Source: Sphingomonas baiyangensis
GTDB taxonomy: Bacteria > Pseudomonadota > Alphaproteobacteria > Sphingomonadales > Sphingomonadaceae
Assembly (NCBI RefSeq): GCF_005144715.1
Contig: NZ_SWKR01000002.1
Coordinates: forward strand, 1,726,227-1,790,226
DNA: 64,000 nucleotides
Direction: 5' to 3'
Positions 1 to 64,000 of this stretch are shown in pieces. Made by a program: the position numbers and the translations under genes. A model generated the notes under the pieces. That model was not told where the DNA came from and made no database searches. It saw only the letters and a list, made by a program, of their open reading frames with translations. The first letter of the stretch is position 1. Every line of letters begins with the position of its first letter.

Positions 1-52
1 TGCATATCGGCAACACCATATCGTCGCGAGACGACCAACCGGGGGCATACCC

Positions 53-2632
<2,580 letters not shown>

Positions 2633-2637
2633 GGCGG

Positions 2638-2668
2638 GGGCGGGAGCAGGCGTTAATTGCTCCCGCCC
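2638..2668 (+). terminator. Hairpin after clpB, possible terminator
   Basis: A perfect 11-bp inverted repeat (gggcgggagca / tgctcccgccc, arms 2638-2648 and 2658-2668) with a 9-nt loop begins 6 bp after the clpB stop. It lacks a following T-run, so it may be a weak or mRNA-stabilising hairpin rather than a classical intrinsic terminator. Confidence 0.5.
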
Positions 2669-2927
2669 ACGCATCGTGGGACTTGCCTTCTAACTCGTCA
2701 TCGCGGCTGTTGCACGCCTGTCGATGGTTGCTGCGGGGACCTGAATGCGCGAGCCACCGCAGCCCCTGGTCGGGCGCCAGCAGCGCCTCGATCCGGACGC
2801 GCCCCCTCGCGATATGCTCTGCGCAATGCCGCCACGTCGAGCTTGGGGTTGAGCGTTGGCCCGGGCATCTCCATGATCCCTGCCTGTTCGCAAGCCCAGT
2901 TCAGCAAGCAACCGGAACACGATCTCG
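2669..2927. other. Intergenic gap between clpB and the oxygenase gene
   Basis: About 260 bp without a convincing gene. A minus-strand ORF (2698-2907, 69 codons) starts with codons of coding-like composition and then degrades into an Arg/Ala/Pro-rich tail. It may be the remnant of a gene or chance. No clear promoter or RNA was seen. Confidence 0.4.
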
Positions 2928-3680
2928 ATGGCCCTCGACCAGCAGTCCCGACCCATGCATCTGCTAGCGCTCAATCCGGCGCTCGATCGGGCGGCGCTCT
3001 CCGACCAGTTCGCACGCGACCGGCGTATCCAGATCCGCGACGTGCTCGAGCGCGGTTCGGCGCTCGAGCTTCAGGCGATCCTGGCGAGAGCCACGCCTTG
3101 GGGCCTTGCTTGGAACGCCGGCAATGACGGCCCGACCGCGAAGCGCGCTGAGGAGCTCGCAGCGCTGTCGCAATCGGCACGCGGTGCGCTTGGCCAGTCG
3201 GTGGCGCAGACCGCCGCGCAGGGGAAGTACGCGTTCATGTACGCGCGCTATCCCATCCTCGACGCCTACAAGGAGCGTTGGCAGCCCGATGGACCACACG
3301 ACATTCTCTTCGAGCACATCAACGACGCGCCGTTTCTCGATCTTGTGCGTACCGTTACCGGCGTGAGCGATCTGGTGAAGGCCGACGCGCAGGCCACGCT
3401 GTTCGCGCCCGGACATTTCCTCATGGAGCATAGCGATTCGCACAAGGGCGAGGGTTGGCGCGTCGCCTATGTGCTGAGCCTCGCGCCGGATGGTTGGCTG
3501 CCCGATTGGGGCGGATACCTGAATTTCCTCGATGAAGACGGCGATATCGTCGCCGGCTACCGACCGCGCTTCAACGCGCTCAACCTGTTCGCGGTGCCGG
3601 CAAAACACATGGTGAGCTACGTCCCGCCGTTCGCGCCGGTCGGCCGCTTCGCGCTGACCGGCTGGTTCCGCGACCGATAA
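2928..3680 (+). CDS. 2OG-Fe(II) oxygenase family protein
   Basis: The 250-residue product resembles the prolyl-4-hydroxylase-like 2-oxoglutarate/Fe(II) dioxygenases, which hydroxylate protein or small-molecule substrates. The C-terminal half (about 145-250) shows the double-stranded beta-helix pattern. An H-x-D pair is seen in MEHSDSHKG, the distal His lies in PAKHMVSYV, and a late Arg (GRFALTGWF) is placed to bind 2-oxoglutarate. The N-terminal 130 residues are helical and unassigned. The next gene, also an oxygenase, begins 3 bp after the stop, so the two are probably co-transcribed. An internal ATG at 2955 is an alternative start; neither has a strong ribosome site. Substrate unknown. Confidence 0.8.
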   Translation: MALDQQSRPMHLLALNPALDRAALSDQFARDRRIQIRDVLERGSALELQAILARATPWGLAWNAGNDGPTAKRAEELAALSQSARGALGQSVAQTAAQGKYAFMYARYPILDAYKERWQPDGPHDILFEHINDAPFLDLVRTVTGVSDLVKADAQATLFAPGHFLMEHSDSHKGEGWRVAYVLSLAPDGWLPDWGGYLNFLDEDGDIVAGYRPRFNALNLFAVPAKHMVSYVPPFAPVGRFALTGWFRDR

Positions 3681-3682
3681 GG

Positions 3683-5458
3683 ATGCGCGCGAACGATCCC
3701 GCCACGCTGTTCGCGCGCGCCGAGCAGGCCTTTCTGGCGGGACGCCTCGAGGCCGCGCGGGGCGATCTGCTGGCGGCGCTGCGCCTCGCGGGCGAGCACC
3801 CCGCGATCCTCCACCTGCTGGCATTGCTCGAAAAGCGCGCCGGGCAAAGCGAGGCCGCACGCAAGGCGTTTGCGCGGGCGCTGCGCCAAGCGCCCGACGA
3901 TCCGCAAATTCGCACCAATCACGCCAATCTGCTGCTATCGCTCGGCGACGAAGAAGCCGCCCTCAAAGAACTGGATCGTGCGATCGATGCCCGGCCCGGA
4001 TTCCGCGACGCGCACGTCAATCGCGCGGTGATCCGTCATCGAAGCGGCAACGCGACCGGTGCGTGGCGTGATATCGAGGCGTTTGCCGCCGCGCCCGGCG
4101 CAGATGCCCGCATCCTGACGCTGGCCGGTCAGATCCGGCGCGATCTTGGCGAGTTCGATGCGGCAGCAACCTGCTTCGATCGCGCGCTGGCGCTCGACCC
4201 CGCACGCGCCACTGCCCTCGCCGGGCGGGCGCGCGTCGCGCTGGAACGTGGCGATGACGACGCCGAGGCGCGACACGCCACGGCACGGCGGGCAGCACCC
4301 GAGAATATCGCGCTGCGCCTCGGTGAGGCGCTTGCGGCCGAAGCCGGCGGCAACGCCGAGCGCGGGATCGCCCTGCTGCGCGAGGCGCTGCACGATGCGC
4401 CGCTCGATACTGAACTGCATGTCGAACTCGTGCGCATGGCCAGCGAAGCAGGCTATCCGCACGAACTCGATTCCATCGCGGCAGCCGCCGCCCGGCCCGA
4501 AGCATCGTTGCCGCTGCATCAGGCCTATGTCACCGCACTGGCGCAAGCCGAGCGGCCGCAAGACGTGATCGAACATGTCGATCGCCTCGCACCCGCGATG
4601 CGTGCCGATGCGTTGCTATCGGCCCAGCAACTGGCCGCCTTCGACACGCTCGATATGCGCGAGCATGCGGCACCACTTGCGGAGAGGCTCGCAAACGGCC
4701 CCGCCACGGTCTTCGTCGCTCGCCATGCGCTGCGCTTCGGTGATCCCCAGCGCGCAGCATCGCTGCTCGAGGCGCGCTGCCTTGCCGGCACGGGCAGCGT
4801 GGCCGACTGGGCCCATTTGGGCATTGCATGGCGCCTGCTCGGGGACTACCGCGCTGCCTGGCTTTTCGATCAGCCCGGCCTCTACCGCTGGACGGATCTC
4901 GAGCTTTCGGCGGAAGATCTCGTCGGGCTCGCGGCCCTGCTGCGCGGACTTCACCGGACTCGCGCGCATCCTGTCGACCAGTCGTTGCGTGGCGGCACGC
5001 AGACCCGCGGCAGCCTGTTCGCACGGCGCGAACCCGCATTGCGCGCGCTTGCAGCGATGCTCGACACAGCGATCGCGCGCCATATGGCCGCGCTGCCGCC
5101 CGCCGATCCCGCGCATCCGCTACTCGCACGCCGCGATGCCGCATTGCGCATCAGTGGAAGCTGGTCGGTGCGGCTTGGTGCGAGCGGCTTTCACGTTAGC
5201 CATATCCATCCGCAGGGATTGCTGAGTTCGGCACTGTATATCGCCCTGCCCGAGCGTATCCCCGCCGACGACGACAGGGCCGGCTGGCTCGAGCTTGGTC
5301 GCCCGCCTGCCGAACTCGAACTCGATCTCCCGCCGGTAGCGACGATCGAGCCCAGGCCGGGGCGCCTGGCGCTCTTCCCCAGCTATATGTTCCACGGCAC
5401 GCGTCCGTTCGCGGCTGGCGAGCGGCTCACGGTGGCGTTCGACGTCGCATTGCGCTGA
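3683..5458 (+). CDS. TPR-repeat protein with C-terminal 2OG-Fe(II) oxygenase domain
   Basis: The 591-residue product begins with several tetratricopeptide repeats (about residues 5-230; for example the stretch with ALRLAGEHPAILHLLALLEK and later YxxALxLxP-like helices). It ends in a domain like the 2OG-FeII_Oxy_5 family (about 440-591). Candidate metal ligands lie in HVSHIHPQG and in SYMFHGTRPF, followed by the typical GERLTVAFDV ending. The TPRs probably bind a protein or peptide substrate. It follows the previous oxygenase almost without a gap and converges on the TonB receptor gene, an arrangement that suggests a shared nutrient or peptide modification role. That link is inference. Confidence 0.8.
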   Translation: MRANDPATLFARAEQAFLAGRLEAARGDLLAALRLAGEHPAILHLLALLEKRAGQSEAARKAFARALRQAPDDPQIRTNHANLLLSLGDEEAALKELDRAIDARPGFRDAHVNRAVIRHRSGNATGAWRDIEAFAAAPGADARILTLAGQIRRDLGEFDAAATCFDRALALDPARATALAGRARVALERGDDDAEARHATARRAAPENIALRLGEALAAEAGGNAERGIALLREALHDAPLDTELHVELVRMASEAGYPHELDSIAAAAARPEASLPLHQAYVTALAQAERPQDVIEHVDRLAPAMRADALLSAQQLAAFDTLDMREHAAPLAERLANGPATVFVARHALRFGDPQRAASLLEARCLAGTGSVADWAHLGIAWRLLGDYRAAWLFDQPGLYRWTDLELSAEDLVGLAALLRGLHRTRAHPVDQSLRGGTQTRGSLFARREPALRALAAMLDTAIARHMAALPPADPAHPLLARRDAALRISGSWSVRLGASGFHVSHIHPQGLLSSALYIALPERIPADDDRAGWLELGRPPAELELDLPPVATIEPRPGRLALFPSYMFHGTRPFAAGERLTVAFDVALR

Positions 5459-5483
5459 CGCGCGGTCGACTGAACCGATGCAA

Positions 5484-5514
5484 CGAAAAACGGCGGGCCT
5501 TTCGACCCGCCGTT
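5484..5514 (-). terminator. Intrinsic terminator of the TonB receptor gene
   Basis: A 9-bp stem (aacggcggg / cccgccgtt, arms 5489-5497 and 5506-5514) with an 8-nt loop lies 25 bp beyond the stop of the minus-strand receptor gene. Read on the minus strand it runs into a stretch of T residues (complement of cgaaaaa), as expected for a rho-independent terminator. It also sits after the plus-strand oxygenase gene and may serve it weakly. Confidence 0.8.
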
Positions 5515-5538
5515 CCCCGTTCAGCGATGATCCGAGGA

Positions 5539-8500
5539 TCAGAACTGCAAACGTGCACCGACGAAGAAGTCGCGGCCGAGCACGTCGTAGCTGCCCGGAT
5601 AGGTGTTGGCCTGCTCCTGCAGCGACCCGAGCACTTCGGGCTTTTCGTCGAACAGGTTGTTCACACCCATCGTCAGCGTGAAGTTGTCGCTCACGTCGAC
5701 GTTCGCGGTGAGGTCGAAGTAGTTCACTTCGCTCACGAACGGATTGACCAGCAGCGCCGGATCGGTGCCCACGCGGTCGAGACCGCTGAAGGTGTTCTCG
5801 ATGCGGAAGTCCTGCACCTTGCCGAAATAGCGCCAACGCAGCGAAAGGCTGGCCGGACCATCCGAATAGGTCAGACGCGTGGTGTGGCGGTACTGCGGCA
5901 GCGGGTTGCCCGAGAACGAGCCTTCCGCGATCGTCACCCGCTCGGGGATCGAAGCAACGGCCGTGCTGCGATACCGGTCGAGATAGGTGCCGAGGTAGAA
6001 GAAGTTCACGCGCGATTCGCCGTTGCCGAACAGCGAGAAGCCGAGCGGCATGTTGTAGTCGACCTGCACGTCGATACCCGAGGTCTCCAGATCGGCGATG
6101 TTGGCCGACAGGATGTTCGGGTTGCCGCCGCCCGAGGTCTCGCCGAGCGCGCCCGTCGCCGGGTTACGCAGACCGGTGAAGGCTTGGCAGATCGGGTTCG
6201 AGAGATCCTGCGCCACCGTATAGCACAGCGACAGCGCGCTGTTCAGGCCGCCGGCGAAGGTCGAGATCACGTCCTCGACCTTGATGTTGAAATAGTCGAC
6301 GGTGATGTTCAGGCGCGGGATGAAGCTCGGACGGATCACGGCACCCACGGTGTAGGTGTCCGAGGTTTCCTCGCTCAGGTTCGGGTTGCCGCCGAAGTTC
6401 GCCTGGATCTGTGCGTTCGGCTGCACCGCGCGGGTGAAGACGTTCGCAGCCGGCACGCCCGAGGCGATGCAGAGCGCGCGAACGGCATCGGTACGCGTGT
6501 TGGCGGGACCACGATCCGAGCAGGGATCCTGCGCGGCAGGGAAGCCCGTCGAGTTGCCGCCGAACAGATCCTGCACGTTGGGTGCACGAACCGAGCGCTG
6601 ATAGTTACCGCGGAACAGGATGTCAGGCACCGGCGCGATGTTCACGCCACCTGCATAGGTCCACACACCGCCGACGTTCCCCAGCGAATAGTCCGAATAG
6701 CGCGCCGCGCCGTTCAGCTCGAGCAGATCGATGAAACCATCCTCGATGATCGGCACGCGAAGCTCGCCGAAGATTTCCTTTACGTCGTAGCTGCCCGACG
6801 TCGGCTGCCCGGCGTTGAAGCCGGCAACGTCACCCGAAGCCAGGAACGTGTCGGGAATATACTGCGACGACATGCGGCGATACTCGCCACCAAGTGCGAA
6901 GCCCACATCGCCTGCACCCAGTCCGAGGTTGAACAGCGAACCGCTAACGACGGCAACCGCGTTCTGCAGCTCCGAGATCTCGGTGTTGTTCGAGTTGATC
7001 GTGACGTAGTCGATGGCGTCCTGATCGGCGAGACCGAGCCCGAAGATGTTGAGCGGGACGCAGCCTGCGGCCCGCGCGCCGGCATCGGCGCACTGCAGGT
7101 TGCCGGCCGCATCGAACGAGGTGTTCAGAGCGAAGCCGAAGCGGCTGCGCGCGATGTTGCCCTGCTGGAACTGCGAGTTGCGCGTCCGGGCGTACGAGTA
7201 ATAGGCCTCGTACTGCAGCTTCGGCGCGATGTCGCCACGCACACCGCCCAGGATGCGGAACGCGGTGCGGTTGGCATCGACGTTACGCGGACCCGACTGG
7301 TTGAAGCGGAAGCCGACGTTGGTCGTGACATAACCGTCGTTGTTCGTATCGAGCGGAGCGAGAAGCGCACGCGTCTGGTCGTTGAAGAACGGGCTGGCGA
7401 GCTGCAGGTTGACGGACTGGCCGATGGGTGTCGGGGCCAGTTCCTGCGGCACTGAGTTGTTCACGAAGCTCAGCTCGGTGAACAGCTCCACGCCCTCGGT
7501 AACTTCGTAGTTGCCGTAGGCGCCAATCAGGTAGCGCTCCTGCGGCAGCTGCAGATAGTTGTCGGGAGCGAAGTTGTAGAGGTTGTCCGGATCGAGGAAC
7601 GGTGTCACGCCGCCGCCGGTCGGGTTGAAGATGTAGCCGAGGCCGCTCGGCGACGTCACGCTGGGCAGCGAGGCGATCGGCGTCGATGCCGAACCCTGCG
7701 GGATCAGACCGAGCTCACCGCCGCGCGATACGCAGGTGCCGAGCGCGCCGCCCAAATTCTGGCCGATGCCGGTATCGGGATTCGTCGTGCCGGGACGGAT
7801 GCAGCCGTCACCCGCCGCGAAGCGCGAGAAATCGCGCTGGTTCTGGAAGATCGGCTTGCGCTGCGTGTAGTTCGCGAACAGCGCGACGTTACCGCGGCCG
7901 TCGGCGAAGTCGCTGCCCATCGCGAAGTCGATGTTGTAGCGCGCGCCATCACCACGCTCGGTGATGTTGTACTGGCCGCCCATGATGATGCCGTTCAGGT
8001 CCTGGCGCAGGCGGAAGTTGACGACGCCAGCGATCGCGTCCGAGCCGTACACGGCCGACGCACCGCCGGTCACGACGTCGACGCCCTCGACCATGAACTG
8101 CGGGATCGTGTTGAGGTCGACGATCTGGTTGGTATCGTAGAACATCCAGCGGCGGCCGTTGACCAGCACCAGCGTGCGGGTGGCGCCCAGGTTGCGGAGG
8201 TTCAGCGTGACCGCGCCGTTGCCGGGGTTGTTCGAGAAACCGGTGACGCCGGGCAGCACCTGCGGCAGCGTGTTCAGCACCTGCTCGACGTTGGTCGCGC
8301 CCGAGAGCTGGAACTCTTCCGAGCTGACGACGGTGAGCGGGCTGGTCGAGGTCAGGTCAGGGCGCTGGATGCGCGAGCCGGTGACGACGATGGTGCCGGT
8401 GTCCTGATCGGCGCCCCGCGGGTCGACTTCGGCGCTGACGCCGGCACCCTGGATCGAAGGCACGGCTTCCTGCGCGAACGCAGGCGCGGCGACGGTGGCG

Positions 8501-8550
8501 CCGACAAGAACCGCCGTCGTGAGCAGATGTTGGCGAAAATTGGATCGCAT
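5539..8550 (-). CDS. TonB-dependent outer membrane receptor
   Basis: Ligand-gated outer-membrane transporter energised by TonB-ExbBD. The chosen ATG at 8550 gives 1003 residues starting with a signal peptide (MRSNFRQHLL...APAFAQ). The longer open frame upstream adds 49 residues that would bury this signal. After the signal come a plug domain (TGSRIQRPD, then LVLVNGRR and VYGSDAIAGVVNFRL) and a large barrel ending in FFVGARLQF with a terminal aromatic residue. It belongs to the big oligopeptide/carbohydrate-type receptor group expanded in sphingomonads; no siderophore-specific feature is visible. It converges with the oxygenase pair. Substrate cannot be told from the sequence. Confidence 0.93.
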   Translation of the reverse strand: MRSNFRQHLLTTAVLVGATVAAPAFAQEAVPSIQGAGVSAEVDPRGADQDTGTIVVTGSRIQRPDLTSTSPLTVVSSEEFQLSGATNVEQVLNTLPQVLPGVTGFSNNPGNGAVTLNLRNLGATRTLVLVNGRRWMFYDTNQIVDLNTIPQFMVEGVDVVTGGASAVYGSDAIAGVVNFRLRQDLNGIIMGGQYNITERGDGARYNIDFAMGSDFADGRGNVALFANYTQRKPIFQNQRDFSRFAAGDGCIRPGTTNPDTGIGQNLGGALGTCVSRGGELGLIPQGSASTPIASLPSVTSPSGLGYIFNPTGGGVTPFLDPDNLYNFAPDNYLQLPQERYLIGAYGNYEVTEGVELFTELSFVNNSVPQELAPTPIGQSVNLQLASPFFNDQTRALLAPLDTNNDGYVTTNVGFRFNQSGPRNVDANRTAFRILGGVRGDIAPKLQYEAYYSYARTRNSQFQQGNIARSRFGFALNTSFDAAGNLQCADAGARAAGCVPLNIFGLGLADQDAIDYVTINSNNTEISELQNAVAVVSGSLFNLGLGAGDVGFALGGEYRRMSSQYIPDTFLASGDVAGFNAGQPTSGSYDVKEIFGELRVPIIEDGFIDLLELNGAARYSDYSLGNVGGVWTYAGGVNIAPVPDILFRGNYQRSVRAPNVQDLFGGNSTGFPAAQDPCSDRGPANTRTDAVRALCIASGVPAANVFTRAVQPNAQIQANFGGNPNLSEETSDTYTVGAVIRPSFIPRLNITVDYFNIKVEDVISTFAGGLNSALSLCYTVAQDLSNPICQAFTGLRNPATGALGETSGGGNPNILSANIADLETSGIDVQVDYNMPLGFSLFGNGESRVNFFYLGTYLDRYRSTAVASIPERVTIAEGSFSGNPLPQYRHTTRLTYSDGPASLSLRWRYFGKVQDFRIENTFSGLDRVGTDPALLVNPFVSEVNYFDLTANVDVSDNFTLTMGVNNLFDEKPEVLGSLQEQANTYPGSYDVLGRDFFVGARLQF

Positions 8551-8804
8551 GTTGATGTGTCCCCTTTTTCCGAATGCGGATTTCGCTTCGGTTGTTAGGC
8601 GGCGACCCTTTTCGGGCCACTCTGCGGCGGTGATAGGCAGCAATGTTTGCGCTCCGCAATCCAAAGGAGTGCACTGAAAGCATTTTGACAGCGGCATTGT
8701 AGCAAAATTGCCACAACGCTGACGCAGACGCGTGACATCCCGCTACGCCGCTTGGCAGCCGGCACGATCGGCCATAGGCCGGACGCAGCATCCTGGAGAT
8801 CGAT

Positions 8805-9335
8805 ATGTCTGCCATGCTCGCAATCGCCTTTGCAGTCACCGTCGCCCCCCAAGCGCAAACGGTTACGCCGCAGTCCGATGCACAGGGATTGCGTGCGCTT
8901 GCTGCCTGCCGTGCGATTGCCGCTCCCGATGAGCGGCTTGCATGCTACGACAAAGAAGCCATCGCTCTCGAACAGGCCGTCGCATCGGGCGACCTGGTCG
9001 CACTCGATCGCGAGGAAGTCCGCAAGACGCGTCGGTCGTTGTTCGGATTCAATCTTCCCGCGATCCGGTTGTTCTCACGCCGCGACGATCGCCCCGCCGG
9101 CGAGCAGGAGGCGGTCGATCAACTCGCCGGCGTTATAAAGTCGGCGCGGCAGCTGCCGCGCGGCAAATGGCAGATCGAACTCGAGGATGGCGCGGTGTGG
9201 ACGCAGGTCGACACGAAGAAACTGACCATTGATCCCCGTTCCGGCCACAAGATCGAGATCCGGCGCGCCGCGCTCGGCTCCTATCTCGCCAACGTGAACG
9301 GCCAGACGGCGATCCGCGTCCAGCGCACGCAGTAA
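8805..9335 (+). CDS. Small exported protein of unknown function
   Basis: The 176-residue product starts with a short hydrophobic signal-like segment (MSAMLAIAFAVTVAPQAQ), so it is probably periplasmic. Residues about 30-50 contain ALAACRAIAAPDERLACYDK, a two-Cys motif that recalls the C-x(n)-RLxCYD pattern of VasI-like and other small periplasmic proteins. The C-terminal part is beta-rich (WQIELEDGAVWTQVD). A ribosome site (tggag) lies 6 bp before the ATG. It is divergent from the TonB receptor and convergent with the M23 lipoprotein. No function assigned. Confidence 0.75.
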   Translation: MSAMLAIAFAVTVAPQAQTVTPQSDAQGLRALAACRAIAAPDERLACYDKEAIALEQAVASGDLVALDREEVRKTRRSLFGFNLPAIRLFSRRDDRPAGEQEAVDQLAGVIKSARQLPRGKWQIELEDGAVWTQVDTKKLTIDPRSGHKIEIRRAALGSYLANVNGQTAIRVQRTQ

Positions 9336-9339
9336 GCCC

Positions 9340-10281
9340 CTACTCCGCCGCCGGCATCGGCCCCGCAAGCAGCAGCGGGTCGATGCGGGCGTTGTGCCAC
9401 TTCATGCTCCAGTGGAGATGCGGGCCGGTGGCGCGGCCGCTCGATCCCACCGCGCCGATCGGCTGGCCGCGCCGCACGCGGTCGCCCTCGGCCACATCGA
9501 TGCGCGACAGGTGCAGGAACGCGCTGTTGAGCCCCATGCCGTGGTCAAGCATCAGCAGATTGCCCTCGAGCGTGAAGGGCGATGCCGTGGCGAGCGTCAC
9601 CACGCCATCGGCGGGCGCGACGATCGGCGTACCCGGCGGACGCGCGACGTCAACGCCCGAATGATAGGCGCCGGGCTCGCCGCGATAGACGCGCTGCGCG
9701 CCGAAGAGGCCCGAGATGCGCCCCGTCACCGGCCACAGGAAAGGCTGGCGCCACCCCTCGACGGCATGATCCTGCGCCCGCGCCGCGGCGATGCGCGCAA
9801 GCTCGGGCGCGCGGCGGCGCGTGAACTCGGCCGACGGCACCGAGCGTCGCGGCAGGCTGTCGAGCCGCTCGATCCGCCATGCGCGCGGCGCGATGCGCAG
9901 CACCTCGCGATGCTCGGGAGCGCCAGCCCGCGTTGCGACGAGCGTCTGCGTCGCGGCTGCGTCGCGATCGAACGCAATGACGAAACGCCCGTCGCGCGCT
10001 ACCGCAACGGGCTGGCCGCCGAGCGTGAGCGCAGTGGTTCCGGGGGGTGCGGTGCCACGCACCACGCCGCCCTGCGTCAGGCTGCCGTCGAACATGAAGC
10101 GTGCGGGCGCTGGCGCGGGTGGGCGCGATTGCGGGCGGGGCGCCGCATCGGCGCGTGCCTCGGGCAAGGGCGCGATGGGTGCTGGCGCAAAGCCGCCGGC
10201 GGAGGCGCGCTCGGCAGCGGGCGGCACGACGGCGCAGCCCGCGAGCAGCGCCAGCGAACATGCCGCCGCGCGAGCGGTCAC
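9340..10281 (-). CDS. M23 family metallopeptidase lipoprotein
   Basis: Peptidoglycan endopeptidase or LytM-like activator. The GTG at 10281 gives 313 residues and starts a lipoprotein signal (VTARAAACSLALLAGC), so the mature protein is probably lipid-anchored at Cys16. The last 130 residues are the LytM domain: HSGVDVARPPGTPIVAPADG holds the first His/Asp, and GPHLHWSM gives the HxH zinc motif. Both are intact, so it should be catalytically active. The frame is open further upstream, but that part overlaps xseA and lacks gene character. The start overlaps the stop of the upstream DUF2093 gene (GTGA), implying translational coupling. Confidence 0.9.
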   Translation of the reverse strand: MTARAAACSLALLAGCAVVPPAAERASAGGFAPAPIAPLPEARADAAPRPQSRPPAPAPARFMFDGSLTQGGVVRGTAPPGTTALTLGGQPVAVARDGRFVIAFDRDAAATQTLVATRAGAPEHREVLRIAPRAWRIERLDSLPRRSVPSAEFTRRRAPELARIAAARAQDHAVEGWRQPFLWPVTGRISGLFGAQRVYRGEPGAYHSGVDVARPPGTPIVAPADGVVTLATASPFTLEGNLLMLDHGMGLNSAFLHLSRIDVAEGDRVRRGQPIGAVGSSGRATGPHLHWSMKWHNARIDPLLLAGPMPAAE

Positions 10282-10478
10282 GCAGGCGCCAGCGTGCGCG
10301 TCGCCGCCTCGGCGGTGGCATAGGCTTCCTGCCGCGCCACGCTCCAGTAGCGCAGCGCATCGAGCGCAATCCGCTCGCCCGTCACGGCGCAAAGCACATG
10401 ATCGCCGGGCGACAGCACGCGAAAGCCGTTCGCCATATAGTGCAGCTTGGCCGGGCGGGAGGCGTTGGACATGAGCAT
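10278..10478 (-). CDS. DUF2093 domain protein
   Basis: A 66-residue protein with the DUF2093 pattern NGFRVLSPGDHVLCAVTG followed by RIALDALRYWSVARQEAYA. The family is small, alphaproteobacterial and of unknown function; the CAVTG and RYWSVxxQE stretches are its hallmark. The start could be ATG 10478 or 10472. Its stop overlaps the start of the M23 lipoprotein gene by four bases (GTGA), and it lies just downstream of xseA, so the three may form one transcript. Confidence 0.85.
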   Translation of the reverse strand: MLMSNASRPAKLHYMANGFRVLSPGDHVLCAVTGERIALDALRYWSVARQEAYATAEAATRTLAPA

Positions 10479-10528
10479 GGGCGTTCGAACGATCCTCGGG
10501 TCGAATAGTGCGCCGCGTCTGGCGCGCG

Positions 10529-11911
10529 TCAGAACAGGCTCGGCTGCTCGGGTGCCTTGCGAGCATAGGGCTTGCCGCCCGCGCGCTCAACCCGCGCATC
10601 GACGGTGCCGTCGGCAAAGTGCAGCGTGAGCGTGCCCGCCGTGCGCGCGGCGGCGGCATCGGCCACCACGCGCCCCCCGCTCTCGACACGGACATAGCCG
10701 CGCGCAAGCGGCGCATTGGGATCGAGCGAGCGGCGCACGCGATCGAGCGCGTCGAGCGCGGCACGCCCCTGCGCCAGCCGCTGGTCGAGCATCGCCGGGC
10801 GCAGGACCGCGCCGGCGCGGTCGAGCTTGCCGCGCGCCGCCACCAGCCGCCGCTCGAGCCCGATCGCCAGGCGTTGCGCGGCATCGTCGACACGCTGGCG
10901 CTGCGGCCCCAGCAAGGTATCGCGCCGCGGCATCACCCGCGCCAGCGCCGCCAGTCGCTCGGCTGCGCGTTCATGGTGACGGCGCACGCAGCGGTCGGTG
11001 CGCAGCCCCAGCATCGCTACCTGCTCGGCAAGTTCGGCACGCACGGGCACCGCGATCTCGGCGGCGGCGGTGGGCGTCGGCGCGCGCAGATCGGCGGCGA
11101 AGTCGCACAGGCTGGTATCGGTTTCGTGCCCCACGGCCGAGATGATCGGGATCGAACAGCCCGCAACGGCACGCACCACGACTTCCTCGTTGAACGCCCA
11201 CAAATCCTCGATCGAGCCGCCGCCGCGCGCGACGATCACCAGGTCGGGGCGCGGCACCGGGCCGCCCGGGGCGATGGCATCGAAGCCGCGCACCGCGGCG
11301 GCCACTTCCTCGGCCGCGCCCTGCCCCTGCACCTTCACCGGCCAGACGATCACATGCGTGGGGCAGCGATCCTCGAGCCGGTGAAGGATGTCGCGGATCA
11401 CCGCGCCGGTTGGCGAAGTGACGACGCCGATGACGCGCGGCAGGAACGGCAGGTTGCGCTTGGCGGCGCGATCGAACAGCCCTTCGGCGGCGAGCGCGGC
11501 GCGGCGCTTTTCGAGCAGCGCCATCAGCGCGCCCTCGCCCGCCAGTTCCATGCGATCGATGACGATCTGGTATTTCGAACGGCCCGGATAGGTGGTCAGC
11601 CGGCCGCTCGCGACCACCTCGATGCCGTCGGCGGGAGCGAAGGGCAGTTGCGCGGCCTGACCACGCCAGATCACCGCATCGATCACCGCGCCCTCGTCCT
11701 TGAGGCACAGATAGGCATGGCCCGATGCCGCGCGCTTCCAGCCCGATATCTCGCCCTTCAGCCTGACATGGCCGAACTCGCCCTCGACCACGCGCTTCAG
11801 CCGCGCCGAAAGCTCGCTCACGCTCACCGCCGCGGCGTTGTCGCCCGGCCGCTCCTCGGCTAACAGGCGCGCGTCTGTATCGGTTGCGCGCGTCGAAAGG
11901 GGATCGGCCAT
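10529..11911 (-). CDS. xseA: Exodeoxyribonuclease VII large subunit
   Basis: Large, catalytic subunit of exonuclease VII, which degrades single-stranded DNA in both directions together with XseB. The product is 460 residues from the ATG at 11911. An OB-fold domain occupies about residues 30-130 ([14 protein letters not shown], then [13 protein letters not shown]). The catalytic domain follows with [30 protein letters not shown] and the [14 protein letters not shown] motif. A coiled-coil region and the conserved end ([10 protein letters not shown]) complete it. An upstream ATG at 12010 would run far into purD and is unlikely. The chosen start codon overlaps that of divergent purD. No xseB is visible nearby. 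Confidence 0.95.
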
Positions 11912-13175
11912 GAACGTCCTGCTGCTGGGATCGGGAGGCCGCGAACATGCGCTCGCATGGCGGCTTTCGCAATCGCCGGGCCTCACAAAGCTCTGGGCGG
12001 CACCGGGCAATCCGGGGATCGCCGCCCATGCCGAATGCGTCGCGATCGACCCGATGGATCAGCGCGCGGTGATCGATTTCTGCCTGCGCAATTCGGTGGG
12101 CTTCGTCGTCGTCGGGCCCGAATCGCCGCTGGTGGCGGGGCTGGCCGACAATCTGCGCACCATGGGCATCGCCACCTTCGGCCCCGGCCGCGCGGCGGCG
12201 CGGCTCGAGGGGTCGAAGGGCTTCACCAAGGATCTCTGCCGGCGCGAGAACATCCCGACCGCCGGCTATGCCCGCGTGTCGAGCCGCGACGGCGCCGAGG
12301 CGGCGTTGCCCGACTTCGGCCTGCCCGTCGTCATCAAGGCCGATGGGCTGGCGGCGGGCAAGGGCGTGGTCATCGCCTATACGCATGAGGAAGCCCGCGC
12401 CGCCTGTGCCGCATTGTTCGAGCGCCCCGGCGGCGAAGCGGTAATCGAGGAGTTCCTGACCGGTGAGGAAGCCAGCCTGTTCGTGCTGACTGACGGCGAG
12501 GCGATCGTGCCCTTCGGCTCGGCGCAGGACCACAAGCGCGTCGGCGAAGGCGATACCGGCCCCAATACCGGCGGCATGGGCGCCTATTCGCCGGCCTTCG
12601 TGCTTACCGAAACGCTCGAAAAGCGCGCGATCGACGAGATCGTGCGGCCGACGGTGGAAGCGCTGGCGCGCGCGGGCACCCCCTATTCGGGCGTGCTTTA
12701 TGCCGGCCTGATCCTCACCAATACCGGCCCCAAGCTCATCGAATATAACTGCCGCTTCGGCGATCCCGAATGCCAGGTGCTGATGGCGCGCTTCGAGGGC
12801 GATCTGCTCGACTGGCTGCTCGCGACCGCCGAGGGGCGGCTGGGTGCGATGGGCACGCCCGCCTTTGCCGACGATCCCGCGCTCACCGTCGTGATGGCAG
12901 CGAAGGGCTATCCGGGCACGCCCGTCGCCGGCGGCGCGATACGTGGGCTCGAGGCGGCCGAAGCGGCGGGCACGCGCGTGTTCCAGGCGGGCACGCGCCG
13001 CGAGGGCGATGCGCTCGTCGCCGCCGGAGGGCGCGTGCTTGCAGTCACCGCCAGCGGCAGCGACCTCGCCGCCGCGCAGGCAAATGCCTATCGCGGCGTC
13101 GACGCGATCGACTTCGCCGACGGCTTCTGCCGCCGCGACATCGGCGCGCGCGCGACCGAGGCGATGCCCGCCTGA
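11910..13175 (+). CDS. purD: Phosphoribosylamine-glycine ligase (GARS)
   Basis: Catalyses ATP-dependent joining of glycine to 5-phosphoribosylamine, the second step of purine synthesis. The 421-residue product starts [17 protein letters not shown], the family's N-terminal signature. It has the ATP-grasp motifs [13 protein letters not shown] (about 145-157) and [19 protein letters not shown] (about 210-228), and the metal-binding ending [14 protein letters not shown]. An in-frame ATG 24 codons upstream gives a tail that family members lack. Its ATG shares two bases with the divergent xseA start. Confidence 0.97.
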
Positions 13176-13272
13176 GCGGGCTTTGCCGCCGCTATTTCCG
13201 CCAGCCATCGAAATGCGTTAGGGCTCGATCAGGCGCCGTCGCGCGCCGCCCAATCGCGGGAGCATATCACGC

Positions 13273-14007
13273 ATGACCACCGCCGCGCCGCAGGAAACCG
13301 TCACCACCACCTCGCCTGCCGGCGCAGCCGAGGCGATGATGCCGGTGACGATCACGCATCTGGCGCTGATCGCGCTGCTCGCCGTCGCCACGATTGCGAT
13401 GATCTGGTGGGGCACGCGGCGTTGGCGCCGCCAGCGCGAGAGCGATCGCGCGCTCGAGGACGAAGGCCTGGTGACGCATGTCGGCGAGGCGACGCCGGTC
13501 GAGCCTGTCACCAGCGCGCAGCCTGCCTCGCCTCCCGCCCACGAGAAGCAGTCGTCCCAAGCGCCCGCCACGCAAGCCCCACCCATCGCAGCCGTACCCG
13601 CATCGCTCGACGATGAGGCCCCGCCGGCTGACGGAGCCGTCCCTGCCGAAGCACCCGAACCGGTAACGGCATCGCCGCCCTTCACGCCCCCCGTCGCCCC
13701 CGCCCCGCCGCCGATTGCCGATGCGCCGGTGCCGGGCGCGCCGCCGGCCGCCGTGCCCGGCCCCGCCGACATGCCCGTCACCACGCTCAAGGGGCTCGGC
13801 CCCAAGGTCGCGGCGCTGCTCGCCGATCAGGGCGTGACCACCGTCGGCGACATGGCCGCGCTCACACCCGAGCGCGCCGAGGCGATCGACGCCGGGCTCG
13901 GCGCCTTCACCGGCCGCATGCAGCGCGACCGCTGGATCGAACAGGCCCGCCTCCTCGCCACCGGCGACCGCGCCGCCTACGAAGCCTCGTTCGGCAAGCT
14001 GGGCTGA
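13273..14007 (+). CDS. Membrane-anchored protein with C-terminal helix-hairpin-helix domain
   Basis: The 244-residue protein has one transmembrane segment near residues 28-46 (ITHLALIALLAVATIAMIWW), then a basic stretch, a long Pro/Ala/Glu-rich linker (about 70-165) and a compact C-terminal domain. The last begins TLKGLGPKVAALLADQGVTT and continues VGDMAALTPERAEAIDAGLG, matching the HhH-type predicted 5' nuclease or DNA-binding domain (COG3743-like) that is also found fused to NADH dehydrogenase subunits in alphaproteobacteria. The layout places the HhH domain in the cytoplasm on a flexible tether. Function unknown. The dipeptidase gene starts 3 bp after its stop. Confidence 0.75.
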   Translation: MTTAAPQETVTTTSPAGAAEAMMPVTITHLALIALLAVATIAMIWWGTRRWRRQRESDRALEDEGLVTHVGEATPVEPVTSAQPASPPAHEKQSSQAPATQAPPIAAVPASLDDEAPPADGAVPAEAPEPVTASPPFTPPVAPAPPPIADAPVPGAPPAAVPGPADMPVTTLKGLGPKVAALLADQGVTTVGDMAALTPERAEAIDAGLGAFTGRMQRDRWIEQARLLATGDRAAYEASFGKLG

Positions 14008-14009
14008 CG

Positions 14010-15188
14010 ATGCGCATCGCCATCGCTGGCCTGCTGCTCACCGCATTAACTCCGCTTCCCGCCGCCGCGCAGGATGCCGCGAGCATCGAACGGCGGGTCG
14101 AGGCGCTGGTTGCCGCGCGCGTGGTGATCGACGGGCACAACGACCTGCCCTGGGAGTTGCGCGACAGGCATGGCGGCGTCGATGCGGTCGATCGCGTCGA
14201 CCTCATGCAGTCGACCGACCGGCTCGATCCGCCGCTCCAGACCGACATTCCGCGGCTGCGGCGTGGCGGCTATGGCGGGCAGTTCTGGTCGCTATGGATT
14301 CCTGCCAGCGTCACCGGCCCGGCTGCGGTGAAGATGACGATCGAGGAGATCGACATCGTGCGTCGGATGGTCGCGCGCTATCCAGAGGCGTTCGCGCTTG
14401 CCGACACCGCCGCCGAGGTCGAGGCGGCACGCCGCTCGGGCCGCATCGCCGCGCTGATGGGGATCGAGGGCGGCCACCAGATCGATAACAGCCTCGCGGT
14501 GCTGCGCCGCTACCGCGACCTGGGCGTGCTCTACATGACGCTCACGCATTCGAAGCATGTCGGCTGGGCCGATAGCGCCACCGACGCGCCCGCCGCAAAC
14601 GGCCTCGCCGATTTCGGCCGCGCGGTGATCGCCGAGATGAACCGCATCGGCATGATCGTCGACCTCAGCCATGTGTCGCCCGAAACCGCCCGCGCCGCGC
14701 TCGCGGTCACCAGGGCGCCGGTCATCTTTTCGCACTCCAACGCCTTTGCGGTGAACCCGCACCCGCGCAACGTGCCCGACGACGTGCTCAGGGCCACCGC
14801 CGCCAATGGCGGCGTCGTAATGGTCAACGTCTATCCGCCCTTCGTGTCCGATGCCGTGCGCCGCTGGAACGCCGCGCGCGACGCCGCACGCGATGCCGCC
14901 GCCTTCGCCGCCGCCAATCCGCGCCCGGCCGTCGGCGTCGGCGCGGTCGCCGACCATGTCGAGCATATCGCGCGCGTCGCCGGGCGCGCGCATGTGGGGC
15001 TGGGCGGCGACTATGACGGCATCGGCGGCGATGCGGTGGCGGGCATGGCGGGCGTCGATGGCTGGCGCGCGCTGTTCGCCGAACTCATGCGGCGCGGCTG
15101 GAGCGATGCCGATATCGCCGCACTCGCGGGTGGCAACGTGCTGCGCGTGATGCGCGGCGTGGAAAAGGTCGCCGCCGCCGCGCGTTGA
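14010..15188 (+). CDS. Secreted M19 family dipeptidase
   Basis: Zinc membrane-dipeptidase (renal dipeptidase) family, hydrolysing dipeptides outside the cytoplasm. The 392-residue product has a signal peptide (MRIAIAGLLLTALTPLPAAAQ). The HxD zinc pair is in VIDGHNDLPWEL. The bridging Glu lies in MGIEGGHQI, metal-binding histidines in VDLSHVSPE and FSHSNAFAV, and a late GLGGDYDGIGG motif supports substrate binding. All key residues are present. It directly follows the HhH membrane-protein gene and precedes corA by 31 bp. Confidence 0.93.
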   Translation: MRIAIAGLLLTALTPLPAAAQDAASIERRVEALVAARVVIDGHNDLPWELRDRHGGVDAVDRVDLMQSTDRLDPPLQTDIPRLRRGGYGGQFWSLWIPASVTGPAAVKMTIEEIDIVRRMVARYPEAFALADTAAEVEAARRSGRIAALMGIEGGHQIDNSLAVLRRYRDLGVLYMTLTHSKHVGWADSATDAPAANGLADFGRAVIAEMNRIGMIVDLSHVSPETARAALAVTRAPVIFSHSNAFAVNPHPRNVPDDVLRATAANGGVVMVNVYPPFVSDAVRRWNAARDAARDAAAFAAANPRPAVGVGAVADHVEHIARVAGRAHVGLGGDYDGIGGDAVAGMAGVDGWRALFAELMRRGWSDADIAALAGGNVLRVMRGVEKVAAAAR

Positions 15189-15219
15189 GGCGCATCGCAC
15201 TCCAGCAGCGGGGCACCGC

Positions 15220-16188
15220 ATGACCGTCGTCGCCGCCTATCTCTATCGCCATGGCCAGCGCGTCCGCCCCGTCGCGATCGACGAAAAGATCGATTCGCCC
15301 GCCGACAAGTCCGAGTTCGTCTGGATCGGCATCTGCGATCCTACGCCCGAGGAGATGCAGGCGCTCAAGGCGCAATACGGCCTGCATCCGCTCGCGGTCG
15401 AGGATGCGGTCAAGGCCGATCAGCTTCCCAAGGTCGACGTTTATGGCGACCAGCTGTTCGTCGTCGCGCGCACGGCCGAGCTGCACGGCGACGCAATCGA
15501 CTATGGCGAGACGGCGATGTTCGTCGGCCACAGCCACATCATCAGCGTGCGCCACGGATCGGCGCGCTCGCACAAGCCCTTACGCGATCAGCTCGAGGCG
15601 GCGCCCGCTTTGCTCGTCCACGGTGTCGATTACGTGCTGCACGCGATTCTCGACTATATCGTCGACGGCTATCTGCCGCTCGTCGAGGCGATCGAGGACG
15701 AGGTGCTCGAGATGGAGCAGCGCACGCTCGACACGTTCCTCGGGCGCGACGAGATCACGCGCATCTTCACGCTGCGCCGCCAGCTCACGCGCTTCCAGCG
15801 CGTGCTGGGGCCGATGGGCGAAGTGGCGGGCAAGCTCACGCGGCTCGATCTGCCGTGCATCGACGCCGAGGCGCGGCCCTATTTCGCCGACGTGCTCGAT
15901 CATGTGCGCCGCGTGCAGACGATGGTCGAGGGGCTGTTGCAGGTGCTCAACTCAGTATTCGAGTTCAGCAACCTGATGGAGCAGCAGCGCACCGGCAACA
16001 TCACGCGCCAGCTCGCGGCATGGGCGGCGATCCTCGCCGTGCCTACCGCGATCGCCGGCATCTACGGCATGAACTTCCGCAACATGCCCGAATTGCAGAC
16101 CGAATATGGCTATTTCGTCGTGCTGGCCGTGATTGCGGTTATCTGCACGCTGCTCTACGCGCGCTTCCGGCGCCTCGGCTGGCTCTGA
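15220..16188 (+). CDS. corA: CorA family magnesium/cobalt transporter
   Basis: Pentameric inner-membrane channel for Mg2+ and Co2+ uptake. The 322-residue product has a long cytoplasmic alpha/beta and helical domain, then two C-terminal transmembrane helices separated by the family signature YGMNFRNMPEL (about residue 282). The short MPEL-type loop after GMN is typical. No leader riboswitch is apparent, since the upstream gap is only 31 bp. Co-transcription with the dipeptidase gene is possible. Confidence 0.95.
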   Translation: MTVVAAYLYRHGQRVRPVAIDEKIDSPADKSEFVWIGICDPTPEEMQALKAQYGLHPLAVEDAVKADQLPKVDVYGDQLFVVARTAELHGDAIDYGETAMFVGHSHIISVRHGSARSHKPLRDQLEAAPALLVHGVDYVLHAILDYIVDGYLPLVEAIEDEVLEMEQRTLDTFLGRDEITRIFTLRRQLTRFQRVLGPMGEVAGKLTRLDLPCIDAEARPYFADVLDHVRRVQTMVEGLLQVLNSVFEFSNLMEQQRTGNITRQLAAWAAILAVPTAIAGIYGMNFRNMPELQTEYGYFVVLAVIAVICTLLYARFRRLGWL

Positions 16189-16197
16189 TCGCCTACC

Positions 16198-17400
16198 TCA
16201 GTAGAAGCGGCGCAGCGTGAGCGTCCGGGTGGCGCCGTCGCACATGCCGAAGCGTATCACGCGGCCGGGTTCGCCTGCCGACCATGCGGTATCGACGCTG
16301 CCGTCGGCGATCGTCGGCACGGGCACATCGTCGACGGTGCAGATCTGCTCGCCGTCCTGCCACCCCGCCGCTGCCGCGGGACTGCCGCGCATGACATGGA
16401 GCACGCGCAGCCGCCCGGTATCGTAGCCGACCAGCAGCCCGCTGGTCGAACGGATCGGCGGCGCCGCCGCGCGCGTGCCGGGCGCGAACACCATATGCCC
16501 CGCGCGCGGGTCCATTAGCACCCGATAGCGCTGGAGGAGCCCCGATCCGATCCGGCCCGCCGTGCTCGTCTGGTCCGAAAAGCCCGCTTTGGGCTCGATG
16601 CGCAGCTCGATCTCGCGCATCGGCTGCGCACCTACCGCCAGCGTCGGCAGGATCGTCATGTCGGTACGGATCGTGCCGCCCAATCCGAAGGCCACGGCGC
16701 TGGTGAGGCCGGCCGGCTTGACGCCGACGGCGTTCCACGCGCCGCGCGACAGCGTAAGCGCGGCACCGTCGCCAGTGTCGACGATGAGTGGGCGCACGCG
16801 ACGACCCGCGATCGTCGCCTCGCTCACGAACACGCGGCTTTGCGGCGAGAGCGAAAGCGGCGCGCTCGCGCCCGGAAAGGGCAGACGGCCGCTCGGCAGC
16901 AACCGGAATCGCCCGGCATCGAAATCGATGTCGAGCGCACAGCATGACAGGATGTCGCTGCCCACGAGCAGGTCGACGGGCGCCGCACTGCCCGTGGCGA
17001 TCGCCTTGAGGTCGACGATCGCGACGCGGCCGCCGGTGCGCGTCAGCCCGCCAAAGCCGATTCGCTCGATCGCCGCCCAGCCGATCGGCACCGCGCCGCC
17101 CACCGCATCGGCGCGCTGCCGGCCGCTTGCGGGCGTCAGCCCGGCAGCGCCCGCAAAGGCGCGCGATGCCACGGTGTAGCTGACGCCGGTATCGAGGATC
17201 GCGCTCGCACGCCGGCCGTCGATCTCGAGGTCGAAGCGCAGCTGATTGCCCGGCGTCAGCTCGAACGGCACCCAGCGCGTGTCGGTATCGCGCGCCAGCA
17301 TTACGTCGGTGGCAGGCGGCGGCGCGGCGGTGCGCTGCGGCGGCACGGGCGACGCCGCACCCACGAGCAACAGGCCGGCCAGGATCGCGACAGCACGCAT
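16198..17400 (-). CDS. Secreted aspartic protease-like protein with PDZ-like C-terminus
   Basis: The ATG at 17400 gives 400 residues with a signal peptide (MRAVAILAGLLLVGAASPVP). Two retropepsin-type lobes follow in one chain: ILDTGVSYTV (about residue 70) and LIVDTGDGAALTLS (about 215), each with a DTG. The final 90 residues (LLVGYDTGRLRVLHVMRGSP then AAAAGWQDGEQICTVDD) look like a PDZ domain. Bacterial proteins with this build are found mainly in Proteobacteria and their substrates are largely unknown. The longer open frame upstream would block the signal peptide. It converges on corA, only 9 bp away. Confidence 0.8.
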   Translation of the reverse strand: MRAVAILAGLLLVGAASPVPPQRTAAPPPATDVMLARDTDTRWVPFELTPGNQLRFDLEIDGRRASAILDTGVSYTVASRAFAGAAGLTPASGRQRADAVGGAVPIGWAAIERIGFGGLTRTGGRVAIVDLKAIATGSAAPVDLLVGSDILSCCALDIDFDAGRFRLLPSGRLPFPGASAPLSLSPQSRVFVSEATIAGRRVRPLIVDTGDGAALTLSRGAWNAVGVKPAGLTSAVAFGLGGTIRTDMTILPTLAVGAQPMREIELRIEPKAGFSDQTSTAGRIGSGLLQRYRVLMDPRAGHMVFAPGTRAAAPPIRSTSGLLVGYDTGRLRVLHVMRGSPAAAAGWQDGEQICTVDDVPVPTIADGSVDTAWSAGEPGRVIRFGMCDGATRTLTLRRFY

Positions 17401-17461
17401 CGTCGCCGGCCTAGCGCGCTTTATCGCGGCTGGCGAGAGGCCTGCATGGGTGGCGCGCGAT

Positions 17462-19003
17462 CTAGAGGCAAGCCTCAAGCAGCGCCTGGTCGAAGCCGAA
17501 CTGCTTGGCCTTTTCAAGCGTGTAGGGCCGCAGGCCCATCGAGCGGTATTCGCCGATGATCTTGCCGTCGGCGCTCTCGTCGAGATATTCGAACTTGAAT
17601 AGTTCCTGCGTCACGATGACGGGGCCTTCCATGCCGATCACTTCGGTGATGTTGGTGACGCGGCGCGAGCCGTCGCGTAGGCGCTTGACCTGGACGATGA
17701 GGTCTACCGAGTCGGCGATCTGACGGCTGATCGCTTCCTTGGGCACCTTGATGTCCGACATCATCACCATGTTCTCCATACGCGCCAGGCATTCGCGTGG
17801 GCTGTTGGAGTGGAGCGTCGCCATCGAGCCATCGTGACCCGTGTTCATCGCAGCGAGCAGATCGAAGCACTCGCTGCCACGGATTTCGCCGAGAATGATG
17901 CGATCGGGGCGCATACGCAGCGCGTTCTTGACCAGATCGCGGATGGTGATCTCGCCCTGCCCTTCGAGGTTCGGCGGGCGCGTTTCGAGCGGCAGCCAGT
18001 GCGGCTGTTGCAGGCGGAGTTCGGCGGCGTCCTCGATCGTCAGCACGCGCTCGCCGGGGTCGATCATCTTCGACAACGCGTTGAGCATCGTCGTCTTGCC
18101 CGAGCCGGTGCCGCCCGAGATGACGACGTTGAAGCGGCACGCCCCCGCCACCTTGAGTGCGGTCGCCATCTTCTGGCTCATGCTGCCGAAGCCCGCCATC
18201 ATGTCGAGCGTGATCGGCTTGGCGGAGAATTTACGGATCGAGATGGCGGTGCCGCGCAGCGACAGCGGCGGCACGATCACGTTGACGCGGCTGCCGTCCT
18301 TGAGGCGGGCGTCGGCGAGCGGCGTGGTCTGGTCGACGCGGCGGCCGACCGAGTTGCAGATGCGCTGCGCGATCTGGAACAGATGCTCCTCGTCGCGGAA
18401 CTGGATGTTGGCGAGCTCGAGCTTGCCCTTGCGCTCGACAAAGGTCTGTTCGGGCCCGTTGACCATGATGTCGCTGATCGCGGGGTCGCTCAGCAGCTCC
18501 TCGAGCGGGCCGAGGCCCAGCAGCTCGTCGACGAGCACCTTCTCGAGCGCGAACTGCTCGCGCCGGTTGAGCGTGAGCTTCAGCTCGGCGAGCACCTCGC
18601 CGATGATCGGGCGGAACTCCTCGGCGAGCTCGTCCTTGTTGAGCGTGGCGGCGGCTTCGGGATCGACGCGCTCGAGCAGACGCGGCAGCACCTGTTCCTT
18701 GATGCGGTGGATCGAGCTTTCGAACCCCTCGACGCGGCTGTTGCCCTGATCGCCCGATGCCGCCTGGCGATCGGCAAGGCGCTGCATTGCGTCGGTGTTG
18801 AGGCTGTTTGCCGTCACGTCCTGCTCGACGGGATCGAGCGCGGCGCCGGGAAGCGGAATCGAATCGAGCGGCGGAAACTGCTCGCCGCCGCCGGGCCCAC
18901 CCTCGTCGCGGCTCGCGCCGCCCGGACCCTGCATCGGCCGCGCGACGCCGAACGAGGGGCGGCTGCCGGTTCCCATGCCGCTGCGACGCCCGAATGCACT
19001 CAT
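17462..19003 (-). CDS. cpaF: CpaF family secretion ATPase (Tad pilus)
   Basis: Cytoplasmic hexameric ATPase that powers Flp/Tad pilus assembly or type II/IV-like secretion. From the ATG at 19003 the product is 513 residues. The catalytic core has Walker A SGGTGSGKTTML (about 290), an Asp box and the Walker B/His-box region, with RMRPDRIILGEIRGSECFDL and AMNTGHDGSMATLHSNSP. The N-terminal 70 residues are low-complexity and poorly conserved in this family. No other tad/cpa genes are in the window, so this copy is separated from its usual operon here. It is divergent from the EamA transporter gene. Confidence 0.95.
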   Translation of the reverse strand: MSAFGRRSGMGTGSRPSFGVARPMQGPGGASRDEGGPGGGEQFPPLDSIPLPGAALDPVEQDVTANSLNTDAMQRLADRQAASGDQGNSRVEGFESSIHRIKEQVLPRLLERVDPEAAATLNKDELAEEFRPIIGEVLAELKLTLNRREQFALEKVLVDELLGLGPLEELLSDPAISDIMVNGPEQTFVERKGKLELANIQFRDEEHLFQIAQRICNSVGRRVDQTTPLADARLKDGSRVNVIVPPLSLRGTAISIRKFSAKPITLDMMAGFGSMSQKMATALKVAGACRFNVVISGGTGSGKTTMLNALSKMIDPGERVLTIEDAAELRLQQPHWLPLETRPPNLEGQGEITIRDLVKNALRMRPDRIILGEIRGSECFDLLAAMNTGHDGSMATLHSNSPRECLARMENMVMMSDIKVPKEAISRQIADSVDLIVQVKRLRDGSRRVTNITEVIGMEGPVIVTQELFKFEYLDESADGKIIGEYRSMGLRPYTLEKAKQFGFDQALLEACL

Positions 19004-19151
19004 GCCTGATCCTTTGCCCCGATGGCCTGCCCGCAAGGGTTCGCCCGAGGGTGTAGGCCGGCAAGGCTTGAGAATTGCCTAACCATTCGGGCGCGGCGTT
19101 TGACAATCGGCGCACGCGCGGCGAAGCGGCGGCAGCGCGACAGGAGGCTGG

Positions 19152-20057
19152 GTGGCAAAAAACGGCGACGTGACGCGCGGGCTGCTGCTCGGCATGGCCG
19201 GCTTCGCGCTACTGTCCTGCGGCGACGGTATCATCAAGTCGACGGTCGACGAATGGCCGGCAAGCGCGGTGGCGGCGTTGCGCTACGTATTCGGGCTGGG
19301 CGGCGTCGCGCTGGCGGTGCTGCTGGTCGAGGGTCGCGGCGCGCTCGCGGTGCCGCGACCCTGGTTGCAGGCGGCGCGCGGGGCGGCGGTCGCCACCACC
19401 AGCTTCGCCTTCTTCATGGCGATCCGCTCGATGCCGCTCGCCGAGGCGACGTCGATCCAGTTCACCAGCCCGATGCTTACGGCTTTGCTGTCGGTCCCGC
19501 TGCTCGGTGAGCGCGCCCCGCGCAGCGCGTGGATCGCGACGGGGGCGGCGTTCGTCGGCGTGCTGATCGTGCTGCGCCCCGAAGTCGGGCGGCTCGGCTG
19601 GGCAGTCGGCTGGCCACTGCTCGCCGCGCTCGGCATGGCGCTGCTGATGATCGCCAATCGTCGCGCGGCGGGCGTCGCCTCACCGCTCGCGATGCAATAT
19701 CTGATCGCGCTGTTCGCGGCGCCGATCCTCATCGCGCTCGCGGCGGCGGGACACGTCACAGGCGGCGAGGCGATGCGGGTATCAATGCCCGACTGGAGCG
19801 TGATTTCGCGCTGCGCCCTGGTGGGGGGAAGCGCGACGATGGCGCACCTGCTCATCTACATGGCGACGGTGCGCGCCAGTGCCGCGGTCGTGGCGCCGAC
19901 GATCTACGTCCAGCTTCTGACCGCGCTAGCGGTGGGCGCGCTGGCGTTCGGCGACCGCCCCGAGCCCGTGGCGCTGCTCGGGGCACTCGTCATCATCGGG
20001 AGCGGCGTGTATTTCTGGCGCAGCCAGCAACCGCGCCGCACGCTGCCCGCAGCCTGA
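19152..20057 (+). CDS. EamA/DMT superfamily transporter
   Basis: Ten-helix inner-membrane carrier of the drug/metabolite transporter type, 301 residues. Two EamA repeats are seen (about 8-140 and 155-290), with the conserved end of the first near SPMLTALLSVPLLGER and of the second near TALAVGALAFGDRPEPVALL. It starts with GTG at 19152 behind a strong Shine-Dalgarno (caggagg). Substrate cannot be inferred; family members export metabolites or amino acids. It converges with the SLC13 permease gene. Confidence 0.9.
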   Translation: MAKNGDVTRGLLLGMAGFALLSCGDGIIKSTVDEWPASAVAALRYVFGLGGVALAVLLVEGRGALAVPRPWLQAARGAAVATTSFAFFMAIRSMPLAEATSIQFTSPMLTALLSVPLLGERAPRSAWIATGAAFVGVLIVLRPEVGRLGWAVGWPLLAALGMALLMIANRRAAGVASPLAMQYLIALFAAPILIALAAAGHVTGGEAMRVSMPDWSVISRCALVGGSATMAHLLIYMATVRASAAVVAPTIYVQLLTALAVGALAFGDRPEPVALLGALVIIGSGVYFWRSQQPRRTLPAA

Positions 20058-20064
20058 TCTGCGA

Positions 20065-21861
20065 TCAGAAGAAGCGATCGATCGCGAAGCACACGGCGAG
20101 TCCCACCACCACGTTCATCGCAAGGCCCACGCGCAGGAAATCGGCGAAGCGGTAATTGGCGGCACCATAGACGAGCGTGTTGGTCTGGTAGCCGATCGGC
20201 GTCGCGAAACTGGCGCTGGCGCCGAACATCACCGCCACGATCATCTCGCGCGGATCGACACCCAGCGTGCCGCCCAGCGCGATGACGATCGGCGTCATGA
20301 TGACCGCCACGGCATTGTTGGTGACGACTTCGGTCAGCGCGCTGGTGAGCATGTAGATGGCGACGAGCAGAACGAAGGGCGATGCATCGGCGAGCAACGG
20401 CGCCGCAGTGCGCACCAGCAGGTCGACGGTGCCCGCATTCTGCAATCCGCGCCCGAAGGCCAGCATCGCGAAGATCAGCACCAGCGTGTTGCCGTCGATT
20501 GAGCGCCAGGCTTCCTCGGGCTCGATGCAGCGCGTGGCGAGGACAACGCCGACACCGGCGATCGCCAGCAGCTCGATCGGCATACCGAACAGCGCCGCCC
20601 CCACGACGATTCCCGCCATCGTCGCAACCGCAATCGGCGTCTTGGTGCGGCGAAAGGCGCGCGTCTGCGACAGGCCGACATCCATCAGCCCCACATTCTC
20701 GCGCATCGCCTGGATGGCGTCGTCGCCGCCCGCCACCAGCAGCCGGTCGCCCGCGCGCACGCGCGCATTGCCGAGGTCGGGTCCGGCCAGATGCCGCGGT
20801 CGCGCAAGCCCCAGGATGCGGACATGCAGCTTCGACAGGAATGGAATGTCCGACAGGCGCCGTCCGATGATGGGATGCGTCGGCGAGATTAGCGCCTCGA
20901 TCAGGCGGAGGTCGGCGGGGCGCGCCTCGCCGGCGGTCGCAACCCCCGCCCCGCGCGCGGAAAGGCCCACGCGCCAACCCCGGTTCTCGGCAAGGCTCGC
21001 CAGTTCGGCCTGCGTCGCGCCGACGATCAACCGGTCGCCCGAGCCGAGCAGCCAGTCCCCAAGCTCCTGACGCACTACCTGCGCCCCGCGCGCGACGGCA
21101 AGGACGCGCACACCCGATCGCTTGAAGAGGGCTGTGTCGCCCAACCGCTCGCCCACCACGCTGCCGTCGCGAACGACCGTCAGATCGGACAGAAACATCG
21201 CATTCTCGCCGACGTCGCCGTCGACCTTGTCGGGCCGTGCGGGCAGCAGCAGCGGCCCCGCAACGAGCAGCAGCGCCATACCCGCCGCCAACCCCGCCAG
21301 GCCGACGCCGGTGATCTCGAAGATGCTGAACGCCGCCTGCCCGTTGCGCTGCGCGACACCGTCGACCAGCAGATTGGTCGAGGTGCCGATCAGCGTCAGG
21401 CATCCGCCCAGGATCGAAACATAGGACAGCGGAATCAGCAGCCTTGTGGCGGCCATGCCCAGCACCTTGGCCAGCCGCTTCACGATGGGGATCATCACCA
21501 TCACGATCGGCGTGTTGTTGGTGAAGGCCGAGGCGACGATCGTGCCGATCCCCAGCTCGGCAAGCGCAAGCCGCGGATGCTTCTGGCCGCGCTGCATGAC
21601 GATATCGGTCACCGCCTCGAGCGCACCCGTCCGCGTCAATGCGCCGGTGACGACGAACAGCGCGCCGATGGCGATGGGTGCTGGATTGCTGAACACGCCG
21701 AGCGCCTGCTCGCCCGGCAGGAAGCCCAACGCCATCATCGCCACCGCGCCGACGATCGCGATCACCACCGCAGGCGCGCGTTCGAGCGCGAAAGCGACCA
21801 GCAGCGCGAGCAGCAGCCCGCCGCCAATGATCGCGCCATGCGCCTCGATCAATGCCTGCAT
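20065..21861 (-). CDS. SLC13/DASS family permease with RCK_C domains
   Basis: Inner-membrane transporter of the divalent anion:Na+ symporter family. The 598-residue product has about 5 N-terminal helices (IGGGLLLALLVAFALE onward) with the motif SAFTNNTPIVMVMIPIV. Two TrkA-C/RCK_C regulatory domains occupy the middle (about 200-370; for example LLGSGDRLIVGATQAEL and VRAGDRLLVAGGDD). A second membrane half carries the paired motif TEVVTNNAVAVIMTPIVIAL. The two NN-containing motifs form the ion and substrate sites. ATGs at 21885 and 21939 are possible earlier starts. Likely substrates are dicarboxylate or sulfate; which cannot be told. Confidence 0.9.
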   Translation of the reverse strand: MQALIEAHGAIIGGGLLLALLVAFALERAPAVVIAIVGAVAMMALGFLPGEQALGVFSNPAPIAIGALFVVTGALTRTGALEAVTDIVMQRGQKHPRLALAELGIGTIVASAFTNNTPIVMVMIPIVKRLAKVLGMAATRLLIPLSYVSILGGCLTLIGTSTNLLVDGVAQRNGQAAFSIFEITGVGLAGLAAGMALLLVAGPLLLPARPDKVDGDVGENAMFLSDLTVVRDGSVVGERLGDTALFKRSGVRVLAVARGAQVVRQELGDWLLGSGDRLIVGATQAELASLAENRGWRVGLSARGAGVATAGEARPADLRLIEALISPTHPIIGRRLSDIPFLSKLHVRILGLARPRHLAGPDLGNARVRAGDRLLVAGGDDAIQAMRENVGLMDVGLSQTRAFRRTKTPIAVATMAGIVVGAALFGMPIELLAIAGVGVVLATRCIEPEEAWRSIDGNTLVLIFAMLAFGRGLQNAGTVDLLVRTAAPLLADASPFVLLVAIYMLTSALTEVVTNNAVAVIMTPIVIALGGTLGVDPREMIVAVMFGASASFATPIGYQTNTLVYGAANYRFADFLRVGLAMNVVVGLAVCFAIDRFF

Positions 21862-21985
21862 CGCCCCGGCCCCCTTGCCCGCCATGCGCGCGGCCGGCCC
21901 GATTGCCGTACCGCCGCGCGTAGCTGACCCGAACGCCACATCGCATCGTTCGATGCAAGCGGCATCGCCGCCAAATGCGGCGGCG

Positions 21986-23830
21986 TCAGAGAATGACCGG
22001 TATCTCCGTCATCATCGGCGCCGGCGTCATGTCGGCAGCAAACGCCACCGGCCCCGGATCGACACCGATGACCCGGTCGCCCAGCAGCACGCCGCCCGCA
22101 TCGGGATCGAAGCGCAGCGTCAGCGTGCCGTCGGCGAACGCGATCGCGGTGCCCTCGCGCCCGACCGGAATGGTGACGCTCTCCGCGCCGCGGGTAATGA
22201 CGACCGAGCTTCCCGAGCGCGCCGCCGCATAGTCGGCCGCGTCGCCCGAAAGCGCGATGGTGTCTCCGCCGCTGTTGAAGCTCGGATCGAACACGATCTG
22301 TGAGCCCGAAAGGATCGTCACCGTCTCGGCCTCGACCGAGCCGAAGACGCTGACATTGCCGCCGGTGCTGGCGCTCGATCCGGCGAACAGCGTCAGGGCC
22401 GCGCCGAGATCGGGGTCGGTCGCGCCCAGCGCGGTGGGCGCCTGTGCCGCAGCCTCGATCCGCGCCGCCTCTGCGCCGATCGCCTGGCCGCCGATCCGCA
22501 CCGCACCGCCCGAAAAGGCGAGCACGCGCGCGCCGTCGTCGAAGATCAGATCGGCGCCTGCCGCGCCGACGGGAATGACGACGATCGTGTCGCCATCGCT
22601 GATCTCCACCGCGGAGCCGGTGCGTCGCGCGGTGAAGTCGGCAGCATCGCCCGCGAGCACGATCCGGTCGCCGCCGGCATTGAACGAGCCGTCGAAGGTC
22701 AGTCGCCCCGGCCGATCGAGTATCGTCACTTCCTGCGTGCCTGCCCCGCCGACGACGAGGCCTGTGCCCAGCGCGACGGCTTCGACGCCGGCGCCGAGCG
22801 TCAGCACAAACTGGTCGGCAAGTGGCGGTGGTGGCGGCGGCGTAGTCGCAAACTGCCGCACCTGCGCTGCGCTGAACTCCTCGCCCGCGAACGAGAAGGT
22901 TTCGACGTTCGAGATGCGATCGACGCCCTCCGCCGCGCTCGTCAGCACGATCACGTCGCCATCGACGCTGACCGTGAAATCGGCCGCCGCCCCGGTAAAG
23001 AACGCGATGTCGTTGCCGTCGCTGCCGTCGATCACATCGTCGCCGGCACCGCCCGTCAGGCGATCGTCGCCACGGCTGCCGGTAAGCACATCGTCGCCGC
23101 CGCGACCGTCGAACACGACGCCCGTTGGTCCGTTGCCCAGCATCTCGCGCACGAAGAAGGTGTCGTTCTGTGCGCTGCCATAGACGATCGATGCGTTCTC
23201 GCCCTCGACGAGCGCCTCGACGCGCTCGATGCTCGTCAACGTGAAGGTCGAGCCGCCCGAGATGGCGGTGCCGTTCGCGAGATCGACCACGAAGCTGCGG
23301 TTGAGTTGCAGCGTATCGATACCGGTGCCGCCGTCGATCGATCCCGCAAGAGGGGTAACGCCGCCGCCGGTGATGAAGAAGCGGTCGTTGCCCGCGCCGC
23401 CAAAGGCTTCGACCGGTGCCGACACGAAGAACTGGTCGTTCCCGCTGCCGGCGATCAGCGTGATCGCTTGGCCGGTGCCCGTATATCGGATCGTCTGGTC
23501 GGCATTGTTGAACAGGATCTGCTCGATCCCGACGATCTCGAAGCGTTGCGTGCCGACGGTGATGCCGTAGCCGAAACGCCCCGATTCGAACTCGAAGAAG
23601 CTGAGCTGCGCGGGTGCGATGTTGCGAATGTCGATCGTGTCGAAGCCGCTGCCGCCGTCGATCAGGCCGAAGGGCGTCGACTGGCTGCTCGATCGCACGC
23701 CGAAAAAGCGGAACACATCGTCGCCGCCAACGCCGAACAGACGATCGGCGCCGAAGCTGATCTCGAAGACATCGGGTCGCTCGGTTCCCTCAAGCGTGTC
23801 GTTGCCGTCGGTGCCTCTGATTGTCGCCAT
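21986..23830 (-). CDS. RTX-like calcium-binding protein with duplicated C-terminal module
   Basis: The 614-residue product has no Sec signal. It opens with MATIRGTDGNDTLEGTE, a nonapeptide-like Ca-binding repeat, and has a denser run at about 240-275 (GGRGGDDVLTGSRGDDRLTG, then GGAGDDVIDGSDGND) typical of type I-secreted RTX proteins. A proline spacer (TTPPPPPP, about 329-336) is followed by two similar modules of about 85 residues, near 366-451 and 502-589. These share SFNxGGDxIxLxGDAADxxAxRxGS, with SxVxI and an IPVG strand. No protease or adhesin catalytic motif is seen. Probably secreted and possibly an adhesin or surface protein; no ABC secretion genes are adjacent. Confidence 0.75.
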   Translation of the reverse strand: MATIRGTDGNDTLEGTERPDVFEISFGADRLFGVGGDDVFRFFGVRSSSQSTPFGLIDGGSGFDTIDIRNIAPAQLSFFEFESGRFGYGITVGTQRFEIVGIEQILFNNADQTIRYTGTGQAITLIAGSGNDQFFVSAPVEAFGGAGNDRFFITGGGVTPLAGSIDGGTGIDTLQLNRSFVVDLANGTAISGGSTFTLTSIERVEALVEGENASIVYGSAQNDTFFVREMLGNGPTGVVFDGRGGDDVLTGSRGDDRLTGGAGDDVIDGSDGNDIAFFTGAAADFTVSVDGDVIVLTSAAEGVDRISNVETFSFAGEEFSAAQVRQFATTPPPPPPLADQFVLTLGAGVEAVALGTGLVVGGAGTQEVTILDRPGRLTFDGSFNAGGDRIVLAGDAADFTARRTGSAVEISDGDTIVVIPVGAAGADLIFDDGARVLAFSGGAVRIGGQAIGAEAARIEAAAQAPTALGATDPDLGAALTLFAGSSASTGGNVSVFGSVEAETVTILSGSQIVFDPSFNSGGDTIALSGDAADYAAARSGSSVVITRGAESVTIPVGREGTAIAFADGTLTLRFDPDAGGVLLGDRVIGVDPGPVAFAADMTPAPMMTEIPVIL

Positions 23831-23917
23831 GCATCCCCCCTCAAATCCGTTTCGCCGCGACGCTAAGGGCAGCGACCGCGAGCGACAATCCTTTGTCCGA
23901 AATCACTTAGCGCGCGT

Positions 23918-24925
23918 TCACAGCGTGCGCACCGCGCCGAACACCGACCAGTCTGTCCGGTCGGTCAGCATCTCCAGGCCCAGCACACCCAGGCGCGAAT
24001 TGCCGTTGGTATCGAGCCCCGGCGACCATACCGCGACCGAGGCGCGATGCGGCACGATCGCGAGGATGCCGCCGCCCACGCCCGATTTGGCAGGCAGGCC
24101 AACGCGATAGGCGAAGTCGCCCGAGCCGTCATACTGGCCGCATAGCATCATCAACGCCAGGATGTTGCGCGCCCGCCGCGTTGCCGCCACACCGCGCGTG
24201 TCGCCCGGCGTGTCGTCGTCATGCATCAGGAAGCGCCCGGCCATCGCCAAGCCCCGGCAATCGAGGCTGATCGCGCATTGATGGACATAGGCCTCCATCA
24301 CCGCATCGATCGGGTGGTGCAGATTGCCGTGGTGTTTGGCCATGTACATCAGCGAGCGGTTGAGGTCGCCGCCGCTGCGGTCGCTCGCCATCACGTCGGC
24401 GTCGAGCGGCGCCTTCGCACCGTCTAGCATCGTCTCGACAAGCCGCACGACATGATGGTTCGGGCCGGCGCTGCCCTTCAGCCCCACCAGCATGTCGCAG
24501 ACGACCAGCGCACCGGCATTGATGAAGGGATTGCGCGGAATGCCCTTGTCGCGCTCGAGGTCGATGATCGAGTTGAACGGATCGCCCGAAGGCTCGCGCC
24601 CCATGCGCTGCCACAGCGCCTCGCCGATCGCCTCGAGCGCCACTTCGAGCGCGAACACCTTCGAGATCGACTGGATGGGAAAGGCGACGCCCGCATTGCC
24701 CGCCGGGACGAGCGTGCCCGCGCGCGTGAACACCGCGATGCCGAACCGGTCGTAATCGGTCTTGCGGAAGGCGCGGCCGCCGGCCTCGGCAACCTCGCGT
24801 GCCTCGTCCGCCACGCGGTCCATGCAGCCGCGCACATCCTCGACGATCGATTCGAGCACGGGTTGCAGCTCGTCCCGCTCGCGCGCGGCGATTGCGTCGT
24901 CCTGGTCGGTGTCGGCAGCCGGCAT
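23918..24925 (-). CDS. glsA: Glutaminase A
   Basis: Serine-dependent amidohydrolase converting glutamine to glutamate and ammonia. The product is 335 residues from the ATG at 24925. The catalytic SxxK motif is in FPIQSISKVFALE. Other family blocks are NPFINAGALVV, HHGNLHHPIDAVM and GLPAKSGVGGGI. I chose 24925 because a run agagggg lies 6 bp upstream; ATG 24931 is an alternative and adds two residues. The frame stays open far upstream towards uvrA, but that extension has no glutaminase character. Divergent from uvrA. Confidence 0.93.
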   Translation of the reverse strand: MPAADTDQDDAIAARERDELQPVLESIVEDVRGCMDRVADEAREVAEAGGRAFRKTDYDRFGIAVFTRAGTLVPAGNAGVAFPIQSISKVFALEVALEAIGEALWQRMGREPSGDPFNSIIDLERDKGIPRNPFINAGALVVCDMLVGLKGSAGPNHHVVRLVETMLDGAKAPLDADVMASDRSGGDLNRSLMYMAKHHGNLHHPIDAVMEAYVHQCAISLDCRGLAMAGRFLMHDDDTPGDTRGVAATRRARNILALMMLCGQYDGSGDFAYRVGLPAKSGVGGGILAIVPHRASVAVWSPGLDTNGNSRLGVLGLEMLTDRTDWSVFGAVRTL

Positions 24926-25091
24926 GTCCATCCCCTCTAGCTGGCCCAAGCGCATCAGCGCGACCAAGGTTGCGCGGCAGCCAACGCTGCCGCTCCGGCA
25001 AACGAGTTTTCTCGCCGCCGCTTTAAGCACCCGGCTCGCCACCCTATCTTCGCCTCTGGCCCCCGCGCAGGAACGAAGATAGAACAGCCCT

Positions 25092-28010
<2,919 letters not shown>

Positions 28011-28023
28011 TCGCCCGTCGACC

Positions 28024-29598
28024 TTACCTCCGCCCCAGTGCCTCCCGGATCAGCGCGCGCGTGTTCGCCACGCCGTAGAGCGCGATGAAGCTGCCCATGC
28101 GCGGGCCTTGCGACGTCCCCAACAGCGTCTCGTACAGCGCCTTGAACCAGTCGCGCAGGTTCTCGAAGCCGCCCGACTTGCCGATCTCGTAGACGATGTT
28201 CTGGATATCCTCGGCGCCCGCGCCCTCGGGCAGCGCCGCCAGTTCGGCATCGAGCCGTTCGAGCGCGGCCACCTCGGCGCCTTCGGGCGCGCGGCGAACG
28301 GGCTTGTCGGCGACGTCGCGGACATAGGCGATGGCGTGGCCTATCAGCGCGTCGAGCGCGGGATAGCGATCAGGTGACGCATCGGGCACGTAATTGCCCA
28401 GATACCCCCATACCTGCTCGCGCGTCGCCTCGCCCATCACGCCGACTAGGTTGAGCAACAGGCCGAAGGTGACGGGCAGCGCTTCTGTGGGCGGCGGGCC
28501 GCCGTGAATGTGGTGCACCGGATTGCCCAGCCGCTGCTCCACCGGCTGCGCGGCGTAATTGCCGCGGAACTGCCAATATTCGTCAATCGCGCGCGGGATC
28601 ACGCCCAGGTGCAGTTGCTTGGCCTTCTTCGGCTCGCGATAGGCGTAGAAGGCTAGGCTTTCCTCAGGACCATAGGTCAGCCACTGATCGAGGCTGAGGC
28701 CGTTGCCCTTCGACTTCGAGATCTTCTGGCCGTTCTCGTCGAGGAACATCTCGTAGTTGAAACCCTCGGGCGGGCGGGCGCCCAGCACGCGCGCGATCTT
28801 CGAGCTTTGCGTCACCGAATCGATCAGGTCTTTGCCCGCCATCTCGTAATCGACGCCGAGCGCTACCCAGCGCATCGCCCAGTCGACCTTCCATTGCAGC
28901 TTGGCGCCGCCCGACAGGATCGACTGTTCGATCCGCTCGCCATCCTCGGTATAGGCGATCAGCCCGGCATCGGCGTTCAGCACTTCGACCGGCGCCTGCA
29001 GCACGATGCCCGTGCGTGGGCTGATCGGCAGCACGGGCGAATAGGTCGCGCGCCGCTCCTCGCCCAGCGTCGGCAGCATCACGCCCATGATCGCGTCGTA
29101 GTGGCGCAACACGTCGCGCAGCGCATCGTCGAAACGGCCCGACCCGTAATATTCGGTCGACGAGGCGAACTCGTAGTCGAACCCGAAACGGTCGAGAAAC
29201 TGGCGGAGCAGCGCGTTGTTGTGATGCGCGAAGCTTTCGTGCGTGCCGAACGGATCGGGCACCTGCGTCAGCGGCTTGCCCAGGTGCTCGGCCAGCATCG
29301 CGCGATTGGGCACGTTGTCGGGCACCTTGCGCAGCCCGTCCATGTCGTCGCTGAAGGCGATGAGCCGCGTGGGCTGATCGCTCATCTCGGCAAAGGCGCG
29401 GCGCACCATCGTGGTGCGCAGCACTTCGTTGAAGGTGCCGATATGCGGCAGGCCAGAGGGGCCATAGCCCGTCTCGAACAGCACCGCCTCGCCGCCCGGC
29501 TTGCCCTCGGGCCAGCGCTTCAACAGCTTGCGCGCCTCCTCATAGGGCCATGCCTTGGATGTGAGGGCGGCTTCGCGGATCGCGGCGGAATCGGTCAT
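28024..29598 (-). CDS. lysK: Class I lysyl-tRNA synthetase
   Basis: Charges tRNA-Lys. The 524-residue product is the class I (Rossmann-fold) type common in archaea and many alphaproteobacteria, unrelated to the class II LysS. The HIGH-equivalent is in YGPSGLPHIGTFNEV (about 45-59) and the KMSKS-equivalent is NGQKISKSKGNG (about 290-300). Length fits the family. The start ATG at 29598 is kept because the N-terminus MTDSAAIREAALTSKAWPYE is typical. It converges on uvrA with 13 bp between stops. Confidence 0.97.
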   Translation of the reverse strand: MTDSAAIREAALTSKAWPYEEARKLLKRWPEGKPGGEAVLFETGYGPSGLPHIGTFNEVLRTTMVRRAFAEMSDQPTRLIAFSDDMDGLRKVPDNVPNRAMLAEHLGKPLTQVPDPFGTHESFAHHNNALLRQFLDRFGFDYEFASSTEYYGSGRFDDALRDVLRHYDAIMGVMLPTLGEERRATYSPVLPISPRTGIVLQAPVEVLNADAGLIAYTEDGERIEQSILSGGAKLQWKVDWAMRWVALGVDYEMAGKDLIDSVTQSSKIARVLGARPPEGFNYEMFLDENGQKISKSKGNGLSLDQWLTYGPEESLAFYAYREPKKAKQLHLGVIPRAIDEYWQFRGNYAAQPVEQRLGNPVHHIHGGPPPTEALPVTFGLLLNLVGVMGEATREQVWGYLGNYVPDASPDRYPALDALIGHAIAYVRDVADKPVRRAPEGAEVAALERLDAELAALPEGAGAEDIQNIVYEIGKSGGFENLRDWFKALYETLLGTSQGPRMGSFIALYGVANTRALIREALGRR

Positions 29599-29706
29599 GC
29601 GGCGCGATCTAGCGTGCGACTTCGTGCGCTACAAATCCCCGCCGGAACAAAGTCGCGCAGCGGCGCTTTGTCGCGCGACCGATCCTGTTTGATCCAGAGC
29701 AACCCA

Positions 29707-30597
29707 ATGATCCTGTCGAGCACCCCGCGCGTCAGCAGCATCGTCCGCGAGGTATGGCGCCCGCTGGCGCTGCTGTTCGTGTGGGACGTGGCGGTGACGA
29801 TCACCTATTTCCTGCTGCCGTTCACCGCGCCGTCGCTGCCGCTCACGCTGTTCGGCACGGTGCTCGGCCTGTTTCTCGGCTTCCGCACCAATTCGGCCTA
29901 TCAGCGCTGGTGGGAAGGTCGCATTCTCTGGGGCTCGATGATAAACGCCTCGCGCAACATCGCGCGTGAGGCGATCGCGTTCCTGCCCGACGATCCGCCG
30001 CGCGCGCGCGATCTCAAACGGTCGATCGTGCTGCGCCACATCGCCTATGTCCATGCGCTGCGCTGCCAGCTACGCCGGCAGACCGAGTGCCCCGAAGTCT
30101 ACACCCTGCTCTCGAAACCCGAGGCCGACGAGGCGATGGGCCGCGCCAATCCCGCCAACGGCTTTCTCGACGGCACCGCCAAGCGCATCGCCGAAGCACA
30201 GAGCCACGGCTGGATGGACACGATCCAGCAGGCGCAGATGGAAGCGGTGATGGTCGATATCGCCAATGCGCAGGGCGGCATGGAGCGGCTTAAGAACACG
30301 CCGCTGCCGATGCAGTATCGCTTCTTCCCCGCCTTCTTCACGCGGCTGTTCTGCATCCTGCTGCCGATCGGGCTGGTCGAGACGCTGGGATGGGCCACGC
30401 CGGTGGGCTCGACGATCGCCGGGCTCATGTTCCTGGCGGCCCTGCAGATCGGCGACGATCTGGTCGATCCGTTCAGCAACACCGCGCACGACGTACCGAT
30501 GACGGGCATGTGCCGGACGATCGAGATCGACCTGAAGCAGGCGATCGGCGACCCCGCGCCCGAAAAGCTCGAGCCGGTCGACGGCGTGCTCTGGTGA
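29707..30597 (+). CDS. Bestrophin family membrane protein
   Basis: Bacterial bestrophin (RFP-TM/UPF0187-like) forms a pentameric ion channel in the inner membrane. The ATG at 29707 gives 296 residues. The N-terminal helix WRPLALLFVWDVAVTITYFL, the GFRTNSAYQRWWEGR motif after the second helix and the late region DDLVDPFSNTAHDVPM with acidic cluster are family hallmarks. The open frame extends about 900 bp upstream, but that part is the antisense of lysK. Convergent with ruvA, 6 bp between stops. Confidence 0.92.
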   Translation: MILSSTPRVSSIVREVWRPLALLFVWDVAVTITYFLLPFTAPSLPLTLFGTVLGLFLGFRTNSAYQRWWEGRILWGSMINASRNIAREAIAFLPDDPPRARDLKRSIVLRHIAYVHALRCQLRRQTECPEVYTLLSKPEADEAMGRANPANGFLDGTAKRIAEAQSHGWMDTIQQAQMEAVMVDIANAQGGMERLKNTPLPMQYRFFPAFFTRLFCILLPIGLVETLGWATPVGSTIAGLMFLAALQIGDDLVDPFSNTAHDVPMTGMCRTIEIDLKQAIGDPAPEKLEPVDGVLW

Positions 30598-30603
30598 CAC
30601 GCC

Positions 30604-31203
30604 TCAGGCCTTGCTCGCCTTTCTGAGCGCAAGGCGCACCAGCGCATCGAGGCCTGTGCCCGCCCCGAGCTCGTCCTCGGCGGCCTTGACCGCGTTCGTC
30701 GCCTCGGCGGGGCGGAAGCCCAGGTTGAGCAGCGCCGATACCGCGTCGGCCGTCACGCCGCCGGTCATCACGCCCGCGCCCTCGGCGGCGCCGGGCACCA
30801 GCCCGCCCGCCTTGTCCTTCAATTCGCGCACGATGCGCTCGGCGAGCTTGGGGCCGACGCCGTTGGCGCGCGCGACCATCGCCTTGTCCTGCCGCGCCAC
30901 TGCCGCGCGCAGTTCCTCAGGCGCCAGCACCGACAGGATCGCCAGCGCCACGCGCGCGCCGACGCCCTGCACGCCGGTCAGCAGCCGGAACCAGTCGCGC
31001 TCGTCGGCATCGCCGAAGCCGACGAGGCGAATGAAATCCTCGCCCACCAGCATCTCGGTATGTAGCGTCGCCATCGTGCCGACGGGGCCGAGTGACGAGA
31101 GCGTGCGCGCCGAAGCGCCGACCAGATAGCCGACACCGCCCACCTCGATCACCACCTGATCGATACCGGTGGAGACGAGCGTGCCTTTCAGATGTGCGAT
31201 CAT
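30604..31203 (-). CDS. ruvA: Holliday junction branch migration protein RuvA
   Basis: Tetramer that binds Holliday junctions and directs the RuvB motor. The 199-residue product begins [11 protein letters not shown] and carries the OB fold (1-63), two helix-hairpin-helix motifs ([17 protein letters not shown] and [17 protein letters not shown], about 70-130) and the C-terminal RuvB-binding domain III ([18 protein letters not shown]). It starts 9 bp after ruvC. RuvB would normally follow, but here the neighbour is a convergent bestrophin gene. Confidence 0.97.
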
Positions 31204-31212
31204 GCTGCCCGC

Positions 31213-31698
31213 CTAGCCCAGCCGCCGCGCGGTGGCGAGGTGATGCGCATGGGTGATCGCCACCGCCAGCGCATCGGCGGCATCGGCGCCGTCGATTTTC
31301 GTGCCGGGCAGCAGCCGCGCGACCATGGCGTGAACCTGTGCCTTTTCGGCAGCGCCGGTTCCGACCACCGCCTGCTTCACCAGCCGCGGCGCATATTCGC
31401 CGACGATCAGCCCGCCGCGCGCCAGCGCGCACAGCGCGACGCCACGCGCCTGCGCAAGCTTGAGCGTGGTTTGTGGATTGGCGTTGACGAAGATTTCCTC
31501 GCACGCCCCCGCATTGGGCGCATGATCGGCGAGCAGCGCGGCCAGCATCGCATCGAGATGCGCGAGCCGGCGCGGCAGCGGCTGCGACGTGTCGGTTTTG
31601 AGCCGCCCGTTGCCGCGATGCGCCAGCCGGTTGCCCTCGGCATGCACCAGGCCCCAGCCGGTCGTGCCGAGGCCGGGATCGAGACCGAGGATCAGCAT
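31213..31698 (-). CDS. ruvC: Crossover junction endodeoxyribonuclease RuvC
   Basis: Holliday junction resolvase. The ATG at 31698 gives 161 residues beginning MLILGLDPGLGTTGWG, where the first catalytic Asp lies. Glu is in ACEEIFVNANPQTTLKL, and the C-terminal Asp pair is in GADAADALAVAITHAH. All four acidic residues of the RNase H-like site appear present. The 14-codon upstream extension lacks conservation. It sits between yebC and ruvA, the widespread yebC-ruvC-ruvA order. Confidence 0.97.
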   Translation of the reverse strand: MLILGLDPGLGTTGWGLVHAEGNRLAHRGNGRLKTDTSQPLPRRLAHLDAMLAALLADHAPNAGACEEIFVNANPQTTLKLAQARGVALCALARGGLIVGEYAPRLVKQAVVGTGAAEKAQVHAMVARLLPGTKIDGADAADALAVAITHAHHLATARRLG

Positions 31699-31762
31699 CG
31701 GCCCGCCCCGCAAGGTTGCCGCTTCCCGCCGGCGGCGCATCGCCGCGCAGCGGGAGCCGCCA

Positions 31763-32506
31763 TCAACCCAGCTTCTCCATCACCGCGTCGGAGACTTCGT
31801 AATTGCCCCACACCGTCTGCACGTCGTCGTCATCGTCGAGCGTGTCGATCAGCTTCATCAACTGGCCGGCATCGTCCTCGCTGACATCGACCATCGTCTG
31901 CGGCCGCCAGGCGAGCTTGGCGCCCTCGGCCTCGCCCAGCACGGGTTCGAGCGCCTTGGCGACTTCGTGCAACCCGTCCTGCGCGGTCCAGATCTCATGG
32001 CCCTCGTCGGTCGAGGTGACGTCCTCGGCGCCGGCTTCGAGTGCGGCCTCGAACACGCGCTCAGCATCGCCGGCGCCTGGCGGATAGGTGATGAGGCCCA
32101 TGCGATCGAAGCCATGGCTCACCGATCCGCTCGCACCCATGTTGCCGCCATTCTTGGTGACGGCGGTGCGCACGTTGGTGGCGGTGCGGTTGCGATTGTC
32201 GGTCAGCGCCTCGATGATGAGGCTGACGCCGCCGGGGCCGAAACCCTCGTAGCGCACTTCCTCGTAATTGTCGGTGTCGCCGCCCAGCGCCTTGTCGATC
32301 GCGCGCTGGATATTGTCCTTGGGCATCGACTGCGCCTTGGCGGCATTCACCGCGGCACGCAGGCGCGGGTTCATGTCGGGATCGGGCGTGCCCATCTTCG
32401 CCGCGACGGTGATCTCGCGGCTGAGCTTGGAGAACAGCGACGAGCGCTTCTTATCCTGCGCACCCTTTCGGTGCATGATGTTCTTGAACTTGGAATGGCC
32501 TGCCAT
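31763..32506 (-). CDS. yebC: YebC/PmpR family transcriptional regulator
   Basis: The ATG at 32506 gives 247 residues starting [20 protein letters not shown], the near-invariant family start. Other blocks are [16 protein letters not shown] and [19 protein letters not shown]. Members bind DNA as regulators, and a TACO1-like role in translation of proline-rich stretches has been proposed for the family. Upstream codons that extend the frame into the gapR gene are not used. Part of a minus-strand set with gapR, ruvC and ruvA. Confidence 0.96.
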
Positions 32507-32550
32507 CTTCTGTCCTTCTGCCTCCCGCCCGCACGGCGGGAACGCGTGCC

Positions 32551-32790
32551 TTACACCAGCCCCAGCGCCTGCTTGTAGGTTTCGAGCAGCATGTCGGCCT
32601 CGTCGCGATGGTGCTTCTCCATGCGGCGCAGGCGGATGATCGACTTCATCGTCTTGACGTCGAAGCCCGTCGACTTGGCTTCGGCATATACGTCCTTGAT
32701 GTCGTCGCTGATGCCCTTCTTCTCCTCTTCGAGACGCTCGATACGCTCGATCAGAAGGCGCAACTGCTCGGCCGAGATATTGTCGGTCAT
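32551..32790 (-). CDS. GapR family (DUF2312) nucleoid-associated protein
   Basis: A 79-residue protein with the full DUF2312/GapR pattern: a coiled-coil helix ([20 protein letters not shown]), then [20 protein letters not shown] and a basic C-terminal helix. Caulobacter GapR is a tetramer that encircles overtwisted DNA ahead of replication forks and stimulates topoisomerases. The ATG at 32790 is preferred; the 13 preceding codons are not conserved. It is 44 bp upstream of yebC, so likely co-transcribed with the ruv genes. Confidence 0.9.
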
Positions 32791-32854
32791 GGTTCCCCGC
32801 TGGTGATCTTGAATGTGGGGGCGCGGCATAAACCATATGCGCGCCCGCGCAACC

Positions 32855-34222
32855 TCAGTTCGCCGTGCCCGCCCGTCGCTCGCCGCCCAGCTTGTGCACC
32901 ACGCCGCGCCGCATCACGAAACCGACGTCGTTCATCCGCGCGATGTCGGCGAGCGGATCGCCCGCTACCGCAATAATGTCGGCGTCCTTGCCCGGCTCGA
33001 TCGTGCCGATGCGATCCTCGCGTCCCAGCAGCTTTGCCGCATCGACCGTCGCCACGCGCAGCGCACGCGCCGGCTCCATGCCGACGGCGGTCATGTAGCC
33101 GAATTCGAGCCCGTTGGTGCCATGCGGCCCCACGCCCGAATCGGTGCCGAACGCGATGTTGATGCCGCTGGCAAAGGCGCGGCGATGACTTTCCTTGACG
33201 ACGGTGGCGACCTGTTCGGCCTTGGCCGCGCTCGCTGCCGGGCGCTCGCCCGCGCGGCCCTGGCGGATCACGCTTTCGAAGGCGTGCATCGTCGGCACCA
33301 GATAGGCGCCGGTCTTGCGGAACAGCGCGATCGTCTCGTCGTCGATATAGCTACCATGCTCGATCGAATCGACGCCGGCGCGCAGCGCCGTGTCGATGCC
33401 CGACTTGCCGTGCGCATGCGCCGTCGCCTTGCGGCCGAAGGCGTGCGCGGTATCGACGATCGCCTTCATCTCGTCATAGGTCATCTGCGCCTCGAGCCCG
33501 CCGGCGATGTTCGAGCCGACGCCGCCCGATGCCGCGAACTTGATGACCTCGGCGCCGGTGAAGATCTGCTCGCGCGTGGCGCGGCGGCAATCATCGGCGC
33601 CGTTGCACAATTCGGGCGACGCCTCGCGCTCGACATGCGCCAGCTCGCGGCGCAGGCCGTTGGCGTCGCCATGTCCCGCCGTCACCGAAACCATCCGCCC
33701 GGCATTGACGATGGTGGGGCCGACGACCTCGCCGCGCGCGATCGCGTCGCGCAGCGCGCGCACGCCGCGCGGCTCGCCGCCCAGGTCGCGCACCGTCGTG
33801 AAGCCGGCATCGAGCGTCTTGCGCGCAGCGCTCATCGCGCCGACGAACTGATCCTCCAAGTCCCTGGTCGTGCCCTCGAGCCGCTCCTGCAACGGATAGC
33901 CCGACGAATAGAAATGCACGTGCATATCGATGAGGCCGGGCAGCACATACTGGCTGCGCAGATCGACGAGCTCGGCGCCCGCTTCGGGCTGCGCGAAACC
34001 ATCGCGCACCTCGGCGATGCGGCCGTCGCGCACGATGATCGTGCTCTGCCCGCGCGGCCGCTCGCCGGGGCGGGCCAGCAACTGGCCGGCATGGATGTAG
34101 GTGACGACCGGCGTCGCGGCCACAGGGGTAGCGGCTGGCGGTGGGGGAGCGGTCTGCGCGCTCGCCATCGTGGTGGCGGTGGCCAGCATCGTCGCTGCCA
34201 GGAACATCATCCGCATCGTCAT
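32855..34222 (-). CDS. Secreted amidohydrolase family protein (imidazolonepropionase-like)
   Basis: The 455-residue product has a signal peptide ([20 protein letters not shown], cut near SAQ) and the metal-dependent amidohydrolase fold. [15 protein letters not shown] gives the HxH pair. [20 protein letters not shown] and SIEHGSYID supply the later ligands, and [13 protein letters not shown] the final Asp. The C-terminal [18 protein letters not shown] strand is usual. Periplasmic relatives are annotated as Xaa-Pro or carboxypeptidase-like enzymes; I cannot assign a substrate. Together with nearby M19, M23 and S41 enzymes it suggests peptide or envelope turnover. Confidence 0.88.
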
Positions 34223-34299
34223 CCCCCCTTGTTGCCGGCCCCATGGGCCATGCGATGCGGCAGGCCTATCGTGTCGGCGGCGTCAAGGGAAGCGGGGGA

Positions 34300-34375
34300 T
34301 GGTGGGCGCTGACGGGCTCGAACCGCCGACCCTCTCGGTGTAAACGAGATGCTCTACCAACTGAGCTAAGCGCCC
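34300..34375 (-). tRNA. tRNA-Val (anticodon TAC)
   Basis: A complete 76-nt cloverleaf on the minus strand. Acceptor arms are GGGCGCT and AGCGCCC, the D-arm is GCTC/GAGC, the anticodon stem TCTCG/CGAGA encloses the loop TTTACAC (anticodon TAC reading GUA/GUG), and the T-loop is TTCGAGC. The 3' CCA is encoded. It lies between the amidohydrolase and S41 peptidase genes. Confidence 0.97.
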
Positions 34376-34422
34376 CTGCGGCCACGCCGTTACGCCAGTG
34401 GCGCGCGCGCCGCAAGCCGCGT

Positions 34423-35904
34423 TCAGAAGCTGCCCGGCACCTCGCGCTGCGCGGTACTGGGCCGATCGGGCATCAGCAACTGGCGTTGTGGCGGCGCGGC
34501 CATGCGCGCCAGCGATGCAGAGGCGCCGGCGATGCCCGTGCATTGCCCGCCGGCGAGAAAGTCGAGCGCCGCGCGCGTCGACGCCTCCTGCGGATCGCCT
34601 AGCGGACGCGAAAGGTCGTCGGGCGCCTGACAGGTGCGTTCCATCACCGGGGCCAGCCCCTGATAATAGTCGCCCTGCCCGTTGGCATTGTCGACCTTGA
34701 GCGCCACCACGCGCAGCCGGTCGTCGCACGGCGCGTTGTCGAGCCCGATCTGCCCCACCGGCTTGCCGAAGGTATTGGTGCCGACCAGCGCGGCATTGGT
34801 GCCGAGATACGGACGCATCGCGTTGATGACGAGCTCGCTGGCCGATGCGGTGCCGCTGGTGCCGATGAACGCGACGCGCATCGGCGCCACCGATTGCGGC
34901 TGCGGATTGAAGAAGCGCGTGCTGTTCTGCGATGCCTTTTCAGGGCGGAACACCGTGCGGCTCCAGATGTCCGATGCCGCGCGGTCGCGCCCCATCAGGT
35001 CGCCCATCAGATCGGCGATCGAGATCAGCCCGCCGCCATTGTAGCGGAAATCGACGATCAGATCGTTGATGCCCTGTGCGCGCAGCTGCGCAAACGCATT
35101 TCGCAGCGCCGGATCGGCCGGGCTGATGAAGGTGCGCAGGTTGACATAGCCGACGCGGCGTCCGCCATCGTCGATCACCCGCAAGCCGTAGCGCGACGAC
35201 ACGGGCTCGATGGCATAATCGGCCTTGGCGATCGTCACCGTCCGCTGCGTGCCGGTCGGCTCGTTGAAGCGGATGACGCGTTGCACGCCCGGATCGCTTG
35301 GTCCGAGCGCAGCGCTCACGCCGCCCGGCCCCTCGCTTGCCATGATCGCGCCCACGCTGCGCAGGTTGTTCTCAGCGGTGCCGATCGCCACCAGCTCGGC
35401 GCCGCGATCGATGCCAGCGGCAAGTGCGGGCGTGCCCTCGTAGCTCTCGGCGACGTAAACGCGATCTGCCGCCTCGTTATAGGAGAGACGAAAGCCGAAG
35501 CCCGCCGATGCGCCTTGCTGGTAGAAGGCGTTCTCCTCGGCGATCGAGGTGATGTAGGTGAAATAGCGGTCGCGACCCTGCGCGCGCGCAGTGGCGGTCA
35601 GCGAATCGAGATAGGCCTCGACCGTGCCGAAGCCGCCCGGATTGGGATTGGCGGGCAGCGTCTCGGGGAACAGATACCATTCGCGCATCCGCGCGGTCAC
35701 CCAGTCCTTGCGCGCGGCGACGCTGCACGCGGTGGTGACGGGCGGGGTCGTCGCACCGGGCGTCGGCGTAGGCGTAGGCGCGGGCACGACGGCGGTGCCG
35801 CCGGCACTGCCGCCCCCTCCGCCGCCGCAACCGGCGAGCATCGCGATGAGAGCAAGGGGAGCGCCCAGCCGGCGCATCAACGCTTTACTTTGCATATCAG
35901 CCAC
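34423..35904 (-). CDS. S41 family C-terminal processing peptidase-like lipoprotein
   Basis: The 493-residue product carries a lipoprotein signal (LGAPLALIAMLAGCGGGGGG) followed by a Gly/Pro/Thr linker, so it is probably attached to the outer membrane. A PDZ-like region spans about 125-200 (FGFRLSYNEAADRVYVAESY, then TPALAAGIDRGAELVAIG). The tail-specific protease domain follows, with GRRVGYVNLRTF, NDLIVDFRYNGGG and the catalytic region FIGTSGTASASELVINAM, where Ser is the nucleophile. A Lys partner is not certain to me (candidate in TNTFGKPVGQ). Role in degrading periplasmic peptides is inferred. Confidence 0.88.
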   Translation of the reverse strand: MADMQSKALMRRLGAPLALIAMLAGCGGGGGGSAGGTAVVPAPTPTPTPGATTPPVTTACSVAARKDWVTARMREWYLFPETLPANPNPGGFGTVEAYLDSLTATARAQGRDRYFTYITSIAEENAFYQQGASAGFGFRLSYNEAADRVYVAESYEGTPALAAGIDRGAELVAIGTAENNLRSVGAIMASEGPGGVSAALGPSDPGVQRVIRFNEPTGTQRTVTIAKADYAIEPVSSRYGLRVIDDGGRRVGYVNLRTFISPADPALRNAFAQLRAQGINDLIVDFRYNGGGLISIADLMGDLMGRDRAASDIWSRTVFRPEKASQNSTRFFNPQPQSVAPMRVAFIGTSGTASASELVINAMRPYLGTNAALVGTNTFGKPVGQIGLDNAPCDDRLRVVALKVDNANGQGDYYQGLAPVMERTCQAPDDLSRPLGDPQEASTRAALDFLAGGQCTGIAGASASLARMAAPPQRQLLMPDRPSTAQREVPGSF

Positions 35905-35984
35905 TTACCCCAAGCCGCCAAGCATGTCACGCGGCACGCGACCCACAGTCTGACGGGCCGTTCTGCGCCTGTCCATGGCCGGCG

Positions 35985-37334
35985 CTAACCGGCAACCGCC
36001 TGCGTACGCCACGGCACCGCCGCCACCGCGCGGCGCTTGCGCGCGGCATAGGTATCGAGCGCGATCTGCACGCCGAACCACATGTAGAAGAACGACTGGA
36101 AGGCGAGGCTGAGGAACAACGATCCGACGAGATAGATGACGTGCGCGATCTGCAATGCGGTCGCCAGATCGGCGATCCAGCGCGTCTCCTCGGGCCCGCG
36201 CCGATGGCGCCAGCGCAGCATCTCGGTACGCAGCAACCCGGCGATGTTGAGTGACATCCACAGGATGAAGCCCGGCCAGCCGAGCTCGCCCAGCACCTCG
36301 AAATAGCTCGAATGCCATGCGCGACCGGCATCGACGGCCTGGATCGTCTCGGGCGCCTGCACCGGCGCGCCGGGTTCGGGGCGGATCGTCGTCTGCACTT
36401 GGAGGCGGTTCTGGAGATAGGCCGCAAAGCCGCCGCCATTGGGATTGTCCTGCACGAAATCCCAGGTCCATTGCCACACCAGCACGCGCGTCGACGCCGA
36501 CTGGTCCTGCTCGTAGCTTTGGATCGTATCCATCCGCTTGGTGAAACTGTCGGGCAGGAACGGCACCGCCAGCGCGCCCGCCGCCCCCATCAGCCCCAGC
36601 CACAGCAGCCGGCGCTTGGCATCGCGCAAAAGCAGCAGAATGAGCACCGCGATGCATACCAGCCCCGTCCGCGCCTCGGTGCCGACGGGGATCAGCAGGC
36701 AGGCGAAGATCAGTGCCGAGCCGAACAGCTTGAGGCGCCAGTCATGCGGAAACAGCGTCTGGTGCTTCATCAGGAACAGGATGAGCGGGATCATCGCGAT
36801 CGCGACCGCCGAGATGGTCGAGCCTTCGTACAGCCCGGCATTGTTGCTGACGCCCAGATTGAGCACGCCATAGCCGCCGCCCGAGCCCAGCGTCTTGATG
36901 CCGCCGGTGATGATGATCGACCCCGCCGCCAGCACCATGAACGCGACCAGCCCTTCCATGCGAAGCCGCGTGGTGAGCGTGAACGGCAGGAAGATCGCGA
37001 ACACCAGCGTCTTCCACACCCAGTCCCATTTCTGCGCCGCCTCGATGGGGAAGTGCGAGGCGGGCAGCGTATAGGCCGCCCAGCCGAGGATCAGCAGCAT
37101 CAGCACCTGCCGGATGCTGAGCCGCGTCGCTTCCTTCTTGTCGAACAGCAGCCAGCCGATCACCGCGGCGGCGAAGAACAAGAGCGAGATGGGGATCGAC
37201 GACAGCAGATAATAGGAAAGCCGCTGCGGCGAGACGAGATCGATATAGACATAGCCCAGCACGAGCACGAACGGCTTGCGCAGCCCGAGGCCGAGCAGCA
37301 TCGCTAGGAAAGCGACAAAGGCTAGGTCGCGCAT
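35985..37334 (-). CDS. Putative O-glycosylation ligase, exosortase A system-associated (Wzy/O-antigen ligase-like)
   Basis: Polytopic inner-membrane protein, 449 residues with about 10-12 helices. The N-terminus (MRDLAFVAFLAMLLGLGLRK then PFVLVLGYVYIDLVSPQRLS) matches the TIGR03097-type family found beside exosortase A/PEP-CTERM exopolysaccharide loci. The Wzy_C-type periplasmic loop lies near residues 270-330 (SARVLVWQWTWDF-like segment and AGRAWHSSYFEVLGELGWPG). It probably transfers or polymerises glycans. No exosortase is in the window. Divergent from the asparagine-synthase-like gene. Confidence 0.82.
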   Translation of the reverse strand: MRDLAFVAFLAMLLGLGLRKPFVLVLGYVYIDLVSPQRLSYYLLSSIPISLLFFAAAVIGWLLFDKKEATRLSIRQVLMLLILGWAAYTLPASHFPIEAAQKWDWVWKTLVFAIFLPFTLTTRLRMEGLVAFMVLAAGSIIITGGIKTLGSGGGYGVLNLGVSNNAGLYEGSTISAVAIAMIPLILFLMKHQTLFPHDWRLKLFGSALIFACLLIPVGTEARTGLVCIAVLILLLLRDAKRRLLWLGLMGAAGALAVPFLPDSFTKRMDTIQSYEQDQSASTRVLVWQWTWDFVQDNPNGGGFAAYLQNRLQVQTTIRPEPGAPVQAPETIQAVDAGRAWHSSYFEVLGELGWPGFILWMSLNIAGLLRTEMLRWRHRRGPEETRWIADLATALQIAHVIYLVGSLFLSLAFQSFFYMWFGVQIALDTYAARKRRAVAAVPWRTQAVAG

Positions 37335-37469
37335 CGGTTCAGGACCGGCGGTGGGCGAAACGGCGATGCATCGGCGGCGACGCTAGGCGAACAGGCGTTG
37401 CGAGCGCGTTAAGGACGGCCGGCGCGATACGACTAACGTTCCGTCCACCCTTGCGGGCTATGCGAAGCC

Positions 37470-39206
37470 ATGGCCGGCTTGCATATCGTCCGCACCGATT
37501 CCCGCGACGATCCCGCGCTGGTCGCCGCACGCGCGCAGTTCGCGCGGCATGGGTTCGCCGCGCCGAGCGTTCTTCGATGGCCTGGCTGGACCGCGCTGCA
37601 CTTCGGCTATGCGGTTGGCGGCGTCGAGACGCTCCATGTCGATGGCGACGATTTCGTCGCGGTCGCCGGCACGCTGACCTTCGGCAACGCGATAGGTAAG
37701 CCCGCTCTCGTCGCGCTCCTGGCGGGCTGGGCGGGAGTGCCTGACTGGGATCGGCTCGGCGGCCAGTTCACCGTGCTGATCCGCAAAACGGGCCGGACCA
37801 CAATCTTCGGCGACTGGTTCGGCGCGCACCAGTTGTTCCACGACGACGATCTCGGTGTGCTGACCACTTCGTTCCTCGCCGCGGTACGCGCCCTGCCCCG
37901 GCCGCGCTTCGATGCGCAGGGCGTGTACGAGTTCGCATTCAACGTCGTGCCGATCGGCAACGACACGGTGATCGAGGGGCTCAAGCTGCTCGATCCGCGC
38001 ACGATGCTGACGCTCGATCGTGATGGCGCACACGTTGTCGCCATCGAGAAACGCCTGCCCGACACCGCCGATGCGATGCCGCCCGCCGAGCGCATCGCGC
38101 TGCATCGCCGGCTGCTGATGCGCGTCGTCGACGCGCATGTCGGCCATTTCGGCGATCGCATCTTTTGCCCGCTGTCGGGCGGCATCGATTCGCGCCTGCT
38201 GCTCGCGGCGTTGCGCGCCGCGGGCAGCCGCCCGCACGTCTATGTCTATGGCGACCGCGACGAGGACGATGTGGTCTTCGCCGAAGCGATCGGGCAGGCG
38301 ATGGGCTTCGCGGTCGAATGGGTCGACAAGGACGGCGCCGTCTCGGTGACCCCCGACGGCTTCGCCGAGCGCGTGGCGACCGATTTCGAGCAATTCGATG
38401 CGCTGCCAACGTTCGGCAACATCTTCGACAATGGCGGTGCGGCCTATGGTCGCGACAAGCGCCATGCCGGCGGTGCGCTCGCGGCGTCGGGTGGCTGCGG
38501 CGAGATCTGGCGCGACTTCTTCTTCCTGCCCGACCGGCCGCTCAGCCCGCGCGCCGTCGCGCACAGTTTCTTCGCGCGCTTCGATGCGCGCGATGCGACC
38601 GGCGCCTTCGATCCACGCGCCTTCCTGGGCGCGATCGAGGCGAAGATCGCCGATGCGCTGGGCGTCGCCAATCCCGCCGCCAAGCTGTCGCGCCAGTGGA
38701 TCGAGCAGGCCTATCCGCGCGTGCGCTGCCGATCGCTGTTCGGGCGCGAGATCAGCCTCGAATCGCGACTGTCGCCCTATATGATGCCGTTCCTCGATCA
38801 CCGGCTGGTGGCGGCAGCGATGCGGCTGCCGATGCCGATGAAGCAGGCGGGCCGCTTCGAGGCGCAACTGCTCGCCGCGATCGACCCCGAGCTCGCCGCA
38901 CAGCCATCGGCCTATGGACACAGCTTCACCGAACCGCCTTCGGCGGCGCATGTCCGCAGCGAGGCGCTGAGCCGCATTCGCCCGGCATGGTTGCGCCGCC
39001 GCAGCTACGCGATCCAGCGCCGGCTCGGCCGCGCGACGGGCGACGAGCATGGCGGGCTGCTGACGCCCGAATGGCTGGGCCGCGTGCTCGACCTCGATAT
39101 GCCCGCCATGCGCCGCTTCTTCGTGATCGAGCGCATCGCGGACCGCGCCGTCTACCGCCGTATCGCCGCGCTCGAATATCTGGCCGAGCAGACCGGGCTA
39201 GCCTGA
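37470..39206 (+). CDS. Asparagine synthase-like ATP-pyrophosphatase protein
   Basis: The 578-residue product resembles AsnB in layout. The N-terminal 200 residues resemble the glutamine amidotransferase fold, but the start is MAGLH, without the catalytic Cys at position 2. The synthase half has the PP-loop CPLSGGIDSRLLLAAL (about 232) and later LESRLSPYMMPFLDHRLV. It may therefore use ammonia or an amine directly, or act in polysaccharide or peptide modification as in exosortase-linked loci. An O-ligase of an exosortase-associated family is divergent across 135 bp. Substrate unknown. Confidence 0.8.
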   Translation: MAGLHIVRTDSRDDPALVAARAQFARHGFAAPSVLRWPGWTALHFGYAVGGVETLHVDGDDFVAVAGTLTFGNAIGKPALVALLAGWAGVPDWDRLGGQFTVLIRKTGRTTIFGDWFGAHQLFHDDDLGVLTTSFLAAVRALPRPRFDAQGVYEFAFNVVPIGNDTVIEGLKLLDPRTMLTLDRDGAHVVAIEKRLPDTADAMPPAERIALHRRLLMRVVDAHVGHFGDRIFCPLSGGIDSRLLLAALRAAGSRPHVYVYGDRDEDDVVFAEAIGQAMGFAVEWVDKDGAVSVTPDGFAERVATDFEQFDALPTFGNIFDNGGAAYGRDKRHAGGALAASGGCGEIWRDFFFLPDRPLSPRAVAHSFFARFDARDATGAFDPRAFLGAIEAKIADALGVANPAAKLSRQWIEQAYPRVRCRSLFGREISLESRLSPYMMPFLDHRLVAAAMRLPMPMKQAGRFEAQLLAAIDPELAAQPSAYGHSFTEPPSAAHVRSEALSRIRPAWLRRRSYAIQRRLGRATGDEHGGLLTPEWLGRVLDLDMPAMRRFFVIERIADRAVYRRIAALEYLAEQTGLA

Positions 39207-39211
39207 ACCGA

Positions 39212-40060
39212 TCAGGCCGCCGCCAGCCGCGCCGCCGCGTAATCGCTGTCGACCTTGCCGATCAGCGCGCGATCATCGTGGTTCCAAGGGTGGAAGCCCG
39301 GCAGGAAAAAGCTGGCCCACGCGCCCAGCACCTTGCGTGCCATGCCCGGCCGGCCGAAGGCATAGGCCGCCAGCCGCCACTTGATGCGCCAGCCTGTCAG
39401 CCCGTCCTGCCGCAGCAGCTCGAGCATCCCCTTGGTGCGCCCCGCGAAGAAGCGCGCGGTGACGATCAGCATCACCAACGCCTTGATCCGCCAGCGCTTG
39501 AAGCGGCTCCAATGGCGCGTGGCGTGCAGCCAGGTATCGTAGGCGACGCCCTTGTGTTCGATCTCCTCGATCGCGTGCCAGCGCCACAGCGCCGCCGCCT
39601 CGGGATCGGCGCCCGCGAGATGCGCGGGCTCGGCGACCAGCTCGTGCGCCAGGATCGCGGTGAAATGCTCGAGCGCCATCGTCGCCGCCAGCCGCCCGAT
39701 ATCGGGCCGCCCGTCGGCAATCGCGAGCACGCGGTCGACCTCGGCCTCGAGCGGCGCCGTATCATAGCCCTGCTGCGTCACATGCCGGTTGAACGCCACA
39801 TGCTCGCGCGTGTGCAGCACTTCCTGCTTGATGAAGGCGTTGATCTCGCCGGCAAGCTGCGGCGGCGTGCCCTCGCGAAAACGCCGCACGCTGTCGACGA
39901 AGAAAGCCTCGCCCTTGGGGAACGTCACCGACAGCGCGTTGTAGAAGGCGGTCGCCACCGGATCGTCGTTCAGCCACCAGCGCCGCGGCGCGCCCTCGCG
40001 CGCGAAACGCCGGTCGCGCGGCGTAATCGTCAGGTCGGCCGGAGTCTTTGCGTTCGCCAT
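39212..40060 (-). CDS. Metal-dependent hydrolase family protein (PF10118-like)
   Basis: A 282-residue protein of the predicted metal-dependent hydrolase family (COG3687). Clustered Glu/His residues occur in INAFIKQEVLHTREHVAFNR and in WRWHAIEEIEHKGVAYDTWL, a ferritin-like four-helix arrangement that could bind two metals. The ATG at 40060 is preferred over 40075. It is divergent from, and 48 bp away from, a TetR regulator gene, so it is probably that regulator's target. Reaction unknown. Confidence 0.85.
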   Translation of the reverse strand: MANAKTPADLTITPRDRRFAREGAPRRWWLNDDPVATAFYNALSVTFPKGEAFFVDSVRRFREGTPPQLAGEINAFIKQEVLHTREHVAFNRHVTQQGYDTAPLEAEVDRVLAIADGRPDIGRLAATMALEHFTAILAHELVAEPAHLAGADPEAAALWRWHAIEEIEHKGVAYDTWLHATRHWSRFKRWRIKALVMLIVTARFFAGRTKGMLELLRQDGLTGWRIKWRLAAYAFGRPGMARKVLGAWASFFLPGFHPWNHDDRALIGKVDSDYAAARLAAA

Positions 40061-40108
40061 CGAATTCCTCCACATCGTGGAAATGCCAGCTAAGCGCTAC
40101 TTACATTC

Positions 40109-40681
40109 ATGTCAATAGCACGTCGCCGCCTCACCCCCGAGGAGTCGCGCGACAGCGCCTTGCAGGCCGCGCGCGACCTGCTGATCGAGGCGGGGCCGCA
40201 GGCCGTCACCCTGAAGGCGGTGGGCACGCGCATCGGCCGCACGCATGCCAATCTGCTGCACCATTTCGGTTCGGCATCGGGGCTGCAGAAGGCGCTCGCC
40301 GCCAGCATGGCCGAGACGATCACCGCCAAGATCGGCGCCGCCGCCATCCGCGCGCGGCAGGGCCTGCAAGAGCCGCGCGAGGTCGTCGACCTCACGTTCG
40401 AGGCGTTCGACACCGAAGGCGCGGGCGCGCTGGCGAGCTGGATGATCCTGTCGGGCAACGAGGACGCGCTCGACCCCATCCTCGAGGCGATCCACCGGCT
40501 GGTCGACGACCTCGCCGACGCCGGCCATGCCGACAAGCCGATCCACGAGGATACGCTGCAACTGGTGTTGATGGCGCTGGGCGATGCGCTGATGGGCGGA
40601 TCGATGACGCGCGCGCTCGGGTTGCCGCGCGATACCGCACGCAAGCTTGCGCTGTCGGCGCTGATCCGGTCGCAGGGCTGA
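40109..40681 (+). CDS. TetR/AcrR family transcriptional regulator
   Basis: A 190-residue one-component regulator. The N-terminal helix-turn-helix is in AARDLLIEAGPQAVTLKAVG and TRIGRTHANLLHHFGSASGL, the typical TetR motif ending in HHFGS. The C-terminal ligand domain is all-helical and unassigned. It faces the metal-dependent hydrolase gene across 48 bp, the common layout for local repression with an operator in the shared gap. Ligand unknown. Confidence 0.9.
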   Translation: MSIARRRLTPEESRDSALQAARDLLIEAGPQAVTLKAVGTRIGRTHANLLHHFGSASGLQKALAASMAETITAKIGAAAIRARQGLQEPREVVDLTFEAFDTEGAGALASWMILSGNEDALDPILEAIHRLVDDLADAGHADKPIHEDTLQLVLMALGDALMGGSMTRALGLPRDTARKLALSALIRSQG

Positions 40682-41809
<1,128 letters not shown>

Positions 41810-41883
41810 GGTCAGCGACCCGCTCCCCGCGCTTCTGCCCTACGCGGATCGTCGCAACGATGCGTGAGCGCGAGTCCATGGCC

Positions 41884-41976
41884 GTCACCCCGGACTTGTT
41901 CCGGGGTCCACTGTGCCGCGAAGCGCGAGCGTCTGAAACTGCTGCCCGGTGGACCCCGGAACAAGTCCGGGGTGAC
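41884..41976. repeat. Nested perfect inverted repeat (REP/cruciform-like element)
   Basis: Two 28-bp arms (41884-41911 and 41949-41976) are exact reverse complements separated by 37 bp. Each arm is itself a hairpin: ccccgga-cttgt-tccgggg in the left arm and the mirror image in the right. The element fills the obgE-proB spacer. Sequences with the core ccccggaacaagtccgggg are, from memory, repeated many times in sphingomonad genomes; the copy number here cannot be tested from this window. It may act as a transcript hairpin or terminator. Confidence 0.85.
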
Positions 41977-42014
41977 GCGGGAATACTGCAACGATCGCTT
42001 CCACGGAGGGGCGC

Positions 42015-43130
42015 TTGAATCCCTTCACCGCCGCCGCCTGCCCGCGCCTGATCGTCAAGGTCGGCTCGTCGCTGCTCGTCGATCCCACAGGCGCGGTGCG
42101 GCGCGACTGGCTGGCGAGCCTCGTCGCCGATATTGCTGCGCGTGTGCGCGATGGCCAGCAGGTCGCGGTCGTCTCGTCGGGCGCGATCGCGCTCGGTGCG
42201 CGGCGGCTGGGACTGGCGAAGGGCGGGCGCGCGAGTCTCGAGGATGCGCAGGCCGCCGCCGCCACGGGGCAGATCGCGCTCGCCGGCATCTGGGCCGAAC
42301 TGCTGCACGGCGAAGGCCTCACCGCCGCGCAGATGCTGCTCACGCTCGACGATCTCGAGGATCGCCGCCGCTACCTCAATGCCGCCGCCACGCTCGATCG
42401 GCTGCTGCGGCTGGGCGTGGTGCCGGTCATCAACGAGAATGATTCGGTCGCGACCGAGGAAATCCGCTTCGGCGACAATGATCGCCTCGCCGCGCGCGTG
42501 GCGGGCGCGGCCGCCGCGCAGGGCGTAATCCTGCTGTCCGACGTCGACGGGCTCTACACCGCCAATCCCGGCAGCGACCCCTCGGCGCAGCACATCCCCC
42601 GCGTCGACGACATTGCCGCCGTCGCGCACATGGCCGATCGCGGTTCGGCATCGGGCATGGGATCGGGCGGCATGGTCGCCAAGGTCGAGGCGGCGCGCAT
42701 CGCCGTCGCTGCCGGCGCGACGCTGGCGATCGTGTCGGGCCGGCCGCCGCATCCGCTCGTCACCTATGCCGAAAGCGGCCACGGCACGGTCTTTCCCGCG
42801 GGCGACGCGGCGCCCGCGCGCAAGGCGTGGCTGCGCGGCGGGCTTACGGCGCGCGGCGCGATCCATCTCGATGCCGGCGCGGTTGCGGCGCTGCGCGAGG
42901 GACGCAGCCTGCTCGCCGCAGGCGCCACGCGCGTGGAAGGCCGCTTCGCGCGCGGCGATCTGGTTGTGCTGGTCGCGCCCGACGGCAGCCAGGTCGCTCG
43001 CGGACTCGCCGAATATGGCCATATGGACGCCGCGCTCGTGGTCGGTCGCCGCAGCGACGAACAGGCCGCACTGCTCGGCTACGCGCCGCGTTCGGCGCTG
43101 GTCCATCGCAACCACATGGCCTTGCTGTGA
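42015..43130 (+). CDS. proB: Glutamate 5-kinase
   Basis: First enzyme of proline synthesis, phosphorylating glutamate. The 371-residue product has the amino acid kinase domain (LIVKVGSSLLVD, VSSGAIALGARRLG, VVPVINENDSVATEEIRFGD, LLSDVDGLYT). A C-terminal PUA domain begins around 280 (RGAIHLDAGAVAALREG). ATG or nearby starts are possible; the frame opens at 42015 with TTG (ttgaatcccttc) behind a purine-rich acggagggg site. That suggests a TTG start. The stop overlaps the next gene's start (GTGA). Confidence 0.95.
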   Translation: MNPFTAAACPRLIVKVGSSLLVDPTGAVRRDWLASLVADIAARVRDGQQVAVVSSGAIALGARRLGLAKGGRASLEDAQAAAATGQIALAGIWAELLHGEGLTAAQMLLTLDDLEDRRRYLNAAATLDRLLRLGVVPVINENDSVATEEIRFGDNDRLAARVAGAAAAQGVILLSDVDGLYTANPGSDPSAQHIPRVDDIAAVAHMADRGSASGMGSGGMVAKVEAARIAVAAGATLAIVSGRPPHPLVTYAESGHGTVFPAGDAAPARKAWLRGGLTARGAIHLDAGAVAALREGRSLLAAGATRVEGRFARGDLVVLVAPDGSQVARGLAEYGHMDAALVVGRRSDEQAALLGYAPRSALVHRNHMALL

Positions 43131-44035
43131 GCGTGCTGGCCGTCACCGGCGGCACCGGCTTCGTTGGCACGCGGCTGATCGACGCAGCGCTGGCGGCGGG
43201 TCACACGGTGCGCGCGCTCGCGCGGCGCGAACAGCCGCCGCGTGCGGGCGTGACGTGGATTGCCGGCGCGCTCGACGATACGGACGCGCTGGAACGGCTC
43301 TGCGCCGGCGCCGATGCGGTGATCCACGTTGCCGGCGTAGTCAACGCGCCCGATCGCGCGGGCTTCGTAGCGGGCAATGTCGCGGGCACGCGGGCGATGC
43401 TCGCTGCCGCGTCAGCCACGGGCGTCGATCGCTTCGTCCATGTCTCGTCGCTGGCGGCGCGTGAGCCGCAGCTCTCGGTCTATGGCTGGTCGAAGGCCGA
43501 GGCCGAGCGGCTGGTGGCAGCAAGCGACCGCGCCTTCACGATCATGCGCCCGCCGGCGATCTACGGTCCGGGCGACCGCGAGATGCTCGAGATGTTCCGG
43601 CTTGCCAGGCGGGGCGTGGTGCCGCTGCCGCCCGAGGGCCGCTTCTCGACGCTGCACGTCGACGATCTCGCACGGTTGCTGCTCGCGCTTGCCGCAACGC
43701 CGGGCGATCGCGCGATCCTCGAGGCCGATGACGAGACGCCGCGCGGCTGGCGCCATGTCGACTTCGCGCGCGCGCTGGGCGAAGCCGTCGGCCGCCGCCG
43801 CGTACTGCCGCTTCCCCTGCCCCGCGCAGTGATGGCGGCAGGCGCGCGCATCGCCCGCGCGACGCAAGGGAATGCGGCCAAGCTCACGCCCGATCGCGTC
43901 GCCTATTTCTGCCATCCCGACTGGACGGTGGCCGACGATCGCCGCCCGGCGCCCGCCTTGTGGCGCCCCGCCATCGAGACGCGCGCGGGGCTTGCCGCTA
44001 CCGCCGAGTGGTATCGCGTGCACGGCCTGCTATAG
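43127..44035 (+). CDS. NAD(P)-dependent epimerase/reductase, candidate ceramide reductase
   Basis: The 302-residue product is an extended-type SDR: the Rossmann motif is VTGGTGFVGTRL at the N-terminus, and the catalytic Ser and YxxxK are in HVSSLAAREP and VYGWSKAEA. The GTG at 43127 overlaps the proB stop. Acp and spt follow 62 bp on. In Caulobacter an SDR beside spt and acp (CerR) reduces the keto group of ceramide, so this gene is a good candidate for that role. The assignment rests on family and neighbourhood, not on a specific signature. Confidence 0.8.
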   Translation: MSVLAVTGGTGFVGTRLIDAALAAGHTVRALARREQPPRAGVTWIAGALDDTDALERLCAGADAVIHVAGVVNAPDRAGFVAGNVAGTRAMLAAASATGVDRFVHVSSLAAREPQLSVYGWSKAEAERLVAASDRAFTIMRPPAIYGPGDREMLEMFRLARRGVVPLPPEGRFSTLHVDDLARLLLALAATPGDRAILEADDETPRGWRHVDFARALGEAVGRRRVLPLPLPRAVMAAGARIARATQGNAAKLTPDRVAYFCHPDWTVADDRRPAPALWRPAIETRAGLAATAEWYRVHGLL

Positions 44036-44097
44036 CGCCGCCGAAAAGCCGCCTTAATGTACGGGCACACCCCGCCCAACCCAACTGGAAGACCGCC

Positions 44098-44343
44098 ATG
44101 TCCGATCGTCAGGCCATTTTCGATACCGTCGCGCAGCAGATCGAGCCGTTCAACAAGAAGGGCGTCGCGCTCACCGAAAGCACCACCTTCGCCGGCGATC
44201 TCGAATGGGACAGCCTGACCGTGATGGATTTCGTCGCCGCGATCGAGGACGAGTTCGACATCCTCATCACCATGAACATGCAGGCCGAGATCGAGAATGT
44301 CGGCCAGCTCGTCGACGCCGTGCAGAAGCTCAAGACCGCCTGA
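44098..44343 (+). CDS. Acyl carrier protein, sphingolipid-associated
   Basis: An 81-residue ACP with the phosphopantetheine site in WDSLTVMDF (Ser39) and the helical pattern of the family. It differs from the FabD/F-type AcpP in the DSL context (WDSL) and lies 7 bp upstream of spt. It is therefore probably a specialised carrier that delivers the acyl chain to serine palmitoyltransferase. The ATG at 44098 has tggaag upstream. The long frame that opens earlier is an overlap with the SDR gene. Confidence 0.92.
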   Translation: MSDRQAIFDTVAQQIEPFNKKGVALTESTTFAGDLEWDSLTVMDFVAAIEDEFDILITMNMQAEIENVGQLVDAVQKLKTA

Positions 44344-44350
44344 GGAACGC

Positions 44351-45619
44351 ATGACCGAAGCCGCCGCAACCGCGCACGCCCTGCCCGCCGAGGCGAACGC
44401 CGCGCCGCCCGCGCGCGACCTGTTCTCGAAGTTCGATCCGCTGATCGCCGAGCGCGAGGCGCTGCTCGCCACCGGCGTGCGCGATCCCTTCGCGATCGTG
44501 ATGGACGAGGTGAAATCGCCGACCGAAGCGGTGATCCGGGGCAAGGACACGATCCTGCTCGGCACGTACAACTACATGGGCATGACCTTCGATGCCGACG
44601 TGATCGAAGCCGGCAAGGCCGCGCTCGATGCGTTCGGATCGGGCACCAACGGCAGCCGGATGCTCAACGGCACTTTCCGCGACCATGTCGATGCCGAGAA
44701 CGCCCTGCGCGAATTCTACGGCGCCGATCATGCGATGGTGTTCTCGACGGGCTATCAGGCCAATCTGGGCATCATCTCGACCATCGCGGCCAAGGGCGAC
44801 TACATCATCCTCGATGCCGACAGCCATGCATCGATCTACGATGGCTGCGCGCTCGGCAATGCCGAGGTCGTTCGCTTCCGCCACAATTCGGTCGAGGATC
44901 TCGACAAAAGGCTGGGCCGCCTGCCCGCCGATGCCGGCAAGCTGGTGGTACTCGAAGGCGTCTATTCGATGCTCGGTGACATCGCCCCGCTCGATCAGAT
45001 GGTGGCGGTGGCGCGCAAGCACGGCGCGATGACGCTCAGCGACGAAGCGCATTCGATGGGCTTCTTCGGCGAGCATGGCCGCGGCGTGTACGAGGCACAG
45101 GGCCTGGAGCTTGGCCGCGACATCGATTTCGTCATCGGCACCTTCTCCAAGTCGGTGGGCACCGTCGGCGGCTTCTGCGTCTCGAACCATCCCAAGTTCG
45201 AGGTGATGCGCCTGGCCTGCCGACCCTATATCTTCACCGCCAGCCTGCCGCCGAGCGTTGTCGCCACCGCCGCCACCTCGATCCGCAAGCTGATGACCGC
45301 AACCGAGAAGCGCGAGCGGCTGTGGTGGAATGCGCGCACGCTGCACGCCAATCTGAAGGCGCTGGGCTTCCGCCTCGGCACCGAGGCGCCCGACAGTGCG
45401 ATCCTCGCCGTCATCCTTACCGATCAGCAGCAGGCGGTGATGATGTGGCAAGCGCTGCTCGAAGCCGGCCTCTACGTCAACATGGCACGCCCCCCTGCCA
45501 CGCCGGCGGGCACCTTCCTGCTGCGCTGCTCGCTGTGCGCCGAGCACCGCCCCGACCAGATCGAGGCCATCACCCGCATGTTCGAACAGGCCGGCCGCGC
45601 GACCGGCGCGATCGACTGA
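44351..45619 (+). CDS. spt: Serine palmitoyltransferase
   Basis: PLP enzyme condensing L-serine with an acyl thioester to 3-ketosphinganine, the first committed step of sphingolipid synthesis. The 422-residue soluble homodimer type has all key residues I know from the Sphingomonas enzyme. His159 in DADSHASIYDG stacks on PLP, Asp231 and His234 lie in LSDEAHSMGFFG, and the Schiff-base Lys267 is in GTFSKSVGTVGG. The start MTEAAATAHALPAE and the motifs SPTEAVIRGKDTILLGTYNY and RPPATPAGTFLLRC also match. It lies just after the ACP gene in an apparent operon. Confidence 0.97.
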   Translation: MTEAAATAHALPAEANAAPPARDLFSKFDPLIAEREALLATGVRDPFAIVMDEVKSPTEAVIRGKDTILLGTYNYMGMTFDADVIEAGKAALDAFGSGTNGSRMLNGTFRDHVDAENALREFYGADHAMVFSTGYQANLGIISTIAAKGDYIILDADSHASIYDGCALGNAEVVRFRHNSVEDLDKRLGRLPADAGKLVVLEGVYSMLGDIAPLDQMVAVARKHGAMTLSDEAHSMGFFGEHGRGVYEAQGLELGRDIDFVIGTFSKSVGTVGGFCVSNHPKFEVMRLACRPYIFTASLPPSVVATAATSIRKLMTATEKRERLWWNARTLHANLKALGFRLGTEAPDSAILAVILTDQQQAVMMWQALLEAGLYVNMARPPATPAGTFLLRCSLCAEHRPDQIEAITRMFEQAGRATGAID

Positions 45620-45632
45620 GCGCCCCTTCCGC

Positions 45633-47603
45633 GTGGAGGGGGTGACGCTGGAATCGGGCCGGCTGCGCAGCGCCATCGCGGCGCGGTGGCGCATGTTGCT
45701 GCTCGGCGCGGTGGGGATCGCCGGCGCGCTCGTGGCCGTGGCGCTGGTGCTGACGCTTGGCGCCGCCAACCGCGCGCGCGACGCCGCGCTCGATCGGCAA
45801 TCGCGCAGCTACGAGGTGATGATCCTCACGCGCTCGCTCGGCGGCAACCTCGCCGCGGCCGAAGCGGCGCTGGGCCGCTTCGTCATCAGCGGCGACAAGG
45901 CGCTCGGCCGGCGCTTCCAGGCCGAATGGCGCCGCGCACAGGGCGAGATCGATCGCCTGCGTCGCGCGGTGCGCAACAGTCCGGCGCAGGTGACGCGCAT
46001 CGCTGCGCTCGAACGCGCCTATGCCGCGCGCGGCGCCGAGCTCGGCCGGATCGCGCTGCACAGCAATTACGAACAGAACAATCAGGCGCTCTCGGCCTAT
46101 TACGATGCGCGCGAGAGCGCGGCGCTTGCCCGCATCGCGCGCATCCTCGCACGTATCGACGCGGCCGAGCGCGGCGAACTCGCGCGCCGGTCAGGTGAGG
46201 CCGCCGCGACGATCGATGCGTCCAATCGCGCCGCTGCGCTGCTCGGTGGCTTCGGGCTGCTGCTCGTCGCCGCCGCGCTGGCGCTGGGCTGGGCGATGGT
46301 CGGCGCGCTGACCGCGCGACGTCTGGCCGACGATGCCGCCGCGCACGAGCGCGAGCGCGCCGCGGCGCTCGAGGCCGCCGTCGTCGCCGCGACGGAGCGG
46401 CTCGAGGCCGAAGCCGCCGAGCGTGCCGCCGCCGAGGCGACGCTGCGGCAGGTACAGAAAATGGAGGCGGTCGGCCAGCTTACCGGTGGCATCGCGCACG
46501 ATTTCAACAATATGCTCGCGGTCGTGCTCGGCGGGCTCGATCTTGCGCGGCGCCAGCTTGCGCAGGGCGGCGATCCGCTGCGGCATATCGAGATGGCGAG
46601 CGAAGGCGCCGAACGCGCCGCCGCGCTCACGCGCCAGCTGCTCGCCTTCGCGCGTGCCGAGCCGCTGCTGCCCGAGGCGATCGATCCGGCCGTGCTCATC
46701 GCCGGCATGTCGGACCTTATCGATCGCACGCTGGGCGACAGCATCGTGGTAGTGGTCGAAAGCGACAGCGCAGGCTGCTGCATCTGGGGCGATCGCCACC
46801 AGCTCGAGAACGCGATCCTCAACCTCGCGGTTAACGCGCGTGACGCGATGGAGGGGCGTGGCACGATCACCCTCGCCACCGGCATCGCGACGCTCGCCGA
46901 AGGCGAGCTGGGGACGGCCGCCGCGGGCGACTATGCCACGATCGCGGTGCGCGACACCGGCTGCGGCATGACGCCCGAGGTGATCGAGCGCGCATTCGAG
47001 CCGTTCTTCACCACCAAGCCCGTGGGCAAGGGCACGGGGCTTGGACTCAGCCAGATCTTCGGGCTCGTACGGCAACTTTCGGGCGAGATCGCGATCCGTT
47101 CGACACCGGGTGAGGGAACGACGGTGACGCTCTACCTGCCGCGTCATGCGGGGCAGGCGGTCGATGCCGCCGCGCCGGTGCCATGTCCCGCCCCGGCGGC
47201 GGTCGCCGAGGCCGGCTACGACGTGCTGCTCGTCGAAGACGATCCGCGCGTGCTCGCCGCCACGATGGCGGCGCTGCGCGAGCTCGGCCATCGACCCGTC
47301 GCCTGCGGCGATCCGCTCGAGGCCGAGCGGCTGCTACGCGAAATGACGGCGACACCCGATATTGTCGTGACCGACGTGCTGATGCCCGGCCGCACCGGCC
47401 CCGAGCTGATCGAGGCGCTCGCTCCGATGCTCCCCGATGCCGCCGTGCTCTACATCACGGGATATGCCGGCGACGTCGGCGATCGCGCGCTGGCGGGCGC
47501 GCACGTCCTGCGCAAGCCTTTCACGCTCGTGGCGCTTGCCGAAGCGGTCGAGGCCGCGGTCGAGCAGACACGCGCGCCGCTGCCCGCCAGGCGGCGTGCC
47601 TGA
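45633..47603 (+). CDS. Hybrid sensor histidine kinase/response regulator
   Basis: The 656-residue product has transmembrane segments at about 20-44 and 201-224 enclosing a helical periplasmic sensor of about 155 residues (CHASE3-like). A coiled coil leads to the phosphoacceptor domain (GGIAHDFNNMLAVV, His289). The ATPase domain has the N-box (ILNLAVNARDAME) and G-boxes (VRDTGCGMTPEV, GKGTGLGLSQIFG), and a C-terminal receiver has Asp581 in VVTDVLMPG and the KPF Lys. All catalytic residues look intact. The start is uncertain: GTG 45633, with GTG 45642 or ATG 45693 as alternatives. It sits between spt and lptF, so an envelope or lipid signal is plausible. Confidence 0.88.
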   Translation: MEGVTLESGRLRSAIAARWRMLLLGAVGIAGALVAVALVLTLGAANRARDAALDRQSRSYEVMILTRSLGGNLAAAEAALGRFVISGDKALGRRFQAEWRRAQGEIDRLRRAVRNSPAQVTRIAALERAYAARGAELGRIALHSNYEQNNQALSAYYDARESAALARIARILARIDAAERGELARRSGEAAATIDASNRAAALLGGFGLLLVAAALALGWAMVGALTARRLADDAAAHERERAAALEAAVVAATERLEAEAAERAAAEATLRQVQKMEAVGQLTGGIAHDFNNMLAVVLGGLDLARRQLAQGGDPLRHIEMASEGAERAAALTRQLLAFARAEPLLPEAIDPAVLIAGMSDLIDRTLGDSIVVVVESDSAGCCIWGDRHQLENAILNLAVNARDAMEGRGTITLATGIATLAEGELGTAAAGDYATIAVRDTGCGMTPEVIERAFEPFFTTKPVGKGTGLGLSQIFGLVRQLSGEIAIRSTPGEGTTVTLYLPRHAGQAVDAAAPVPCPAPAAVAEAGYDVLLVEDDPRVLAATMAALRELGHRPVACGDPLEAERLLREMTATPDIVVTDVLMPGRTGPELIEALAPMLPDAAVLYITGYAGDVGDRALAGAHVLRKPFTLVALAEAVEAAVEQTRAPLPARRRA

Positions 47604-47700
47604 CACGCAATTGAAAGGCTGACGCGCGCCGCCGGGCGGGCTATATGGCGCATCCGGCAGCCGATGCCGTGTCCGTTGCCGAGGGTTCGCCGCCGCCACT

Positions 47701-48891
47701 ATGCCCGCAATCGATCGCTACATGGCGCGGCTCATCGCGGTGCCGCTGTTCTCCACGCTGGTGATCGCGGCGATGCTGCTCGTGCTCGACCGGATGCTGC
47801 GGCTGTTCGATTTCGTCGCGACCGAGGGCGGGCCGGTGAGCGTGGTGTGGCAGATGCTCGCCAATCTGCTGCCCGAATATCTGGGGCTCGGCATCCCCAT
47901 CGGGCTGCTGCTCGGCATCCTGCTCGCTTTCCGCAAAATCGCCTCGTCGAGCGAGCTCGACGTGCTGCGCGGCGTGGGCATGAGCTATGGCCGGCTGCTG
48001 CGCGTGCCTTACTACTACACCATCGCGCTCGCCGCGCTCAATCTGGCGATCGTCGGCTATGTCCAGCCCAAGGCGCGCTACGCCTATGAAGAGCTGCGCT
48101 TCGAGCTGCGATCGGGCGCGCTCGGCGCGTCGATCAAGGTCGGCGAGTTCACCCAGTTCGGCGACAATATGGCGCTGCGCATCGAGGAAAGCCGCGAAAG
48201 CGGGCGCGATCTGTCGGGCATCTTCGTCAATTTCCGCGATGCCGAAGGCGGCTGGTACGCCGCCTCGGCCGAAAAGGGTCAGTTCCTCGCGACCGACGAT
48301 CCTAACACGATCATCTTCCGCCTGACGCGCGGCACGCTGGTGCACAACTCGCCGGGCTTCGTGACGCCGCGCGTGCTGACCTTCACCAGCCACGACCTGC
48401 CGATCCCGCTGCCCGAGTTCGGCCAGTTCCGCGCGCGTGGCGACCGAAATCTCGAACGTACGCTGCCCGAGCTCGTCGTCCTCGGACGCGACCCCGCGCA
48501 AAGCGAGCAGGTGCGCGACACCAGTCGCGCGGCTTTCCATTTCCGCGTGGTGGAGATTGCGACGATGTTCCTGCTGCCGCTGCTGGCGGTGGCGCTCGGC
48601 GTGCCGCCCAAGCGATCGACCTCGGCGCTCGGCGTGTTCCTCGCGATCGTGATGATCGTGACCTATCACAAGATCAACGAATATGGCGAAGCCGTGGGCG
48701 GGCTCGGCCGGATCGATCCGCTTATCGCCCTGTGGGTGCCGTTCGTGATCTTCGCCGCACTGATCCTGTGGATGTACCATCAGATCGCACATGTCCCCGG
48801 CGGCCAGCCGATCGGCGCGCTCGAGCGCTGGGCAGGCAAGGCTGCGGCAGCGGTGGCGCGGCGGATGCCCGGACGGAGACGCATGGCATGA
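47701..48891 (+). CDS. lptF: LptF/LptG family permease (LptF-like)
   Basis: YjgP/YjgQ family inner-membrane subunit. The 396-residue product begins MPAIDRYMARLIAVPLFSTL and has three N-terminal helices. A periplasmic beta-jellyroll-like domain spans about 130-270, then three C-terminal helices end the protein. In LPS bacteria LptF and LptG form the LptB2FG ABC complex that extracts lipid to the periplasmic bridge. Sphingomonads lack LPS and use glycosphingolipid, so the cargo here may be that lipid. The stop overlaps the next start (ATGA). Confidence 0.92.
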   Translation: MPAIDRYMARLIAVPLFSTLVIAAMLLVLDRMLRLFDFVATEGGPVSVVWQMLANLLPEYLGLGIPIGLLLGILLAFRKIASSSELDVLRGVGMSYGRLLRVPYYYTIALAALNLAIVGYVQPKARYAYEELRFELRSGALGASIKVGEFTQFGDNMALRIEESRESGRDLSGIFVNFRDAEGGWYAASAEKGQFLATDDPNTIIFRLTRGTLVHNSPGFVTPRVLTFTSHDLPIPLPEFGQFRARGDRNLERTLPELVVLGRDPAQSEQVRDTSRAAFHFRVVEIATMFLLPLLAVALGVPPKRSTSALGVFLAIVMIVTYHKINEYGEAVGGLGRIDPLIALWVPFVIFAALILWMYHQIAHVPGGQPIGALERWAGKAAAAVARRMPGRRRMA

Positions 48892-49988
48892 GCGGCGCAC
48901 TATCCTTTTTCCCTTCGCGCACCGTCTCGCTCTACATGGGCAAGATGTTCCTCATCCGCAGCTTCGCGATCCTCGCGGCGCTGGTGCTGGTGCTGCAGGC
49001 GCTCGACCTTTTGTCCGAAAGCGGGCGCATCCTTGCCTATGAAGGCAATGGCCAGGGGCAGGTGCTGCGCTATGTCAGCCTGCGCACGCCTGAGATTATC
49101 GCCCGCTTCCTGCCCTTCTCGGTGCTGCTGGGCACCATCATCACGCTATCGACGCTCAACCAGAACAGCGAGGTCATCGCGCTCAAGGCCTCGGGCCTCT
49201 CGGCACATCAGGTACTGGCGCCGCTGATCCTCGCGGCGCTGGGCGTTGCCGTCCTGTCGTTCGCGTTCAACGAGCGGATCGTGGCGCGCGCCACCGCCAC
49301 GCTCGATGCATGGCGCGCGGTCGATTACGGCCCGGTGCCCGTCGATCGCGGCGACCGCGCCAATGTTTGGGTGCGATCGGGCGACAATCTCATCCAGGCC
49401 CGCCAGGTCGCAGGCCGGGGCGACGCCGCGCGGCTGGCCGGTGTGACGGTGTTCGAACGCGAGGGCGGCTCGATCGTTTCGGTGCTGACCGCCGCGCGCG
49501 CAACGCGTGCGGGCGAGGGCTGGCGCGCCGAGCAGGTCGAGCGCTTTGATGTCGCGCGTGGGCAGATCACGCGCGCGCCCGCGGCGATCATCGGCGAGGG
49601 CGTGCGCTCCGACCAGTTCACGCTGGCAAGTGTCAATGCCGATGGCCTCTCGTTCGTCGAGCTGCGCGCGGCGATCGACGAGCTCGAAGTCGCTGGCCGG
49701 CCGACCAAGGCGCTCGAAGGCACGCTCTGGCACAAATTGTCGGGGCCGCTGTCGTCGGTGCTGATGCCGCTCCTCGGCGCGGTCGCGGCATTCGGCGTCG
49801 CGCGCTCGGGCAAATTGTTCATCCGTGCGGTGCTGGGGATGATGCTGGGCTTCGCCTATTTCGTCGCCGACAATTTCGCGCTCGCAATGGGCAATCTCGG
49901 CGCCTACCCGCCCTTCCTCGCGGCATGGGCGCCGTTCCTGCTGTTCTTCCTGATCGGCGAGGCAGTGCTGGTGCGTACCGAGGAATAG
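48888..49988 (+). CDS. lptG: LptF/LptG family permease (LptG-like)
   Basis: Partner subunit of the same family, 366 residues. It starts MSGALSFFPSRTVSLYMGKM and has the helical segment IRSFAILAALVLVLQALDLL, then the family motif RFLPFSVLLGTIITLSTLNQ before a periplasmic domain (about 100-270). C-terminal helices follow (FFLIGEAVLVRTEE at the end). The ATG overlaps the lptF stop, a strong sign of coupled translation and stoichiometric complex formation. No lptB ATPase gene is in the window. Confidence 0.92.
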   Translation: MSGALSFFPSRTVSLYMGKMFLIRSFAILAALVLVLQALDLLSESGRILAYEGNGQGQVLRYVSLRTPEIIARFLPFSVLLGTIITLSTLNQNSEVIALKASGLSAHQVLAPLILAALGVAVLSFAFNERIVARATATLDAWRAVDYGPVPVDRGDRANVWVRSGDNLIQARQVAGRGDAARLAGVTVFEREGGSIVSVLTAARATRAGEGWRAEQVERFDVARGQITRAPAAIIGEGVRSDQFTLASVNADGLSFVELRAAIDELEVAGRPTKALEGTLWHKLSGPLSSVLMPLLGAVAAFGVARSGKLFIRAVLGMMLGFAYFVADNFALAMGNLGAYPPFLAAWAPFLLFFLIGEAVLVRTEE

Positions 49989-49998
49989 CGCGGGCGGC

Positions 49999-51096
49999 TC
50001 AGCGCGCCGTCATCGTTCCGCGCGCCAGCCGCGCCACTAGCCCCGGCAGCCCCTTGTAGCTCGCCTTGTGATAGACCGAATGCGGCTCGATCGCTGCCGA
50101 GATCCGGCGGTGCGCTTCACCGAGCGCGTGGTAGGGCAGCCCCGGCAACAGGTGATGCAGCGCGTGATAGCGCAGGCCGACCGGCGCCCACAGGAAAGGC
50201 AGCAGCGCCGGCGGCGGCACGTTGACCGAATCGAGATACTGCGCGGTGAGCGACATTTCCTCGCCCTCATTCTCCCACAGATGCGCGACCAGCGTGCGCA
50301 CCTGGTTGACGATCATGATCGCCGAGATCGTCGCGAGATACACGCCGAACGCCCACAAAGGCACCACGCCCGTCGCGACCGCGCCAAGCAGCGCGATCGA
50401 CCAGATGCTCGTCGCGATCTCGAGCTGCCACCACAGCCGGCGGGCCGCACCCTCGGCAGGGCGGCGGCGGAAATCGGGATTGATGCACAAGGCCGAATAG
50501 CGTGCCTCGACCACCGGACGCAGCGAAGGCACGATGAGCGACAGCGGCGTCAGCACGGCATAGCGCACGAGAAAGCCGATCGGCGCCAGCGCCGCGACCG
50601 CGAGGAACAGCGGCAGGCTCCACGGCTTCATGTTGGCGAGCGGCAGATATTCGGGATCGTCGATCGTGCCGTAGCGCGTCTTGGCGTGGTGCAGGTTGTG
50701 CACGCCCTCATAGGTGAAGGACGGCGCAAGCAGCGGGATGCCAATCAGCACGTTCCACCCCAGCCGGAAGCCGGGCAATGCCGCGTGCTTGATATGGCTC
50801 ACCTCGTGGATGAAGCTCGCGGCGCGATACAGCGCGAGCACCGACACCACCCAGGCAGCGATGCCCCATCCCGACGCACCGAGCGTGACGGCGGCCGCGA
50901 ACGCGGCATAGCCGATGACCGACGACGCGATCAGGTCGCTCCAGTAGATCGCGGGGCGCGGTGCCGTCAGGTCGCGCGTCAGCTCGGACGCCGCGCGCAG
51001 CATCGCCCGGTCGTCGGCGACGGGAGCGCGGCGCGAAACCGTGCGCGGCGTCGGTACACCGGCGGCATCGCGCCGATCGAGGGAAAACGAGTTCAT
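49999..51096 (-). CDS. Membrane fatty acid desaturase family protein
   Basis: A 365-residue integral membrane di-iron enzyme. The three His boxes are visible: HEVSHIKH (about 122), GVHNLHHAK (about 155) and YHALHHLLPG (about 310), together eight or more histidines. Hydrophobic segments flank the first and second boxes. The ATG at 51096 is preferred; the upstream 21 codons are not typical. It is convergent with lptG and divergent from the GNAT-like gene. Acting on a fatty acyl or sphingoid chain is plausible from the context but not shown; some family members are hydroxylases. Confidence 0.85.
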   Translation of the reverse strand: MNSFSLDRRDAAGVPTPRTVSRRAPVADDRAMLRAASELTRDLTAPRPAIYWSDLIASSVIGYAAFAAAVTLGASGWGIAAWVVSVLALYRAASFIHEVSHIKHAALPGFRLGWNVLIGIPLLAPSFTYEGVHNLHHAKTRYGTIDDPEYLPLANMKPWSLPLFLAVAALAPIGFLVRYAVLTPLSLIVPSLRPVVEARYSALCINPDFRRRPAEGAARRLWWQLEIATSIWSIALLGAVATGVVPLWAFGVYLATISAIMIVNQVRTLVAHLWENEGEEMSLTAQYLDSVNVPPPALLPFLWAPVGLRYHALHHLLPGLPYHALGEAHRRISAAIEPHSVYHKASYKGLPGLVARLARGTMTAR

Positions 51097-51183
51097 GGCT
51101 ACCAGCAATATCGTCAGATAATGGCGGGATATGGGCGTCGCGGCCGCTTGACACAACACCGGCGAGACCGGACGGAACGGTGC

Positions 51184-52335
51184 ATGACCACGACCCGCCC
51201 CGTCGCCACCAAGGCCGATCTCGAAGCCTTTATCGATCTGGCCTATCGCCTCAATGCCGACGACCCCAACTGGGTGCCGCCGCTGCGCGCCGAAGTGCGC
51301 GACACGCTATCGCCCAAGACCAATGGCTGGTTCAGCCATGCCGAGGCACAGTTGTTTCTTGCCGAGCGCGATGGACGTGTGGTGGGCCGCATCTCGGCGC
51401 ATGTCGACACGCTGGCGCTGACGATGCCGCCCGAACAGGGCTTCGGCCCCGGTTGCGGCCAATGGGGCATGTTCGAGGCCGAGGACGCCGAGGCCGCGGC
51501 CGTGCTGATCGACACCGCCGAGACATGGCTCAAGGGCCGCGGGCTCGATCGCGCGCTCGGTCCGATCAGCCTGTCGATCTGGGAGCAGCCGGGACTGTTG
51601 ACGCAGGGCTTCGATCACAAGCCGACGGTGATGATGGGGCACAATCCGCCGCACTATCGTGCTTGGATCGAGGCGGCGGGCTATGCGCCGGCCAAGGAAC
51701 TCGTCACCTACGAACTCGGAATCACGCAGGACTTTCCGCCGCTGGTGCAGCGCATCGTCGCGGCGGGTGATCGCAACCCGCGCATCCGCATCCGCCGCGT
51801 CGACAAAGCGCGCTTCGCCGAGGAGGCGGCGATCATTCTCGGCATCCTCAACGATGCCTGGTCGGACAATTGGGGCTTCGTGCCGCTTACCCCGCCCGAA
51901 ATCGAGGATGTCGGCAAGAAGCTCAAGCCGATCGTGTTCGAGGATCTTATCCGCATCGCCGAACTCGACGGCGAGCCCGTGGCATTCATGATTACACTGC
52001 CCGATCTCAACGAAGTGATCGCGCCGCTCAAGGGCTCGCTGCTGCCGTTCGGCTGGGCGAAGCTGCTGCTATGGATCCGGCGCCCGCGGGCGCGCACGAT
52101 GCGCGTGCCGCTGATGGGCGTGGTCAAGCGGTTGCAGGCGTCGCGCATCGCGAGCCAGCTGGCTTTCATGATGATCGAATATATCCGCCGTGACGCAGTG
52201 GCGAAATACGGCGCCGAACGCGGCGAGATCGGCTGGATTCTCGACGACAATCAGGGGATGATCGCCATCGCCGACACGATCGAGAGCAAGATCAACCGGC
52301 GCTACACGATCTTCGAGCGATCGCTCGACGCCTGA
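51184..52335 (+). CDS. GNAT-fold acyltransferase-like protein, candidate bacterial ceramide synthase
   Basis: The 383-residue product is of a family often annotated as N-acetyltransferase or, oddly, dATP pyrophosphohydrolase. Typical stretches are LNADDPNWVPPLRAEVRDTL, RDGRVVGRISAHVDTLAL, GQWGMFEAED, ALGPISLSIWEQPGLLTQGF and ILNDAWSDNWGFVPLT. The last 120 residues look like a second GNAT half. From memory the Caulobacter ceramide synthase (bCerS) belongs to this family, and its presence near spt, acp and an SDR supports the same role: N-acylating a sphingoid base. It is divergent from the desaturase. Confidence 0.78.
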   Translation: MTTTRPVATKADLEAFIDLAYRLNADDPNWVPPLRAEVRDTLSPKTNGWFSHAEAQLFLAERDGRVVGRISAHVDTLALTMPPEQGFGPGCGQWGMFEAEDAEAAAVLIDTAETWLKGRGLDRALGPISLSIWEQPGLLTQGFDHKPTVMMGHNPPHYRAWIEAAGYAPAKELVTYELGITQDFPPLVQRIVAAGDRNPRIRIRRVDKARFAEEAAIILGILNDAWSDNWGFVPLTPPEIEDVGKKLKPIVFEDLIRIAELDGEPVAFMITLPDLNEVIAPLKGSLLPFGWAKLLLWIRRPRARTMRVPLMGVVKRLQASRIASQLAFMMIEYIRRDAVAKYGAERGEIGWILDDNQGMIAIADTIESKINRRYTIFERSLDA

Positions 52336-52348
52336 CGCGCGTCGCGAC

Positions 52349-52369
52349 CGGACCGGGCATTCCGGTCCG
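52349..52369. terminator. Hairpin at convergent gene end
   Basis: Perfect 8-bp stem (cggaccgg / ccggtccg, arms 52349-52356 and 52362-52369, 5-nt loop) between the stops of the GNAT-like gene and the small secreted protein gene. No T-run follows, so it may be a bidirectional but weak terminator. Confidence 0.5.
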
Positions 52370-52384
52370 ATCGCATGCTGCGGC

Positions 52385-52645
52385 TCACACGCCGGCCGGA
52401 AGCGTCACGCCCGCGCGATCCCAGCCCCGCCGCGTATTGCATTCGGTGCGCATGATGCGCGAGTTCGGCTGCGCATCGCGTAGGCAGACCTTCTGGTTGG
52501 GGTTCTTCGCACGCGCAGGTGCGGCCTTGCTCGAGGCCTCGGCCTTCGGCGCGCGCGCCGGGTCGACGGCCGTGGCAGCGGCAGGCGACGAGGCGGCGGC
52601 AGCCATTGCGGCAATCGCGATCATGGGGGTGGCAAAGCGGAACAT
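52385..52645 (-). CDS. Small secreted protein of unknown function
   Basis: An 86-residue protein with a signal peptide (MFRFATPMIAIAAMAAAASS then PAAATA). A basic, Ala-rich linker leads to a short conserved-looking end KVCLRDAQPNSRIMRTECNT. The two cysteines could form a disulfide in the periplasm. A good ribosome site (ttggaggagaa) precedes the ATG. Similar small proteins ending in a C-x(n)-RC motif are common in sphingomonads, but no function is known to me. Confidence 0.8.
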   Translation of the reverse strand: MFRFATPMIAIAAMAAAASSPAAATAVDPARAPKAEASSKAAPARAKNPNQKVCLRDAQPNSRIMRTECNTRRGWDRAGVTLPAGV

Positions 52646-52818
52646 CTGATTTCTCCTCCAAGTTGCGCCGTTCTCGCCGGCGACAACCGTGTTAGTGCAC
52701 TAGTTGTGCCAAACACTGGTCATGTGAGATTTCAGCGTGTTAGCGTTATCCGTAATCGCCGAAGGTGATGCAAAGAAGCGATAGGTACTACTATATGGCG
52801 CATTGCGCCAACTGGTCG

Positions 52819-53589
52819 TCAGCGGAGCGTGACCCAGGTCGGCGCATGGTCGCTAGCCTTTTCGCGGCCGCGATGCGCCTTGTCGACGCCGGCATCGGCC
52901 AGCCGGTCGGCGGCGGTGGGGCTGAGCAGCAGATGATCGATACGGAAACCCGCATCGCGCTGCCATGCGCCCGCCTGATAGTCCCAGAACGTCCACACAC
53001 CGCCGCCGGGAAAGCGGGTGCGTAGCGCATCGGTCCAGCCCTGCGCCAGCAGGCGACGATAGGCCGCGCGCGATTCGGGCTGCATCAGCGCGTCCGATGC
53101 CATCGCGCGCACCGAGAATACGTCGTCGTCGTTGGGGATGACGTTGTAGTCGCCCGCAAGCACGACCGTCCGTTCGCTGTCGAGCAACGTGCGCGCATGT
53201 GTCGCGAGACGCTCGAACCAGCGCAGCTTGTAGTCGAACTTGGGGCCAGGCTGCGGATTGCCGTTGGGCAAATAGATCGACGCGACCACGAGGTCGCCGA
53301 CCTCGGCCTCGATATAGCGGCTGTGCTCGTCCTCGGGCTCACCCGCCAGCCCGCGCACGCGCTCGACGGGATCGACGCCTTTCGCGAGAATGGCAACGCC
53401 ATTGAACCCCTTCTGCCCGTGCCATACCGCGCCATAGCCGGCGTCGCGGATATCGGCTTCGGGAAAGGTCTCGTCGCTCGACTTCAGTTCCTGAAGGCAG
53501 ACGATGTCGGGCGACTCTTCGGCGAGATATTCGAGCAGGCGCGGCAGGCGCGCCTTGATGCCGTTGACGTTGTAGCTGACGATCTTCAC
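52819..53589 (-). CDS. xthA: Exodeoxyribonuclease III
   Basis: AP endonuclease and 3'-5' exonuclease of base excision repair. The 256-residue product begins MKIVSYNVNGIKARLPRLLE. The catalytic Glu is in CLQELKSSDETFPE, Asp/Asn in LAGDYNVIPNDDDVF, and the last His in KASDHAPTWVTL. RIDHLLLSP is also present. A complete enzyme. It starts 9 bp after the erpA stop and is probably co-transcribed. Confidence 0.96.
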   Translation of the reverse strand: MKIVSYNVNGIKARLPRLLEYLAEESPDIVCLQELKSSDETFPEADIRDAGYGAVWHGQKGFNGVAILAKGVDPVERVRGLAGEPEDEHSRYIEAEVGDLVVASIYLPNGNPQPGPKFDYKLRWFERLATHARTLLDSERTVVLAGDYNVIPNDDDVFSVRAMASDALMQPESRAAYRRLLAQGWTDALRTRFPGGGVWTFWDYQAGAWQRDAGFRIDHLLLSPTAADRLADAGVDKAHRGREKASDHAPTWVTLR

Positions 53590-53598
53590 GCGCCGCGC

Positions 53599-53949
53599 TC
53601 AGACCGAGAAGCTGGTGCCGCAGCCGCATCCCGATGCCGCCACCGGATTATCGACGCGGAATGCTGATCCACCGAGGCTCTCGACGAAATCGACACGCGC
53701 ACCGCGTACCAGATCGAGGCTCATGGGGTCGACGACCAGCCGAACGCCATCGGTCTCGACGGCGATGTCATCGGCCTCAGGCACATCGGCCAGTCCGAAG
53801 CGGTACTGGAACCCCGAACAGCCCCCTCCTTCGACCGACAGTCGCAGGATCGCAGGCTTGCCCTGCCGCTCGGCAATGGCGGCAACGCGCGCCGCGGCAC
53901 TGGCGGTCAGCGATATGGCGGCGTCGGAAACGGCTTGGGTCATCGTCAT
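53599..53949 (-). CDS. erpA: Iron-sulfur cluster insertion protein ErpA (A-type carrier)
   Basis: A-type Fe-S carrier that delivers clusters to apo-proteins. The 116-residue product has the three conserved cysteines, one in SVEGGGCSGFQYRFG and two in SGCGCGTSFSV. The overall HesB/IscA fold is complete. Whether it is ErpA or IscA cannot be settled from sequence, but a solitary copy outside an isc operon usually acts as ErpA. It is followed by xthA. Confidence 0.92.
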   Translation of the reverse strand: MTMTQAVSDAAISLTASAAARVAAIAERQGKPAILRLSVEGGGCSGFQYRFGLADVPEADDIAVETDGVRLVVDPMSLDLVRGARVDFVESLGGSAFRVDNPVAASGCGCGTSFSV

Positions 53950-53987
53950 CAGATAGGCCCGCGCATACGCTCCGGCAATGCGGACGA

Positions 53988-55196
53988 TTACTGCGCGGGG
54001 CCACCCATCGCGGCGCGTGCGCGCAGTGCCTTGTCCTGCGCGCTCAGCAGCACGTCGGCGCTCTGCATGTACGGCATCGGATTCACCGGACGACCGTCGA
54101 TGCGCACCTCATAATGCAGATGGCTGCCCGTCGACCGGCCGGTCGAGCCCATCAGGCCAATGAGCTGGCCCCGCTTCACGCGCGCATTGTCGCCGACGAT
54201 GATGCGCGAGAGATGGCCGTAGCGCGTCTCGATGCCCTTGCCGTGATTGATCTCGACCAGATTGCCATAGCCGCCCACGCGCTTGGCGCGCGACACGACG
54301 CCGTCGGCGGTAGCGTAGATCGGCGTGCCGACGGGGCCGGGAATGTCGATGCCCGCATGCATCGCGGCAGTGCCGCGGAACGGGTCCGAGCGCACACCGA
54401 AGCTCGAAGTCAGCTTGAGATCGTCGACGGGCTGGAGCGAAGGGATGGCGATGACCGCCTGCTCAAGCGTGTCGAGCTTCTTCCAGCTCTGGAACAGCGA
54501 GCGGAACTGCGCATCGGCACCCGCACCTGCCGAGCCCGAGGCGGCTTCGGCCGCCGCTTCGGCGCCCTCGCGGCTGTCGAGCGGCAGATAGGGACCGCCC
54601 ATCGCCGCCTGGGCGATGACGCGATCGGGGCGAACGCCCAGCCGGCGCAGATGCCGCTCGGTCGCCTTGATGCGCGCATCGGTGATCGCGCGCGCCTCGA
54701 TCGCGAAGGCGACCTGCTGCGCGCCGACGCGCCGCAGCGGCGCCACGACCGACGCCGCGAGCCCCGTCGCCTGGCCGGCAGGCTGCGCCGCCAGCGCGGC
54801 GAGTTGCTCGGGATCGCCCTCGCCGCTCAGCACGGCGGCGATCAGTGCCTGACGCTGCTCGACCCGGGCTGCATGATCGGCGGCGGTCTTCTTGAGGCCG
54901 GCTACGTCGGCGCGCATCCGCGCCACTTCGCGCTGCATCCGCGTCACGCGCGTCTCGGCGGCCGAGGCACCGAACGCGCCCGAGGCGGTCAGCGTATCGA
55001 CCGCAGCCGATGCCGCACCATAGCCCGAGAAGCCGAGCGCCAGCACCGCGGCGCCTGCCGCAAAGGCCTGCTGCCGGCCGGTGACGCTGAAACGGCGCAG
55101 CGTGCGCCCATCGTGCAAAATGAAATCGCGGTTTTTGAAAAGGTTGCGGAACCCGAAGCGGTAACTGGCGTTCGAAACGTTGGAAGTAGCGTGCAT
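53988..55196 (-). CDS. M23 family membrane-anchored peptidoglycan peptidase
   Basis: The ATG at 55196 gives 402 residues. An N-terminal transmembrane or signal anchor (AFAAGAAVLALGFSGYGAAS, about 50-70) follows a basic cytoplasmic tail. A coiled coil runs through about 100-150 (ETRVTRMQREVARMRADVAG). The LytM domain at about 270-370 has HAGIDIPGPVGTPIYATADG, YGHLSRIIV and SHLHYEVRIDG, so all zinc ligands are present. The layout is like Caulobacter and rhizobial cell-wall M23 enzymes. A long gap before DUF455 suggests its own promoter. Confidence 0.9.
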   Translation of the reverse strand: MHATSNVSNASYRFGFRNLFKNRDFILHDGRTLRRFSVTGRQQAFAAGAAVLALGFSGYGAASAAVDTLTASGAFGASAAETRVTRMQREVARMRADVAGLKKTAADHAARVEQRQALIAAVLSGEGDPEQLAALAAQPAGQATGLAASVVAPLRRVGAQQVAFAIEARAITDARIKATERHLRRLGVRPDRVIAQAAMGGPYLPLDSREGAEAAAEAASGSAGAGADAQFRSLFQSWKKLDTLEQAVIAIPSLQPVDDLKLTSSFGVRSDPFRGTAAMHAGIDIPGPVGTPIYATADGVVSRAKRVGGYGNLVEINHGKGIETRYGHLSRIIVGDNARVKRGQLIGLMGSTGRSTGSHLHYEVRIDGRPVNPMPYMQSADVLLSAQDKALRARAAMGGPAQ

Positions 55197-55304
55197 ATTT
55201 CCCCGGCGACCCAGACGCACGGACGGGATTTTTCCCGTTCGCGAATGTGATGTCCCGATCGCAGCCCCTCCGCGCCCCGGACGGCTGCTCTTGTGCTTGG
55301 CGGG

Positions 55305-56108
55305 TCAGCCGGCGGCAAGAGCGCCGTAATATTCGCGCGTTAGACCGGCAGACTCACGCGCCGAGTCGTTGAACGGCGGCTTAATCGCTCCCCGAAAATA
55401 CCGTGCGACCATCGCCTGCCAGTGCGCCGCCGGCTGGAATCCGTCCCGCGCGCAGGCATGATTGAACCAGATCGTGCCTGCGCGCACGTGCCGTACTTCG
55501 TCGGTCAGGATGCGCCGGAGGATCGCCACCGTCGGCGCGTCGCCGGCATGGGCGAAGCGCTCGATCGTCGCGGGCGTTACGTCGAGCCCGCGCGCTTCGA
55601 GCACCATCGGCACGACGGCGAGGCGCCCATGCACGTCGCCCGCCGTCGCCAGCGCGGCATCCCACAGCCCGTCATGCGCGGGCAAGGCGCCATAGAAGCT
55701 GCCGAGCGAGCGAAGCCGCCGGTCGACCAGTGCGAAGTGCATCGCCTCGTCGGCACCCACCGCGACCCAATCGTCGACGAACGCGCGCGGGAAGCGGGCG
55801 CCGAAGCGGCCGACCAGATCGAACGCCAGATCGATCGCGACGAATTCGATATGCGCCAGCGAATGGATGAGCGCGATCCGGCCGCGCTCGGACCCGCCCT
55901 TGCCGCGCTTGGGCATGCGGTTGGGCGGCAGCAACTCGGGGAAGTCGGGGCGCGCGGGCCGATCGGGCATCGCCACGTCGAATCGGTGGGCGAGCGCACC
56001 GCGCCGCCATGCCCGTGCGGCGGCGCGCGCCGCCTTGCGCTTGGCGACCGGATCGCCGGCGAGCAATACCGCGCGCGCCGCTCCGCCGATGCTCGCGCCG
56101 ATGGTCAA
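55305..56108 (-). CDS. DUF455 family ferritin-like protein
   Basis: The product is 267 residues if started at TTG 56108, which overlaps the bcp stop by four bases (TTGA). The DUF455 core is clear: IHSLAHIEFVAIDLAFDL, VGADEAMHFALVDRRL, ARGLDVTPATIERF and DEVRHVRAGTIWFNHAC. Glu and His residues are spaced as in a di-metal four-helix bundle. The family is uncharacterised, probably an oxidoreductase-like protein. No ATG or GTG gives a better start. Translational coupling to the peroxiredoxin suggests a linked redox role. Confidence 0.83.
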   Translation of the reverse strand: MTIGASIGGAARAVLLAGDPVAKRKAARAAARAWRRGALAHRFDVAMPDRPARPDFPELLPPNRMPKRGKGGSERGRIALIHSLAHIEFVAIDLAFDLVGRFGARFPRAFVDDWVAVGADEAMHFALVDRRLRSLGSFYGALPAHDGLWDAALATAGDVHGRLAVVPMVLEARGLDVTPATIERFAHAGDAPTVAILRRILTDEVRHVRAGTIWFNHACARDGFQPAAHWQAMVARYFRGAIKPPFNDSARESAGLTREYYGALAAG

Positions 56109-56572
56109 AGCGCGCGTGCCGCCGCCAGCACCTGTTCGACATGACCGGGCACCTTGACCTTGCGCCACACGCGCTGCGCCACGCCCTTGGCGTCGAACAG
56201 GAAAGTCGCGCGCTCGATGCCCATATGTTTCTTGCCGTACATGTTCTTCTCGACCCAAACGCCGAACGCCTCGCACACCGCACCATCGGCATCGGTCGCG
56301 AGCGGCACGGTCAGGTCGTGCTTGGCAGCAAATTTCTGGTGATCGGCAGGCGAGTCCTTCGAGATGCCGATCACGCCGACGCCCGTTTCGGCAAACTCGG
56401 GCAGCATCGCGGTGAACGCCTGCGCCTCTCGCGTGCAGCCCGACGTATCGTCTCGCGGATAGAAATAGACGACGAGCGCGCGCCCGTCGGCCACATCGCC
56501 CAGCTTGCGCAGGGTGCCGTCGGGCAGCGTCACTTCGATATCGGGAAGCGTATCGCCCACTTCGATTGTCAT
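56105..56572 (-). CDS. bcp: Thioredoxin-dependent thiol peroxidase (BCP-type peroxiredoxin)
   Basis: Reduces hydroperoxides using thioredoxin. The 155-residue product has the peroxidatic Cys in YPRDDTSGCTREAQAF (about residue 47). The usual second Cys about five residues later is absent, so it is the one-Cys-proximal or atypical form. The catalytic Arg is in the late MGIERATFLF block. It follows glnE with 3 bp between and precedes DUF455 with a 4-base overlap. Confidence 0.93.
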   Translation of the reverse strand: MTIEVGDTLPDIEVTLPDGTLRKLGDVADGRALVVYFYPRDDTSGCTREAQAFTAMLPEFAETGVGVIGISKDSPADHQKFAAKHDLTVPLATDADGAVCEAFGVWVEKNMYGKKHMGIERATFLFDAKGVAQRVWRKVKVPGHVEQVLAAARAL

Positions 56573-56575
56573 CGC

Positions 56576-59269
56576 TCAATCTCCCTCGCCCGCGACGCCG
56601 CGCCACGCCGCTCCGACCTCCTGCCTAGTCGCTGCAAGCGTTTCAAGCACTGCCGGCCAGTCGGGCAGGTCGAGCGCCTGCGCGACCAGCGCACGCGTCG
56701 GCTCGGCCGGCGCGTCGGCATCGGGCGCCACCAGCCGCAGCGTGACCAGCAGCCGCGTCAGCACGTCGTGCGCGCGCACGAGCGTAGGCGCCATCAGGCC
56801 GGCTTCGGCCAGCGCACCGATCGCGGCGCGCAGATCGGGCGTGAAGCCGATGCGGTGGACGAGTTGCAGCGTGTGGACCGCGAATTCGAGATCGACGAGC
56901 CCGCCGTCGAGCAGCTTGGCGTCGAGCGGCCCCTGCGGCGGCTTGTGCGCGCGCATCTCGGCGCGCATCGCCACGGCATCGGCAACGATATCGCGCACCG
57001 GCCGCGCGCCCGCCAGGACGGCGTCGATCACCGATTGTACGGCTGCGATGGCTTCGGGCGATCCATATACCGGCCGCGCGCGGGTGAGCGCCATATGCTC
57101 CCACGTCCACGCGCTTTCCTGCTGATAGCGGCGAAATCCCTCGAGCGAGACGACCAGCGGCCCCTGCGCGCCCGATGGCCGCAGCCGCGTGTCGACCGGG
57201 TAGAGCGGCCCCGATGCCGTCGGCACCGAAAGCGCGGCGGTCAGCCGCTGCGCGAGGCGGTTGTAATAGTGCACCGCACCCAGAGGCTTCTCGCCATCCG
57301 ATTCGACGGCATGGTCGCCGGTGAAGAGATAGACGAGATCGAGATCCGAGGCGTGCGTCAGCGCCGCGCCGCCCAGCCGCCCCAGCGCCAGCACGACGAG
57401 CTCGCTGCCCGGCACCTTGCCGTGGCGTAGTGCGAATTCGGCGACGGTCGCATCGCCCAGCACGCCGATCGCCGCCTCGGCGACGCGCGCATAGCCCGCC
57501 GATACCGACAGCGGATCGCTTGCCCCCGCGATGATCTGCGCACCCAGCGCGAAACGCTTCTCGTTGACCATTCGGCGCACATGGTCGAGCTGCCGCTCGT
57601 AATCCTGCCGCTCGCGACCACGCATCTCGGCCGTCAGCGTCGCGACGTCGGGAACGGGTTCGAGCGCGCTCGCATCGATCAGCCCGTCGAGCAGCTCGAT
57701 GCGACGCCCGAGCACATCGGCCAGCGTCGGCGCGTGGCTGAGGATGTTGCCCAGCAGACGCGCCAGCGGTGGCTGCGCTTCGAGCAGGCGCAGGAAATTG
57801 ATCGCGCTCGGAAGCCGCGCCAGCAGCTTGTCGAGCCGGATCAGCGCCTGGCCCGGATCGGCCGCGCCGCCCAGTGCCTGCATCAGGCCCGGCAGCACCG
57901 CTTCGAGCGCCGCGCGCGCCGTGGGGCTCCGCAGTGCCGGATAGCTGCCCGACCGCCATTCCTCGACGCGCCGCACCGCGACCTCGGCATCGGCGAATCC
58001 CGCAGCCTCGAGCCGTGCACGCAGCCGGTCGCCGTCCTCGGGCATGCCGCTATCCTCCTCGGGCTCGATCGCATCGTAGATGCGCCCGACGCGATCGACA
58101 TGCGGCGCCAGAAGCGCGAGCAGCGCGCCGCCATCGGCAAGACCGTGCAGCCGCGCGACGCGATCGAGGCTGTCGCTCGCCGGCAGTGCGTGCGTCTGAC
58201 GATCGTCGATCATCTGCACGCGATGCTCAATGGTGCGCAGCAAACGATAGGCATCGGCAAGCGCGCGCGCATCGGCGGCATCGATCCAGCCCGCCGCTGC
58301 TAGCAGGCCGAGCGCGTCGAGTGTCGCGGGCGCACGCAGCGCCGGATCACGCCCGCCATGGATCAGCTGGTGCGTCTGCGCGAAGAACTCGATCTCGCGA
58401 ATACCGCCGCGGCCGCGCTTCAGGTCGTAACCGGCACCGAAGGCTTGGCCCTGCGCGTGATGATCGCGGATGCGCCGCGTGATCGACCGCACCTCGGCGA
58501 TCGTCCCGAAGTCGAGCGCGCGCCGCCACACAAACGGGCGGATCGCCGCGAGAAACCGCTCGCCGAGCGCCTTGTCCCCCGCCGCGGCACGCGCGCGGAT
58601 GAACGCCGCGCGTTCCCATGGCAGCGCCTGCGATTCGTAATAGGAGATGGCCGCATCGACGGGCAGCGCGATCGGCGTGACCTCGCTCGACGGGCGCAGC
58701 CGCAGATCGACGCGCAGCACATAGCCATTGGCGTCGCGCGCCTGGAGCAGCTCGACCACACGCTTGCCGATGCGGATCGCTGCCTGCTGCGCATCCTCGT
58801 TCGCGCGGTGTGGCAGCGTGGCGGGGTCGAACAGGAAGATCGGGTCGATGTCGGACGAATAGTTGAGCTCGCCGCTGCCCTGCTTGCCGAGCGCAATGGC
58901 GGCAAAGCCGATCGGCGGTGCGCCCGACACGCGCTCGTCGATCGCAGCGGCAATCGCGCGGTGCAGCGCGCCGTCGGCGAATTGCGTCAGGACCGCGACG
59001 ACACGCTCGAAGGTATAAGCTCCGGAAAGATCGCCGAGCGCGACGATCAGCGCCAGACGGCGGCGTTCGCGCCGCAGCGCCTGCGCGACCGAATCTGCGT
59101 CGAACGCCGCTGCCACCGCGAGCGGATCGGCCAGCGCGGCTCGCAGGTTCTCGGCAAGATCGGGTTCGCGATCGAGCGCCCAGCCGAGAAAGGGCGATTC
59201 ACGCCTGGCACGCGCCACCGCGTCGCCAAGCATTTCGGGCAGGACCGTTCGGGCAGGCGTAGCATTCAT
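56576..59269 (-). CDS. glnE: Bifunctional glutamine synthetase adenylyltransferase/deadenylase
   Basis: Controls glutamine synthetase by adding and removing AMP under nitrogen signals via PII. The ATG at 59269 gives 897 residues. There are two nucleotidyltransferase domains: an N-terminal deadenylase half with GKQGSGELNYSSDIDPIFLF (about 145-165) and a C-terminal adenylylation half with GRLGGAALTHASDLDLVYLF (about 630-650). Each is followed by a helical regulatory domain. Its start codon overlaps the start of a possible opposite-strand ORF. It heads an apparent glnE-bcp-DUF455 transcript. Confidence 0.95.
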   Translation of the reverse strand: MNATPARTVLPEMLGDAVARARRESPFLGWALDREPDLAENLRAALADPLAVAAAFDADSVAQALRRERRRLALIVALGDLSGAYTFERVVAVLTQFADGALHRAIAAAIDERVSGAPPIGFAAIALGKQGSGELNYSSDIDPIFLFDPATLPHRANEDAQQAAIRIGKRVVELLQARDANGYVLRVDLRLRPSSEVTPIALPVDAAISYYESQALPWERAAFIRARAAAGDKALGERFLAAIRPFVWRRALDFGTIAEVRSITRRIRDHHAQGQAFGAGYDLKRGRGGIREIEFFAQTHQLIHGGRDPALRAPATLDALGLLAAAGWIDAADARALADAYRLLRTIEHRVQMIDDRQTHALPASDSLDRVARLHGLADGGALLALLAPHVDRVGRIYDAIEPEEDSGMPEDGDRLRARLEAAGFADAEVAVRRVEEWRSGSYPALRSPTARAALEAVLPGLMQALGGAADPGQALIRLDKLLARLPSAINFLRLLEAQPPLARLLGNILSHAPTLADVLGRRIELLDGLIDASALEPVPDVATLTAEMRGRERQDYERQLDHVRRMVNEKRFALGAQIIAGASDPLSVSAGYARVAEAAIGVLGDATVAEFALRHGKVPGSELVVLALGRLGGAALTHASDLDLVYLFTGDHAVESDGEKPLGAVHYYNRLAQRLTAALSVPTASGPLYPVDTRLRPSGAQGPLVVSLEGFRRYQQESAWTWEHMALTRARPVYGSPEAIAAVQSVIDAVLAGARPVRDIVADAVAMRAEMRAHKPPQGPLDAKLLDGGLVDLEFAVHTLQLVHRIGFTPDLRAAIGALAEAGLMAPTLVRAHDVLTRLLVTLRLVAPDADAPAEPTRALVAQALDLPDWPAVLETLAATRQEVGAAWRGVAGEGD

Positions 59270-59342
59270 GTCACGCGTCGGCGAAATCGAGCGGGTGTGC
59301 GCTGTCAAGCAACAAATCGCCGCATGGGTCGTTCAACCGTCC

Positions 59343-59528
59343 ATGATGGCGATGCATCTCGGCGACAATCTCGATCCGCAGTCCGCGCGCGTCCATATCG
59401 GGATGCCGCGCGCTACCGATGCCGTCGGCGGTGCGCTGCGCGGTGCCTATGCGCGCGATCGTTCGCTGCCCGGCGACATGCGCCGCCTGCTCGAACAGCT
59501 CGACGCCAAGACTTCCGAACGCCGCTGA
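59343..59528 (+). CDS. Possible second NepR-like small protein
   Basis: The 61-residue reading starts at ATG 59343; the frame is open back to ATG 59268. The C-terminal part AVGGALRGAYARDRSLPGDM plus RRLLEQLDAK resembles the NepR anti-sigma helix (G-x-ALR-xx-Y ... P-x-x-LL-x-LD), but with a two-residue shorter spacing. Codon third positions are GC-rich as in real genes. It converges on ecfG, 5 bp from its stop. If real it would be a NepR paralogue; the match is partial and the start is uncertain. Confidence 0.55.
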   Translation: MMAMHLGDNLDPQSARVHIGMPRATDAVGGALRGAYARDRSLPGDMRRLLEQLDAKTSERR

Positions 59529-59533
59529 CCGGA

Positions 59534-60172
59534 TCAGCGGTCGCGGCTTAGATCGTCGACCTCACCCATGATCGTGTCGAGCGCCGTACGGCCGCCGGCA
59601 TCATGCTCGCGGCGCGACGGGAGCGCTCCCTGCGTGAGCAGCGCCTCGAGCGCGACACGGCCGCGCGCGACGCGGCTCTTGATCGTGCCGACCGCTACTT
59701 CGCAGATCTCGGCCGCTTCCTCATAGGCGAACCCGCCCGCGCCGACGAGGATCAGCGCCTCGCGCTGCGGTCGAGGAAGGTGGAGCAATGCTCGCTGCAT
59801 GTCGGTCAGCTCGACATGGCGATCCTGGCTGGCGGGCGCGGCGAGCAGCCGGTCGGCAACCAGATCGTCCCACTCGCCCTTGAAGCGCGCGCGGCGCATC
59901 TGGCTGAGATACAGGTTGCGCAGGATGATGAAGGTCCACGCGCGCATGTTGGTGCCCGCCTGAAACCGCTTGCGCGCCGCCCACGCCTTGAGCAGCGTTT
60001 CCTGCACCAGATCGTCGGCCACGTCGCGGCTGCCCGAAAGCGAACGCCCGAACGCGCGCAGATGCGGAATAACCTGCGTCAGATGCGCCTTGAACTCGCC
60101 GTCGGGCAGCGAGACGTGCTCGCGCGGCGCATCGGCGGCGGACACCGCATCATTCGGTTCGGTGGACGACAT
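59534..60172 (-). CDS. ecfG: ECF-type sigma factor EcfG (general stress response)
   Basis: Directs RNA polymerase to stress promoters. From the ATG at 60172 it is 212 residues; GTG at 60205 is an alternative. The sigma2 region includes LRAFGRSLSGSRDVADDLVQ, ETLLKAWAARKRF and NMRAWTFIILRNLYLSQMRR. The sigma4 region includes ALLHLPRPQREALILVGAGG and FAYEEAAEICEVAVGTIKSR. The sequence layout is that of the EcfG (ECF15) group. It sits with phyR and nepR, so it should be held by NepR until PhyR-P frees it. Confidence 0.9.
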   Translation of the reverse strand: MSSTEPNDAVSAADAPREHVSLPDGEFKAHLTQVIPHLRAFGRSLSGSRDVADDLVQETLLKAWAARKRFQAGTNMRAWTFIILRNLYLSQMRRARFKGEWDDLVADRLLAAPASQDRHVELTDMQRALLHLPRPQREALILVGAGGFAYEEAAEICEVAVGTIKSRVARGRVALEALLTQGALPSRREHDAGGRTALDTIMGEVDDLSRDR

Positions 60173-60280
60173 GGTTTCCCGCTCTACCGGGCGCGGAGTT
60201 TCCACGCCAGAACGTTGAAGATAGGGCGCACCGGGGGCAAAGGCCAGCCCCCGGGCGTCTCGGTACGCAGTCGGCGGGCC

Positions 60281-60418
60281 TCAGGCCAGCAGCAGCCAGG
60301 CGAATATGATGATGACCAGTGCCAGCGACACGGGAAGGATCACACGCGTCATGTGCGGCGTGGTACCGGCACGGGCGCGGTCGGTGTCGATGTGCTTTGC
60401 GTTGTCTTCGTCAGCCAT
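60281..60418 (-). CDS. 45-residue single-pass membrane protein in the stress locus
   Basis: A short ORF starting at ATG 60418: MADEDNAKHIDTDRARAGTT, then PHMTRVILPVSLALVIIIFA and WLLLA. The N-terminal half is polar and acidic and the C-terminal half is one clear transmembrane helix. It lies on the phyR strand between phyR (ends 60478) and ecfG (starts 60172). The codons are GC3-rich and the start/stop positions fit the gap. No function assigned. Confidence 0.75.
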   Translation of the reverse strand: MADEDNAKHIDTDRARAGTTPHMTRVILPVSLALVIIIFAWLLLA

Positions 60419-60477
60419 GCAGGCTCAACCCCCGGAAATCATTTTGGGTCCGTATCAGTCGTTCGATAGGGCGATGC

Positions 60478-61275
60478 TCAGCCGGCGGGCACCGTCGCCT
60501 GGTCGAAGAACAGCGCCTGGCTGATCGCCGCCTTCACCGTCGAGCGCTGGAACGGCTTGGTGATGAGGAAGGTCGGCTCGGGACGTTCGCCCGTCAGCAG
60601 CCGCTCGGGGAAGGCCGTGATGAAGATTACGGGCACGTTGAATTCGGCAAGGATGTCCTTGACCGCGTCGATGCCCGAACTGTCGTCGGCGAGCTGGATA
60701 TCGGCAAGCACCAGACCGGGCCGGTCTTCGAGCGCCAGCGCCACGGCTTCGTCGCGCGTCACCGCCACGCCGGTCACATCGTGGCCAAGATCGCGCACGA
60801 TCGTCTCGAGGTCCATCGCGATGATCGGCTCGTCCTCGATCACCAGCACGCGGGCGCGCGTCTGCTGCTCGATTTCGGCGAGCGCATCGCTCACCAGCTC
60901 GTCGACCTCGCTGTCGGTCGCGCCGATCAGATAGGCGGTATCCTCGACGGTGAAGCCTTCCATCGCCGTCAGCAGCAATGCCTGGCGCGAGAGCGGTGCG
61001 ATCCGCGCCAGCCGCGCGCGGGCGATCGCCTCGGCGTCGCCGCCATCCTCGCCGGCATGCATGTCCTCGATCTGGCTCGACGACCAGATCGCCTGGAAGG
61101 TGCGATACAGCCCCAGCCGCGCATCGACGTCGCGCGGAAACTCCTCGGGCGCGGCGACGATCGCCTCGAGCGTGGCGCGCACATAGCGGTCGCCTTCGGT
61201 CTGGCTACCGGTCAGCGCGCGGCCGTAGCGGCGCAGAAAAGGAAGATGCGGGGCAAGCTGTTGTCCAAGCGACAT
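60478..61275 (-). CDS. phyR: Response regulator PhyR (anti-anti-sigma factor)
   Basis: Master regulator of the alphaproteobacterial general stress response. The 265-residue product has an N-terminal sigma-like domain (about 1-135; PFLRRYGRALTGSQTEGDRY and AMEGFTVEDTAYLIGATDSE) that mimics EcfG and traps NepR. A receiver follows (VLVIEDEPIIAMDLETIV, phosphoacceptor Asp192 in VLADIQLADDSSG, Thr in IFITAFPERL and Lys in LITKPFQRS). Phosphorylation opens the sigma-like domain. Divergent from nepR/phyP. Confidence 0.95.
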   Translation of the reverse strand: MSLGQQLAPHLPFLRRYGRALTGSQTEGDRYVRATLEAIVAAPEEFPRDVDARLGLYRTFQAIWSSSQIEDMHAGEDGGDAEAIARARLARIAPLSRQALLLTAMEGFTVEDTAYLIGATDSEVDELVSDALAEIEQQTRARVLVIEDEPIIAMDLETIVRDLGHDVTGVAVTRDEAVALALEDRPGLVLADIQLADDSSGIDAVKDILAEFNVPVIFITAFPERLLTGERPEPTFLITKPFQRSTVKAAISQALFFDQATVPAG

Positions 61276-61402
61276 GTTCGTACTTCACTCCTTCGGCGCG
61301 GCAAGGCCGCCGCTCGCGCATCGGCACGAGATGCTGGCGCGCGGGCAAATCTGCAAGCGCACAGGCGAAGGTTCCCCCCTTCCCCGATTTTGCTTCTCGA
61401 CC

Positions 61403-61427
61403 GGAACCATCGAGAACGTTTTTTGTT
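61403..61427 (+). promoter_or_regulatory. Candidate EcfG-type promoter upstream of nepR
   Basis: GGAAC (61403-61407), 16 bp, then TGTT (61424-61427). The EcfG consensus is GGAAC-N16/17-CGTT, so there is one mismatch in the -10. It is on the plus strand, about 110 bp before the nepR start. Autoregulation of this locus by its sigma factor is usual. A run of T residues overlaps the spacer. Confidence 0.45.
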
Positions 61428-61535
61428 TCACACCCGAAGCGCTTTGTGTGCTTGGGATATTCACGCTCCCACCCGGGGGCCGTAATTTCGTTCGCGTGCG
61501 CCTCAGGGGTGTTCGCGATCCGCAGGGGGAAGTAG

Positions 61536-61805
61536 GTGCGTTCAGGGAACAGCCCCGCCGCCGGCTCGCATGACGATGCGACCGCGACCGGGAAGAGCGG
61601 CAAAGAATCCCGTACCGGCAATCGTGATGGCAACGCAGGCGGTGCTCGGCACGGCGCAGGCGGTGGCCGTTCGGGTGGTGGCTCGGGTAGCGGTTCGGGC
61701 GGCGACCGCCGGAATGTCGGCGACGCCCTGCGTGCCGTCTATCGCGAGGCCGTCGATGAGAGCATCCCCGACGAATTGCTTGACCTGTTGAAGAAGCTGG
61801 ACTGA
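61536..61805 (+). CDS. nepR: Anti-sigma factor NepR
   Basis: Binds and inactivates EcfG. The 89-residue product starts with GTG (61536) behind a strong cgcaggggga site. The N-terminal 55 residues are Gly/Ser-rich and disordered. The final 33 hold the NepR signature RRNVGDALRAVYREAVDESI then PDELLDLLKKLD. It lies divergent to phyR and 11 bp before phyP, so nepR-phyP is probably one transcript. Confidence 0.9.
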   Translation: MRSGNSPAAGSHDDATATGKSGKESRTGNRDGNAGGARHGAGGGRSGGGSGSGSGGDRRNVGDALRAVYREAVDESIPDELLDLLKKLD

Positions 61806-61816
61806 ACAGCAACGCG

Positions 61817-63409
61817 ATGCAGGACGCTTCTCCACCGTCGGGGTTGAGCAGCCCCGCCGGGGGTCCGTCGGTCGACGGCTTAGTCGCACGCTCGCGCTTC
61901 CCGACGGGTGCGCGCGTATTTCTCATTCTCAGCGCCGCGCTGCTGCCGCTGGCGCTGATCGCGCTTTTTGCGTCGTTGCAGACCACGCGCACTGCCGAGA
62001 TCGAAGTGCGCAGCCAGCTTCGGCTTGCCGCGACCGAAAGCGCGCGCGCACTCGCGATCGAGCTCGTCGGCAACATGACGTCGCTGCGAAGCGCCGCCGA
62101 CGCGCTCGCGCTCGACCGTGACGATGTCACCGCCTGTGCCCGGCTACAGGGTCTGTTCGCACAGCAGCGCGCCGGCGGCGTCCGCTTCGCGATCACCGAT
62201 AATGGCGGCGCGCTGCTGTGTGGCGGCCCCCTTCCGGCCAGTGTCGCGCTTGCCGCAACTTCGCCTGGCGCGCTGCTCACGCCCGACGCGCTGGTACTGA
62301 CCATTGCTTCGCGCGACGGCACGGTCGAGGCGACCGCGATAATGCCGGCGCCCTTTCTTGCCACCGTCAGCCGCCCGAGCAGCTTCGCGCCCGAAAACGC
62401 CGTCGCGCTGTTGCTGGGCGACGAGACGCTGCCGCTCACCACACTCGATACCGGGTTGCTGCGTCGTAGCGAGCAGACCGAGCGCCCGATCGGCATCGCC
62501 GGGCTGCGTCTGGCGATGACGATGCGCAGCGCGCCGATCACGTCGCCGGTGTTGCTGTCGATGCTACTGCCGCTGCTGATGTGGGCCGCCGCTGCCGGCA
62601 TCGCCTGGTTCGTCGTCGACCGGCTGCTGATCCGGCCGCTGCGCCGCCTGCGCACGGCGGTGGGTGCCTATCGACCGGGCGAAGAGCTGAAGCGCATCAA
62701 TTACGGCTCGGTCCCCGCGCAGGAAATCCAGCATCTGGGCGATACCTTCGGCGACATCGCGCGCGTCGTGCGACTGCACGAGGCCGAACTCGCCGAGGGA
62801 CTCGTACGCCAGACGAAGCTGACGCGCGAAGTGCACCATCGCGTGAAGAACAACCTGCAGGTGATCGCCAGTCTCATCAACTTTCATGCACGCGGCGCCG
62901 AGTCCGCCGATGCGAGCGCCGCCTATGCCTCGATCCAGCGGCGCGTCGATGCGCTGGCAGTGGTGCATCGCTATCATTTCGCCGAGCTTGAGGAAAATCG
63001 CGGCGTCGAGCTGCGCCCGGTGATCGGCGAGCTTGCCTCGAACCTGCGCGCCACCGCGCCCGCGGCCGCCGCGCGCATCAGCGTGGTGATCGAGGTCGAG
63101 CCCTATCTGGTGTCGCAGGACACGGCGGTCGCGGTCGCGTTTCTGTTGACCGAGATCGCCGAGCTGGCGATCCAGCACAATCCGCTGGCGGCGATACGCA
63201 TGACGCTTCAGGCCGCGGAGAGCGAGCGGCAGGCAATATTGCGCGTCAGCTCGCCCGCGCTGATTGCCGATCCCGAGCTCGAAGCACTGATCGAACGTCG
63301 CTACGGGCGTGTGATGTCGGGCCTTGCCCGCCAGCTGCGATCGACGCTGCATCACGATCCGCTGGTCGGCGCATACGAGATCGCGATACCCATAACGGGC
63401 ATCGCCTGA
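61817..63409 (+). CDS. phyP: PhyP-like sensor histidine kinase/phosphatase
   Basis: Membrane sensor of the stress cascade, 530 residues. Transmembrane segments lie at about 33-53 and 243-268, with a periplasmic domain between, then HAMP-like and HisKA_2 domains (TREVHHRVKNNLQVIASLIN; His341 of the HHR motif). The following CA domain is degenerate: the N-box region reads LLTEIAELAIQHNP without Asn, and no DxGxG-type box follows. In Sphingomonas Fr1, PhyP acts to keep PhyR unphosphorylated and needs a His at about this position, so a phosphatase role fits. The start at 61817 could shift slightly. Confidence 0.88.
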   Translation: MQDASPPSGLSSPAGGPSVDGLVARSRFPTGARVFLILSAALLPLALIALFASLQTTRTAEIEVRSQLRLAATESARALAIELVGNMTSLRSAADALALDRDDVTACARLQGLFAQQRAGGVRFAITDNGGALLCGGPLPASVALAATSPGALLTPDALVLTIASRDGTVEATAIMPAPFLATVSRPSSFAPENAVALLLGDETLPLTTLDTGLLRRSEQTERPIGIAGLRLAMTMRSAPITSPVLLSMLLPLLMWAAAAGIAWFVVDRLLIRPLRRLRTAVGAYRPGEELKRINYGSVPAQEIQHLGDTFGDIARVVRLHEAELAEGLVRQTKLTREVHHRVKNNLQVIASLINFHARGAESADASAAYASIQRRVDALAVVHRYHFAELEENRGVELRPVIGELASNLRATAPAAAARISVVIEVEPYLVSQDTAVAVAFLLTEIAELAIQHNPLAAIRMTLQAAESERQAILRVSSPALIADPELEALIERRYGRVMSGLARQLRSTLHHDPLVGAYEIAIPITGIA

Positions 63410-63503
63410 TTTTTTGAATTGGCGCGGAACCCGGCGATTTGATCGGCGTTCTGCTCTTCGGATGGCGACCTTTTGCCCCCCCGCTCTCGCCATCCAAGAC
63501 ATG

Positions 63504-63548
63504 GGCCCGGAAGCGCTTCCCCTCCCCCCCCGGTGGCGCTTCCGGGCC
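63504..63548. other. Intergenic inverted repeat (13-bp stem) after phyP
   Basis: Perfect arms ggcccggaagcgc (63504-63516) and gcgcttccgggcc (63536-63548), with a 19-nt C-rich loop. It lies in the 266-bp gap between phyP and the entericidin-like gene. A short tttt follows some bases later (caatttt), so it may be a terminator for phyP. No other feature seen in the gap. Confidence 0.55.
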
Positions 63549-63675
63549 TACAATTTTCCCCACATCGTTGATCGAGCCGCCGGGTTTCGCAGCGCCGAGC
63601 ATTCGGTTGCTAAGGCGGAACGAAATCGCAGCGCGAGCATTCAATCGCGGCAAGCCGTTTTTTGGGAGATCACCA

Positions 63676-63801
63676 ATGCGCAAGATGTTCGGACTGGCGA
63701 TGGTAGCGACCGCTCTGCTGGTCAGCGCATGCAATACCGTCGAAGGCGTGGGCCGCGACGTGCAGTCGGCAGGCGCCGCGGTCGAGGACGCTGCGGACTG
63801 A
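63676..63801 (+). CDS. Entericidin A/B family small lipoprotein
   Basis: A 41-residue lipoprotein beginning MRKMFGLAMVATALLVSACN with a clear lipobox (VSAC). The mature part TVEGVGRDVQSAGAAVEDAA contains the entericidin pattern (T-x-x-G-x-G-x-D-x-x-x-G). Entericidins are small membrane-associated lipoproteins linked to stress and cell lysis in enteric bacteria. The ATG at 63676 has a gggag ribosome site. It has its own terminator. Confidence 0.87.
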   Translation: MRKMFGLAMVATALLVSACNTVEGVGRDVQSAGAAVEDAAD

Positions 63802-63829
63802 GCAGCGCCGATCCCGTGATCGAAGCAAG

Positions 63830-63858
63830 AGGGCCGCGGTGCGAACCGCGGCCCTTTT
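63830..63858 (+). terminator. Intrinsic terminator after the entericidin-like gene
   Basis: Ten-bp GC-rich stem (agggccgcgg / ccgcggccct, arms 63830-63839 and 63846-63855) with a 6-nt loop, then TTT. It lies between the entericidin-like gene and the convergent tatC end, and could act in both directions. Confidence 0.85.
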
Positions 63859-63867
63859 CGCATCCGC

Positions 63868-64000
63868 TCATTCGGCGGGAGCGGCGTCCTCGCTTGCCGC
63901 AGCCTTCCGGCGCGAGCGCTCCGAAAACCAGATTCCGACCAGCGCCAGCTCGTACAGCAGGATCAGCGGGATCGCGAGCAGGAACTGCGAGCCGACATCG
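63868..64000 (-). CDS. tatC: Sec-independent translocase TatC, C-terminal end (truncated by window)
   Basis: The last 44 codons of a gene that continues beyond the window. The product reads DVGSQFLLAIPLILLYELAL then VGIWFSERSRRKAAASED and ends at TGA. The PLILLYELxLVG helix and the short charged tail are typical of the sixth TatC helix. TatC is the twin-arginine signal receptor in the inner membrane. The rest, including the tatAB genes usually upstream, is not visible. Confidence 0.88.
   Translation of the reverse strand, partial: DVGSQFLLAIPLILLYELALVGIWFSERSRRKAAASEDAAPAE

Follow-up and report, generated by a model that had tools for sequence, protein, structure and literature searches.

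The question raised by this locus is which lipid is carried by LptF and LptG, the permease subunits annotated for the export of lipopolysaccharide (LPS), when their genes lie in a sphingolipid synthesis cluster of Sphingomonas baiyangensis. Sphingomonads lack LPS, and glucuronic-acid glycosphingolipids serve as its replacement. The lack of LPS in sphingomonads was also cited by Olea-Ozuna et al. in 2024, in a study which stated that the route of bacterial sphingolipids to the outer membrane was unknown (PMC11324152). The window, i.e., the whole stretch of 64,000 nucleotides analysed here, is best read as encoding the permease of an LptB2FG complex which, together with the Lpt bridge, would carry a ceramide-anchored lipid to the outer membrane; a probability of roughly three in four is assigned to this reading, in which transport is deduced from sequence comparison. 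In sphingomonads this lipid is probably a glycosphingolipid, since glycosphingolipid is known to stand in for LPS in these bacteria, which makes it the likeliest cargo.

Genes of the sphingolipid cluster in the window, in the order in which they lie
Feature	Position	Strand	Evidence and remarks
NAD-dependent epimerase/reductase, cerR-type 3-oxosphinganine reductase candidate	43124..44035 (start codon approximate)	+	PF01370 8e-27
Acyl carrier protein (acpR-type), adjoins spt	44098..44343	+	PF00550 3.3e-08
spt, serine palmitoyltransferase (SPT)	44351..45619	+	NF047603 801.5 bits, cut-off 670
CHASE3 hybrid histidine kinase, between spt and lptF	45633..47603	+	domain match
lptF	47701..48891	+	396 aa; PF03739 197.0 bits; type-2 (sphingolipid-associated) branch
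lptG	48888..49988	+	366 aa; PF03739 239.9 bits (extended frame); TIGR04408 300.9; type-2 branch
Fatty acid desaturase/hydroxylase, between lptG and cerS	49999..51159	-	PF00487 2.2e-23
cerS, bacterial ceramide synthase candidate (GNAT-like)	51184..52335	+	weak PF00583 match

That lptF and lptG overlap and lie between spt and a ceramide synthase candidate, as the original prediction had it, was borne out by the coordinates and by inspection of the sequence, in which lptG starts at the ATG within an ATGA overlap with lptF. The PF03739 matches of both proteins are nearly full length and far exceed the curated cut-off of 27.9 bits; LptG also scores above the TIGR04408 cut-off of 240, and LptF falls slightly below the TIGR04407 cut-off of 230 (225.3). 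An AlphaFold model of LptF, built with 13 aligned sequences, showed the LptF fold (pLDDT 81.6, pTM 0.67), with six TM helices and, in this LptF model, periplasmic beta-jellyroll strands between the helix groups. All PDB matches of the model with E < 0.001 were LptF or LptG chains of LptB2FG(C) complexes. In Caulobacter and other named bacteria, a homologue of the cerS candidate (36–46% identity) comes next after the spt-side lptFG pair. The interval also holds a histidine kinase gene and a minus-strand desaturase/hydroxylase gene, both absent from the original prediction. The kinase probably stands outside the transporter proper and is possibly an envelope sensor; a hybrid histidine kinase was observed at the spt-lptF interval in some sphingomonads (L073, L074, L079) and not in others, e.g., L072. 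The desaturase/hydroxylase, which is retained between lptG and cerS in L072, L074, L078 and L079, may possibly act as the acyl hydroxylase for the amide-linked acyl chain of sphingolipids.

The relationship of the pair to other permeases was resolved by bit scores and by phylogeny. The window LptF scored 134–343 bits against SPT-associated pairs of other families and mostly 40–70 bits against LPS-type pairs, including 51 and 45 bits against the other pair of G144 and G145, respectively, two genomes with both SPT and LpxC. In FastTree phylogenies, one clade, hereafter type 2, united the window and other sphingomonads with SPT-associated pairs from five further families, at a support of 0.97 for LptF and 1.0 for LptG. 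IQ-TREE analysis of reduced sets, with named loci added and the LptF and LptG trees rooted reciprocally, recovered the same type-2 clade of 21 members, including the window and Caulobacter, with UFBoot values of 99 (LptF) and 100 (LptG), in agreement with FastTree. Both window proteins fall outside the LPS-type clade in both trees.

Two further LptFG groups were observed beside lipid genes. In Acidocella, Nitrospirillum, Elstera and two metagenome bins (L154, L155, L170, L174, L148), a pair lies 1.6–8.7 kb upstream of spt; it is not of type 2 and clusters in the trees with the LPS-type sequence from enterobacteria (UFBoot 98 and 100). A divergent second LptF/LptG pair was found in an LpxC-positive alphaproteobacterium (L081, G140:C2:490000-506000, positions 4997-13112, plus strand), in a gene run with an alpha-oxoamine synthase, an inositol-3-phosphate synthase, an SDR, a phosphatidate cytidylyltransferase-like protein and a GT4 glycosyltransferase; here LptFG seems to have been recruited separately, to a cluster for an inositol lipid.

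The residues that contact LPS in characterised exporters were then compared with those of the window. Cryo-EM showed that LptG K34, K62, R133 and R136 together with LptF R33 touch one lipid A phosphate, and that LptG K40 and LptF K317 touch the other (PMC6744409); in Acinetobacter, LptF R30 and R55 are critical (PMC10794137). By HMMER alignment, on which this comparison with the E. coli sites is based (a multiple alignment shifted the reference LptG TM1 by three residues), the window LptG carries Q, E, D and R at K34, K62, R133 and R136, and S and E at K40 and K41, while the window LptF carries E at K317 and arginine at sites 30 and 33 (R31 and R34 in its own numbering). The E. coli LPS-contact residues alone were rejected as a test: several are also missing in alphaproteobacterial LPS-type LptG, so that they are not diagnostic and the comparison within the class is the informative one. 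In this comparison, TM1 of type-2 LptF carries D/E30 in 43/43 and R/K31 in 42/43 sequences, and the matching TM1 sites of LPS-type LptF are mostly T or S, then Q (Q in 31/36). At the end of TM1 of LptG, the first arginine of an Arg-Arg pair is basic in 88% of LPS-type proteins vs. 0–4% of type 2. These sequence differences show a predicted entry region that has been remodelled in type 2. The comparison of cavity residues that had been proposed as a check thus yielded clear clade-specific changes in both LptF and LptG, but the ligand is not named by them.

The competing reading that survives best is that the pair exports a phosphosphingolipid of the ceramide phosphoglycerate type, or any ceramide lipid, with the ceramide anchor and an acidic headgroup being recognised. 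This reading, which poses a narrower question within the favoured one and is partly compatible with it, is possible but somewhat doubtful, since the LPS substitutes for which sphingomonads are known are glycosphingolipids with glucuronic acid. The retained cationic residues R31 and R34 of LptF, at the LPS-phosphate contact positions of Acinetobacter and Shigella, speak for it, as does the Caulobacter locus, where the same clade lies beside spt in a cluster that produces ceramide phosphoglycerates (PMC11324152).

The favoured reading of a ceramide-anchored cargo was further examined by co-occurrence. Type-2 LptF (at least 330 bits, the next best match being 207) was found in 19 of 299 Pseudomonadota genomes. 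All 19 are SPT-positive (22 SPT-positive genomes in total), and none of the 277 SPT-negative genomes has a type-2 LptF, giving a Fisher p of ~3e-27, a value which ignores relatedness and was obtained with type-2 models seeded mostly from spt-linked loci. The positives span six families, with most coming from one. Within family f63, G428 has both SPT and type-2 LptF, and the SPT-negative members (e.g., G181, G295, G320, G425 and G461) gave only LPS-type scores. Three SPT-positive genomes lacked a type-2 LptF match (G184, G278 and G290), the latter two lying outside the class. In G184, a single contig of 5.4 Mb which carries spt, acp, cerR and cerS (L071, G184:C1:1500000-1519500), searches for LptF/LptG and LpxC found neither, so sphingolipid placement there must work in another way.

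Gene linkage was assessed in genomes of the same family, 120 of 120 of which gave an SPT match, 115 of them above the family cut-off. Among these 115, lptG lies at most 12.3 kb from spt in 43 (~37%), on the same strand in 41 of the 43, against a random expectation of ~1% for such proximity in a 3 Mb genome. Of 80 named spt loci, for which flanks of up to 10 kb were fetched, 59 have a type-2 LptF and 54 a type-2 LptG within the flank; this sample is rich in Acetobacteraceae, as the first query row belonged to that family, and at some of its loci the window LptG or acp query gave no match, while the profile search does detect LptG. Chance linkage of lptG to spt was ruled out by these two counts (43/115 and 59/80). 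Linkage to spt recurs in Caulobacter, Azospirillum and Stella, and the order (cerR)-(acp)-spt ... lptF-lptG-cerS is found in these, in Methylopila, in Niveispirillum and in others. A cerR-type reductase lies upstream of spt in the Caulobacter, Azospirillum and Stella loci; a cerS homolog follows lptF2-lptG2 in the same three and in Methylopila; and an acyl carrier protein adjoins spt in most related loci, except in part of the Acetobacteraceae. In the remaining 72 family genomes, lptG and spt are apart or on separate contigs, and separated spt and lpt genes also occur in S. wittichii and Z. mobilis (PMC11324152). Linkage in 43 and its absence in 72 suggest that the gene order is ancestral or was repeatedly kept, and that it is not essential. 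Conservation of this order across sphingomonads, which had been proposed as a check, therefore held in part, being far above chance but missing from the larger share of genomes. The association of this LptFG branch with sphingolipid synthesis is supported by phylogeny, co-occurrence and synteny alike.

The unlinked genomes could also be taken to mean that the proximity to spt is simply inherited gene order and that the pair moves another outer-membrane lipid, e.g., a phospholipid, a hopanoid or a lipoglycan, and cardiolipin is indeed bound by Pseudomonas LptB2FGC (PMC12738788). However, this is improbable, as type-2 LptF accompanies SPT in 19/19 genomes and occurs in 0/277 genomes without it, and as LpxC-positive, SPT-positive genomes have a second pair that lies by spt where the contigs permit a view. 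The latter pattern comes from a sample of 67 alphaproteobacterial genomes, one or two per family, of which eight gave strong SPT matches. Two SPT-positive, LpxC-positive genomes (G144 and G145, the second fragmented) form this dual-lipid comparison. Each has two LptFG pairs, one of type 2 and one of LPS type; one pair of G144 lies ~3 kb from spt, and the contigs of G145 are too short to judge. In the SPT-positive, LpxC-negative genomes with LptFG (the window's own genus, G155, G157 and G176), a single pair was seen, which shares a contig with spt and lies at most ~13 kb from it. Two other genomes, G177 and G180 (L100, L101), carry LPS-type LptFG, yet gave no LpxC match and no strong SPT match, which may reflect assembly gaps or another cargo.

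In the source genome itself (3.27 Mb, 99.99% complete), exactly one LptF and one LptG were detected, both in the window, and a search for a second pair found none. The exporter partners LptB, LptC, LptA and LptD are encoded: lptC, lptA, lptB and rpoN lie in a row in a fetched region far from the window, with LptC, the single one detected, found with PF06835 (TIGR04409 39.2, cut-off 38), LptA with PF03968 (1e-18) and LptB with TIGR04406 (357.6 bits, cut-off 240), and lptD (5e-61) adjoins surA elsewhere. LpxC, the single Lpx enzyme by which the LPS pathway was judged, was found neither in the source genome nor in the 120 family genomes searched, while four control genomes gave matches; thus, no sign was seen of a cell that makes lipid A for export. 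LptFG was nevertheless present in 119/120 family genomes, with exactly two matches in 108, and LptD in 58 of the 60 searched, so the Lpt machine has been kept without its textbook cargo. The absence of LpxC and the presence of only one LptFG pair make lipid A-based LPS a very unlikely substrate, and the two findings that the original prediction had named as counting against it, a full LPS pathway and a second lptFG pair, were not encountered. An ordinary LPS exporter with an overlooked LPS pathway, or a relic, is close to refuted, for although NCBIfam places LptG above its cut-off as an LPS exporter and LpxC was the sole Lpx enzyme probed, LpxC is missing throughout the family with positive controls, and the retained LptFG falls outside the LPS-type clade.

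The proposal that the permease delivers glycosphingolipid to the outer membrane thus stands as far as the exclusion of LPS and the tie to sphingolipid synthesis are concerned; the preference for glycosphingolipid over phosphosphingolipid does not follow from the data, as the same branch lies by spt in Caulobacter, a maker of ceramide phosphoglycerate. Under the favoured reading, LptF and LptG would be the membrane-spanning half of an ABC exporter, LptB2FG(C), whose cargo is no longer LPS. The lipid would be synthesised and then flipped at the inner membrane, from which LptB2FG would extract it and hand it to LptC, LptA and LptD. In bacteria making both lipids, the second LptFG pair, of type 2, would have become tied to sphingolipid synthesis, and sphingomonads, on losing LPS, would have retained only this pair together with the common bridge. 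In this scheme we infer that the pair forms a complex with the unlinked LptB, LptC, LptA and LptD, what it carries and in which direction, and in which order the evolutionary steps took place. A broader proposal can be put forward only tentatively: LptFG may have been recruited several times independently to (sphingo)lipid clusters (type 2, the Acidocella/Nitrospirillum/Elstera group and the divergent pair with the oxoamine and inositol-phosphate synthases), and the type-2 pair may have replaced the LPS permease in sphingomonads, which would make the whole Lpt bridge a general carrier, with the FG pair deciding what it transports.

If the favoured reading of sphingolipid export is true, the annotation "LPS export permease" in sphingomonads and other sphingolipid makers is wrong on the substrate. 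Sphingomonads would offer a clean test case, with no LpxC, one LptFG pair and a single LptD detected in almost every genome searched, and the genomes that hold both type-1 and type-2 LptFG a natural experiment on Lpt cargo specificity. The idea of sphingolipid transport is itself already known: Olea-Ozuna et al. named Caulobacter CC_1168, CC_1156 and CC_1155 as LptC2, LptF2 and LptG2 and proposed, but did not investigate, such transport (PMC11324152), and the window pair is a member of that group. The same study reported cofitness of lptF2 (CC_1156) and lptC2 (CC_1168) mutants with CC_1159, a phosphosphingolipid gene, and listed Sphingomonas wittichii and Zymomonas mobilis as having LptC2/F2/G2 orthologs (PMC11324152). 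A literature search for a direct test of transport by LptF2/G2 found none for any member. New here are the clade test, the co-occurrence test, the pattern of one pair without LpxC, the diagnostic residues and the further LptFG groups beside lipid clusters.

Among known systems, Borrelia burgdorferi resembles the window in having Lpt-like machinery in an LPS-less diderm; it is set beside the window by description rather than by sequence, and the portion of the report drawn on here mentions no linkage to a sphingolipid cluster (PMC10353723). The LptB2FG exporters of Escherichia, Klebsiella, Pseudomonas and Acinetobacter share with the window pair the PF03739 architecture, the predicted fold, the adjacent and overlapping lptF and lptG, and the encoding of LptB, LptC, LptA and LptD elsewhere. 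However, they have ~20% identity to it and form a separate branch; their LptG residues K34, K40, K41, K62 and R133 correspond to Q, S, E, E and D in the window, and their LptF K30 and R33 to R31 and R34. Unlike the hosts of these LPS exporters, the source genome has no LpxC, and thus no lipid A is expected. The closest system is LptF2/LptG2 of Caulobacter crescentus (CC_1156/CC_1155; loci L151 and L158), which belongs to the same monophyletic branch by both bit score and tree and has the same neighbours, with lptF-lptG-cerS downstream of spt. Caulobacter makes LPS too, and its cluster copies are second versions of LptC, LptF and LptG (PMC11324152), whereas in the window's genome, which lacks LpxC, the type-2 pair is the sole one and the single detected LptC is encoded in the ordinary, distant lptC-lptA-lptB cluster.
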